Shown piece by piece: positions 1 through 41,180 of a stretch of DNA of 41,180 nt. How positions within the stretch are numbered: the first letter of the stretch is position 1; the number at the start of each line of letters is the position of its first letter. The notes under the pieces are model-generated. The model made no database searches. It was not told where the DNA came from and saw only the letters and a program-made list of their open reading frames with translations. Source of the DNA: a virus. The DNA lies in IMG/VR virus record IMGVR_UViG_3300008459_000118, positions 1-41,180 of that record; one strand, given 5' to 3'. The position numbers were made by a program, and so were the translations under genes.

Positions 1-119
1 AACTCAGCTGCTCGATGCGCTATTGATCGCAAATCAGTAAGAGCCATATCCGCTTCGTGATCATCTCCGTGATTTAGAAGTTTGTTGTTAAGGTCTTCAA
101 AGATGTTTCTTAATTTCAT
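1..119 (-). CDS. N-terminus of an unrecognised protein, cut by window edge
   Basis: An open frame starts with ATG at 119 and runs off the left end of the window; 39 codons are visible. The start shares an ATGA overlap with the stop of the upstream HExxH gene (116-508), which supports both the start and co-translation. The visible part is hydrophilic, with an HGDDHEAD stretch, and suggests an alpha-helical protein. I do not recognise it and cannot give a function. Confidence 0.6.
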   Translation of the reverse strand, partial: MKLRNIFEDLNNKLLNHGDDHEADMALTDLRSIAHRAAE

Positions 120-508
120 TTCTGCTTTCTTTTGTCTGCCCAATCACGGAAAAGCATGTTACCTTCTTTAAAGGCATCTTCTTCTAGCTTTCGTAAGTGT
201 TCGTTGTTTTGTGCGTAGTTAGGATCTGTAGCATTCTCCACTTCCTCCATATTCAACATTCCAGTTAAGTTTTGGTGGTGGTGGCGCATTTCGTGAGAGA
301 AGCTTCTTAGGACATCTTTAGGGTGTCTGTTGGCTGTGTAGAGTACTATGATTTTATTCTGTGGATCGTAGTGACCAGTTGGAGTTAGTATTCCGTTTGT
401 CATCTGCGGATCGTTGTTCAGCTTAACTCCTGGTAGTGGATATGTTGACCATCCTTGGTCATTCATACACTCAACTAACTCAGCCATACATCGTTTCATC
501 TCATTCAT
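116..508 (-). CDS. Putative HExxH zinc-metallopeptidase-like protein
   Basis: The protein is 130 residues long and soluble, with no signal peptide. The key feature is SHEMRHHHQ near residue 70, an HExxH zinc-binding and catalytic motif as in zincin metallopeptidases. It is followed by an acidic helix-rich C-terminus (MEEVENA, KLEEDAFKEG) that could supply a third ligand. Small one-domain proteins of this kind occur in T4-like phages of marine bacteria, but their substrates are unknown to me. ATG 508 lies only 3 bases from a class B TATTTATA motif, so the start could instead be the ATG at codon 4 (499). The stop overlaps the next gene by ATGA. The fold assignment is motif-based; a peptidase role is inference. 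Confidence 0.6.
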   Translation of the reverse strand: MNEMKRCMAELVECMNDQGWSTYPLPGVKLNNDPQMTNGILTPTGHYDPQNKIIVLYTANRHPKDVLRSFSHEMRHHHQNLTGMLNMEEVENATDPNYAQNNEHLRKLEEDAFKEGNMLFRDWADKRKQK

Positions 509-511
509 ACC

Positions 512-519
512 TATAAATA
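512..519 (-). promoter_or_regulatory. Class B motif (TATTTATA) upstream of the HExxH gene
   Basis: Exact octamer TATTTATA in coding sense, 3 bases before ATG 508 and within the gap after the SLOG gene. If it acts as a -10 element here, transcription would start inside or at the coding start, giving a leaderless or shortened message beginning near codon 4. Confidence 0.4.
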
Positions 520-522
520 GTA

Positions 523-921
523 CTAATTAATGAGAACTGTGCGCTTTCTTGCCTTAGTCATTGCATTTACAATCGCCACTACCTTAGTATCTTTTAGGTT
601 TGTATCATCAAACACTACACACTTGTCTACATACTGAGCGTATATTTTGTTTCTCGAGAAGAAGTTTTTAGGGCTGTATGGTTTGTTGTAATGCACCTCT
701 GAAAGTAAACTGTAGAGGTTTTGTGGTGTGTGTGGTGGATTAGCTTCCCTATACGTGTAGCCAAACTCTAAGGCATACCTCTTGATGTACTTGTCTGCTC
801 CATCCTTTTCTCCCAGCCCTATTATTGTAATGTCATCTCCATATTCCTTTAACTTGAACATGAAGTTTTTGATCTTCGTCTTATTCTCGAATGTCTTAGT
901 TCCCGTAATACCTATCCTCAT
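523..921 (-). CDS. SLOG/YspA-like Rossmann-fold protein
   Basis: I chose ATG 921 (MRIGITGTKTF) over a GTG 30 bases upstream because the fold begins there; the protein is then 132 residues. It opens with a beta strand and glycine loop (IGITGTKTF), has a GLGEKDGADKYI segment around residue 40 matching the nucleotide-binding G-x-x-x-GAD motif of SLOG/YspA (DUF2493-like) proteins, then a RN..YAQYVDKCVVF segment and a C-terminal TVLIN strand. SLOG proteins bind nucleotides or derived ligands, and some act in immunity signalling or nucleotide metabolism. The true function here is unknown. It overlaps the upstream endolysin gene by 26 bases. Confidence 0.55.
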   Translation of the reverse strand: MRIGITGTKTFENKTKIKNFMFKLKEYGDDITIIGLGEKDGADKYIKRYALEFGYTYREANPPHTPQNLYSLLSEVHYNKPYSPKNFFSRNKIYAQYVDKCVVFDDTNLKDTKVVAIVNAMTKARKRTVLIN

Positions 922-1369
922 TTGATGTGAATTTTTTTTGTAAATCACCAATAGTGAGTCCTAGTAGGTTTTCGAAATGTCCTGGTTCAAAGCTAGGCCA
1001 TCTCCATCCAGCTGTCCAGCCTTCTGCTTCAAATATCTTAACAACTTTCAACCACTTCTCGTGTAGTATTTCATCGTGAAAGCAATCGTTCCAGGATAGT
1101 AACTTCTTACCATCCAACAAACAAAAGTCTAATGCTAATCCAAAGTTATGTGGACTGTATCCTGGTCTTCTATGGGTTACAATAGGTCCAGGCAATGTTC
1201 GTCCAAACCTATACAATAACTCCTGCTCTTCTGCTGTTCTACTGCCCCATAGAATATAAACTGGTAACTTTTGTGATAAGCATTTTTGGAAAGCTTTCGT
1301 TGCTGACTCGACGTGTATTGAATTTAGAGTAGCAATCCTACTCATGGAAACATCTGCAAACTCTATCAT
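896..1369 (-). CDS. M15-family endolysin (L-alanyl-D-glutamate peptidase-like)
   Basis: This 157-residue protein is a single catalytic domain with the M15/VanY signature. It has SPHNFGLALD at residues 72-81 (zinc ligands His74 and Asp81) and PGHFE near 129-133 (His131 as third ligand), with W and G spacing as in the T5-type endolysin. Such enzymes cut the stem peptide of peptidoglycan and act as the lysin that frees progeny. There is no signal peptide or membrane segment, so export would need a holin, which I do not see next to it. The start overlaps the upstream nuclease stop by ATGA. It could instead be a virion-associated hydrolase, but its size and position favour an endolysin. Confidence 0.85.
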   Translation of the reverse strand: MIEFADVSMSRIATLNSIHVESATKAFQKCLSQKLPVYILWGSRTAEEQELLYRFGRTLPGPIVTHRRPGYSPHNFGLALDFCLLDGKKLLSWNDCFHDEILHEKWLKVVKIFEAEGWTAGWRWPSFEPGHFENLLGLTIGDLQKKFTSNEDRYYGN

Positions 1370-2253
1370 CCTTTAAGTCTGTCTTTTTTGTTACACTTAT
1401 CGGTTCCATTGAAAGGACAGAATTTACATGCACTAGTCTCGATAGCGGGATAAATAGCTTCTGTGTTGTATTGACCATCTTCCGTAAAGCAGGTATCTAA
1501 GAAGTCTTGAAACATCCTTCCTATCTTGTTTCTTGTTACTTTACCACTGGCTGGTGCAAATAGTTGAATACGTTTTGGAACAAACTCAGCATTTTCGTTT
1601 ATCCTACGTCTCACTATCAAATACTCCACGTCAATCATTTCCGGATCCCAGTTGTATTGTTTAGCGTAGAATTCTTTGTACAAAATAAGCTGAGCTGTTT
1701 TACTTTGATCTGCTTTTTGATATTTGTTCCATCCACTAGTAGAGGTTTTGATATCCCATACCTTGATACGATTGGTACGTTCATCGAGTATTACGATATC
1801 AATAAAACCTATAAAGCGAATGTTACCTTTGAGGTTTAAGCTCAATGGAATCTCGACACCTATTAGTTTGTGTTGTTTACTAGGAAAGTACACCCTCCTA
1901 TGTCTTTTGAGATATTTCAGTATCTCGATTCCATCTTGCAAAAACTCAGCTAACTCTTTTGGAGTGCTGAAGTGTTGTCCGTTCTTTTTCTCTACAGCCT
2001 TCTTATACTCTGCATACATTTGTTCTTGCAGGTAAGCGTTTAGATCAATCTCATCAGCTTTCTTAGCAGATTCAGAATAAAGCACTTGTAGGTAGTGTTG
2101 GACTGTATTGTGAAATGCTGTACCGAATAGGGTGTTAATGTTGTCCTCATACGTACGCAGATTATCGATATAGTCAAGCTTCCATCTAAGAGGACACTTG
2201 GCATACAAAGAGAACTGCGAATACGAAACTGTCTTTTGTTTTATCTCACTCAT
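1366..2253 (-). CDS. PD-(D/E)XK nuclease, Cas4/AddB-like with Fe-S cysteines
   Basis: The protein has 295 residues. In order it shows Cys20 in YAKCPLRWKLDY, a GTAFHNTVQHYL helix (His48), the catalytic strand GFIDIVILDE (Asp152), then VWDIKTS (Asp167, Lys169), and a C-terminal C-x2-C-x7-C cluster (Cys276, Cys279, Cys287). One N-terminal and three C-terminal cysteines around a RecB-type nuclease core is the architecture of Cas4 and AddB, where they hold a 4Fe-4S cluster. A likely role is processing DNA ends during phage replication, recombination or host DNA degradation. It has its own class A promoter and an almost leaderless message. There are no CRISPR genes in the window, so a Cas4 adaptation role is not supported. 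Confidence 0.85.
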   Translation of the reverse strand: MSEIKQKTVSYSQFSLYAKCPLRWKLDYIDNLRTYEDNINTLFGTAFHNTVQHYLQVLYSESAKKADEIDLNAYLQEQMYAEYKKAVEKKNGQHFSTPKELAEFLQDGIEILKYLKRHRRVYFPSKQHKLIGVEIPLSLNLKGNIRFIGFIDIVILDERTNRIKVWDIKTSTSGWNKYQKADQSKTAQLILYKEFYAKQYNWDPEMIDVEYLIVRRRINENAEFVPKRIQLFAPASGKVTRNKIGRMFQDFLDTCFTEDGQYNTEAIYPAIETSACKFCPFNGTDKCNKKDRLKG

Positions 2254-2255
2254 AA

Positions 2256-2289
2256 CCTAAAGGTACTTAACTTTATTCGAATATGCAAC
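2256..2289 (-). promoter_or_regulatory. Class A (Bacteroidota-type) promoter of the nuclease gene
   Basis: In coding sense the gap reads GTTGCA, then 20 bases after TTG, then TACCTTTAGG, then ATG. This fits the -33 TTG / -7 TAnnTTTG pattern of Bacteroidota. The -7 box ends about 4 bases from the ATG, so the mRNA should be leaderless or nearly so. Confidence 0.7.
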
Positions 2290-2294
2290 TTTTA

Positions 2295-2513
2295 CTATTG
2301 ATTTTCTGGTAAGAAGTCTGCATTAATATGTCCACAACTTGCACATGCAAATGCTTGAATTGGTGTTAGCATTTCGTTACCGGTTGGAGATACTATTGCT
2401 GAGAACTTCTTTATTAGGTAGTTTACCACAAAGCGATCGTGTCCACATTCTTCGCAGGTGTAGTTGGTTGCCATAGAAAAGTCAACCTCTTGTTGTATTG
2501 GTTTTTGATTCAT
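2295..2513 (-). CDS. Small zinc-ribbon protein
   Basis: This 72-residue protein has two CxxC knuckles: CEECGHDRF near residues 20-28 and CASCGH near 57-62. About 33 residues lie between them, the layout of a rubredoxin-like zinc ribbon. A basic linker (YLIKKFSAIVSPTG) lies between. It may bind nucleic acid or stabilise a protein complex; nothing in the sequence says which. It lies directly behind the groEL terminator, so it needs either read-through or a promoter I could not identify. It is followed by the class A promoter of the nuclease gene. Confidence 0.65.
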   Translation of the reverse strand: MNQKPIQQEVDFSMATNYTCEECGHDRFVVNYLIKKFSAIVSPTGNEMLTPIQAFACASCGHINADFLPENQ

Positions 2514-2524
2514 GCTTGTTAGAT

Positions 2525-2551
2525 TAAAAAAGAGGGGAGCGAACTCCCCTC
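2525..2551 (-). terminator. Strong intrinsic terminator after groEL
   Basis: In coding sense GAGGGGAG-TTCG-CTCCCCTC is followed by TTTTTT: a perfect 8-bp GC-rich stem closed by a UUCG tetraloop and a U-tract. It lies about 8 bases past the groEL stop and is the strongest terminator in the window. Confidence 0.95.
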
Positions 2552-2558
2552 AACGTAA

Positions 2559-4202
2559 CTAGTAGTAGCTTGGAACTGAGGACTCTTTTTCTTCTTTTTC
2601 TTCAGGATCAAAACTGATAACGCACTCTGTGGTGAGCAGTGTTCCAGCTACAGAATTTGCTAACTCCAATGCTGTACGTGTAACTTTGGTTGGATCCACA
2701 ATTCCAGCCTCAAACATATTACACACAACATCTTGTCTAGCATCGTAACCAATAAATGCTGCGTCCTCTTTCTTATCCTTAATAGCGTACTCAATTAAGT
2801 GAGCTACGGTATTTGGACTTTGTCCAGCATTTTCTACGATAGCACCAAATGGCGCTGCGCAGGCCTTTTTGATAATCTTAACACCTAACGCCTGATCATC
2901 GTTTTCTGTCTCAACTTCCAACTTCTCACTAGCGTGTAGTAGTGCCATTCCTCCACCAGCAACAATACCCTCTTCAACAGCAGCTCTCGTTGCGTGTAGA
3001 GCATCATCAACTCTATCTTTCTTTTCTTTTAGTTCGATCTCAGTCGCTGCACCAATGTTCAGTACTGCAACACCTCCGATTAGTTTGCTTAAACGCTCTT
3101 TTAGAAATTGCTTCTCATAGTCGCTGTCTGCTGACTCGTACTGGTCTTTAATGTGTTGGATGCGCTCCTTGATAGCTTCTGAATCTCCAGCACCATCAAC
3201 AATAACAGTCTCGTCTTTGTTTACTGTAACCATTCTTGCTGTACCTAGTTGATTCATTGTAAGCTTTTCTAGCTTCATTCCCTTCTGAGTTGCAACTACT
3301 TCGCCACCAGTTAAGATAGCCATATCTTCTAGCATGTGGATTTTACGATCTCCAAATCCTGGTGACTTAATAGCACAGATGTTTAGAATACCTCGAGCTT
3401 TATTGACAACCATAGTTGCAAGCGCTTCTCCATCAACATCGTCTGCTACGATCAAGAGCGGCTTACCTTGCTTGCTACAATTCTCTAGTAAAGCCAACAC
3501 CTCTTTAACGCTACCGATCTTTCTATCGTAGAATAGGATTAACGGATTCTCTAAAGTCGTACTCATTGTACTTTGGTTTGATACAAAGTAGGGTGAAATG
3601 AATCCACGATCAACCTGCATACCTTCTACAACCTCCAAAGTCGTTTCTGAGGTCTTACTTTCGTCAACTTGGATCACACCATCTTTCCCAACACTATCCA
3701 TAGCCTCAGCAATGATGTTTCCTACACTCGTATCATTATTAGCTGAGATAGTTGCTACTTGACGAATCTCGTCAATAGATTTCACATCACGACTAATCTC
3801 ACGCAAAGACTCGATAACTTGAGTAGTAGCTTTATCCATTCCACGCTTTAACTCTACTGGATTAACTCCTGCATTGATAGCTTTCAATCCTTCGTTATAC
3901 ATAACGGAAGCTAGTACTGTTGCTGTAGTTGTTCCATCACCAGCCATTTTTGCTGCTTTCATTGAAACCTCTTTGATAGCTTGAGCACCCATATTTTCAA
4001 TTGGGTCTGTAAGGTGTATCTCCTTTGCAACTGAAACACCATCTTTAGTAATTACTGGTGCACCATTTTCTTTTTCGATCAATACATTGCGTCCTTTAGG
4101 ACCTAGTGTGGACTTAACTGCAGAAGATAGTTTGTTTACTCCACTGCGCACCTTATCTCGTGCTTCCACATCATAACTGATAATTCTTGACTTGTTGCTC
4201 AT
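2559..4202 (-). CDS. groEL: Phage-encoded GroEL-type chaperonin (Cpn60)
   Basis: At 547 residues it has full GroEL length. Conserved elements include LGPKGRNV near 33-40, the ATP-site motif [10 protein letters not shown] (Asp89), the apical-domain segment [23 protein letters not shown], and [19 protein letters not shown]. It should form the ATP-driven folding chamber with GroES in the cytoplasm, probably for phage proteins the host chaperonin handles poorly. The C-terminus is unusual: the flexible Gly-Gly-Met tail is replaced by an acidic stretch ending [14 protein letters not shown], which would line the cavity floor. It starts 2 bases after the groES stop, so the two are one operon. The Asp and ring-contact motifs look intact, so I expect an active chaperonin. 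Confidence 0.98.
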
Positions 4203-4204
4203 CG

Positions 4205-4507
4205 TTACTCGTTGATTTTTGTTATTACATCTCTTTCTTGTACTGAATGATACTCTACTCCTTCGTATTCGAATGTTTGTGCAGCAAAGCGTTGGTATAG
4301 AATTACATCACCTGGTTTGATTGTTGTTTCGATAAAAAGGTTAGGGGCTGCCCAAAATCCTTTTCCTACATACTGCACTCTCGCTTTAAGAAGCTTCTGT
4401 TCACTAATCTCGGGAAGTATGATACCTCCCTCACTCATTTCGTCTTGCTCGACCGGAAGACAGATCAGCTTGTCGCTGATAGGACTAAATAAATTGTTGT
4501 TCTCCAT
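4205..4507 (-). CDS. groES: Phage-encoded GroES-type co-chaperonin (Cpn10)
   Basis: The 100-residue protein matches GroES from end to end: an N-terminal strand (PISDKLICLPVE), a mobile loop with EMSEGGIILPE (near residues 23-33) that contacts GroEL, VQYVGKGFW, KPGDVILYQRFAAQTFEYEGVEY and the closing QERDVITKI. It is closer to cellular GroES than to the very divergent T4 gp31. It lies between hsp20 and groEL. A weak promoter-like sequence may sit in the gap before it, but transcription from the hsp20 promoter is also likely. Confidence 0.96.
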   Translation of the reverse strand: MENNNLFSPISDKLICLPVEQDEMSEGGIILPEISEQKLLKARVQYVGKGFWAAPNLFIETTIKPGDVILYQRFAAQTFEYEGVEYHSVQERDVITKINE

Positions 4508-4523
4508 TTGTATAACTGTTTAA

Positions 4524-4554
4524 TTTAATATAAGAAAAAAAGACCTTAGAGCAA
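4524..4554 (-). promoter_or_regulatory. Possible weak class A-like promoter before groES
   Basis: In coding sense the gap contains TTGC, about 19 bases, then TATATTAA, resembling the class A layout but with a poor -7 box and a run of T in the spacer. It could give groES-groEL expression independent of hsp20. I regard it as tentative. Confidence 0.3.
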
Positions 4555-4562
4555 ACGATTTC

Positions 4563-4973
4563 TTACTTAATCTGTAACTTTTTTGGTTTTGCTTGCTCTG
4601 CAAAAGGAATTGTGATAATCAGCAATCCATTTTCCATTGTAGCTGTACTCTCGGCTAGAGTGTACTTTGGTGAAATTTTGTACGCTAAATTGAACGAACG
4701 ACGAGCGATGCCTCGACACTGGTAGGTACGGGCTTCCTCGGTTCCATCGTAAACTTTGGGTTTGTTGTAGTTTACCTTTAAGACATCTAACTCAATATCA
4801 ATGTCAACCTCGTCTTTGGTTAGACCGGTGCATGCGATCTCAAATACAAGACCGTCTGAGTGTTCGTAAATGTCTACTGGGTGTGGAATTTTGATCTCTG
4901 AAATAGATCCGAAACGCGATTGCGCGTTAAATAAGTCCCGGAATAGGACGTCAAAAGTGACTTCTGTGCTCAT
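4563..4973 (-). CDS. hsp20: Small heat-shock protein, Hsp20/alpha-crystallin family
   Basis: This 136-residue protein has the family layout: a short N-terminal arm (VLFRDLFNAQSRFG), an alpha-crystallin domain from about residue 30 (PVDIYEHSDGLVFEIACTGLTKDEVDIDIE), the RSFNLAYKISPKYTL segment and the signature MENGLLIITIPF near 112-123. The C-terminal tail is short (KPKKLQIK) and the usual I-x-I motif is not clear. It would hold unfolded proteins for refolding by GroES-GroEL directly downstream. T4-like cyanophages also carry hsp20. Its ribosome site (4981-4989) is near-perfect, unlike almost all neighbours, which suggests high expression. Confidence 0.95.
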   Translation of the reverse strand: MSTEVTFDVLFRDLFNAQSRFGSISEIKIPHPVDIYEHSDGLVFEIACTGLTKDEVDIDIELDVLKVNYNKPKVYDGTEEARTYQCRGIARRSFNLAYKISPKYTLAESTATMENGLLIITIPFAEQAKPKKLQIK

Positions 4974-4980
4974 AATGTTT

Positions 4981-4989
4981 ACCTCCTTA
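4981..4989 (-). promoter_or_regulatory. Strong Shine-Dalgarno site of hsp20
   Basis: TAAGGAGGT in coding sense lies 7 bases before ATG 4973, an ideal Shine-Dalgarno match and spacing. Most genes in the window have no recognisable Shine-Dalgarno, so this one stands out. Confidence 0.85.
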
Positions 4990-5016
4990 GATGGTTAATA
5001 AATTGTTTCTCAAAAC

Positions 5017-5030
5017 TAGGGCTTGCCCTA
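5017..5030 (-). promoter_or_regulatory. Inverted repeat at the predicted 5' end of the hsp20 message
   Basis: TAGGGC-AA-GCCCTA in coding sense, a 6-bp inverted repeat just downstream of the class B motif. If transcription starts 6 to 8 bases after that motif, the message would begin with this stem-loop, which could protect its 5' end. It has no U-tract, so it is not an obvious terminator; an operator is the alternative. Confidence 0.4.
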
Positions 5031-5038
5031 AGGTCTAA

Positions 5039-5046
5039 TATAAATA
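5039..5046 (-). promoter_or_regulatory. Class B motif (TATTTATA), hsp20-groES-groEL unit
   Basis: Exact octamer TATTTATA in coding sense, 65 bases before hsp20 and just after the polymerase stop. It is the likely promoter of the chaperone cassette. Confidence 0.6.
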
Positions 5047-5058
5047 TGCTGTTTTTCA

Positions 5059-7299
5059 TTAAACGTGCCCTTCTCCAAAATTATCTGCAATGTTTGGCTC
5101 AGCTACTAATCCAGTTGCAATCTGTACAGTCGTTTCCATGCACTCCTTTGTAATCTCAGAAGCTTTTTGAGCATGCTCTGTCTTTGCGTTGATTACGAAC
5201 TCATCGTGAATCTGTAACATGATACATGCATCCAATCCTTCCTCCTTAAATCGTTTATGAATCTGAATGGCCGATCTATTCATAATAGATGCTGCTAGTG
5301 ATTGTATCTGAAAGTTTTTACAGTTGTTTAGTCCATTCTTGTACTCCATACGAAGCTTCATCAGCTGTTGAGTTTGGTCAGGTGTCTTGGCCATTCGTTT
5401 CATCTGAGAGAATGGTCCTGGTTCAATAAGACTGTTCTCAAACTTTTCGTAGATACGCTTCACTCGATCTAAGTGTCGAATACGTCCAGTCTTGTTTCTA
5501 ATGAAACCAAACGTCTGAGCTCTAAGGTGACTATCACTCATCCACTTTGCTAACTCAGGGAAACCTTCTAGGTATCCGTCAATCATCTTTTGTGCTTCTC
5601 TAATGTCGATGTTGAGCGATTGACCGATCTGCCACGCACCTGCTCCATAAGGAATAGCAAGCGCAATACTCTTTGCTCTCTGTCTAAGTTCTGGACGTAG
5701 GTTCTTGACATAGTTATCATCGCTTTTCTTTGCCGACATGCCTTTAAGTTTAAACGCCTGAATAGCCACTCTACAATATAAATCCTCATTGTTAATAAAT
5801 ACGTTAATTAGATTAGGGTCATTACTTACGGATGCAAATACTCGAGGCTCCAAAGAGGACTGGTCACAGATAATAAACTTTCTACCATCCTCAGCTTTCA
5901 AAAAGCTACGAATGATGTTATTGTATCTGAGTACTAACTCACTTTGCTCTCCCTCTTCCAACACACGAGGTAGCTGTTGGCAGTCGGAGCTAAAACGGCC
6001 TGAGGTAGTTCCGTGTTGTTTGAAGTACCAGTAATACCTTCCATTCTCGTTTCCGTCTAAGAAACGATCAACGTAGGCTGATTGTATCTTGTTTAGTTTG
6101 TTGTAGTCTCTCAGCTTAGCAGCCCAAGCATGGTCTTTATGTATGTGTTCGATGAAGTCATCGTCAAACTGATCTGTTCCTTTCTTAGTTTGACTGATAG
6201 GCTTTATTCCAACATACTTGAAGCACATTTCAGACAGCTGCTGCTTACTGCTTATGTTAATGAATGCACCCTCCTTTTGTTTAAGGAGTTCCAAACTAAT
6301 AGCAATCTTATCTTGCTCGTTAAGATCCTTAGCATCTCCCGTCTGCAAGAATTTCTGACCAGCATCTGAATCTATAAGCTGTGACAGCTTTTCTTCAACC
6401 AACTTACCGTAATGTCCTCTCTTTTTAGGTGGGTGATTTGTAAGTGCTCGAGCTACAACCCACTGCTGTACTTGTGGTACCTTCATTAAGTCTGAAATAA
6501 TCTCTTGCTCAAGTCTCGTGATGTCTGCTGAAATTTGTTGCTTTGTCTTGGTGATGAGCTCGATATCTAGTTCTGTTCCAGTTTCTTCCATTTGGATCGT
6601 AACAGTCTTATATAGTGGCATCACCTCTTCCTCAAAAAAGAACTCCCACAACTCCTGCTCCTTGAGTATTGGCAGGTAGTAAGTCATAACTCGTAGTGTT
6701 AAGTCGGTATCGGCAGCTGCATATTCTCCTAGTAAGTTCATGTCAGCTTTAAAGATCTCGAAGTTGGTTTTAGTAATACTACCACCGTTCCTTTGAATAG
6801 ACTCCTTTAGCTTTACTTGCTCTTCGTTAGCTTCCTTCTCAGCATCTAATCCTAACTCATCTTGAATCTCGATAGCAATGTCCTTCAAACCAAAAGGACC
6901 ATCCTCTTGCAGAGTGTGACGCAGTAACATCGTATCACAATATAAATCATCACGAAGATCAATTCCGTAGAAGTTCTTCGTATACCGAACGTCGAAAGAT
7001 GCGTTGTGCATTACTAGCTTCTTACCTTTAAGCATGCTGATAAGATGCTTTGCAATGTCATCACACTTCTTACCTCCAATATAGGAGTCCACAAGTGATT
7101 GTGAATCTACATCCCAATATCGAGTTGGAAAGTAGTAACCTTCCCCAATATCCGCAGAAACAGAAAAACCAATGATCATCCCGTTTCTAGGATTAACACT
7201 AGTCGTCTCGGTATCGTATGCGATAATGTTTCCGTTCTTAATATAGTTAGCTAGTTCTACGACACCAGCCTCGTCGGTTATTATCTCGTACTTCTTCAT
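5059..7299 (-). CDS. polA: DNA polymerase I family (family A) with 3'-5' exonuclease
   Basis: The 746-residue protein has an N-terminal DEDD exonuclease (Asp29 and Glu31 in AYDTET, Asp103 in NASFDVRY, Tyr193 to Asp197 in EYAAADTD) and a C-terminal palm and fingers. Motif A is CDQSSLEPR (Asp479), motif B is RAKSIALAIPYG (Lys543, Leu547, Tyr551) and motif C is QIHDE (His698, Asp699). There is no N-terminal 5'-3' exonuclease; that activity is encoded separately at 22915-23967. All catalytic acids are present, so this should be the replicative polymerase. Leu547 aligns with Phe762 of E. coli Pol I. It starts one base after the stop of a 46-residue membrane protein, implying translational coupling. 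Confidence 0.97.
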   Translation of the reverse strand: MKKYEIITDEAGVVELANYIKNGNIIAYDTETTSVNPRNGMIIGFSVSADIGEGYYFPTRYWDVDSQSLVDSYIGGKKCDDIAKHLISMLKGKKLVMHNASFDVRYTKNFYGIDLRDDLYCDTMLLRHTLQEDGPFGLKDIAIEIQDELGLDAEKEANEEQVKLKESIQRNGGSITKTNFEIFKADMNLLGEYAAADTDLTLRVMTYYLPILKEQELWEFFFEEEVMPLYKTVTIQMEETGTELDIELITKTKQQISADITRLEQEIISDLMKVPQVQQWVVARALTNHPPKKRGHYGKLVEEKLSQLIDSDAGQKFLQTGDAKDLNEQDKIAISLELLKQKEGAFINISSKQQLSEMCFKYVGIKPISQTKKGTDQFDDDFIEHIHKDHAWAAKLRDYNKLNKIQSAYVDRFLDGNENGRYYWYFKQHGTTSGRFSSDCQQLPRVLEEGEQSELVLRYNNIIRSFLKAEDGRKFIICDQSSLEPRVFASVSNDPNLINVFINNEDLYCRVAIQAFKLKGMSAKKSDDNYVKNLRPELRQRAKSIALAIPYGAGAWQIGQSLNIDIREAQKMIDGYLEGFPELAKWMSDSHLRAQTFGFIRNKTGRIRHLDRVKRIYEKFENSLIEPGPFSQMKRMAKTPDQTQQLMKLRMEYKNGLNNCKNFQIQSLAASIMNRSAIQIHKRFKEEGLDACIMLQIHDEFVINAKTEHAQKASEITKECMETTVQIATGLVAEPNIADNFGEGHV

Positions 7300-7300
7300 T

Positions 7301-7441
7301 CTATTTGTTTACTGTACATTTGTTGTTTGTAACGCAATCCAACTTGTCAACTTGCTTTTCTATTTGATAGAGTTGATATGTTTGGTAAGCTAGCGCTAAA
7401 CCTATTAACACTAATATAGTGTTTTTAATTCGATTTTCCAT
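7301..7441 (-). CDS. Small single-pass membrane protein (46 residues)
   Basis: This short frame fills the only apparent gap before the polymerase. From ATG 7441 it encodes 46 residues: a short charged N-terminus (MENRIKN), one hydrophobic segment (TILVLIGLALAYQTY), then a charged tail with two cysteines (LDCVTNNKC). It overlaps the stop of the upstream gene by 17 bases and ends one base before the polymerase ATG, exactly as expected for a real gene in this packed genome. It is probably an inner-membrane protein with its C-terminus outside; a lysis or superinfection role is conceivable but not shown. Confidence 0.6.
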   Translation of the reverse strand: MENRIKNTILVLIGLALAYQTYQLYQIEKQVDKLDCVTNNKCTVNK

Positions 7442-7616
7442 CTTTTTGTTTTTTTAAATGTTCATCTAATGCTTCTAATAAGAAGGTGATTGGAAACGCG
7501 ATAGGGCCATACTCCTGATCCGAGCAGTCGAAGACTACTCTATCTCCTTCTAGTTTGAGATATGCTTTGCGACTCCAAAGAGCATCTCCTTCAAATACTA
7601 AGGTTTGGTTCTCCAT
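7425..7616 (-). CDS. Unrecognised small protein (63 residues)
   Basis: The protein is mostly beta strand at first (TLVFEGDALWSRKAYLKLEGDRVVFDCSD) and ends in a charged helix (LDEHLKKQKDG). The pattern suggests a small barrel or sandwich. I know no function. It overlaps genes on both sides (26 bases upstream, 17 downstream), which places it in the run of small genes between the modification operon and polA. Confidence 0.6.
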   Translation of the reverse strand: MENQTLVFEGDALWSRKAYLKLEGDRVVFDCSDQEYGPIAFPITFLLEALDEHLKKQKDGKSN

Positions 7617-7854
7617 TGTTTAGGTTTTTCATTGCATCACTAACTAGCTGCTTAAGCTCTTTGAATGACTTTGAATCTGTAGGTGCATTGAAACACTCAA
7701 AAGCTGCCACCTCTACTCTACTGTCAGACATTACCAACACATGGTAGTCTCTTAGTTTTTTCTCTAAGAACCTTCCCATCTCTTCGAGCCTTTCAGCTCC
7801 TATGCTCCTCACAGTTTCTGCAGGGACGCGCATTACGAATATAGGTTTAGCCAT
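7591..7854 (-). CDS. Unrecognised small protein (87 residues)
   Basis: A soluble alpha/beta protein (PIFVMRVPAETVRSIG, RLEEMGRFLEKKLRDYHVLVMSD, FKELKQLVSDAMKNL). The strand-helix-strand order and the HVLVMSDSRVEVAAF segment look like a small ferredoxin-like or Rossmann-type unit. No family is recognised. It overlaps the preceding gene by 8 bases. Confidence 0.6.
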   Translation of the reverse strand: MAKPIFVMRVPAETVRSIGAERLEEMGRFLEKKLRDYHVLVMSDSRVEVAAFECFNAPTDSKSFKELKQLVSDAMKNLNNGEPNLSI

Positions 7855-8137
7855 TTTGTCTTATTTCTTCGTGTAACAATTCTATTAATACATCCATCGC
7901 ATCGCGACTGAATCTCCACCCGTTAGGACCTTCTGCGCTTCGTAAGCAAACGTCGTAGCATGTTCTCATGGCCAGCAACTCCTCTTCGCTCTCACAGAAG
8001 GAGGCTTTCTTCATCACATCAGCCTTCATAGTAGCTCCATGCATTATTCCACCAGTTTCCTTAACCCACTGTTTATATTCATCCTTGTACTTGTGGTGCA
8101 GCATTACTGCTGCTGCTTGTATTTGATCTTTAGTCAT
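7847..8137 (-). CDS. Unrecognised small helical protein (96 residues)
   Basis: Predicted to be almost wholly helical: DQIQAAAVMLHHKYKDEY, ADVMKKASFCESEEELLAMR, AMDVLIELLHEEIRQ. There is no signal peptide, membrane segment or known motif. It overlaps the gene before it by 8 bases and the one after by 8 bases, so it belongs to a translationally linked set of small accessory proteins. Confidence 0.6.
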   Translation of the reverse strand: MTKDQIQAAAVMLHHKYKDEYKQWVKETGGIMHGATMKADVMKKASFCESEEELLAMRTCYDVCLRSAEGPNGWRFSRDAMDVLIELLHEEIRQNG

Positions 8138-8609
8138 TGTCTTCTAGTTTTTGAATTAACTCTTTAAGTACTGCAAACTCTGTGAAGTGTAGTGATATCT
8201 GTTTGTCGTCTGAGATTGTAATATCCCAACCCTCTCCGTTTGTCCACTCAGTTACTTCTACGAAATCATGCTCCTTGTGCCATGCATCGGTAAGTGGGAC
8301 AAAGATAGACTTACGTTGACTGATTGTAATTTTACTTGGATCTTTAATCCAACTCTCATCTTCCTCATCATCCTCTTCCTCCAATTCCTTCTCAGCTTGC
8401 TCTTGCTTTCGAATGTGCGATCTTATATCACCAATCGTGAAGATGCCTTGTGCTGAATTGTCAGTGGGAACGACTTTAGTTTCGTCGGGCAATAGCTCTG
8501 CCATCTCATCTGTAAACCGAAGCTCTACTCCTAAGACTCCTCTTCCTACTCGACGGGCAATATCCTTTAAATTCCCATCTTTTAATTTTACTGCGAATGT
8601 TGTACTCAT
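8130..8609 (-). CDS. Unrecognised acidic protein (159 residues)
   Basis: The sequence has an N-terminal beta-rich part (FAVKLKDGNLKDIARRVG, VELRFTDEMAELL), a central very acidic linker (ELEEEDDEEDES near residues 74-86) and a second beta-rich part with WHKEHDFVEVTEWTNGEGWDITISD and a final helix. A two-domain protein joined by an acidic hinge could mimic DNA or bind a basic partner, but this is speculation. The start overlaps the preceding stop by ATGA. Confidence 0.65.
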   Translation of the reverse strand: MSTTFAVKLKDGNLKDIARRVGRGVLGVELRFTDEMAELLPDETKVVPTDNSAQGIFTIGDIRSHIRKQEQAEKELEEEDDEEDESWIKDPSKITISQRKSIFVPLTDAWHKEHDFVEVTEWTNGEGWDITISDDKQISLHFTEFAVLKELIQKLEDND

Positions 8610-8872
8610 AAACTTTTTGCTAAATTAAATAACATTTCTTCTTGTTCAGCGGTAAGCTGATATCTACTACTATCAATCTTATTGATCATCTCTTTCCATG
8701 TGTAGTCAAGTGGATTCCCTTCAAACTCATCCACATCATCCTCGTAATTCTTGTTAGGATCTTTCAACTCATAACCATCCTTGATAAGCTTCTCTACAAG
8801 CTCATCCTTCTCCCAGCCACCTAGATCATCATAAAGATCATCCAAATCTACATCTACATTTACGTAAGCCAT
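8606..8872 (-). CDS. Unrecognised small, very acidic protein (88 residues)
   Basis: The first half is strongly acidic (VDVDLDDLYDDLGGWEKDELVEKL) and the second half helical (WKEMINKIDSS, LTAEQEEMLFNLAKSL). The negative charge is typical of small early phage proteins that act on host factors, and DNA mimicry is one possibility. No homologue comes to mind. Its stop overlaps the next start by ATGA. Confidence 0.6.
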   Translation of the reverse strand: MAYVNVDVDLDDLYDDLGGWEKDELVEKLIKDGYELKDPNKNYEDDVDEFEGNPLDYTWKEMINKIDSSRYQLTAEQEEMLFNLAKSL

Positions 8873-8893
8873 ATATTATTTTTTTAAAAATTA

Positions 8894-9142
8894 CTAAGCT
8901 GGACTCATCATCAAAAACTGTTTGTACTGCTCATGCTCTGTAAGCATGATCATCTCCTGCTCGTAGGTAAACTCCGTAGAGATTGTGGCAGTGTCCGATA
9001 CTAGCTCAACATGATACTCAGCCCACACTCTTCGAGCTTCCTCATAGAACTCTTGTGTAGTTTCCGAATCTACGAGCTCCATGTCGTAGGTCTTGATGAT
9101 TTTTCCGTGATCATCTTTCACGTTGATTGTTACTTTATCCAT
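8894..9142 (-). CDS. Unrecognised small protein (82 residues)
   Basis: An acidic protein beginning with a beta hairpin (VTINVKDDHGKIIKTYDMELVD) and continuing as helices (TTQEFYEEARRVWAEYHVEL, YEQEMIMLTEHEQYKQFL). No motif is recognised. It sits 3 bases after the stop of the upstream gene, so the two are probably co-transcribed from the class A promoter at 9477-9509. Confidence 0.55.
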   Translation of the reverse strand: MDKVTINVKDDHGKIIKTYDMELVDSETTQEFYEEARRVWAEYHVELVSDTATISTEFTYEQEMIMLTEHEQYKQFLMMSPA

Positions 9143-9145
9143 ATC

Positions 9146-9457
9146 TTATTGCATTTCAATTAACTGGAGTGGAACATTCCATCCTTGGTCAAATCGACCG
9201 GTAGCACCTTGCACTTGAACAACTCCACGAGTCTTGTTGATCTTAGTCAGTACTAGGTTGTTTCTAAAGGATAGTTGTGGGTGGTTAACAACTACTCGAG
9301 CTCCTTCCATTAGCTCTTGTTTAACCTTAGCAAGCTTTTCTTTCTTACGTGACTTCAGTATTCCAACAACATAGCTGTTAATAGCTCTCAATTCTTCTGT
9401 TGTCATGGCCATTAAAGCCATTCTCGTTTCACGATCGTTAATGTTAATTGTTTTCAT
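9146..9457 (-). CDS. Unrecognised small protein with a KOW/SH3-like C-terminus
   Basis: In this 103-residue protein a helical, basic N-terminus (TTEELRAINSYVVGILKSRKKEKLAKVKQEL) leads into a beta-rich C-terminus (GARVVVNHPQLSF, VLTKINKTRGVVQVQG, WNVPLQLIE). The latter reads like a small SH3 or KOW barrel of the kind that binds RNA or ribosomes. The fold guess is mine. It is first in a unit with its own class A promoter and the conserved leader AAAAGAGATATG. Confidence 0.6.
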   Translation of the reverse strand: MKTININDRETRMALMAMTTEELRAINSYVVGILKSRKKEKLAKVKQELMEGARVVVNHPQLSFRNNLVLTKINKTRGVVQVQGATGRFDQGWNVPLQLIEMQ

Positions 9458-9476
9458 ATCTCTTTTAATTTTATAT

Positions 9477-9509
9477 CTAAAGGTACATACTTAATTTCGT
9501 TTATGCAAC
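9477..9509 (-). promoter_or_regulatory. Class A (Bacteroidota-type) promoter of the 103-residue gene
   Basis: GTTGCA, 20 bases after TTG, then TACCTTTAGA in coding sense, followed by a short leader ending AAAAGAGATATG. Both the boxes and the leader match those at 10440 and 11005. Confidence 0.75.
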
Positions 9510-9511
9510 AG

Positions 9512-10423
9512 TTACTCAAAAATAACTTCAAGTAAATAATCTGAATTTGTTGAGATGTATCTGTCACCGGACTTCAATACTCGACGTCGGAAGTTGATAG
9601 CCCTCTTTGTTGTGTCACTATACACTTGAATCATGTCAGGCATGTTACTTGGATCAACATAAGCTCTTGACTCTTTCAGACTTCTCAAAAGCAACCCTTC
9701 CTCCTGATCCCACTTAAAGTGCTCGACTGGAATTATTGGGTATGGACTAGGTGATGGAGTGGCAGTAGTCGTAGTTACTGGTTTTGTATTTTCAATTGCA
9801 CCATCCAAATCACCACTACCAGTATTCAAGTGCCACTTCTTGATGAACACCTCAACCTCCCCTAACTTAGCAGCAAGCACTTCCATCTCTTTCTGAAAGC
9901 GAGCAACGTCAGCTAGCTTCTTAACATAAGTGATCCCGGTCTTCTTGACACAATAAGGACCAACTCCAGTAGCTTGGGATCTCCAATCCTCTAAGGTCTT
10001 ACCACAACAACGACACTCGGATACGTTACCAGTCCAATTAATCTTAGCACGCACCATATAACCTCTGTGGTTTTTAGACTTGACTTGAGTCACAACAAAT
10101 GTTCGTGGATTAAACGTCCACTGATTGGCTTTTGCAATATATCTTGCAGCAGAAGCAGAAACAGTGATTGGAATGTTACACGACGCAACTGCGATCACGT
10201 TTGGATCCTCAGCTGGTTTAGGTGCAAGACATTTCATAACAGCATTCCACTGTTTGTCTGAAAGCTTACCGTACTTATTCATTGTACTTCTCATTTCGAT
10301 TACAAACGAAAAAGTTCCATTGTAGTTAATCAAGTCATCATAGACTTGATCAAACCCGGTAGGAATGTGGTGGGTAACACTAGCGTTTTTTCTAGTTGGG
10401 TGATTTTTTACAATTGTTCTCAT
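9512..10423 (-). CDS. DUF6011-type zinc-finger protein
   Basis: The 303-residue protein carries a compact zinc-binding domain near 137-160: C-x-C-C-GKTLEDWRSQATGVGPYC (Cys137, Cys139, Cys140, Cys158). This matches the CGRxL..S...GIGPxC pattern of DUF6011. The region before it (70-130) is beta-rich with GYMVRAKINW, and a Thr/Pro/Ser linker (TTTTATPSPSPYP near 217-229) leads to a C-terminal domain. DUF6011 proteins are common in phages and actinobacteria but have no agreed function; nucleic-acid binding is plausible. The gene has its own class A promoter, which suggests early expression. Confidence 0.7.
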   Translation of the reverse strand: MRTIVKNHPTRKNASVTHHIPTGFDQVYDDLINYNGTFSFVIEMRSTMNKYGKLSDKQWNAVMKCLAPKPAEDPNVIAVASCNIPITVSASAARYIAKANQWTFNPRTFVVTQVKSKNHRGYMVRAKINWTGNVSECRCCGKTLEDWRSQATGVGPYCVKKTGITYVKKLADVARFQKEMEVLAAKLGEVEVFIKKWHLNTGSGDLDGAIENTKPVTTTTATPSPSPYPIIPVEHFKWDQEEGLLLRSLKESRAYVDPSNMPDMIQVYSDTTKRAINFRRRVLKSGDRYISTNSDYLLEVIFE

Positions 10424-10439
10424 ATCTCTTAATGTTATA

Positions 10440-10473
10440 CCTAAAGGTCATCACTCTTTTTCAATTCTGCAAC
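10440..10473 (-). promoter_or_regulatory. Class A (Bacteroidota-type) promoter of the DUF6011 gene
   Basis: GTTGCA, 20 bases after TTG, then GACCTTTAGG in coding sense, followed by TATAACATTAAGAGATATG. The leader is nearly identical to that of the 68-residue gene at 10782-10988. Confidence 0.75.
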
Positions 10474-10489
10474 AGTTGTGCAAAACTTT

Positions 10490-10771
10490 TTAGATCGTGT
10501 AGCAGTACTTGTATCCACAATCATCATCCCAGTCTGACTCTTCTCCAAGACCTAACTCAAAGATTTGTTCATCTGAAATAGGTAACGCTCTCCAATATCC
10601 GTATCGGATATATCTTCGACCACTTCCAATCGCACCTGAGAACTCTAGGTCCTCACAATCTACTCCCAACTCTACTAGAGCATTCTCGATTGATTGCTCA
10701 GTTGGGTTTTGTGGCATTTCACTTTCACGTCTCATCTTAACGTACTCTCCATTGATAATTTGGTAACTCAT
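10490..10771 (-). CDS. Unrecognised small protein (93 residues)
   Basis: An acidic protein with a central Gly-rich turn (FSGAIGSGRRYIRYGYWRALPIS) and a tail rich in Asp and aromatic residues (ESDWDDDCGYKYCYTI, two cysteines). No family is recognised. It is the second gene after the class A promoter at 11005, 10 bases past the 68-residue gene, so the pair is probably one short early operon. Confidence 0.55.
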   Translation of the reverse strand: MSYQIINGEYVKMRRESEMPQNPTEQSIENALVELGVDCEDLEFSGAIGSGRRYIRYGYWRALPISDEQIFELGLGEESDWDDDCGYKYCYTI

Positions 10772-10781
10772 AACTGTTATA

Positions 10782-10988
10782 TTAAAATAAATAATTCATT
10801 AACTCTTGGTAAACGAAATCGGAATCCTCATTAAGGGTATCCAACTCTTCATCGGTCATCTCACGACCTTCGTACTCAGCAGATGTAATGTAAGCGTCAC
10901 AGTAGTCGGGATAGTCTCGGTGATCAACTCCATCAAACTCGATGTTGGTGATCAAGGTGTAATCTAGTGTTTTTGTTTGTTTATTCAT
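10782..10988 (-). CDS. Small acidic conserved-type phage protein (68 residues)
   Basis: The sequence contains IEFDGVDHRDYPDYCDAYI followed by GREMTDEELDTLNEDSDFVYQ. I recall closely similar short proteins in many phages (a DGxxxRDYPDxCDAYI signature), but they have no assigned function. It is strongly acidic and soluble. It has its own class A promoter immediately downstream of the terminator that closes the modification operon. Confidence 0.65.
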   Translation of the reverse strand: MNKQTKTLDYTLITNIEFDGVDHRDYPDYCDAYITSAEYEGREMTDEELDTLNEDSDFVYQELMNYLF

Positions 10989-11004
10989 ATCTCTTAATCT
11001 TATA

Positions 11005-11038
11005 CCTAAAGGTCAGCCACATTTTTCGTATTTGCAAC
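11005..11038 (-). promoter_or_regulatory. Class A (Bacteroidota-type) promoter of the 68-residue gene
   Basis: GTTGCA, 20 bases after TTG, then GACCTTTAGG in coding sense, followed by TATAAGATTAAGAGATATG. It directly follows the terminator at 11047-11076, so it starts a new transcription unit. Confidence 0.8.
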
Positions 11039-11046
11039 AGTTAAGC

Positions 11047-11076
11047 AAAAAAAAAGCCAACTTTTTAAGGTTGGCT
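11047..11076 (-). terminator. Intrinsic terminator closing the 7-deazaguanine operon
   Basis: AGCCAAC-CTTAAAAA-GTTGGCT followed by nine T in coding sense: a 7-bp stem and a long U-tract, 22 bases after the transglycosylase stop. The stem sequence is identical to that of the terminator at 36251-36278. Confidence 0.92.
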
Positions 11077-11098
11077 CTTTATATGTTGAGAGATATGA

Positions 11099-11890
11099 TT
11101 ACTTTCCGGTCATGCAGCTTAGTCTTAAAAACTGCACATTCTTCTTGATTAGTTCCATGTCAGCACCACTCATGCCGTACGTCTCAAGAAGGCTGTGTGG
11201 AGTTGGTATTCGTGTTGTATGGTCTACACGAAAGTCCTGTCCATTCAATGCTGCCCATACTGGATACACTGAGTCGGTGCTTCTCATCATCGGATGATCG
11301 TAGTAAGAGAACTCTGTTGGATCGCCTTGACCTAGGCAGTGGATTGGTTTCTTGAGCATGTCCCGTTCTTTCAAATAATCGTAAGCCATGTGACGTGCTT
11401 CTTTGATACCTTGGTCATCCTTCCACTCAGGCAACCATGCTTGAGGTATTGCGATCTTAGAGAATCCGATAGTTTGAATCCAATCTTGCTCTAATCCCCA
11501 CTGATAAGCCTCTAACCAATCTTCTTTTGTTTTACCTTGTGGACAAAAGAATATATCAATTAAGCTTAGTAAACCGCTACTCTCCATCCTATCTCGAAAC
11601 TTAATAGCATTTGCGATTGTAGCATCTTTATCAAACAATACGTCAGGTGCTATCACTTCGTCAGGTAGTAATTCGTGGCATACGTCAATCAGTACGTCTT
11701 CGGTTACAAGAGCTCTCTCTGCTGCTGAGTTATCTAGCGTGATCCATCTTTGTGGATCTTCGTCTACAAGTTTATTAATAAATTCTCGGTACTCAGGAAA
11801 CTGTACCCATAAGTGAGCCAATACAAAGATTCGATCTCCCAGCCTCATTGGCTCTAAGTTGCTAACTGGTGATATTACGTAAAAGTCCAT
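11099..11890 (-). CDS. dpdA: TGT/DpdA-like 7-deazaguanine DNA transglycosylase (probable)
   Basis: The 263-residue protein shows the pattern of tRNA-guanine transglycosylase superfamily barrels: WITLDNSA (Asp53), EVIAPDVLFD (Asp83), FCPQGKTKEDW (Gln118-Gly119), a QTIGFSKIAIP strand and, near the C-terminus, RSTDSVYPVWAALNG (Asp206). In phages the DpdA members of this family exchange guanine in DNA for a 7-deazaguanine base. Its place at the end of an operon with FolE, QueD and QueE supports that job. It is short compared with bacterial DpdA and Tgt, in line with phage forms. A tRNA-acting Tgt is less likely because of the length and context. It starts one base after the upstream stop (TAATATG). 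Confidence 0.7.
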   Translation of the reverse strand: MDFYVISPVSNLEPMRLGDRIFVLAHLWVQFPEYREFINKLVDEDPQRWITLDNSAAERALVTEDVLIDVCHELLPDEVIAPDVLFDKDATIANAIKFRDRMESSGLLSLIDIFFCPQGKTKEDWLEAYQWGLEQDWIQTIGFSKIAIPQAWLPEWKDDQGIKEARHMAYDYLKERDMLKKPIHCLGQGDPTEFSYYDHPMMRSTDSVYPVWAALNGQDFRVDHTTRIPTPHSLLETYGMSGADMELIKKNVQFLRLSCMTGK

Positions 11891-11891
11891 A

Positions 11892-12212
11892 TTAATCTAA
11901 GGTTTCGTTTTGTTTTTTAAGTTCCTCAGGGAAGGGTTCAGTATTTGCTACAATCTCTGCAACAACCTCTGCAGGTAGTCTTTGGACTACAGATGATTCG
12001 GGGTTCTCTGGGTAGGATCTTCTTAATGGTTCTGCGCCTTTTAGATAACCTAAAGTATCAATATACTTTAGCAATTCTTTATCACCCTCTATGAATAGAG
12101 TTGGAATTTCTGCGTACACGTTGTGCTTCGTTGCTGTTTGTTTGATAGCTACAAACTTGAAGTTTAGTCTGTGCAGCAACCAACTGGCTAGCTTGATTTG
12201 TAACCTTTTCAT
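11892..12212 (-). CDS. Unrecognised protein in the modification operon (106 residues)
   Basis: A basic N-terminus with a possible amphipathic helix (MKRLQIKLASWLLHRLNFKFVAIKQ) is followed by beta-strand-like YAEIPTLFIEG and an acidic C-terminus (AEVVAEIVANTEPFPEELKKQ). I recognise no family. It lies between a small unknown and the transglycosylase with gaps of one base, so it is translated with them and may be an accessory factor, but there is no direct evidence. Confidence 0.6.
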   Translation of the reverse strand: MKRLQIKLASWLLHRLNFKFVAIKQTATKHNVYAEIPTLFIEGDKELLKYIDTLGYLKGAEPLRRSYPENPESSVVQRLPAEVVAEIVANTEPFPEELKKQNETLD

Positions 12213-12213
12213 A

Positions 12214-12573
12214 TTACAATGTAACTGTAAAGATTTCTTTAATTACGATTTCATCTGCCTCTAAAGTACCACCAGCCTCTTCACGCAACTGCACAGCTAC
12301 TGCATAGTCGATTGAAATACCTGGCTTCTTCTCAATCCACATTTCTGTGATAAATGTTGATGACTTGATCTCGTTGTGCTTGTTTCTCTTTACTCGAAAC
12401 ACTGCTACTTTTACTTGTTGATTCATGCTACTTGAATTACTATTTAATGTTAAACCTCCATAAATGGTTGTACCTGGTGAGGCAATGTAGCTCGTACCGG
12501 TACTTAGTGTAGCGTTAAGACTACTACATCCCGTTGTTAAAGTTCCTGATGTGATATTAGTATTATACTCCAT
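12214..12573 (-). CDS. Unrecognised beta-rich protein in the modification operon (119 residues)
   Basis: I used ATG 12573; a TTG five codons upstream would give an extended form. The N-terminal third is low-complexity Ser/Thr/Gly/Asn ([21 protein letters not shown]), typical of an exposed beta or virion-type region. The rest is a regular beta pattern ([46 protein letters not shown]). It overlaps the folE stop by 11 bases. The low-complexity part is out of character for a metabolic gene, so it may be a structural protein inserted here. Confidence 0.55.
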
Positions 12574-13210
12574 AACGACTTTGATCAATTAAGTTAAAAA
12601 ATTCTTGTCTTGTGCCAATCTCATTGGTCCAGAAGTATCCAGACATTTGTGATGTCTTCATTACACTGTCTTGTTTGATTCCGCGACACTTAACACAGTT
12701 GTGTTGTGACTCGATTACTACTGCAACTCCTCGATTACCTATACACAAACGATCAACGTGGTCGTGAATTTGTTTAGTCAGTGACTCTTGGATATTCGGA
12801 CGACGAGAATAGAAATCTACAATACGGTTCAACTTACTTAATCCAATTACCAAATCACCTTTATCTTTTCCTGGAATATAAGCTACGTGAGCTACTCCTG
12901 AGAATGTTAAGTTGTGATGTGCACACATACTCATTACTGGAATACGAGTCTGACAGATAAGCCCTGTGTATCCTTCGTCGTTAGGGAATGCTGTTACTTC
13001 TGGTTCCGGTGCAATTGATCCAGCAATTAGGTCATTCACCCAAGCCTTAGCTACTCGGTACGGAGTACGATCACTGTGTGGATCTGCTTTCCAATCGAAA
13101 CCTAGTGCTGTTAAGAATCCTCCATAGTACTCAGCAGCTTTTTCGATCATCTGCTTTTTTTCTTCCTCCGTACGAGGAATGTTTCCATTTGCTTTTGTGA
13201 TTAACTTCAT
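12563..13210 (-). CDS. folE: GTP cyclohydrolase I
   Basis: The 215-residue enzyme converts GTP to 7,8-dihydroneopterin triphosphate, the entry step of 7-deazaguanine (and folate) synthesis. Signature segments are [11 protein letters not shown] near 48-57, [10 protein letters not shown] (Cys96, His98, His99), [20 protein letters not shown] near 123-142 and [14 protein letters not shown] (His170, Cys172). The zinc ligands Cys96, His99 and Cys172 are in place, so it should be active. It opens 3 bases after the kinase stop and feeds the QueD and QueE enzymes of the same operon. Confidence 0.97.
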
Positions 13211-13213
13211 AGT

Positions 13214-13690
13214 TTAATAGTTGTGTAAAATTTGTAATCTTTCTTCGAATATACTAAAAATCTTCTGTCCTTCCAACTCTATTGGCTTGTTATCTGCAAT
13301 ATCGAAGGATTCGGTGTCTTTATCTGCGTTACGGATCTCGTAGCGTCGTTTTCTTACTTCAGTCGGTACTTCTAACCACACCAACTCTGCCTCAGGAAAA
13401 TGCTTGAGCAAGTACTCTACTATACTTGACTGTCGAATACCATCCACAACGATGTTGTGTACTTTGATTAAGTCGTTAGCCATAAGGTAGTGGTAGTCTT
13501 CTATTCTCTTCAAGATTCTTTCAGCTATCTGTTGATCGAGGTGTTGTGTGTTTTGTAGTTGTGTGCGATCGTTGCTATTGATGAGCTCGCGAACAATGTC
13601 TGAAACTACTATTCTGTGAGCTCGTGCTTGAAATGAACTCTTACCGCTACAGATACGACCAAAGATTAAAATAAGTTCTGACTGCTTCAT
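13214..13690 (-). CDS. P-loop kinase, nucleotide-kinase-like
   Basis: ATG 13690 (MKQSELILIF) is chosen because it shares ATGA with the upstream QueD-like stop and places the P-loop at its usual distance; the protein then has 158 residues. The Walker A motif is GRICSGKSS (Lys17), followed by VVSDIVRELI, a VHNIVVDGIRQ strand, and a lid-like basic region EVPTEVRKRRYEIR. This is the layout of small kinases such as dephospho-CoA, adenylate or dNMP kinases. In this operon it might phosphorylate a nucleotide linked to the modified base, but the substrate cannot be read from the sequence. Confidence 0.75.
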   Translation of the reverse strand: MKQSELILIFGRICSGKSSFQARAHRIVVSDIVRELINSNDRTQLQNTQHLDQQIAERILKRIEDYHYLMANDLIKVHNIVVDGIRQSSIVEYLLKHFPEAELVWLEVPTEVRKRRYEIRNADKDTESFDIADNKPIELEGQKIFSIFEERLQILHNY

Positions 13691-14028
13691 AGTTCTACTA
13701 TACCAAAAAATTCTCCATCTTCCGACACTGAGCATCGACAGAGTCCAAAGTAATTTAATAAATCTTCTGCTATCATTTCACAAGACATAGCTCCAAAGTT
13801 GCAGCATCCATAAGCTGGATCGTACCAGGTACTTGCTATGTACTTTTTGATCTTGTGCTTGAAATCAATAAACTCAATGTCACGATCTCCGTGAGATACT
13901 TCAGCTCTGCACGCTATTTGAAAGGTATGTCTGTGCAAGTGTGCTAGGTAATCTACGTGTGGTAGATTGCAGTCAGGCCAGTGATGCAAGCCTTCTACGT
14001 TTATATGTACTTCTACGTATTTTTTCAT
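13687..14028 (-). CDS. QueD/PTPS-like T-fold protein (second, divergent copy)
   Basis: The 113-residue protein resembles 6-pyruvoyl/6-carboxy-tetrahydropterin synthases in order of elements: an N-terminal strand, GLHHWPDC (His15, His16), LHRHTFQIACRAEV (His32, His34), IEFIDFKHKIKKYI (the [M/F]xxDFxxLK helix) and NFGAMSCEMIAEDLLNYF. The usual C-x3-HGH and DH motifs are changed or missing, so the chemistry may differ from the QueD at 15736-16212. Similar proteins occur in other phages with no function assigned that I know of. The stop overlaps the kinase start (ATGA), and the start is 1 base from the preceding stop. Confidence 0.55.
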   Translation of the reverse strand: MKKYVEVHINVEGLHHWPDCNLPHVDYLAHLHRHTFQIACRAEVSHGDRDIEFIDFKHKIKKYIASTWYDPAYGCCNFGAMSCEMIAEDLLNYFGLCRCSVSEDGEFFGIVEL

Positions 14029-14510
14029 TACTTCTTGTCTTTATCTTTTTGCCATTGACCATCGTACAAATCCGCTGGAGTATTCTCTAGCATGATTATC
14101 TGAGCTACTCGTGATCCCTTCTCGATTCGGATATCTTGATCCACAATCATAACTGCACCCATCTCCTCTACCTCAAATCCTGGATCATAAACTCCGGATG
14201 TGATAATTGAACCGCATCGAAGAATAGATGAGCGGTGACGAATAAAGGCTGTGCGGTTCTCTGGAAGTTTGCATCCTTGATCGAATGTTAGTGAGTAAGT
14301 TCCTCGTGTTAGGTGAAACATATACTTTCCCGTTGGTGTTAGGGTTGGAGGCACCTCTTCGTAGTCTTCTACTAGAGTCTTATCTCTAAGGACCATTCCT
14401 CCTTTAATTTTCTTTACTGCTTTTAGTGTCAGATCATATCCGACTTGTGCTTTGCTACCTAGACCGTTAGTTTCTAAGTGATCTGTAACCTGGTGTGAAT
14501 TTAATAACAT
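14028..14510 (-). CDS. dUTPase / dCTP-deaminase superfamily protein
   Basis: The 160-residue protein carries the trimeric-barrel signature RHRSSILRCG near residue 91, followed by TSGVYDPGFEVEEMGAVMIV (the GVxDPGF segment of this superfamily) and SRVAQIIMLE near 133-142. The closest choice is a dCTP deaminase or dUTP diphosphatase, enzymes that keep uracil out of DNA and supply dUMP. I cannot separate the two activities by eye. It sits among deazaguanine genes and the P-loop kinase, making this stretch a nucleotide-pool module. Its first 44 bases overlap the end of the small HEVLH gene. Confidence 0.8.
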   Translation of the reverse strand: MLLNSHQVTDHLETNGLGSKAQVGYDLTLKAVKKIKGGMVLRDKTLVEDYEEVPPTLTPTGKYMFHLTRGTYSLTFDQGCKLPENRTAFIRHRSSILRCGSIITSGVYDPGFEVEEMGAVMIVDQDIRIEKGSRVAQIIMLENTPADLYDGQWQKDKDKK

Positions 14511-14634
14511 AACTTTTTATATTTGAATTTAATACCTCAACAATTGTTTGGTAGTTTGTAACTACAGTTTCAATCAAGTTGGTGTGACTGAAACTATCCG
14601 GACAAAGTCCTATAAAATGTAATACTTCGTGCAT
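14467..14634 (-). CDS. Small protein with an N-terminal HEVLH motif (55 residues)
   Basis: The ATG at 14634 is supported by a GAGGAG ribosome site (14641-14646) with a 6-base spacer, inside the end of queE. The protein begins MHEVLHFIGLCPDSFSH: an HExxH motif followed by G and a third His at residue 17. This resembles the HExxHxxG metal site of zincins but lies at the extreme N-terminus, with no room for the usual fold before it. The rest is helical (TNLIETVVTNYQTIVEVLN). It may be a metal-binding fragment or a partner protein; function unknown. It overlaps the next gene by 44 bases. Confidence 0.6.
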   Translation of the reverse strand: MHEVLHFIGLCPDSFSHTNLIETVVTNYQTIVEVLNSNIKSYVIKFTPGYRSLRN

Positions 14635-14635
14635 C

Positions 14636-15412
14636 TTAAACTCCTCTTTTTGTATCGTAAGCAATGATGTGATCTCGTCCCGTCATATTGTAACCACGCT
14701 CAGCACACATCTCAAATACTATCGGATACATCCTAATAAGCTCTTCACGAGTATCACCCGCTGGCATAATATACGTTTTTTCTTTTGGAATCAAAAGCTC
14801 GAGTCTAAGATTTTCTATCTCTTCGAGGTTCTTTTCTGTACCATCCCATACCGGCTTGTAGTGATAGTCTGCGTGATAAGTTATCATCTCTTTCATTGCC
14901 ATCTTGTTGAGTCTGAACTTATCATGCTGCTTAATCATCTTCTCATCCGTGATCGTCCCTTGCGGCGTAGGAGTACCCAAAACGGGAACGCTATTGCTAA
15001 ACTTAGGACTAAGACTGATAAGCCCAATAGGATAATCAGTAGCAATAAAATGTGAACCCTCAGTCTCAATAGTGATAAGAATGCCTTTTTCATGTGCAAA
15101 GTGTGTTAGCTCGTTTACTAGAGCTGGATGCATTGTAGGCGATCCACCAGTAAGCATCATCTCCTTGATGTGTGGATTCTCGTCGTATATCTTTGTGATA
15201 TCATTAAACGTGAATGTTCCCTTCTCTGGATGAATACTAGTGTACCAGCTGTCACACCATCCTCCTTCTCCAAAGAAACATCTGTGAGTGCATCCGGTTG
15301 TTCGTACTGCGATTGTTGGTCGGCCAAATCTTGACCCTTCTGATTGTACACATCGATAGAGTTCAACTATCGGTAGTACTTTATTGTAATCTGTAACTCT
15401 TCCTGGTGTCAT
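14636..15412 (-). CDS. queE: 7-carboxy-7-deazaguanine synthase-like radical SAM enzyme
   Basis: With ATG 15412 (TAATATG junction with the gene before) the protein has 258 residues; an in-frame ATG eight codons upstream is possible. It has the QueE N-terminus (VELYRCVQSEGSRFGRPTIAVRTTGC), an SPTMHP-type segment (MMLTGGSPTMHP), ITIETEGSHF and LSPKFSNS, all QueE landmarks. QueE turns 6-carboxy-tetrahydropterin into 7-carboxy-7-deazaguanine using SAM and a 4Fe-4S cluster. The cluster loop is C-x3-C-x7-C (CTHRCFFGEGGWC) instead of the usual C-x3-C-x2-C, an insertion of about five residues. The other landmarks argue that it is active. Confidence 0.9.
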   Translation of the reverse strand: MTPGRVTDYNKVLPIVELYRCVQSEGSRFGRPTIAVRTTGCTHRCFFGEGGWCDSWYTSIHPEKGTFTFNDITKIYDENPHIKEMMLTGGSPTMHPALVNELTHFAHEKGILITIETEGSHFIATDYPIGLISLSPKFSNSVPVLGTPTPQGTITDEKMIKQHDKFRLNKMAMKEMITYHADYHYKPVWDGTEKNLEEIENLRLELLIPKEKTYIMPAGDTREELIRMYPIVFEMCAERGYNMTGRDHIIAYDTKRGV

Positions 15413-15413
15413 A

Positions 15414-15668
15414 TTAAAATGGTAATTCGTCGTCATGTATTGATCCCACGGACTCAGCTCCTTTACTATCGGGGGTTGTATTATTTCCAAAGTAGCGATC
15501 TAAGAACGATTTAGGGTACTTTAAAATTAAACCCGAGTAATTTGGATTCTCAACTTCATGGGCTGTTGCCTTTATTCCCTTAGCTTTTGCAGCGGCATAA
15601 ACTTCCTTTCCTAGTTTGGAACCAGCAGGTTTGCCAAGATACTCGTATAGTGATAAATAGTTTTCCAT
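15414..15668 (-). CDS. Small protein with an SSB-like acidic C-terminal tip (84 residues)
   Basis: The N-terminal part is compact and basic (YLSLYEYLGKPAGSKLG, KEVYAAAKAKGIKA) with a VENPNYSGLILKYPKSFLDRYF segment. A disordered linker then ends in DDELPF. That ending closely resembles the DDDIPF tip by which bacterial SSB recruits DNA-maintenance proteins. The protein may thus dock on the same partners as SSB, or bind DNA with its basic part, although this is inference. It lies 1 base before queE. No family name is known to me. Confidence 0.6.
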   Translation of the reverse strand: MENYLSLYEYLGKPAGSKLGKEVYAAAKAKGIKATAHEVENPNYSGLILKYPKSFLDRYFGNNTTPDSKGAESVGSIHDDELPF

Positions 15669-15735
15669 GTAACCTTATTTTGTAATTGTGTAAATTATTT
15701 TAACATCTCCTACTGTGCTTGTAGAAGTCCAGTAA

Positions 15736-16212
15736 CTATCCTTCATAGATGCTTGAGTTTTTATCGTTTTCAAAACATTCAACTTTAATGCACTTACAAC
15801 GTCCTGCATCTGTTTTAGATAACACGTCATTGAATTTATCGTACACCAGCTTTGCACAAGACTCAGCTCCCATCTTCTCCATGAAGTGAACCTTAGCAAG
15901 TCCCATCTGACCTAGCTGTTCAAATATATCTGCATACGGATCATCCTTTTGAATTAGTAGTGTATGATCCCACATATGATCCATCCACGACTTTAATCCA
16001 TTACCAACTGGTGCATCTTTGAAACCTCCGTAATCAACTATCCAGTTCATATCGTCAAGTTGATTCTCTTCTAGTGGTTCGTTTGAAGCAAACCAAACCT
16101 TAAACTTGAGTGCATATCCGTGTAATAGCTCACAATGTGAGTGTGATGCTTTCCATTGACGTATTGCAACAGAATAATTGTCAAATAACTTTGTCGAAAT
16201 GTATCTACCCAT
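15736..16212 (-). CDS. queD: 6-carboxy-tetrahydropterin synthase
   Basis: ATG 16212 gives 158 residues. T-fold landmarks are FDNYSVAIRQW, HSHCELLHGYALKFKVWF (catalytic Cys27 with His24, His26 and His31), MNWIVDYGGFK (the [M]xxDFxxxK helix), WMDHMWDHTLLI (Asp-His pair) and GAESCAKLVYD. QueD makes 6-carboxy-tetrahydropterin from the FolE product. The usual HGH is HGY here, so one zinc ligand must come from another His. The start overlaps the preceding stop (AATGGGTAG). Of the two QueD-type proteins in the operon, this one has the fuller set of catalytic residues. Confidence 0.85.
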   Translation of the reverse strand: MGRYISTKLFDNYSVAIRQWKASHSHCELLHGYALKFKVWFASNEPLEENQLDDMNWIVDYGGFKDAPVGNGLKSWMDHMWDHTLLIQKDDPYADIFEQLGQMGLAKVHFMEKMGAESCAKLVYDKFNDVLSKTDAGRCKCIKVECFENDKNSSIYEG

Positions 16213-16396
16213 TTTTCTTTGATTTTTTTGATTTTTTAATATCAGTATGATACTCCGTATCAATGCTTGCTAGTTCAATAGTAATGTACTCAGGTGTTAG
16301 TTGATCTAATCCTATTCCCGTACATACTGTAATTGTGTTCTTTTTTGCCATAACCTTTTGATGTAACTCCCAGTCTACTATGCAGCTGTTCCTCAT
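16205..16396 (-). CDS. Unrecognised small protein in the modification operon (63 residues)
   Basis: The start at 16396 is supported by an ATGA overlap with the preceding stop. It has a beta-type core (NTITVCTGIGLDQLTPEYITIELASI) and a lysine-rich tail (KKSKKSKKNG) typical of nucleic-acid contact. No family is recognised. The short overlap with queD suggests coupled translation. Confidence 0.55.
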   Translation of the reverse strand: MRNSCIVDWELHQKVMAKKNTITVCTGIGLDQLTPEYITIELASIDTEYHTDIKKSKKSKKNG

Positions 16397-16845
16397 ATAC
16401 TTTGTAATTGTTTTTCGCTTAATTCACTATACAAAAAATAAAACTCCCTAGCACCGGGTATGTCTTTTTTTATTGCCTCTTGAAACGTTTCTTCCCAAAC
16501 ATCTACTCCAAACTCTCGAATCAAACTAGCTCTCAAATACATCAAACGTGATGTCTCTTCGTTGTAGTAGTCTTCTATAAGTTTGTTATACCTCTTACGA
16601 TACCTACGCTCTATGTCGTGATACCGTTCATCATCTTTGGGATTATTCCCTCTGTAAGATTTAGCAAACGCTGCTAGATCCTTATCACATCGAACCAACT
16701 CTTCCTCTGCTTGTCTTTTAAAGTCTGAATGATCAAAGTCTCCGTGATCAATCTGCTGTAAGAGAAAAGGAATACCCTTCTTGGCATCCTTTCGCTGTAA
16801 CTTGTTTTTAGGACGATATCGTCTCCACCAATTGAATTTACTCAT
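16393..16845 (-). CDS. Unrecognised helical, highly charged protein (150 residues)
   Basis: The N-terminus is basic and aromatic (FNWWRRYRPKNKLQRKDAKKG); the rest is predicted as long charged helices (DFKRQAEEELVRCDKDLAAFAKSY, ERRYRKRYNKLIEDYYNEE). A coiled-coil or DNA-binding adaptor is possible. There is no enzymatic motif. It is the second gene of the operon that starts at the promoter in 17042-17072. Confidence 0.55.
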   Translation of the reverse strand: MSKFNWWRRYRPKNKLQRKDAKKGIPFLLQQIDHGDFDHSDFKRQAEEELVRCDKDLAAFAKSYRGNNPKDDERYHDIERRYRKRYNKLIEDYYNEETSRLMYLRASLIREFGVDVWEETFQEAIKKDIPGAREFYFLYSELSEKQLQSI

Positions 16846-16846
16846 A

Positions 16847-17035
16847 TTATTCTATAACTTGTGCTTCTTCTATTTTACGACAGAAATACAAAAGGCCATC
16901 CTTTCTTAATACCGTATCACACATATAGTGTTCCTTCGCTTCCTCAGTTGGAAAGTTTGGGTGATCTCTAAATGTTCGATATACTATGAATAGGTTGCCT
17001 TGAAATGTAACTATTTGTTTCTCTCTAAATGACAT
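16847..17035 (-). CDS. Unrecognised small protein, first gene of the modification operon (62 residues)
   Basis: A short beta-rich sequence (KQIVTFQGNLFIVYRTF, MCDTVLRKDGLLYFCRKIEEAQVIE) that looks like a small barrel. No family is recognised. It is first in the unit running to the terminator at 11047 and has a promoter overlapping the terminator of the gene before. An early regulatory role is conceivable but unsupported. Confidence 0.55.
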   Translation of the reverse strand: MSFREKQIVTFQGNLFIVYRTFRDHPNFPTEEAKEHYMCDTVLRKDGLLYFCRKIEEAQVIE

Positions 17036-17041
17036 GAGTTA

Positions 17042-17072
17042 AATATAACCAAAAAGGCTCACATTTGCAAGC
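17042..17072 (-). promoter_or_regulatory. Class A-type promoter of the 7-deazaguanine operon, overlapping a terminator
   Basis: In coding sense TTGC lies in the terminator loop, then 20 bases after TTG comes TATATTTA, 6 bases before ATG 17035. Spacing is the same as in the other four class A promoters; the -7 box differs at two positions. The promoter shares its sequence with the terminator hairpin. Confidence 0.6.
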
Positions 17073-17079
17073 CTTTTAT
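17054..17079 (-). terminator. Intrinsic terminator after the 456-residue gene
   Basis: AAAAGGCT-TGCAAATGTG-AGCCTTTT followed by T in coding sense: an 8-bp stem with a 10-base loop and a short U-tract. The loop and 3' arm also carry the promoter of the next unit. Confidence 0.8.
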
Positions 17080-17084
17080 ATTTT

Positions 17085-18455
17085 TTAGTAATCCAAATCC
17101 TCATCCAAATCATCACTCACATCACCGGGCTTGCCTAACACGAGAGCAAACGCAACACCTTGAGGACCTGCTTTTTTTCTGTAATTTGGAATTACAAGCC
17201 CAATTGTCTTATACAAGTGTGGTCTTAGTCCGTTTCCATTAGCAGGGAATGCTAGTACGGAGAAGTTTTCTTTTGAAGGGGCTCCTGAGGCTACTGAGGC
17301 ATCTGTAACTATGAATATCTTATCACCCTCTTCGAGGCTCATATAGTAATCCATATAGTAACATGCAAAATCAACCAAGAACGCTGTTTGATTAAGAGTA
17401 CCATCATCATTAAGATGCTTTTTAATCCACATCCAATCATTAGGACTCTGTCTTTCCGTTAGCGCTTTACCAAAACCTCCGCTCATTGCCGTGATAAGTT
17501 CCTCTTTTGTAACCGGTTCATCGTCTTTTGTAAGCTCGATTAACTGCTTATTCATATCCTCTATTGCAGTTATCCAGCCATCTTTGCGACTAGATCCGTA
17601 CCGTCCATTATCTTCAATCACTTTAAAAGTCGGTCCAGACATTGGCTTAGCTGTTCCGGATGGTGATATAGCTGTAGACATTAATAAGTCTTTTTCTTGC
17701 GCAAGCTTTCTGTATCCTTCTTTAAAGCCTTCTTGAGCTTCTTCTGGAGACCCTAAACCTCCCTGCGCTCTAAGTCTTTTCTTGAAACCTCCTACCTCAA
17801 AGGGAACATCATTAACAAGTAAATCTCCTGATTTTTTTGGCCTTGATCCCAATTTTAACAACACTGCTAACAACACTTCTACTGTTCCTAATTGTGGTGT
17901 TGCACTCCATCTATACAATGCTAGGTTTCCAAGGGTACTAGCCGATAATCCTGTTTGTGCAAACAAATCAGCCAGTCTAGCTGGTGTGTTTTGGAACGAC
18001 GTCCAATCGACACCATTAGTATCTCGGTTTAGCAAATACGTATGCAATGCTGACTGGTCTGTGCTCTCTTGCAGTAGTATGTCAATAATTTCATCAGCAT
18101 GCCCACTATCACCTCTTAGTGATTTTTCAACTGCTTTTGTAATTGCCTCTTCAAAACTAGCGTTACGCTTTATGAGACTGTTAATTTTTGCAATTGTTTT
18201 TGGCGATATGATAACCTCAGGATCTGACAGAGCAGCTATTAGTTGCTCTTTTGTCATCTCTATTACTTGTGCCACCTGCTGAGGTTCTGCTTTTTTCTTC
18301 GCTTCAAGGTTAAGTGGCTCATCAAACCCATACTCAGCCATAACCTCTTGAAGAACCTTTAACTCCTTTTTGTCAGTGAACTTACCATCCTTCATTGTAG
18401 GATAGCCTTTTGGTAGTCTGTACGACCACTCTGCTACTATTTCATCCCAATTCAT
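17085..18455 (-). CDS. Large unknown protein, possible degenerate PD-(D/E)XK-type core
   Basis: The protein has 456 residues. The N-terminus (VAEWSYRLPKGYPTMKDGKF) resembles a short region I have seen at the start of proteins in marine phages. Residues 191-225 read TVEVLLAVLLKLGSRPKKSG, then DLLVNDVPFEVGGFKKRLR. The order Glu193, Asp211, Glu220 looks like a PD-(D/E)XK nuclease core, but the expected Lys after Glu220 is replaced by Gly. The C-terminal half (FKVIEDNGRYGSSRKDGW, ACYYMDYYM, DKIFIVTDAS) is beta-rich and ends acidic. The function is unknown; nuclease, inactive nuclease and virion protein are all possible. It begins at a TAATG overlap with the peptidoglycan-binding gene. Confidence 0.6.
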   Translation of the reverse strand: MNWDEIVAEWSYRLPKGYPTMKDGKFTDKKELKVLQEVMAEYGFDEPLNLEAKKKAEPQQVAQVIEMTKEQLIAALSDPEVIISPKTIAKINSLIKRNASFEEAITKAVEKSLRGDSGHADEIIDILLQESTDQSALHTYLLNRDTNGVDWTSFQNTPARLADLFAQTGLSASTLGNLALYRWSATPQLGTVEVLLAVLLKLGSRPKKSGDLLVNDVPFEVGGFKKRLRAQGGLGSPEEAQEGFKEGYRKLAQEKDLLMSTAISPSGTAKPMSGPTFKVIEDNGRYGSSRKDGWITAIEDMNKQLIELTKDDEPVTKEELITAMSGGFGKALTERQSPNDWMWIKKHLNDDGTLNQTAFLVDFACYYMDYYMSLEEGDKIFIVTDASVASGAPSKENFSVLAFPANGNGLRPHLYKTIGLVIPNYRKKAGPQGVAFALVLGKPGDVSDDLDEDLDY

Positions 18456-18748
18456 TACTTACCTGATTTTGGACGCTCAAATGGTGTACCGTCTTGCACT
18501 TTACCATCTCCATCGCCATCCTTTGCGTCCTCTTTAAACGTAGCCTTAGGTTGCTCTGTTGATTCTATACAACCTAGCTCGTCCCACATAGCTTGATCGA
18601 TATACCCTGTGTTAGGCAATCCTCGGCTCATTTGCCAAGATAGCACTGCATTGTGTAGTTTGCGATCAAACCATCCATCCGGATGCAATCCCAATACTAA
18701 CTGCACTGCTTTGATCTGTTCGCTCTTTTGTCCAAATTCTAGTTTCAT
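18455..18748 (-). CDS. Peptidoglycan-binding protein with a Ca-type loop
   Basis: Residues 1-59 form a PG_binding_1-type helical domain (QIKAVQLVLGLHPDGWFDRKLHNAVLSWQ, LPNTGYIDQAMWDELG). After a linker comes DGDGDGKVQDG (Asp77, 79, 81, 86), spaced like an EF-hand or dockerin calcium loop, then TPFERPKSGK. It has no catalytic domain. It probably anchors a cell-wall-cutting partner, most likely the product of the upstream gene 18761-19369 or a virion component, onto peptidoglycan. It overlaps the next start by TAATG. Confidence 0.75.
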   Translation of the reverse strand: MKLEFGQKSEQIKAVQLVLGLHPDGWFDRKLHNAVLSWQMSRGLPNTGYIDQAMWDELGCIESTEQPKATFKEDAKDGDGDGKVQDGTPFERPKSGK

Positions 18749-18760
18749 ACTTTGTTGATA

Positions 18761-19369
18761 TTAAAATTCATTAATCAAACAATAAGTGACGTGCGTCTGA
18801 GTTTTGTTTTTTGCAGCTGCACGATACCACTTCATTTGTTCCATATACTTTGCTCTGTCATTTACTACCTGACATCCAGCACTCCATGCATCGATAGTTG
18901 CCTTTTTCATTTTCAAACTTGCATCCGAAAAGTCATAAGTGTTGGTGTGATAGTTGATACCATACCAACCTGCGATTGGCTTTCCTAATTCCTCACTCTT
19001 ACCATCATTATCCCCATCTCGATATACATCAATTGTTGCACCAGTTTGTAGTAAGGCTGGCATCTTACCTTTGTGCATTCCAAACTGCCAAACATTGTAG
19101 TACCACTTATCGGAAGCAACTACTGCTGCGCCGATTGAGTTGTAGCTTTTGTATCCTCCCTTTAGGATTGTAAGTCCTGGATGAGTTGTTGCTGAAACGA
19201 CTGTAAGAAAGTTCTCACTCTCAAACTGATAAATCTTATCGTCGAATAGGTTTGGTTGATCTTCTTTTGATCTTACTCCAATGTGCCATCTGCCTTTTGG
19301 AATTTCTTTGAAACTAGGTAAGCTCTTTACCTTGTCTAATAACTCTTTGTCTGTGTAATTTCGTACCAT
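18761..19369 (-). CDS. L,D-transpeptidase-like cell-wall protein
   Basis: The 202-residue protein has WHIGVRSKEDQPNLFDDKIY near 28-47, a SATTHPG segment (59-65), VYRDGDNDG and then GWYGINYHTN (His141) followed by WSAGCQVV (Ser163, Cys166). A His followed by S-x-G-C is the catalytic signature of YkuD-type L,D-transpeptidases. Several phage lysins have the same pattern with an added GVRS..FDD region. It likely cuts or remodels peptidoglycan during entry or lysis. No export signal is seen. The next gene encodes a separate peptidoglycan-binding domain, so the pair may be a split lysin. True activity is inferred. Confidence 0.65.
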   Translation of the reverse strand: MVRNYTDKELLDKVKSLPSFKEIPKGRWHIGVRSKEDQPNLFDDKIYQFESENFLTVVSATTHPGLTILKGGYKSYNSIGAAVVASDKWYYNVWQFGMHKGKMPALLQTGATIDVYRDGDNDGKSEELGKPIAGWYGINYHTNTYDFSDASLKMKKATIDAWSAGCQVVNDRAKYMEQMKWYRAAAKNKTQTHVTYCLINEF

Positions 19370-19378
19370 ACTTTAAAT

Positions 19379-21450
<2,072 letters not shown>

Positions 21451-21495
21451 TGTAGATTAATTTAATAAGTTTGTAAATTGTTTTGAGGCTGTAGC

Positions 21496-21503
21496 TATAA
21501 ATA
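21496..21503 (-). promoter_or_regulatory. Class B motif (TATTTATA) upstream of the reductase
   Basis: Exact octamer TATTTATA in coding sense in the gap after the helicase gene, 45 bases before ATG 21450. Confidence 0.55.
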
Positions 21504-21519
21504 GGATACACACCTTGCA

Positions 21520-22890
21520 TTACTTTGCTAAATTCTGTAATTCTGAAAATTTATTTGCAAGAGCTTTTCTTACAACCTCAGAATCATTTTGCATCATGGC
21601 CTTTGCTTCTTTACCTAGAACTGTAGTCTCAGCAAAGATTTCAATTCTTGAAGCCGACATATTCATTCGACTTGGGAAGGTTAAACCATCCGGACCGAAT
21701 CGATTCTTGATAACGTGCCATCTTCCAGTACCACTAATCTTATCGGCAACCTTTCGTGATAAGGATACAACAAAGTCGGCTACCATCACCTTAGAGTAAG
21801 ACTCTGCAATCTTATCTGCTTCAATGATATCTTCCTCTAGTGCTGATCGGTTTGCTTGTGATGCTGTGTAGATTGGAATTTGATATGTACCAGCCATACC
21901 TCGCAAGTCTTCATAAATGTTACCCAGCATGATATCGTTTCGTACAGCTCCCTTTGAGCTTGTATCTCTTAACAAGTCGGCGTAGTCTACTAACACTAGA
22001 TCAGGTTGGAAGCCTTGCATGATGCATTTGTCAAGGTGTGCTGATAGCATTGTCACTGTAGCTGTCTTTGTTGGATAGTACTTTATGATCAACCTTCCTT
22101 TGAGTTTGTTTAGTTTCTCAACAACCTCTTCCTGGTGAAACTTTAGGTCTTGTGATGGAATCCCGGTATAGTGTGAATCAAAGCGTGCACCTACGTAGGT
22201 TTCGGAAAGCTCTAAAGTATAGTAGATGACGTTAAGCCCACTCTTGACAGCAGCTGCTGCTATGTTTACTAATGCCATTGACTTACCAATACCAGCTGGT
22301 GCTACGAATACTCCCATCTCGCCACTACCCAAACCACCATCCATGATCTCATTGATTACGTCCCATGGTGTTGGGATTGTATTTCTTTTATTCTCAACAA
22401 ACCTTGCACCAATGTCATCTAGGTATTCGTGACCTATGTTTCGATCCGTTCCTGCTTTCATAGCTTCATCGATAGCCGTTTTGATATCATCATACTTTCC
22501 GGACTGAAGCAGTTGAACTGACTGCAGTATAGCTTCTTTGATCTTTTGATTTTTACAGAACTCCAATGTCCGATCTTTGATAAAATCAAGATCAGTCGAG
22601 TCTGCATATCGGACTACCTCTTTTAGGTTTTCTACAATAGCTACCTTAAGCATAGGTTCCTTCTCTTCGTCCACGTGAATCTTTAACGCTTCAAGTGTTG
22701 GTGGGGACTTATACTTATCAAAGTACTCCATAAGAGTCTGAGCTATCCATTGAGATGAGTCTGACGAAAAATACTTTGGATCTATGATATCGTGTATCTG
22801 TTGAAGAAACACCCTATCCTTAATCAAAAGTGTCAGTACCTTGTTCTGAAATGCTGTTCCGTAAAATTGTAATGTATCTTGTTCTTGCAT
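21520..22890 (-). CDS. DnaB-type replicative helicase
   Basis: The 456-residue protein has a helical N-terminal part (residues 1-150) and a RecA-type ATPase. Walker A is APAGIGKS (197-204, Lys203) and Walker B is LVLVDYAD (Asp302). A YYTLELSE segment (near 223-230) and an IYTASQANRS sensor motif (near 335) fit the DnaB family, as in T4 gp41 and T7 gp4. It should form a hexamer that unwinds DNA at the fork. There is no primase domain, and I see no primase elsewhere in the window. It follows the flap exonuclease in the replication block. Confidence 0.92.
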   Translation of the reverse strand: MQEQDTLQFYGTAFQNKVLTLLIKDRVFLQQIHDIIDPKYFSSDSSQWIAQTLMEYFDKYKSPPTLEALKIHVDEEKEPMLKVAIVENLKEVVRYADSTDLDFIKDRTLEFCKNQKIKEAILQSVQLLQSGKYDDIKTAIDEAMKAGTDRNIGHEYLDDIGARFVENKRNTIPTPWDVINEIMDGGLGSGEMGVFVAPAGIGKSMALVNIAAAAVKSGLNVIYYTLELSETYVGARFDSHYTGIPSQDLKFHQEEVVEKLNKLKGRLIIKYYPTKTATVTMLSAHLDKCIMQGFQPDLVLVDYADLLRDTSSKGAVRNDIMLGNIYEDLRGMAGTYQIPIYTASQANRSALEEDIIEADKIAESYSKVMVADFVVSLSRKVADKISGTGRWHVIKNRFGPDGLTFPSRMNMSASRIEIFAETTVLGKEAKAMMQNDSEVVRKALANKFSELQNLAK

Positions 22891-22914
22891 ATGACTAACT
22901 ATACTAATTTCATT

Positions 22915-23967
22915 TTAATCTAGCAAGGTATATTGATCTAACTTTTGAGTAACCTCTCTTATCCACACTTCGATGTTTCTAATTGCATTTGTCATTCCAT
23001 CTTCAAAAATCATTTGATGAAACTTTATCTTTGCTAATTTTGGGACTGAAGATTCTACTGTGGTTATTACTCTGAGTCTAGTGCTCGTTGGTATTCCACT
23101 CTCAGAAAGCTGCATGATCTGGTGGAATAAACGGATGTCGCTTTCTGCTTGAACTACCTTCTCATAGAGCTTCACTTTTGGGTTTTCAATAGCCAATCCC
23201 TTAGCATATTCAATAAAGTCATCAACACTGATGTAATCTGAACCGGTTAGCTTTGGAAACCTGCTTGCTATAGTTTTTGCTCCCAATCCCGATACGCCTG
23301 GAATGTTATCACTATCGTCCCCTAATAGAGCTCGATAAAGTGCGAAGTTGTATGGCATGATGTTGTAAGTCTCATAAACATCATTTGTATAAAATAGTTG
23401 CTTTTTTGTTGGACTCCAAATATGAATACGATCATTCACTAATTGCATAAAGTCCTTATCGGAAGACATGATAAATACCTGAGAATCCTTTTCCTTGAGG
23501 TAGTCTTCTGAGATGTAGGCTATAACGTCATCAGCTTCAACTCCGTCCGAAACTACTGTAGTGAAAGGTAATACTTCAATGTACTCAACCAACCTCATCA
23601 ACTGCTCTCGCTGATTGTCTTCCTTGTCGACTGTTTCTGCTCGATTCAACCTTATCTTGAAGGTACGATTGGCCTTGTACTGAGGGTAAAGCTTTTTACG
23701 CTTTGCCGATCCATCCTTTCCATCAAACACAATGATAACTCGAGTTGGATTGATTGCTTTAATAGCATGTCCAACACTTAATAGAAATCCTGAGATTCCG
23801 CCCACATGCTCACCGTTGATGTTTGTAGTAGGACTTGCAGCATAAGCTCTAATGAAAGTGTTGAGGCCGTCAACAATCAACACTCGAGAATTCTTTGTGT
23901 CTCGTTGATCAGCCCCTTCACCCCTAAGTTTTACTTCATTAAAGTATGCGAGATACTTTTTGTTCAT
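22915..23967 (-). CDS. 5'-3' exonuclease / flap endonuclease
   Basis: The 350-residue enzyme removes RNA primers and 5' flaps. Family motifs are RVLIVDGLNTFIRAY (Asp33), VIIVFDGKDGSAKRK, VEADDVIAYI, IMSSDKDFMQLV and GDDSDNIPGVSGLGAKTI, the helix-hairpin-helix region. The acidic metal-binding residues are all present. It matches T4 RNase H and the free-standing form of the Pol I 5' nuclease, and complements polA (5059-7299), which lacks this domain. It starts 4 bases after the recA stop. Confidence 0.95.
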   Translation of the reverse strand: MNKKYLAYFNEVKLRGEGADQRDTKNSRVLIVDGLNTFIRAYAASPTTNINGEHVGGISGFLLSVGHAIKAINPTRVIIVFDGKDGSAKRKKLYPQYKANRTFKIRLNRAETVDKEDNQREQLMRLVEYIEVLPFTTVVSDGVEADDVIAYISEDYLKEKDSQVFIMSSDKDFMQLVNDRIHIWSPTKKQLFYTNDVYETYNIMPYNFALYRALLGDDSDNIPGVSGLGAKTIASRFPKLTGSDYISVDDFIEYAKGLAIENPKVKLYEKVVQAESDIRLFHQIMQLSESGIPTSTRLRVITTVESSVPKLAKIKFHQMIFEDGMTNAIRNIEVWIREVTQKLDQYTLLD

Positions 23968-23971
23968 AACT

Positions 23972-25117
23972 TTAGTCTTCTAATTCTCCTTCATCTACTG
24001 AGATTTCATCCGGATCAATTAAGTTTTGATCACGATACTTCATCACATAGATGTCACAGATTTTTTTGTAACAGTATTCTTTTAACTCTGGATCTTCTTC
24101 CAGCATAGCTCTCCACTCCTTAGATTGGAATCGAACTTCCTCACCAGTCTCTTCGTTTACTAACGTATACCAAGCACCTGATGCTTTAATTGTTCCGTAA
24201 TCCTTCATAAGAGTCAACCAGCTATTGTAGTCGTCAATTCCTGAGTTAAAGTAAATATCAAACGTGGCTTTCTTGAATGGAGGACCCATACGATTCTTAA
24301 TGATCTGAGCTTCTGTTTGAACTCCAATAATCTGCTCAGTCTTACCTGATCCGCTCTTCAACTTACCTACTCCTTTCAAACGAATACGACAGCTTGCATG
24401 GAAACCTAAAGCCTTACCACCTGATGTTGTGTACTTGTCTCCAAACATTACTCCCATCTTTTCACGTAGCTGAGATGTACACAAAAGCAACACCCTCTGC
24501 TTACCGATAATGTTTGTAATCTTACGCATTGCTTTAGACATTAGGATAGCTTTTGTAGTTGCCCAACCATCCTTCTCGTAGTCTGCATCTTGCTCTACTT
24601 TTGTAGTAGCTGCTGATACTGAGTCTAGTGCAATTGTTACTAACCGATCCTTTGAACTTTTACGTACTGTTTCGATAATGTTTTCGATTGCATCAAATGA
24701 ATCTTCGATTGTCTCTAGCGGAACGTATAACATATTACTAACATCAACCCCTACAGCTCTAAGAAACTCCTCACTTAATGCATTCTCTGTATCGATATAC
24801 ACAGCAAGTCCTCCCTTCTTCTGCGTGTTGGCTAGTGTATGTGCTACAATTAAACTCTTACCAGATGCTTCCATCCCTTGCAGTTCAACAATTCGACCTA
24901 CTGGGAATCCTCCGTTCGGTCGATTTGATATTGCTAGGTCTAGCAGAGAAGATCCGGTTGAAATCCATTCTGTCAAGTCTGTTGGAGCTTCTTCGTCGCC
25001 ATTTAAGAAATGAGCAGCTTTGAAGTCTTTGAACTTTTTGTTTAGGCTGTCTGCTAATACTGAAGCGAGTTCATCCCTTCCCGATATTTCATCGGGCGTA
25101 ACCTTCTGCTTTGCCAT
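23972..25117 (-). CDS. RecA/UvsX-type recombinase
   Basis: The 381-residue strand-exchange ATPase has Walker A GMEASGKS (81-88, Lys87), a VYIDTENALSEEF segment, VTIALDSVSA (Walker B) and LLLCTSQLREKMGVMFGDKYTTSGGKALGFHAS, covering loops L1 and L2. The C-terminal tail is acidic (DPDEISVDEGELED), as in RecA and UvsX. It should load on ssDNA with the gp32-like protein encoded just upstream to drive recombination-dependent replication and repair. It looks closer to cellular RecA than T4 UvsX does, but I cannot measure this here. Confidence 0.95.
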   Translation of the reverse strand: MAKQKVTPDEISGRDELASVLADSLNKKFKDFKAAHFLNGDEEAPTDLTEWISTGSSLLDLAISNRPNGGFPVGRIVELQGMEASGKSLIVAHTLANTQKKGGLAVYIDTENALSEEFLRAVGVDVSNMLYVPLETIEDSFDAIENIIETVRKSSKDRLVTIALDSVSAATTKVEQDADYEKDGWATTKAILMSKAMRKITNIIGKQRVLLLCTSQLREKMGVMFGDKYTTSGGKALGFHASCRIRLKGVGKLKSGSGKTEQIIGVQTEAQIIKNRMGPPFKKATFDIYFNSGIDDYNSWLTLMKDYGTIKASGAWYTLVNEETGEEVRFQSKEWRAMLEEDPELKEYCYKKICDIYVMKYRDQNLIDPDEISVDEGELED

Positions 25118-25122
25118 GTGGT

Positions 25123-25899
25123 TTATGAATTAAATAATGAATCGAATGCTGATGAAATGTCGTCAGTATTGGTTGCTGTAGTTGCTCCGGTGATCGGTGC
25201 AATTGCTGGCTTCGTACCTTGTGCGTCTGCTCCTGCTTCTGGATCTAACCATTTCTGCAACACCTCAGTCATTTCTTCATAAGTCGGCTCTGTGAACAAC
25301 TCTGTGATTTGTTTTTGATTACCAACAATCATCTCTGCAATCTCCTTATCAGTTGTTGCTGGAGTTGTGTTAGGTTTCACTCTTACTGTGAAAGACGGAA
25401 AAGCACCTTCTTTCTCTGCAGCAATATGCTCCACAGTAACATCGCGACCATTCATTAAATCAGTGATGTCACCATAATCTGGATCTGCAATCACACTTAA
25501 AAGTTCTGTGTAGATCTGCTTACCGAAAGCCCAAAACTTAACACCTTCATGCTCTGCACCGCGTACAATAACTGGAGCGTAAACTCGGAACTTTGGTTCG
25601 ATTTTCTTTCCTAGTTTCCAATCATCTTTGTCTCCTGACTTTTTAAGCTTCTCAGCAAACTCTACTACTGGATCAGGACGTCCGAAAGATACCGGAGATA
25701 CCATTGTACGTTTTCCAATCTCGTAGTGGAAGTACATTTCTAAGAATGGATTGTTTTTGTCGAATGCGTAGGGTACGATACGTACTTGTGATTTTCCTAC
25801 TGGTGGTTTCCAAATGAAGTCGCTTGACTTGTTACCACCTCCCGTTGATTGTTGCATTGCTTGCAACTTTGCTTTAATCGCGTCTAAATTAATCGCCAT
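25123..25899 (-). CDS. T4 gp32-like single-stranded-DNA-binding protein
   Basis: The 258-residue protein has a flexible basic N-terminus, then KPPVGKSQVRIVPYAFDKNNPFLEMYFHYEIG (the first OB strands), FRVYAPVIVRG, KFWAFGKQIYTELL, DITDLMNGRDVTVEH and an extended acidic tail ending DDISSAFDSLFNS. Layout and tail match T4-type gp32 (ssDNA cover and recruitment of replication proteins). The Cys/His zinc site of T4 gp32 is not seen. It stands directly before recA. Confidence 0.85.
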   Translation of the reverse strand: MAINLDAIKAKLQAMQQSTGGGNKSSDFIWKPPVGKSQVRIVPYAFDKNNPFLEMYFHYEIGKRTMVSPVSFGRPDPVVEFAEKLKKSGDKDDWKLGKKIEPKFRVYAPVIVRGAEHEGVKFWAFGKQIYTELLSVIADPDYGDITDLMNGRDVTVEHIAAEKEGAFPSFTVRVKPNTTPATTDKEIAEMIVGNQKQITELFTEPTYEEMTEVLQKWLDPEAGADAQGTKPAIAPITGATTATNTDDISSAFDSLFNS

Positions 25900-26003
25900 C
25901 TTTGCTCTTTTTTAAGTTAAACATTAAATACTGGCCCTATGTGGATTACATCCTTGACTGGCCTTACTCTTACTATACTACTTTTTTCTTCTGTTGGCAA
26001 CGC

Positions 26004-26384
26004 TTATCGCGATAGCTCTTGTATTTTTATCAATCTGCAATTGTAATCTGAATCCGATAACAAAAGTGTGTCTTGATATTTGGTCCAATCAACTCTAAAC
26101 GTCTTATCTAGTACTCCGTTGTTGAGTGATTGTATTAAACTGTTCAAAGCATTAATGCTATAAAACGTATTTGATTCTTTTTTTCTATTGATAGAGATTG
26201 TATCTTTCATTCTCCTTCCGTCACCAGCTACATTGTAAATGCACACAACGTTGTTGGGTGTTTCTACGTAAGAGTAGCATTTCATATTCGTAACATTGTC
26301 TGTTGTATAGGTTTTGTAAACTTCACCTATACATAAAGCTAATCTATCTAAATATGTGAATGTGCATAGTAACTGTGGCTTCAT
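26004..26384 (-). CDS. Unrecognised protein (126 residues)
   Basis: A soluble protein with a beta-rich centre (NVVCIYNVAGDGRRMKDTISIN) and a helical stretch (SINALNSLIQSLNNG), five Cys and many aromatic residues. No family is recognised. It follows the 78-residue coiled-coil gene with a 1-base gap. The 103 bases between its stop and the gp32-like gene hold no hairpin or clear promoter, only an imperfect GGCCAGT direct repeat. Confidence 0.55.
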   Translation of the reverse strand: MKPQLLCTFTYLDRLALCIGEVYKTYTTDNVTNMKCYSYVETPNNVVCIYNVAGDGRRMKDTISINRKKESNTFYSINALNSLIQSLNNGVLDKTFRVDWTKYQDTLLLSDSDYNCRLIKIQELSR

Positions 26385-26385
26385 T

Positions 26386-26622
26386 CTACTTCTTCTCTAT
26401 CGCATCAATCTGCTGCTTTAATTTTCCAATCTCACCATCCATCTTAGCAGCTTGCTTTTCTTTATCTGCCTTTTGCTGTTTTAGTGCTGATACTTTTTGA
26501 TCATCTTGAGCACTAGCTGTAGATTCAAGCTCTTTTAGAGCCTTCTTACGTTTGAACTTAACTTTGTTCTCTCGCAAATAAGCTTCAATCTCAGTTCTAA
26601 TAAATTGTTTTATAGATCCCAT
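26386..26622 (-). CDS. Small coiled-coil protein (78 residues)
   Basis: Almost the whole sequence is a charged heptad-type helix (RKKALKELESTASAQDD, ALKQQKADKEKQAAKMDGEIGKLKQQIDAIEKK). It looks like a dimerising rod or scaffold. There is no enzymatic motif. A class B motif lies 17 bases upstream, which hints at late expression. Confidence 0.6.
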   Translation of the reverse strand: MGSIKQFIRTEIEAYLRENKVKFKRKKALKELESTASAQDDQKVSALKQQKADKEKQAAKMDGEIGKLKQQIDAIEKK

Positions 26623-26639
26623 TGCGCGGATTAATTTAA

Positions 26640-26647
26640 TATAAATA
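26640..26647 (-). promoter_or_regulatory. Class B motif (TATTTATA) upstream of the coiled-coil gene
   Basis: Exact octamer TATTTATA in coding sense, 17 bases before ATG 26622 and just after the stop of the second polymerase gene. Confidence 0.55.
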
Positions 26648-26656
26648 GTCCTCGGA

Positions 26657-27961
26657 TTAACAAAGTTTCATTTCTGAATATGTTATTCCCTTCTTAATCT
26701 TGACAGGAAACTTATTCAGATCAATACTTTGAGGTATTACTTCCTTTAATAAATAGTCAAGCTCTTCGCTTGGCACGTCAAAAAGAATACTATCGTAGGT
26801 ATAGAGTACTGCAACTGTTTTGTGGTTTTGTAGTTGATCTTGGATTGGTTTCAGAGTCAATACATTGAACTCTGTCTCATACATCTGCAAAAAGTAGTTG
26901 AATAGTGTGTATAAGGTAATGTCCTGATAATTGGCTAATATCAGCTTTCTACCTGATACCGGACTCTCAATGTATCCATGATCTTGAGCGAAGTACCACA
27001 AACGCTCAGCTAACTCTTTTGCTGCTTTGAAAAACGGTACGTGCAAATACTGCTTACTAATTCCTCCATAAATCTGTCTGAATGTAGATTCTTTTGCTTG
27101 TAGTATTTGTGGTTTTGTTGGTGTCTGAGTATCGTGATAATGTTTAGCCAAATGCTCATACACATCCTCAGAACCAAAGTCATACCCAGTGAGTGATGCG
27201 ATTAACCTTGGATGGTATGAATTAAAGTCTAGCTCAACTAAGCTTCCATTCTCAAACCTACTAACAAAGCAATCTCGAGACCCATCATCCTTATTCAAAG
27301 CTGCGAAGTTTATTCCTCCAAACCTATTACTAGGACGTCCGGTGGTTGTGTAATAGTTATACTGGGTATAGCTTTTATCCTCATTTACAGAAAAGGATTG
27401 ACCAAACGCCTCAGTAAACTTTGTAGGATTGATTTGGATACCATTCTTCTCTATGTCATAAAATGCACTCAGTAATTGGTTTTGATAGAAGTCCAGACCC
27501 GGTTGCTTCTCTGCTACATATATTCGTTCAAATAAATCGTAAGCAATATCTTCATGCTTTGGTAAGCTGACAAGTGAACCTAATACATTACAATCTGCAA
27601 TATAGCGGGCGTAGTGGTTCAAAATGCTGGGAGTCTCGAAATTACAAGGTTGATTAAGCTTTAGGTAGTATTGAAGCTGTGCGTCAATAAAACCTCTTGT
27701 ATCATAACCTGCATATTTGAATAGAATTGTATCATAACTATACACATTGCAGTTATAGAGAAAGTTGAAGTCGTCAATTCGAAATATCCCATCCGGATGA
27801 GTCTTACTGACCGAATAAGTTTGTTTAGTTTGAACGTCGATCATAACCAGTGCTACGACGTCACTTACCACTCTATGTCTACGACTATCTTGCAATACCG
27901 GATATACGAACAAAGTTCTTCCAGATAAGCTTTCGAGTTGATGCACGCTGTCTATGATCAT
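26657..27961 (-). CDS. Divergent second family-A DNA polymerase-like protein
   Basis: From ATG 27961 it has 434 residues (a TTG five codons upstream is an alternative). The palm and fingers motifs are readable: TTGRPSNRFGGINF (205-218), motif A VELDFNSYHPRLIA (Asp245), motif B QAKESTFRQIYGG (Lys290, Phe294, Tyr298) and motif C VLYTYDSILF (Asp390). Both catalytic Asp are kept, but motif C is YDS rather than HDE. The N-terminal 100 residues sit where a 3'-5' exonuclease should be, yet I find no DEDD acids. It is about 310 residues shorter than the PolA at 5059-7299. It may be a specialised translesion, priming or repair polymerase. Confidence 0.8.
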   Translation of the reverse strand: MIIDSVHQLESLSGRTLFVYPVLQDSRRHRVVSDVVALVMIDVQTKQTYSVSKTHPDGIFRIDDFNFLYNCNVYSYDTILFKYAGYDTRGFIDAQLQYYLKLNQPCNFETPSILNHYARYIADCNVLGSLVSLPKHEDIAYDLFERIYVAEKQPGLDFYQNQLLSAFYDIEKNGIQINPTKFTEAFGQSFSVNEDKSYTQYNYYTTTGRPSNRFGGINFAALNKDDGSRDCFVSRFENGSLVELDFNSYHPRLIASLTGYDFGSEDVYEHLAKHYHDTQTPTKPQILQAKESTFRQIYGGISKQYLHVPFFKAAKELAERLWYFAQDHGYIESPVSGRKLILANYQDITLYTLFNYFLQMYETEFNVLTLKPIQDQLQNHKTVAVLYTYDSILFDVPSEELDYLLKEVIPQSIDLNKFPVKIKKGITYSEMKLC

Positions 27962-27989
27962 GCATCTAATATACAAATTTATTTAGATT

Positions 27990-28667
27990 TTAGAGCCTAT
28001 TGAATCCAGTAAATCGTCCAAACTCAGTATAACTTTTTACAGCAAATAATATACTGGGTATCTGTCTTTGTGCCTTGAATAAGGTTAGTTCGTTTTGTCT
28101 AGCGATGTAATCGTAAGGTCCTACCAACTTCCATATTATTTTGGCAGACGAATATATCATTGGGTCAATCCCCCGATAAGAACCAATCATCTCCCACTGA
28201 CTGTTATCAATCTCGATTGCATAACTCTCATTGCTGTTTCGTTTTTGTACAAAAAATCTAGCATCTTCCCCCACATCGTAAGCTGATTCCTTTGGTCGAT
28301 AGACGTGTAGCTTTGGTTCAAGGTAATCTAGCTCTTTTATCTCAAACCGCTTTATTGCCTCGTAATCATACTGACTCCTATTAGGATAAACTCTTCGAAG
28401 TCTTTTGTTCGTGTTGTAGTATTCTTCTGAGATTATTCTGTTAGATATTATTGCTGGATCTCCTATTGTATTTACATTATCTTGAGGCTTTACTGGTTCT
28501 GGACCAGTCCATGCGATACCCTCTTTTATGTGATATTCACCAATGTAATCCTTACCGTCTAAAGTAAACTCACCACCTTTTGTGTACTTATGAGTTTCTA
28601 CCCTACTTCGTGGCGAATAACCACTTATACTACCGCTACGATTTTTCTTTTTAGATCTTCTAGCCAT
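27990..28667 (-). CDS. Probable structural protein (225 residues)
   Basis: The N-terminus is strongly basic (MARRSKKKNRSGS), followed by GGEFTLDGKDYIGEYHIKEGIAWTGP, an aromatic-rich segment common in phage virion proteins, then WEMIGSYRGIDPMIYSSAKIIWKLVGPYDY. There is no enzymatic motif. It lies between the hub-like protein and the polymerase, so a baseplate or accessory tail role fits. I cannot name the T4 counterpart. Confidence 0.55.
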   Translation of the reverse strand: MARRSKKKNRSGSISGYSPRSRVETHKYTKGGEFTLDGKDYIGEYHIKEGIAWTGPEPVKPQDNVNTIGDPAIISNRIISEEYYNTNKRLRRVYPNRSQYDYEAIKRFEIKELDYLEPKLHVYRPKESAYDVGEDARFFVQKRNSNESYAIEIDNSQWEMIGSYRGIDPMIYSSAKIIWKLVGPYDYIARQNELTLFKAQRQIPSILFAVKSYTEFGRFTGFNRL

Positions 28668-28681
28668 TACTTTAGTGTATC

Positions 28682-30622
28682 TTATGCTCCTTTATATCTT
28701 GCTACAGTGCTTACTGTAGTTGTCCAGTCCTGCACTGTAACATTATGTTCTACAGATGTGATTTGAAAATCAAAAGCATTTTTTACAGCTGCTGGGATTC
28801 TGGTCGATGTGATTAGCTGTCCAAAAGCAAATCCACCAACTCCATCAACTGTGAATCCAAAGTCAAAAGGTAGTGGCATTCCTTTACACTTTTCCTTAGC
28901 ATCATCATCTTTGTTCACCTTCTCTGTTACTGCTGCAATTGCTGCTTGTGTTGTTGTATTATCTACACAACCGTACATCTCTTCAAAAATTTCATCAAAG
29001 CTTTTATCACCTTCTTCTACTGAGGATGGAACTTGATTGCAGTCACAAGGTGGTGGTGTTGATGCTTTTGGTCTGCACAAATCGACTACCGACTCACCGG
29101 TACCAAAAGCTCTAAAGGCTACTGTATCGCATTTTGAATTTTTTCCATTTTGCTTACTACCATTGGCGTACAATGCCTGCGATTTCATTGCTCCGGTAAG
29201 TTTCATGTCTAATTTAAGATCTCGAATTACTGAATTATTGGCATCAGTTGGCACCGCGTAAACTCCTGCTGGAGTGTAGTTTCTTATGTCTACGATCGAT
29301 ACTAGAGGAACGTCAGTTGGATCCTCACAATTCTCAGTAGTAGAAACTACCTCTAAATACTCGGCAAAATAACCACCGCATACATTGCTTACCTTTTTGA
29401 GTACGTTTTGCAAGAAGGTGCTGATCTTATTATCACCGTCCTCAACTGCCTTTAGCTCTTGCATTAGGAATATGCAGTTAAGCATTACAGTGTTACCAAA
29501 GTCAAACGAATTGCCACCCCAATTATCGTTAGGGGCGTTTTGTTTCCAGTTCCAATCATCTCTACCAATCGCTTGGCTTGTTCTAGGTGATCCGGCAAGA
29601 ACGCATACTCGTGGATCGCCAGAGTCCAACCACCAATTAGATGGTATCTCTATGTTGTTGCTCATAACTTTTCCTATTGTATGCTTTCCTCCTTGTGTTG
29701 GAATTGCGTATGTATTTATTGCTGCCTCTAAGGTGTACCATGAAATATAACCCTCTGTGGTGTCGTAATTTGGATTGAGACTAGCTTGCTCTGAACCTCC
29801 GGCGTCGTTTCTATCTTCACCCTCATAATTACCTGCTGATACTCGCCAACCTTGATCGTGACTACCTCCTACATTATTCCCTAAGTAAACGCAATCCTCA
29901 TCATTTTGAGCTTGCGTATTGATATCAAACAACCACGTGTATAGTAGGCTCCTCTTTGCTGTTACATCCTCTCCTTCCTCTGACTTAAATACACGAGAGC
30001 ATTCACAATCACCAGAAACTGACACTTTACCGTCTTGTACAGCTTCTGATGCTGCTACTAATTCAATAGTACATTCCCAATATCCATCGTTGCTGAGCTT
30101 GTAGCTAAAGTTTGTGATTAAACCCTGCAAACCATCATATGCTGGATTACCTGCTGCTATGCTTCGCATCATACATATAGCCTTACCATCATCCATTGGA
30201 CCTGTTACTGGGCTTGGAGCTACTTGTCCTGTACATGCCACGGACCATCCCCATTGCACTCTTGCGGTCATTCCCGGGATGAAATAACACTGTTGAAGTC
30301 CTATTAATTGCTCGTCTGTAAAGGCTGTAAGGTTTATAGTGCAGGATCTTGTTGTTCCTAATTCACCCTGCTTTTTCACTTGAACTCCGGTGAGTACTGG
30401 TTTCGTTCGGACAAAACCACCTTCATACCGTGTGCCAGATCCTATCTCTAATTTACTCGATAATCGATTGTATTGGCCGCAGCTGGAAGCATAAGAACTC
30501 AAATGAATCCACGGCATTCGTTGAGCTGCCCATACGGGTCCTTTGTTTGTTCCTCTTGCGTTGAGCTCAGCTTGTGTTCCACCTGGAACGGATTTTCCTT
30601 TGAAGGGATTTCCTCCTGCCAT
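28682..30622 (-). CDS. Cysteine-rich baseplate-hub-like protein
   Basis: The protein has 646 residues. The N-terminal part (GFVRTKPVLTGVQVKKQGELG, TINLTAFTDEQLIGLQQCYFIPGMTARVQWGWS) and the C-terminal part (FDFGFTVDGVGGFAFGQLITSTRIPAA, FQITSVEHNVTVQDWTTTVSTVARY) resemble hub proteins of contractile tails (gp27/gpD type), in which the end domain packs around the spike. It has about 20 Cys, including DCEC and CDC clusters, unusual for a cytoplasmically assembled virion protein. Its position after the LysM protein supports a baseplate role. The assignment rests on pattern and context, not a firm family match. Confidence 0.55.
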   Translation of the reverse strand: MAGGNPFKGKSVPGGTQAELNARGTNKGPVWAAQRMPWIHLSSYASSCGQYNRLSSKLEIGSGTRYEGGFVRTKPVLTGVQVKKQGELGTTRSCTINLTAFTDEQLIGLQQCYFIPGMTARVQWGWSVACTGQVAPSPVTGPMDDGKAICMMRSIAAGNPAYDGLQGLITNFSYKLSNDGYWECTIELVAASEAVQDGKVSVSGDCECSRVFKSEEGEDVTAKRSLLYTWLFDINTQAQNDEDCVYLGNNVGGSHDQGWRVSAGNYEGEDRNDAGGSEQASLNPNYDTTEGYISWYTLEAAINTYAIPTQGGKHTIGKVMSNNIEIPSNWWLDSGDPRVCVLAGSPRTSQAIGRDDWNWKQNAPNDNWGGNSFDFGNTVMLNCIFLMQELKAVEDGDNKISTFLQNVLKKVSNVCGGYFAEYLEVVSTTENCEDPTDVPLVSIVDIRNYTPAGVYAVPTDANNSVIRDLKLDMKLTGAMKSQALYANGSKQNGKNSKCDTVAFRAFGTGESVVDLCRPKASTPPPCDCNQVPSSVEEGDKSFDEIFEEMYGCVDNTTTQAAIAAVTEKVNKDDDAKEKCKGMPLPFDFGFTVDGVGGFAFGQLITSTRIPAAVKNAFDFQITSVEHNVTVQDWTTTVSTVARYKGA

Positions 30623-30625
30623 AAC

Positions 30626-30922
30626 TTAGTTGTTTAATTGTTCGTACTCTTCTAAAATGTCTTGATAATCTTGTGGTACTCTTAGTAGAGTGCCAGGTTC
30701 TAGAGCAAAAGAGCCTTTACCTACTGCGTTTGCTTCAGCAATTAACCACCACATATTCACATCTCCATAAAACTGATAAGCGATTAACTCAACTCGATCA
30801 CCTATTGTGGTGCGAATGTAGATATCTGACTCCTTTCTAGGAATTGGTGGATAGATAGTTGACCTAACAACCCTCTTTCCATCTTCTGTCTTTTTTTGTG
30901 GTATCTTTTCGTATCTATTCAT
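30626..30922 (-). CDS. LysM-type baseplate wedge protein (gp53-like)
   Basis: The 98-residue protein contains a LysM-like fold: YIRTTIGDRVELIAYQFYGDVNMWWLIAEANAVG, followed by LEPGTLLRVPQD. This is the form seen in T4 gp53 and in the tail X proteins of contractile tails, where it joins the hub and wedges. It is directly 3 bases before the hub-like gene and 13 bases after the tube-cap-like gene. Confidence 0.8.
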   Translation of the reverse strand: MNRYEKIPQKKTEDGKRVVRSTIYPPIPRKESDIYIRTTIGDRVELIAYQFYGDVNMWWLIAEANAVGKGSFALEPGTLLRVPQDYQDILEEYEQLNN

Positions 30923-30926
30923 ATAC

Positions 30927-30934
30927 TATAAATA
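30927..30934 (-). promoter_or_regulatory. Class B motif (TATTTATA) upstream of the gp53-like gene
   Basis: Exact octamer TATTTATA in coding sense, 4 bases before ATG 30922 and one base past the preceding stop. As at 512, the short distance would make the message nearly leaderless. Confidence 0.4.
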
Positions 30935-30935
30935 G

Positions 30936-32846
30936 TTACCCGTAGTATTTGTTTGCGCTTGCGTTGAATAGGTTACCTCCGTTATCCGTCAACATTGCAA
31001 AGTCGATTGAGATATCTGCAATCATAGGATGTCCTGTTCCGATATCCCAAGTATATTCTGCTGGGTTTGTATCAATCTTTAGAGATGTGCATACGCATGT
31101 TACGTTTTTAAACAAGCCACCAACTGTCAACTTTACTATAGGTCCTTTCGTATAAGGTCCTGATGGAGTACCGACTGAAGTTGCTTTAATTAGAGAATCA
31201 AGTTTTGCCCACATACCACTTGCTCCACCGCTCCAAGCCACTACCTTAAAGCCCATGCTAACACTTCTAGTTACACCTTTAAAGTTTTTAAAGGTATCTT
31301 GACGACCAACAAAGTTTTGATCATTCCAACTTGGACTCCAGCTATCACTTAGTGATGTTAATAGTGCTGGGAAAGATATGCCACTAATAGATAATGGAAT
31401 AAATCCTGCTGCTGTGTAGTCCGGTTTTCTTTGTGCTCCCGAATCTCTAAAGTTTCCTCGTGACTTTATTCCACCAGTTCTTGATGACGGACTTACGTTT
31501 CCAGTTGGTGCTTTACCTTGCCGCTTACCTGCTCTATCGTATTGAAAACCTCTTATTGTTTTTAATAACTCTTCGGGAGTTGGGAATGGTTCTGCTGGTG
31601 GTCGATTTGTTTCGAAATAGTTTTCACCTTGAGCTGACTCAAGCGTTTGACCGTCAAAGCTTCTATTCTGGAAATCTTTTGTTGGGAGTATCTGACTACT
31701 CTCTGTTCCGTCAGGACTAATCCCTTGCAGCTGTTGAATTATCTGTACAAATAAATCGTCACCAAATCCAGTTCGCTGGATTGTAAGAGTACCTTGATTG
31801 AATACTAACTGACCAAAATCCTGTCTCTGCAGAAATGCACTACCATGTTTAACTCTTGGTAGTAGAATCGACAAAGCACGATCTCCTGCATACTCCGCTT
31901 TGCTAGGTTCTTGTGTAGGTTTTGGTACAGCGGCTGGTTTTGTTATGCTAATAACACTAACAGACTTTCCTGCATTATCAATGATAATTCCTTGCATTAA
32001 GGTTATCACATTTGGCGATATAGATGCAAAAGCTTTTTGTCCTCCTTGAGCAACTACCTCAACTGGATCTTCTAAATTTGTTTGAGATATAAACTGACCG
32101 TTTGTGAAGAAGGTTCCTTGAAGGGTCAAGATTGTTGATTGCGGGGAAACATCTTCTACTTGTATCTGCGAGATGAACGCTCCGTTTGTAAAGAATGTTC
32201 CTTGCAGTGTTAGTACATTTTCTCTTGGTGTTTTTGTATCAACTAACGATATAAACTGACCGTTAGTTAGCTTTACTCCTTGTAGTATTATTGGATCAAA
32301 TTCGTAAGGCACGATGTCCTGACCATCTCTATTTGGTTTAAACAAAAATTGATTAACCTCTGTAATGCTGCTGTGGTTAAATACTCCAAATCTTGTTATC
32401 TGGATGTAGTCTGTGTAGAAGTCAGATAGAAAAAAGTGCGGTAAGTGTCTTGTCGATTTCACTACATTAGACTGCGCTAACCTATCTTCTAGCTTTATGA
32501 TATTTGCAAAGCTTTCGTTTGATTTTGGAAGTATGAAGGACACTAGCGGTTTGGTCGCAAATGCATTTGGCACTTGCAACTTCTGCTTTGGACGAGCTGA
32601 TCGAACGAGTTTTAATAGCTCAGCGTTGCGCTTTCTTGCGTCAGGAAGTTTTTTTAATTCAACTATGGTAGCAGGCTTTGATGGTAGTGTCAGTTTTAAA
32701 CCCTCTGTCTGTGTATCTTTTGGGGGAAAAGGTAGATCGTTTCCTCCTGGACTTCCAGGTTCAGCCTTTCCTCTAAGCTCAGACACATCACTGTATGTAC
32801 TAGCCTTTAATCTATCAACCAGACTTATAGTTTTGAATGGCTTCAT
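30936..32846 (-). CDS. Baseplate tube-cap-like protein (gp48/gp54-type C-terminus) with internal repeats
   Basis: The protein has 636 residues. The last 170 residues (TAAGFIPLSISGISFPALL, FKGVTRSVSMGFKVVAW, MWAKLDSLIKA, VKLTVGGLFKNVTCVCTSLKI, YTWDIGTGHPMIADISIDFAML) have the order of T4 gp48/gp54-type tube initiators and tail-tube-like folds. The N-terminal half is Pro-, Ser- and Lys-rich and holds a repeated unit, LQGTFFTNGxFIS, at residues 186-202, 211-229, 239-257 and a degenerate copy at 281-300. It may bridge hub and tube while the repeats form a beta structure. The repeat region does not resemble any known baseplate module. The gene follows the tape measure with 1 base between. Confidence 0.6.
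   Translation of the reverse strand: MKPFKTISLVDRLKASTYSDVSELRGKAEPGSPGGNDLPFPPKDTQTEGLKLTLPSKPATIVELKKLPDARKRNAELLKLVRSARPKQKLQVPNAFATKPLVSFILPKSNESFANIIKLEDRLAQSNVVKSTRHLPHFFLSDFYTDYIQITRFGVFNHSSITEVNQFLFKPNRDGQDIVPYEFDPIILQGVKLTNGQFISLVDTKTPRENVLTLQGTFFTNGAFISQIQVEDVSPQSTILTLQGTFFTNGQFISQTNLEDPVEVVAQGGQKAFASISPNVITLMQGIIIDNAGKSVSVISITKPAAVPKPTQEPSKAEYAGDRALSILLPRVKHGSAFLQRQDFGQLVFNQGTLTIQRTGFGDDLFVQIIQQLQGISPDGTESSQILPTKDFQNRSFDGQTLESAQGENYFETNRPPAEPFPTPEELLKTIRGFQYDRAGKRQGKAPTGNVSPSSRTGGIKSRGNFRDSGAQRKPDYTAAGFIPLSISGISFPALLTSLSDSWSPSWNDQNFVGRQDTFKNFKGVTRSVSMGFKVVAWSGGASGMWAKLDSLIKATSVGTPSGPYTKGPIVKLTVGGLFKNVTCVCTSLKIDTNPAEYTWDIGTGHPMIADISIDFAMLTDNGGNLFNASANKYYG
31947..32291 (-). repeat. 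Protein-level tandem repeat region in the tube-cap-like gene
   Basis: Three clear and one worn copy of LQGTFFTNGxFIS spaced about 27 to 42 residues apart. The nucleotide sequences of the copies differ, so the repeat is old or selected at the protein level and is not a recent DNA duplication. Confidence 0.75.
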
Positions 32847-32847
32847 A

Positions 32848-35718
32848 TTATCTTACGTTTGATGTGTTTAAACCTAAACGAATTACTTCGCCAACCTTTT
32901 TACCATCCATCTTAACTTCACCACCTTTAGATGCAACTGCAATAAGCTGATCCATTTTTGCAATCAACTTATCCATCTTATCATCCTTGCTCTCTTTCTC
33001 TTCACCGCCACCGCCAAACATACCTCCCAAAGAAGCTAAAGCTGGAGCTACTGCTGCCAATGCAGTTAGTGCTCCGAGTATTGGTAATGCTGCAAATCCG
33101 GCCAAAGCTATTCCTCCTAATCCTGCTGCCATTCCAGCCAATGCTCCTGCTACAGCTAACAATCCTGGTGCTGAGGCAGCGATCATCATAAACGCCTCTC
33201 CGAGCATACTCAAACCTCCCGACTGAGCTAACTCGTTTAGAGCTAAAGTTGCTGGTAGCATTAAAGTTAATGCAAATGCTGCAAACATTAATCCTGGAGC
33301 TGCTACCCAAGATGCTATTCCCAGTGCGATCATTCCATAACCCATCAACGCTAACCCTGCTCCTAAAGCTACTATGTCCATTGCCATTGGTGCTAGTGAT
33401 ACTAGAACCGGTCCTACGATTTCAAATCCTTTTGCTATTTCTTGAATTGCTTTTCCTAATACCCACAAAGCTGCAGCCATGATCAGCATTGCGGCTGCTC
33501 CTGCTAGAATCGCTAATGCCCCAACACCACTCATCATTATAGCTCCAACGAGCGCTAATGCTCCAACCAAAGCTAACATTGCTACGATTGCCATACCAAT
33601 AGCTTCCCACGATACCGAACCAAACTCTTGTGCTGCTTTTGCAAATACAAATACAGCTGCTGCTACTAATATCAATGCGGCTGCTCCTGCAAGTAGTTTT
33701 CCTGGATTGATTTTCTCGATTGCTTTTGTTAATCCACCCGTACTCTTACCTGCTCCTGCTGGAACCTTTGAGGCTGCTCCTGCTGCTCCAGACATAGCCT
33801 CTGCTCCCTTTGATGCCACTCCAGCTGCTGCTCCGGCTGCACCACCCCCCAATGCGGCTGCGCCTTTTTTCCAAGCGAAGTGCGCTTTCTCTAACGCCCA
33901 CTGAGCTTTTTCCTTAATCCACATTCCCATTTTAGTTTGACCTATAGTATTTTCTAACAATAAGCGACCTTGTGTTATTCCGAGTCCTACTAATGCTAGT
34001 GCGTTTTTACCTTGCTCTAAAGCAAAATCCTTTATACTAGATAAAACTTTCATATTCATCAACCCAGTAATAGCCCACATGATACCTTGATAAACCAAAG
34101 CTGCTGCTATTTTTGCTTTTTCCCAAACGACACCTATCATTCTCAGTACGTTTTGACTGGATAGAATCTGAACACCTACCATTAGGAGTGTTGCGTTCTC
34201 TTTGAGAAACCCTGCTGCGGCGCCTCCATACTGCATCATATATCCTAATGCACTCATTCCCATACTAGAGCCTTCGCCAAAGTATTTGTTGGACTCCTCT
34301 TGAGCATCGATCGATTTCTGCAACTCTTCTACAGTCATTCCAGTAGCCTCTGCTAGTGCCTTTTTCTGGAGTACGTTCATTTTTTCAAACTCTGCGGCTC
34401 CTCCTACATTTTTAAGTACTTCTGAAGTTGCTGTTTCTAAATCTCCATTTAACGCTGCCTCCCTAGCTTTGTCTAGGTTTATTTCTTTACCAAGCAAAAC
34501 AGACGCTTCCATCTGCTTGTTGATGCTATTTTCAAAATCCAGTAAGCCATCAGCCATTTTAGCTGCTGTGGCTATCTCAACTCCCATTTTGTGGAGTTCA
34601 ATTGCAGCCTTTCCAAATCCTTTAGCACCATCCTTACTATACAAAGCCATGGCTCCGGCATTCTTTGCCATGTCCTTCATTATCTTTCCAGGTGCAACTC
34701 CTTGCATTTTGGCCATGTCACCAACAGCCTGCATAGTGTTAGCTGCTGTCTCTGAGGTCTCTCCTGGCATCTGAGACAGTTGTGCGTTTAGTTGAGCTGC
34801 CTCTTCTCCTGAGATTCCAAAGGAAGTTGCCATTTTTCCTAACTGACTGACAGTGTCTTTGCTTAGTGCATTTACGTTACCATACTCACTAACAATACCC
34901 TTCATAACACCTTGAGTATCGGAAAGTCCTAACCACCAATCCATACTCGCTATGTCCATTTGTTTGAACGTCCCTTCCATCGCCTGACCTGCGGATAAAC
35001 CCATCTCGTGCATTTCATGGAAGGTATGATGCATCTTTTCAAGACCCTTCACTCCTTCATTAAATGCAAAAAATGCTAATGTTTTTGGATCGGTGGCTAT
35101 GGCCTTAGCTGTGGCATTAACCTTATCAAAGCTCTTTTTCCATGATTCAGTTTCCTCTCGTATCTCGACAATCTGAGCTGCGATCGCTTCGTTTAGTGCT
35201 AAGTTTTCATCAAGATGCTTTTGCATTTTTTCTTGAAGCTTCAGTTCTTGAAGGTGGGTTTCATACTCTTCTTTTGAAAGAAGACCTTTTTCTACCATTA
35301 AACTATATTCAGCTGCTTGGGATGCGTAGATACCCGTAAGCCCTGTTGCTCGAGCTACCTCTAACTTATACAAGCTGCCAACCGCCTGCTCCATGTCAGA
35401 TGCGATGTCAAACGCATTTTGGTTGATGTTTGATATTCGCTCGCCAGCTGCCGCTATCTCCTCTTGAGTAGCATTTGTTGATTGCAGGTTTGCCTTAATC
35501 TTTTCTACTAGTGAGTTTGAGCTTTGGTAAGTTTTTTCAATATTCTTAGCTAAGGTTCCGGATAGTTGCATCTCCTTAGACATTTTATTAAACCCTGCGG
35601 TCATAGAATTTACATCTATAACCATAGCGCTGAGTGTAGGCTTGTTCTTGGTAATTTCCGCGAACAACTCCTTTATTGCATCTCTAGCGTCTTGTGAGTT
35701 TTGTCCTAAATCTTGCAT
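32848..35718 (-). CDS. Tail tape measure protein
   Basis: The 956-residue protein has a helical coiled-coil N-terminus (residues 1-230), a central region (KMGVEIATAAKMADGLLDF) and a long Ala/Gly-rich hydrophobic part from about 490 to 910 with many membrane-like segments (LALVGAIMMSGVGALAILAGAAAMLIM). Length and composition match tape measure proteins, which set tail length and later pass DNA through the host membrane. At the usual 0.15 nm per residue it implies a tail near 140 nm. No peptidase or lysozyme motif is evident. It lies between the 164-residue gene and the tube-cap gene, the place of T4 gp29. Confidence 0.88.
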   Translation of the reverse strand: MQDLGQNSQDARDAIKELFAEITKNKPTLSAMVIDVNSMTAGFNKMSKEMQLSGTLAKNIEKTYQSSNSLVEKIKANLQSTNATQEEIAAAGERISNINQNAFDIASDMEQAVGSLYKLEVARATGLTGIYASQAAEYSLMVEKGLLSKEEYETHLQELKLQEKMQKHLDENLALNEAIAAQIVEIREETESWKKSFDKVNATAKAIATDPKTLAFFAFNEGVKGLEKMHHTFHEMHEMGLSAGQAMEGTFKQMDIASMDWWLGLSDTQGVMKGIVSEYGNVNALSKDTVSQLGKMATSFGISGEEAAQLNAQLSQMPGETSETAANTMQAVGDMAKMQGVAPGKIMKDMAKNAGAMALYSKDGAKGFGKAAIELHKMGVEIATAAKMADGLLDFENSINKQMEASVLLGKEINLDKAREAALNGDLETATSEVLKNVGGAAEFEKMNVLQKKALAEATGMTVEELQKSIDAQEESNKYFGEGSSMGMSALGYMMQYGGAAAGFLKENATLLMVGVQILSSQNVLRMIGVVWEKAKIAAALVYQGIMWAITGLMNMKVLSSIKDFALEQGKNALALVGLGITQGRLLLENTIGQTKMGMWIKEKAQWALEKAHFAWKKGAAALGGGAAGAAAGVASKGAEAMSGAAGAASKVPAGAGKSTGGLTKAIEKINPGKLLAGAAALILVAAAVFVFAKAAQEFGSVSWEAIGMAIVAMLALVGALALVGAIMMSGVGALAILAGAAAMLIMAAALWVLGKAIQEIAKGFEIVGPVLVSLAPMAMDIVALGAGLALMGYGMIALGIASWVAAPGLMFAAFALTLMLPATLALNELAQSGGLSMLGEAFMMIAASAPGLLAVAGALAGMAAGLGGIALAGFAALPILGALTALAAVAPALASLGGMFGGGGEEKESKDDKMDKLIAKMDQLIAVASKGGEVKMDGKKVGEVIRLGLNTSNVR

Positions 35719-35727
35719 TTACTTTTA

Positions 35728-36222
35728 TTAAAATCTACCAGCACCTCGTGCTCTAAGTTGTCCGGATGCTAGTGCTTTAAGAAAGCTAGTATCTTTCTGC
35801 ATTAGCGAGTATATTTTGTTTTCAAAATCTCTTCCACTTAGTCCTGCCTCTCTTGCCATGCGTTGAAGTTTAGCGTCGTTCTTCATTGCACTTTGTAGAT
35901 AACCAGCTCGTCTATCCAGTATTCCGTGCACGTAGTTTCTTGCTCCACCTGCTAACCAATCAAAGAAAGTTTCTTTTAATACTTCATCTTGTTGTTCGGA
36001 ATTATCATCCCTTTTGTCTTTTAGATCTTTAGCTAAATCCTTAAACGCATCACTCTGAGTTGCTGCTGCTATTTGATAGTCTTTTTTGTCATTAGTTGCT
36101 GCATCAAGAGCTGATGCGATCTTGTCTACAATCCAATTAGCGTCCGCTTGTTTGTTCTCTTTTCGAAGCTTTTGAGCATAATTGCGAATTGCTTCACGAA
36201 GTCTTTTATTGTCGGATTTCAT
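35728..36222 (-). CDS. Unrecognised virion-type protein (164 residues)
   Basis: A basic, helical protein (LREAIRNYAQKLRKENKQADANWIVDKIASALDA, DFENKIYSLMQKDTSFLKALASGQLRARGAGRF). The gene is between the gp51-like gene and the tape measure, where phages often carry tail-assembly chaperones, so that role is possible. There is no recognised motif. It starts a unit with a terminator and a class B motif immediately upstream. Confidence 0.55.
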   Translation of the reverse strand: MKSDNKRLREAIRNYAQKLRKENKQADANWIVDKIASALDAATNDKKDYQIAAATQSDAFKDLAKDLKDKRDDNSEQQDEVLKETFFDWLAGGARNYVHGILDRRAGYLQSAMKNDAKLQRMAREAGLSGRDFENKIYSLMQKDTSFLKALASGQLRARGAGRF

Positions 36223-36235
36223 GTATTCAGTTTAA

Positions 36236-36243
36236 TATAAATA
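36236..36243 (-). promoter_or_regulatory. Class B motif (TATTTATA) upstream of the 164-residue tail gene
   Basis: Exact octamer TATTTATA in coding sense, 13 bases before ATG 36222 and directly behind the terminator at 36251-36278. This terminator-motif-gene order strongly supports a promoter role. Confidence 0.65.
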
Positions 36244-36250
36244 TCAACAC

Positions 36251-36278
36251 AAAGGAAAAGCCAACGCTTGGTTGGCTT
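36251..36278 (-). terminator. Intrinsic terminator after the gp51-like gene
   Basis: AAGCCAAC-CAAGC-GTTGGCTT followed by TTCCTTT in coding sense: an 8-bp stem that overlaps the stop codon of the 61-residue gene. The core AGCCAAC/GTTGGCT is the same stem as in the terminator at 11047-11076. Confidence 0.8.
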
Positions 36279-36462
36279 ATCTTCTTGACTGTGATTTTAT
36301 CTTATTCACTTCAGCTTGTTGTGATTCATTTTCTTTCTTACGAAGATCTGCTAGTTTTAGATAGAAGTATCTCCGCAAGTGTACGGGTAGGTTGTACAGC
36401 TCTGTGTAAGTCCATCCCATTTTTCCGTAATACATCAGATCAAAGATCTGATCTTGCATCAT
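36277..36462 (-). CDS. Small gp51-like baseplate assembly protein (tentative)
   Basis: The 61-residue protein is a short helical sequence with DLMYYGKMGWTYTELYNLPVHLRRYFYLKLADLR. It resembles the small proteins next to gp26 in T4-like phages (gp51, an assembly factor for the hub). It lies 10 bases past the gp26-like stop, the T4 gene order. The family match is by pattern and context only. Confidence 0.5.
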   Translation of the reverse strand: MMQDQIFDLMYYGKMGWTYTELYNLPVHLRRYFYLKLADLRKKENESQQAEVNKIKSQSRR

Positions 36463-36472
36463 GGGCCTGTAA

Positions 36473-37354
36473 TCAGACCCCAGGCCAAAAAAAGTTCACA
36501 TTGATGGGCATAGCCATCTTTTCAACCTCATGCTGACAGTGTGGACATTCAAAAGAGAATGTTGTGTCGATATCTGGTGTTGCTTCTTTCAAGTACGATC
36601 TCAACGCCAAGCTATCTCGAGACAGCATATTATCTACTGACTTGTTGATGAATGCACGATCTTCGTTTCCATCTATAGCAACAATAAGGTGTTTTAATCG
36701 AGTACTTAGTTCTGGATCAACTCCTGAGATCTTACTCAACTTCTTGTATCCTTTGATTGCCTCTTCAATTTTCTTCTCATCTCCATGCGTTAAAAACTTG
36801 AGAGATAGTTTGTTTTTAGAAATAGGTAGCTCAAAGTTGTGAGTAGTTTGACCTGGAGTGTATCGATCCCAGTCAATTTCTTTTGCAGCAAAGTCACCTA
36901 AGTCGATAACGTGTTTAGACTTTTCTCCACAACTTGGACAAGTGACCTCCACATCGTAATCACTACCATAAGCTAGGATTCGAGCTGCGATAAAGATTGC
37001 ATTCTTATCAACTGTAAGTAGATCGTTGTAGTTGATCTTAGTAACAATTAATGACTGTAATAGTTTATCGATAACAACTCCTTGCTTAATTAAGTTCTGA
37101 GATGCTAGGATGTCTTCCTCCTTAGCTGTCATATACTTCATCTCAATCTTTCCACTAGATAGTGGATGTCCTTCTGGATAGAAGTATCCTTTAGATGGTA
37201 ACTCGATTACCTCGGTAGGTACAATAGATGGAGTTGCAGAAACAGTTTCTACTGTTCCGGTGTTAAATGCTCCCTCTAAAAATTTGGCTTTGATTTCTTC
37301 GTCAGTTAGTACCTGCTTTCCTTTTGGGTACTCATCGTTCACAACTTTGCTCAT
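36473..37354 (-). CDS. T4 gp26-like baseplate hub assembly protein
   Basis: The 293-residue protein has the layout of the T4_baseplate (gp26) family: LPSKGYFYPEGHPLSSGKIEMKYMTAKEEDIL near 52-83, a C-x2-C knuckle at 139-142 (VTCPSCGE) and a second C-x2-C at 270-273 (FECPHCQH), with a helical region between them (KKIEEAIKGYKKL, LKHLIVAIDG). The paired CxxC motifs suggest a zinc ribbon. In phages of this family it helps assemble the baseplate hub. A class B motif lies 25 bases before its start, behind the terminator of the tube gene. Confidence 0.85.
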   Translation of the reverse strand: MSKVVNDEYPKGKQVLTDEEIKAKFLEGAFNTGTVETVSATPSIVPTEVIELPSKGYFYPEGHPLSSGKIEMKYMTAKEEDILASQNLIKQGVVIDKLLQSLIVTKINYNDLLTVDKNAIFIAARILAYGSDYDVEVTCPSCGEKSKHVIDLGDFAAKEIDWDRYTPGQTTHNFELPISKNKLSLKFLTHGDEKKIEEAIKGYKKLSKISGVDPELSTRLKHLIVAIDGNEDRAFINKSVDNMLSRDSLALRSYLKEATPDIDTTFSFECPHCQHEVEKMAMPINVNFFWPGV

Positions 37355-37379
37355 AGATAGTGTTTATTAGTAACTTTCC

Positions 37380-37387
37380 TATAAATA
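37380..37387 (-). promoter_or_regulatory. Class B motif (TATTTATA) upstream of the gp26-like gene
   Basis: Exact octamer TATTTATA in coding sense, 25 bases before ATG 37354, directly behind the terminator at 37396-37427. The 25-base spacing equals that at the sheath gene. Confidence 0.65.
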
Positions 37388-37395
37388 TGTCGCTA

Positions 37396-37427
37396 AAATA
37401 AAAAAGTCCCGCTTTGTTAGCGAGACT
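37396..37427 (-). terminator. Intrinsic terminator after the tail tube gene
   Basis: AGTCTCGC-TAACAAA-GCGGGACT followed by TTTTTTATTTT in coding sense: an 8-bp stem with one G-U pair and a long U-rich tract, about 24 bases past the tube stop. It would reduce read-through from the abundant sheath-tube message. Confidence 0.9.
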
Positions 37428-37451
37428 CTTTATCGTTATTAGTTTTTGATC

Positions 37452-37940
37452 TTAGTACTCTAATACACAGTAATCAACTCCTAGTGTTAAAGATACTTCA
37501 ACTGGAGTTTCAGTTGACCAGTCCATATCACCGAATGTTGCTGTTTTGATGTAAGCTCCTTTAACTTTCCAGTTTTCGATCTTATCACCAACCGGTCCTA
37601 GTACGAAGATGTCAAAATCTCTTTTGTAGAAATCTGCATATCCATCACGACCAGTTACTGACTCGTGAGCTACACGTACCCACTCCATCACTGCTTGAGC
37701 TCCGGAAGGAACGATTGCGTCATACATTGTGATAGTAATATCATTCCACTTACATTTTCCTTTCATCTTACGGATAATGTTAATGTGATCTAATACCACC
37801 TCACCACACTCAATACCTGGGCGAGACACTTTCTTACACAAGAAAGCTGGGATACCTTCTATCGATAGGATAAATCTATTCTGTACCTTAGGTTCGTAGG
37901 GTGTGTAGAATATCTCGTTATTTTCAATTAAATTTGCCAT
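37452..37940 (-). CDS. Tail tube protein (gp19-like)
   Basis: The 162-residue protein has the tube fold pattern: RFILSIEGIPAFLCKKVSRPGI at the N-terminus, KMKGKCKWNDITITMYDAIVP, VMEWVRVAHES and the final strand VEVSLTLGVDYCVLEY. It forms the inner tube of the contractile tail and is the partner of the sheath encoded directly before it. The length matches T4 gp19 (163). Confidence 0.93.
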   Translation of the reverse strand: MANLIENNEIFYTPYEPKVQNRFILSIEGIPAFLCKKVSRPGIECGEVVLDHINIIRKMKGKCKWNDITITMYDAIVPSGAQAVMEWVRVAHESVTGRDGYADFYKRDFDIFVLGPVGDKIENWKVKGAYIKTATFGDMDWSTETPVEVSLTLGVDYCVLEY

Positions 37941-37959
37941 GTGTCTTTATTAATAAGTA

Positions 37960-40350
37960 TTAAGCGTTTTCAAAACTTGCTCCAGTAGGAAGAATGTTAA
38001 AGTCTAGTACGATAAATTCTGCTGCTTTTGCTGGTTGTAAGTAAATCTGTCCGTACATGATATTTCTATCGATGATGTCTGGTGTGTTGTTAGTTTCATC
38101 CATTACAACTCGGAAAGCAAACAATCCTTGACGAGCTTTTACAGTTTCCAAGTATGGTGTTACAATGTTCAAGAATCTCTGACGTGTTGCAGTTGTGTTG
38201 TTCTCGAATACTAAATAACGGCTTGAAGATGCAATGAATTTCTTCAATGTGATCAACAATCGACGTACATTGATTCTATCTAGTGCAGAAGGCTTAGCTT
38301 GAAGTGTCTTCTGACCCCAGATACAAATTCCTTGTCCAGGGAATGTTGCTATTGCGTTTACTTTGTTTTCGTAAAGGTCGTTTCTTTGTGCTTGATTCAA
38401 TCTCAACTCAACATCCACTGCTTCAGAGATACCTCCACGGTTTAGACCTGCTGGTGCAAACCACTCGTATGCTACTGAATCGTTAAATGCCATTACTCGA
38501 GGTACAACTACTGAAGGTGGTACCCATACTGGTTTGTTTTTGTCAGTATCGATGATTTTCACCCATGGCCAGTAAGTACCAGCGTAGTTAGTGTCAATTC
38601 CACTATCAGTTACAGCTGCTACTGCAGATGCTACTGAACCACCTTGAATCACTGGATCAGCGATTACAAAACAGTCACCTCTATCTTCAGCAACTTCAAT
38701 TGCTTTGTTTACGATAGCTGAGTGATCAGCAATTGTTGCTCCTGGTGTTACGATTAAGTTGATATCGTACTCATCAGCATTACTGATTACGTTAAGTCCT
38801 TTTAGGTAAGCTTCACCACCAGCTGCTGTTGCAGAGCTACAGTTCATACCAAACAAGTTAGTTGCTGTGATTGCTGAGCCTACTTTTTTAGGAACTGCTG
38901 GATCCATTCCGTCAAATCCACCTTGAAGTGGTACGTTGAATTTAAGAACATTTGCTACGTCTAGTCCTACAAACAAAGAAGCTGAGACACTTGAACCACC
39001 AATGAAAGTTGAATTGTCATTCACTTTAGTTGCATTAGGGTGTACAAAACACTGATCAAGGTTAAATCCTGTTCCTTTTTGTACTGTACCTGCTGCTAGC
39101 GGTTGCAACCAGTTTGAGTTATCTGCTGTTGAGAAATCCCATCCGTAGTATGCCTTTTTGTTATATGCTCCGTTAATCTCTGGAGTTGTTGTCTCAAGAG
39201 TGTAAGAAGGAAAGCTGTAGCTTGAAGATACTGGTTGAACCAACGCTTCAAATCCGAATGGTTTTACGTTAGGGCTGATTGCTTTGTTCTTGATATCATC
39301 AACACACTCTACTCGAATGTATTTAGATACATTGTTGTAATCTCCTAATCTTGAAACCACTCCAGTATCGCTTACTGTGTATGAGCGATCACCAATTCGT
39401 CTAGCAATGTAGTTTGGTGAGTCTGGATCTAAATTAAGGTTTGAGTAAGACTCAAGTACAAGTGGACGTTGATCTGTATCGCTGTAGTCACGAACTAATA
39501 GAGTGAATGATCCGTAATCTGAACCTGGATCCGATCCTGGAAGTGTATTGTTAACAATGCTTATTTTGTAAGCTGTGTTTGTGTTTGTACCATCCGCAAG
39601 AGATACTATCTTGAATAGTTGCAATTTCTCGCCACCAATAAGCTGTGATGTGATATAAGGAGTTGCTGCTGGTGCATATTCTCCATACACTGAACTTGAA
39701 TAGTTAACTAGAGCTGCTACAGATCCTGTTTCAAAAGTTACTGATCCCGATTGTCCTGATAGTGAAGTTAAGAAATCACCAAACCAAGAATACAAGTATC
39801 CTTTCTTAGCTCCCTTAACCGACTGACCAAGTACATTAGCCATTGAGTTAGCGCTAGGTGGGTATAAAGATGCTGTTAGGTTTTGTGCAGACACACCTGA
39901 TCCAGATAATGTGAATCCAAAAGATCCAGTTGCACTGCCTCCAAAAAATCCAGAAGATGTGAAGTCAGACTTGTCATACCCGTTTCCAGTTGAAAATCCA
40001 AGAGCAGTTGTTGGCATGATTACACCAACTAATCTTGTGTCAGATCCAGTCGTATGTAGGATGTGAACAGCTTTTGCACTATACCCTCCTGCTTGAAGAA
40101 CACGTACAACTGTTACCGTCGCTGCGCTATTTAGATAACTCTTAACTGCATAAGGTACATAAGTCTCCTCACTCAAGCCACCAAACTTTGCAATAAAGTC
40201 ATCAAAGTTTTCAACTTGAGTAGGTACAAATGCAGGTCCTTTAGATGTAGGTCCTATGATTGCTGCTCCAATCGCTGCAATCCCTGCAGGTAAGAAAGAT
40301 AGGTCTTTTTCATTTGTAAAAACACCTGGTGATACTATTCTTTCGGCCAT
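37960..40350 (-). CDS. Contractile tail sheath protein
   Basis: The 796-residue protein starts SPGVFTNEKDLSFLPAGIAAIGAAIIGPTSKGPAFVP, the standard sheath N-terminus, and ends with the C-terminal domain (LLITLKKFIASSSRYLVFENN, TRQRFLNIVTPYLETVKARQG, YLQPAKAAEFIVLDFNI), which forms the handshake strands. At 796 it is longer than T4 gp18 (659); the extra length lies in the Ser/Gly/Thr-rich middle (residues about 110-230), which should be a surface-exposed domain. It pairs with the gp19-like tube and the tape measure. Confidence 0.96.
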   Translation of the reverse strand: MAERIVSPGVFTNEKDLSFLPAGIAAIGAAIIGPTSKGPAFVPTQVENFDDFIAKFGGLSEETYVPYAVKSYLNSAATVTVVRVLQAGGYSAKAVHILHTTGSDTRLVGVIMPTTALGFSTGNGYDKSDFTSSGFFGGSATGSFGFTLSGSGVSAQNLTASLYPPSANSMANVLGQSVKGAKKGYLYSWFGDFLTSLSGQSGSVTFETGSVAALVNYSSSVYGEYAPAATPYITSQLIGGEKLQLFKIVSLADGTNTNTAYKISIVNNTLPGSDPGSDYGSFTLLVRDYSDTDQRPLVLESYSNLNLDPDSPNYIARRIGDRSYTVSDTGVVSRLGDYNNVSKYIRVECVDDIKNKAISPNVKPFGFEALVQPVSSSYSFPSYTLETTTPEINGAYNKKAYYGWDFSTADNSNWLQPLAAGTVQKGTGFNLDQCFVHPNATKVNDNSTFIGGSSVSASLFVGLDVANVLKFNVPLQGGFDGMDPAVPKKVGSAITATNLFGMNCSSATAAGGEAYLKGLNVISNADEYDINLIVTPGATIADHSAIVNKAIEVAEDRGDCFVIADPVIQGGSVASAVAAVTDSGIDTNYAGTYWPWVKIIDTDKNKPVWVPPSVVVPRVMAFNDSVAYEWFAPAGLNRGGISEAVDVELRLNQAQRNDLYENKVNAIATFPGQGICIWGQKTLQAKPSALDRINVRRLLITLKKFIASSSRYLVFENNTTATRQRFLNIVTPYLETVKARQGLFAFRVVMDETNNTPDIIDRNIMYGQIYLQPAKAAEFIVLDFNILPTGASFENA

Positions 40351-40375
40351 TGTTGTAATTTGTTGTTAATTTTAC

Positions 40376-40383
40376 TATAAATA
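40376..40383 (-). promoter_or_regulatory. Class B motif (TATTTATA) upstream of the sheath gene
   Basis: Exact octamer TATTTATA in coding sense, 25 bases before ATG 40350, the same spacing as at the gp26-like gene. It is the likely late promoter of sheath and tube. Confidence 0.6.
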
Positions 40384-40412
40384 TCACAACGTAACTCGAA
40401 ACCTTTTTTTTG

Positions 40413-40685
40413 TTATGAATTTGGTGTAAATTCACCAGATTCTAAATCAAGAGAACCTTCACCGTATTTTGTATCCAATTCCACTGCTAATGCTTTTTCT
40501 GCTTCGTTGGCTTCAAATATCTCTTGCTCGATTGAAGTCTCTTGAGCTTGTAATGTTTCTAAATACTCCTTGGCATTTTTCTGTGCTAACTTTAATTGCA
40601 CTAGTTGAACACCTAGAGTGTTATACTTATCTTGTAGCTCCTTAATTCGAGCTATTTCTTCGGGGGTAAAAACTTTCTTTTCCAT
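40413..40685 (-). CDS. Coiled-coil protein (90 residues)
   Basis: A helical heptad-type sequence (IARIKELQDKYNTLGVQLVQLKLAQKNAKEYLETLQAQ) with an acidic C-terminus ending LDLESGEFTPNS, an ending I have seen on small phage virion-module proteins. It lies between the fibre-like protein and the sheath. No function is assigned; a linker or chaperone is possible. Confidence 0.55.
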   Translation of the reverse strand: MEKKVFTPEEIARIKELQDKYNTLGVQLVQLKLAQKNAKEYLETLQAQETSIEQEIFEANEAEKALAVELDTKYGEGSLDLESGEFTPNS

Positions 40686-40695
40686 AACTTTCTTA

Positions 40696-40703
40696 AATAA
40701 ATA
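40696..40703 (-). promoter_or_regulatory. Class B-like motif (one mismatch) upstream of the coiled-coil gene
   Basis: TATTTATT in coding sense, 10 bases before ATG 40685. It differs from the class B octamer at the last base, so it may be a weaker copy. Confidence 0.35.
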
Positions 40704-40750
40704 TGCTTTAAAAATTCAAAATAATCTCGATTAATTCTAACGTAGATACA

Positions 40751-41180
40751 TTAGATATTTTTACCTGGAGATCTCCATCTTAAATCTACGGGATCATATA
40801 TAAAGGATAAACCTTCTCCTGGTTGGACAGTTATATCACCCCCTACTAAAAATCTATTTTGTGCAATGCTTCCAATGTCATTATTTTTAAAAATAATGTT
40901 TCCAGATGTACCTACATTAAAAACATTGAAGAAAAATGTTTTTGTGTTATCTGGAACTTCAATACCCGTTAATGAAAAATTTCCACCAGTTGTTGAAATT
41001 CTAACTAGTATTGAATTAGCTAAATTAGGTATTACCAGATTATTGGTGTTTCCTGTTAAACTAGCGGTTGCAAATGTTGGGCCAAATTGTAAACCTCCAG
41101 CCAATGTCAAAGCACCATTTACCTGGAGATCTCCATCAACAACAGTATTTGACGAAGTTAATGGAATTAATAGTTCAATC
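40751..41180 (-). CDS. C-terminus of a beta-rich fibre-like or appendage protein (partial)
   Basis: The reading frame is open from the right edge to the stop at 40751, giving 142 visible residues; the TTG at 41108-41110 is an internal Leu codon and should not be taken as the start. The pattern is beta-rich with Gly/Asn/Thr repeats (VVDGDLQVNGALTLAGGLQFG, TGNTNNLVIPNLANSILVRIS), ending in a compact domain (FIYDPVDLRWRSPGKNI) typical of appendage and fibre tips. The VDGDLQVNG segment is common in fibre shafts. Host recognition is plausible but not shown. It contains one copy of a 20-bp direct repeat and ends in the other. Confidence 0.65.
   Translation of the reverse strand, partial: IELLIPLTSSNTVVDGDLQVNGALTLAGGLQFGPTFATASLTGNTNNLVIPNLANSILVRISTTGGNFSLTGIEVPDNTKTFFFNVFNVGTSGNIIFKNNDIGSIAQNRFLVGGDITVQPGEGLSFIYDPVDLRWRSPGKNI
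40760..40779 (-). repeat. 20-bp direct repeat, copy 1
   Basis: TTTACCTGGAGATCTCCATC on the plus strand, identical to copy 2 at 41118-41137 (358 bases apart, same orientation). It holds the palindrome GGAGATCTCC. In this copy the coding frame reads RWRSPGK near the protein's C-terminus. Confidence 0.95.
41118..41137 (-). repeat. 20-bp direct repeat, copy 2
   Basis: Same 20 bases as copy 1, but the reading frame here gives DGDLQVN. The two copies are therefore translated in different frames within one gene. Confidence 0.95.

Follow-up and report, generated by a model that had tools for sequence, protein, structure and literature searches.

A member of the divPolA1 family of divergent phage DNA polymerases with histidine at the steric-gate position

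The DNA studied here is a virus record of 41,180 bases, called the window in this report. An open reading frame on its minus strand (Table 1) encodes 434 residues from an ATG codon. An in-frame TTG upstream would yield 439 residues; close relatives match from the ATG. The initial annotation had described two family-A polymerases in one window, namely this protein and a PolA of 746 residues. Pfam DNA_pol_A matched the 434-aa protein (E 0.0011, 18.5 bits), as did PHROG_17, "DNA polymerase" (E 3e-10). Because the reading frame, these two matches and the full PolA were all found, that observation stands. The proposed HMM search against polymerase family A thus gave a match, but one below the gathering cut-off of 34.3 bits. 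DNA_pol_A was matched at E <= 0.01 by 40 of 53 aligned relatives, the window's protein included, and the frame of gene 1 of Flavobacterium phage immuto passed the gathering score (43.9). No solved structure was found at E <= 1 with the 434-aa protein as a single query; the profile of the 53 relatives found Klenow fragment with E 4e-11. We conclude that the product is a divergent family-A DNA polymerase in a virus of bacteria. It is named divPolA1 below, after a published family.

Table 1. The divPolA1 gene, its neighbours and the regular polymerase gene in the window. Eligible records are those with enough flank.
Feature	Coordinates	Strand	Remarks
Regular PolA with 3'-5' exonuclease domain	5059..7299	-	746 aa; PF00476 E 1e-60, PF01612 E 1e-13
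Ribonucleotide reductase (RNR)	19594..21450	-	PHROG_367 E 1e-130; RNR in 1/2 eligible records
DnaB/gp41-like replicative helicase	21520..22890	-	PHROG_19 E 5e-79; 36/37 eligible records
5'-3' exonuclease / flap nuclease	22915..23967	-	PF02739 E 2e-35; 44/47 eligible records
UvsX/RecA-like recombinase	23972..25117	-	PHROG_97 E 1e-73; 55/56 eligible records
T4 gp32-like single-stranded DNA-binding protein	25123..25899	-	Pfam gp32 E 1.5e-12; 62/64 eligible records
126-aa protein	26004..26384	-	With divPolA1 in 71/73 eligible records
78-aa ORF	26386..26622	-	Relatives in only 20/75 eligible records
divPolA1 accessory family-A DNA polymerase	26657..27961	-	434 aa; N-terminal part resembling an exonuclease, thumb apparently reduced, palm present, fingers shortened
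225-aa upstream neighbour	27990..28667	-	63/67 eligible records
646-aa upstream neighbour	28682..30622	-	No family match; 55/55 eligible records; end of tail/baseplate block

A tblastn search of 50,697 phage records matched 42 records. Members of divPolA1 were found in six of these, namely the record of a 484-kb uncultured phage, that of Microcystis phage Mel-JY01 and four of Flavobacterium phage immuto that are nearly identical. The remaining 36 matched with E 1e-5 or weaker and, among the matches listed, mostly inside annotated DNA polymerases. The nearest named relative is immuto gene 1 (tblastn E 2e-37 over 74% of the query, 27-29% identity in the alignments), together with those of Mel-JY01 and the 484-kb phage. 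With a four-member profile, at least 564 relatives were found among 600 IMG/VR stretches examined, and 80 distinct loci were kept; one of them (L004) encodes a protein identical to that of the window. Residues were counted in 77 proteins, which comprise the window's, those of the three named phages and those of 73 of the 80 loci, four loci being dropped as open at an end and three as shorter than 400 aa. At 85% identity, 56 members remained non-redundant. One scan of cellular genomes (84,980 species) matched 80 stretches, six of which encode a relative. All six are in metagenome-assembled or uncultured-bacterium records, and they are probably phage contigs.

Yutin et al. (2024; Virol J 21:200, PMC11348598) named divPolA1 from 14 phages, immuto and its relatives. 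They described an accessory polymerase beside a regular PolA, PolB or PolC, with conserved palm residues, a truncated thumb and an inactivated exonuclease. The window's protein resembles that description in being related to immuto gene 1, accessory and encoded upstream of replication genes, and also in its conserved palm residues, its short N-terminal part and the regular polymerase gene beside GroEL/GroES. Judging from the neighbouring genes, we infer that the divPolA1 of that report is immuto gene 1 and not gene 72. No feature was found that excludes the window's protein from the family, and the identification as divPolA1 is almost certain. The protein is thus a new member of a family that was already known.

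Neighbouring genes were counted in 76 records (73 loci and three named phages, the window being left out) with search profiles grown from these same records. As annotated initially, the 434-aa gene adjoins the gp32/RecA block and lies apart from polA. The order divPolA1, 126-aa gene, gp32, UvsX, flap nuclease and gp41 helicase was nearly constant, and all the copies found were on the same strand. Further upstream of the 646-aa gene, the window encodes tail sheath, tail tube and baseplate hub proteins and a weak tape-measure match. Gene order as such does not prove joint function.

In the annotated phage collection, the 126-aa gene coincides with divPolA1: both were detected in the same six records, which represent three distinct phages. 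A model of the protein had a pLDDT of 92.3. VIA found that its first 65-67 residues resemble ferredoxin-like (ACT/RRM-like) domains, with Z 7.0 at most, whereas Foldseek gave no match at E <= 0.001 and no clear fold. In a PHROG scan of this family, seven PHROG families were matched, each by one or two of 48 members, and none of the seven is described.

In another part of the window, positions 12563-16263 of the minus strand encode GTP cyclohydrolase I, a weak radical SAM match and a QueD-like synthase. These genes perhaps form a deazaguanine pathway, as annotated in immuto, where a DpdA-like transglycosylase is annotated as well.

The AlphaFold model of the window's divPolA1, built with 53 sequences, had a mean pLDDT of 94.5 and a pTM of 0.90. 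Foldseek ranked Klenow fragment first (1kfd, E 2.7e-18, TMq 0.75), and the named top matches among viral models were DNA polymerases too. A structural superposition had been proposed as a check. By VIA-align, residues 1-432 were superposed onto residues 302-876 of the Bst Pol I large fragment (Z 27.0, rmsd 3.8-4.1 over 409-410 residues). In the model, D245 ends the strand 240-246 and D390 is inside the hairpin 383-396, which we take to be the placement expected for Pol I palms. Alignment and model secondary structure therefore agree with the initial annotation in placing the two palm Asp residues as in Pol I. From the model and the alignments, the protein is predicted to fold like the palm and fingers of Pol I and to contain motifs A, B and C.

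The residues named initially, D245, D390, K290, F294, Y298 and the motif YDS, were all present in the translation and in the alignment. Alignment with E. coli Pol I placed H250 at E710, the steric gate, and F294 at F762. We take D245, K290, Y298 and N355 to be the equivalents of D705, K758, Y766 and N845, and Q359, Y389, D390 and S391 to be those of Q849, H881, D882 and E883. Position 286 presumably corresponds to R754 in the O helix, and R209 to Arg668. D245, H250, K290, Y389, D390, Q359 and R209 were found in all 77 members, and F294 and Y298 in 76 of them. Arg was found at position 286 in six members and was replaced in 71. Position 391 is Ser in 72 members and Ala in five. Thus, Glu710 of the steric gate is His and His881 of motif C is Tyr in 77/77 divPolA1 proteins.

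These positions were compared with two control sets, the HMO-2011-type and the window-type PolA, which were grown from two closer PolA pairs and each consist of 80 loci and a reference (46 non-redundant at 90%). The gate residue was Glu in all 162 control rows. In the HMO-2011-type rows, the gate Glu, Arg754 and motif C HDS were present in 81/81. The gate Glu and Arg754 were likewise present in 81/81 window-type rows; there, the His of motif C was found in 80 rows and the third residue was Gln in 72 and Glu in eight, one row being cut off at the motif. The enzymes of E. coli, T7, CRP-2 and Enterococcus phage EF24C, one sequence each, also have the gate Glu and the O-helix Arg. The controls thus represent two PolA lineages and four single enzymes and do not cover the whole of family A. 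The initial annotation had regarded YDS instead of HDE as the oddity of motif C. Tyr in place of His is indeed distinctive, but Ser in place of Glu is not remarkable, because the control PolAs carry HDS, HDQ or HDE; Ser was rejected as the key oddity.

The gate Glu of Bst Pol I keeps out the 2'-OH and contacts the 3'-OH, and the Ala mutant misincorporates ribonucleotides (PMC7200780). Glu710 and Glu480 of the T7 enzyme have been termed the steric gate (PMC13228545). When the literature was searched for a phage family-A DNA polymerase with a steric-gate histidine, only work on DpoZ surfaced (PMC8599892).

Because the metal ligands are invariant, divPolA1 appears to be a working enzyme. A dN/dS of about 0.09 points the same way; it was obtained in two of four comparisons, with synonymous sites near saturation, and was not computable in the other two. 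On these sequence data, we consider it quite probable that divPolA1 is catalytically active. The doubt comes mainly from the loss of Arg754 and the changed gate: the replacements of Arg754, of Glu710 by His and of His881 by Tyr could cripple catalysis. No biochemistry or activity of divPolA1 was found in the literature searched.

The exonuclease-like part was examined in the 56 non-redundant members. By a hand-made register, exonuclease motif I lies at residues 21-23, where Asp or Glu occurred in 0/56. Acidic residues were found elsewhere in the N-terminus, at Asp25 (41/56), Asp77 (34/56; perhaps the equivalent of Klenow D424), position 57 (Asp or Glu, 56/56) and D93 (56/56), and a DxE motif occurs within the first ~60 residues in 19/56. 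The statement that no exonuclease acids are recognisable is likely, although these other acids leave it short of proof. Since acids remain and the profile comparison aligned only the polymerase part of divPolA1, not the exonuclease-like region, we adopt the loss of exonuclease activity from Yutin et al. (PMC11348598). The loss is likely, and it fits the acid counts obtained here.

The chain is also reduced in other parts. The shorter length noted initially was confirmed, at 434 residues versus about 580-605 in the Klenow and Bst large fragments. Before R209, there are 208 residues in the window's protein and a median of 224 in the family (stop-to-stop frames), versus 344 in Klenow. Short helices in the model would fit a truncated thumb. 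Between Gly299 and Gln359, divPolA1 has a median of 60 residues (range 57-61), whereas the same stretch has 82 in E. coli Pol I, 74 in HMO-2011 and 114 in the window's PolA. About 22 residues fewer than in E. coli Pol I therefore follow the O helix. Alignment, DSSP and length suggest that the missing stretch corresponds to the O1/O2 region. In Pol I, the O/O1/O2 bundle and F771, S769 and R841 have been linked to strand displacement (PMC6846080). Because the O1/O2 stretch is shortened, divPolA1 would be expected to displace strands weakly.

The 746-aa PolA had been described as having standard motifs. It is a full PolA, but its residue at E. coli position 762 is Leu, which was found there in each of the 81 window-type rows. 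Residue 762 has been associated with slower synthesis and possibly with the life style of the phage (PMC9069017, PMC13228545). GroEL and GroES genes are located near this PolA gene (2559-4507, minus strand), an arrangement that has been reported for divPolA1-bearing phages (PMC11348598).

Second polymerases were searched for in 18 records, which comprise 15 IMG/VR records of at least 54 kb behind the kept loci and the three named phages. Another polymerase was found elsewhere in the genome in 16 of them: PolB in 13 and a regular PolA in three. PolIII alpha was detected in one of the 18, alongside PolB. No PolA, PolB or PolIII alpha was detected in the remaining two, G003 (116 kb) and G004 (94 kb), which carry divPolA1 (L026 and L028) and a primase. 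These records may be incomplete genomes; alternatively, divPolA1 may serve as their main or only polymerase. Conversely, among contigs of at least 95 kb with a window-type PolA, ten of 14 carry divPolA1 and four showed none; above 160 kb, it was present in 5/5, two of which were known beforehand (G002 through divPolA1 itself). A primase related to the annotated DnaG of immuto was detected in 11/11 large records tested, immuto's own copy included and the window record outside the set. In the 484-kb record LR756508 (W03; positions 47415-48068, 260623-266900 and 241414-242259), three polymerase families are present, with matches to PolIII alpha and to PolB, the latter in several pieces, in addition to divPolA1. 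Dual phage polymerases of another kind, PolB with a minimal PolIII, have been described (PMC7824862).

Yutin et al. suggested that divPolA1 takes part in replication (PMC11348598). Our main reading is that divPolA1 serves as a gap-filling or recombination polymerase together with the flap nuclease, gp32 and UvsX, for which we give a probability of about 0.5. As we infer it, divPolA1 would be an active, distributive and non-proofreading enzyme. With its O1/O2-equivalent region shortened, it would fill short gaps and halt at the downstream strand. It may act with the flap nuclease at Okazaki joints, or extend UvsX/gp32 recombination intermediates, while genome copying would be left to the regular PolA or PolB. 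As two proteins, divPolA1 and the flap nuclease might do the work that bacterial Pol I does with its polymerase and 5' nuclease domains in one chain. The His of the sugar gate and the Tyr of motif C may shift nucleotide selection without abolishing it. The initial annotation had listed priming among the conceivable roles; an obligatory priming role is weakened because DnaG-type primases are present in 11/11 large records.

A polymerase with an altered nucleotide pocket, whose exonuclease acids are probably lost, might instead bypass lesions in phage DNA or copy a modified (deazaguanine-type) template. Both the recombination genes that adjoin divPolA1 and the deazaguanine-pathway genes, putative in the window and annotated in immuto, would suit such a translesion or repair enzyme. 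However, nearly all loci with enough flank place the gene within a core replication operon, not in a variable region, and we regard this role as unlikely. The replacements of Arg754 (71/77) and of Glu710 and His881 (77/77), together with the shortening before the palm and in the fingers, would also be consistent with a catalytically dead polymerase fold that is used as a scaffold, for example to bridge gp32, UvsX and the replisome. Since a scaffold need not keep all the invariant catalytic residues, whereas the metal Asp pair, the O-helix Lys, R209 and Q359 are kept in 77/77, even in members only 24-31% identical to the window's, this explanation is disfavoured, and we think it quite unlikely.

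Changed sugar selection is suggested by the gate itself. With His in every member against Glu in every control row, divPolA1 might add ribonucleotides or make RNA/DNA primers, in line with the rNMP misincorporation by the Glu-to-Ala mutant of Bst Pol I (PMC7200780); T7 RNA polymerase likewise is without the gate Glu (Gly542) and has HDS as motif C. However, the bulk of His may still keep out the 2'-OH, all members but one retain F294 and Y298, the strand-separating region is shortened, and a DnaG-type primase accompanies divPolA1 in all 11 records, among them that of immuto, from which the primase query was taken. T7 RNA polymerase was not among the matches of the divPolA1 profile at E <= 10, which is weak evidence because T7 DNA polymerase scored only E 0.34. 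Altogether, we consider changed sugar selection improbable. The same grade applies to the proposal that the rebuilt gate (with Glu changed to His, the His of motif C to Tyr and the O-helix Arg lost) accepts a different nucleotide pool or primer, such as ribonucleotides or mixed RNA/DNA, in a dedicated recombination-primed or lagging-strand step.

As two family-A enzymes in one genome, divPolA1 and the window's PolA might also be related as a decaying duplicate and its source. However, BLASTP between the two was not significant (best E 0.31), and the divPolA1 profile scored the window's PolA with only E 0.24, compared with 3e-12 or better for the PolAs of E. coli, HMO-2011, CRP-2 and Enterococcus phage EF24C. 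In addition, PolB is present instead in 13/18 records, and the conserved residues and dN/dS speak for selection. In a tree of 20 divPolA1 members and seven PolAs, the PolAs formed one group with a support of 1.0 (midpoint rooting). The BLASTP result, the profile scores and the tree led us to reject the duplicate, which we regard as highly improbable.

The deeper nodes among the PolAs had supports of 0.28-0.39, so the tree singles out no PolA lineage as the nearest to divPolA1. The closest BLAST matches outside the family were the Herelleviridae and HMO-2011-type PolAs, with which divPolA1 shares the common Ser in motif C. Unlike divPolA1, these phage PolAs are full-size (680-1023 aa in the three read) and have the Glu gate and the O-helix Arg. 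In Enterococcus phage EF24C, the gene order is PolA, small gene, SSB and UvsX, and that of Staphylococcus phage SEP1 looks similar, the third gene being annotated as hypothetical. Speculatively, divPolA1 might once have been a replicative PolA and have stayed at its locus when the replicative role passed to a gene elsewhere; the tree does not decide this point. Against the window's 126-aa gene and gp32, the Herelleviridae genes at the corresponding position scored below 2 bits and show no detectable homology, so a shared ancestral slot stays a suggestion. As for Klenow and Bst Pol I, divPolA1 resembles them in the predicted fold over residues 1-432, the metal Asp residues, the O-helix Lys, Phe and Tyr and the equivalents of Gln849 and Arg668, and differs in its gate His, its motif C Tyr, the replaced Arg754 and the lack of a fused 5' nuclease. 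The divPolA2 of barbaviruses is likewise an extra divergent PolA beside a regular PolB and is without an exonuclease domain. Its description sets it apart from divPolA1 by a novel N-terminal domain that replaces the thumb and by variable neighbourhoods (PMC11348598).

This study adds to the description of divPolA1 the set of changes in the gate, motif C and O helix, compared with controls, as well as the shortening of the fingers, counts for the genes of the operon and the 126-aa protein encoded next to divPolA1. The words "steric", "histidine" and "motif C" are absent from the main text of Yutin et al. (PMC11348598), and the figure alignments or supplements of that report may show these residues. 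Since the pocket changes are common to 77 members and absent from 162 control rows, the family offers a test of a family-A polymerase without the Glu steric gate. If the proposal of a different nucleotide pool or primer were true, a rebuilt-gate enzyme would serve a large group of phages, most of them uncultured, whose replication genes are T4-like. divPolA1 is encoded by no fewer than 80 environmental loci and probably by hundreds; in most, it is part of a fixed replication operon. The distribution also bears on polymerase swapping: the small divPolA1 gene is constant, while its partner enzyme varies between PolA and PolB from phage to phage.
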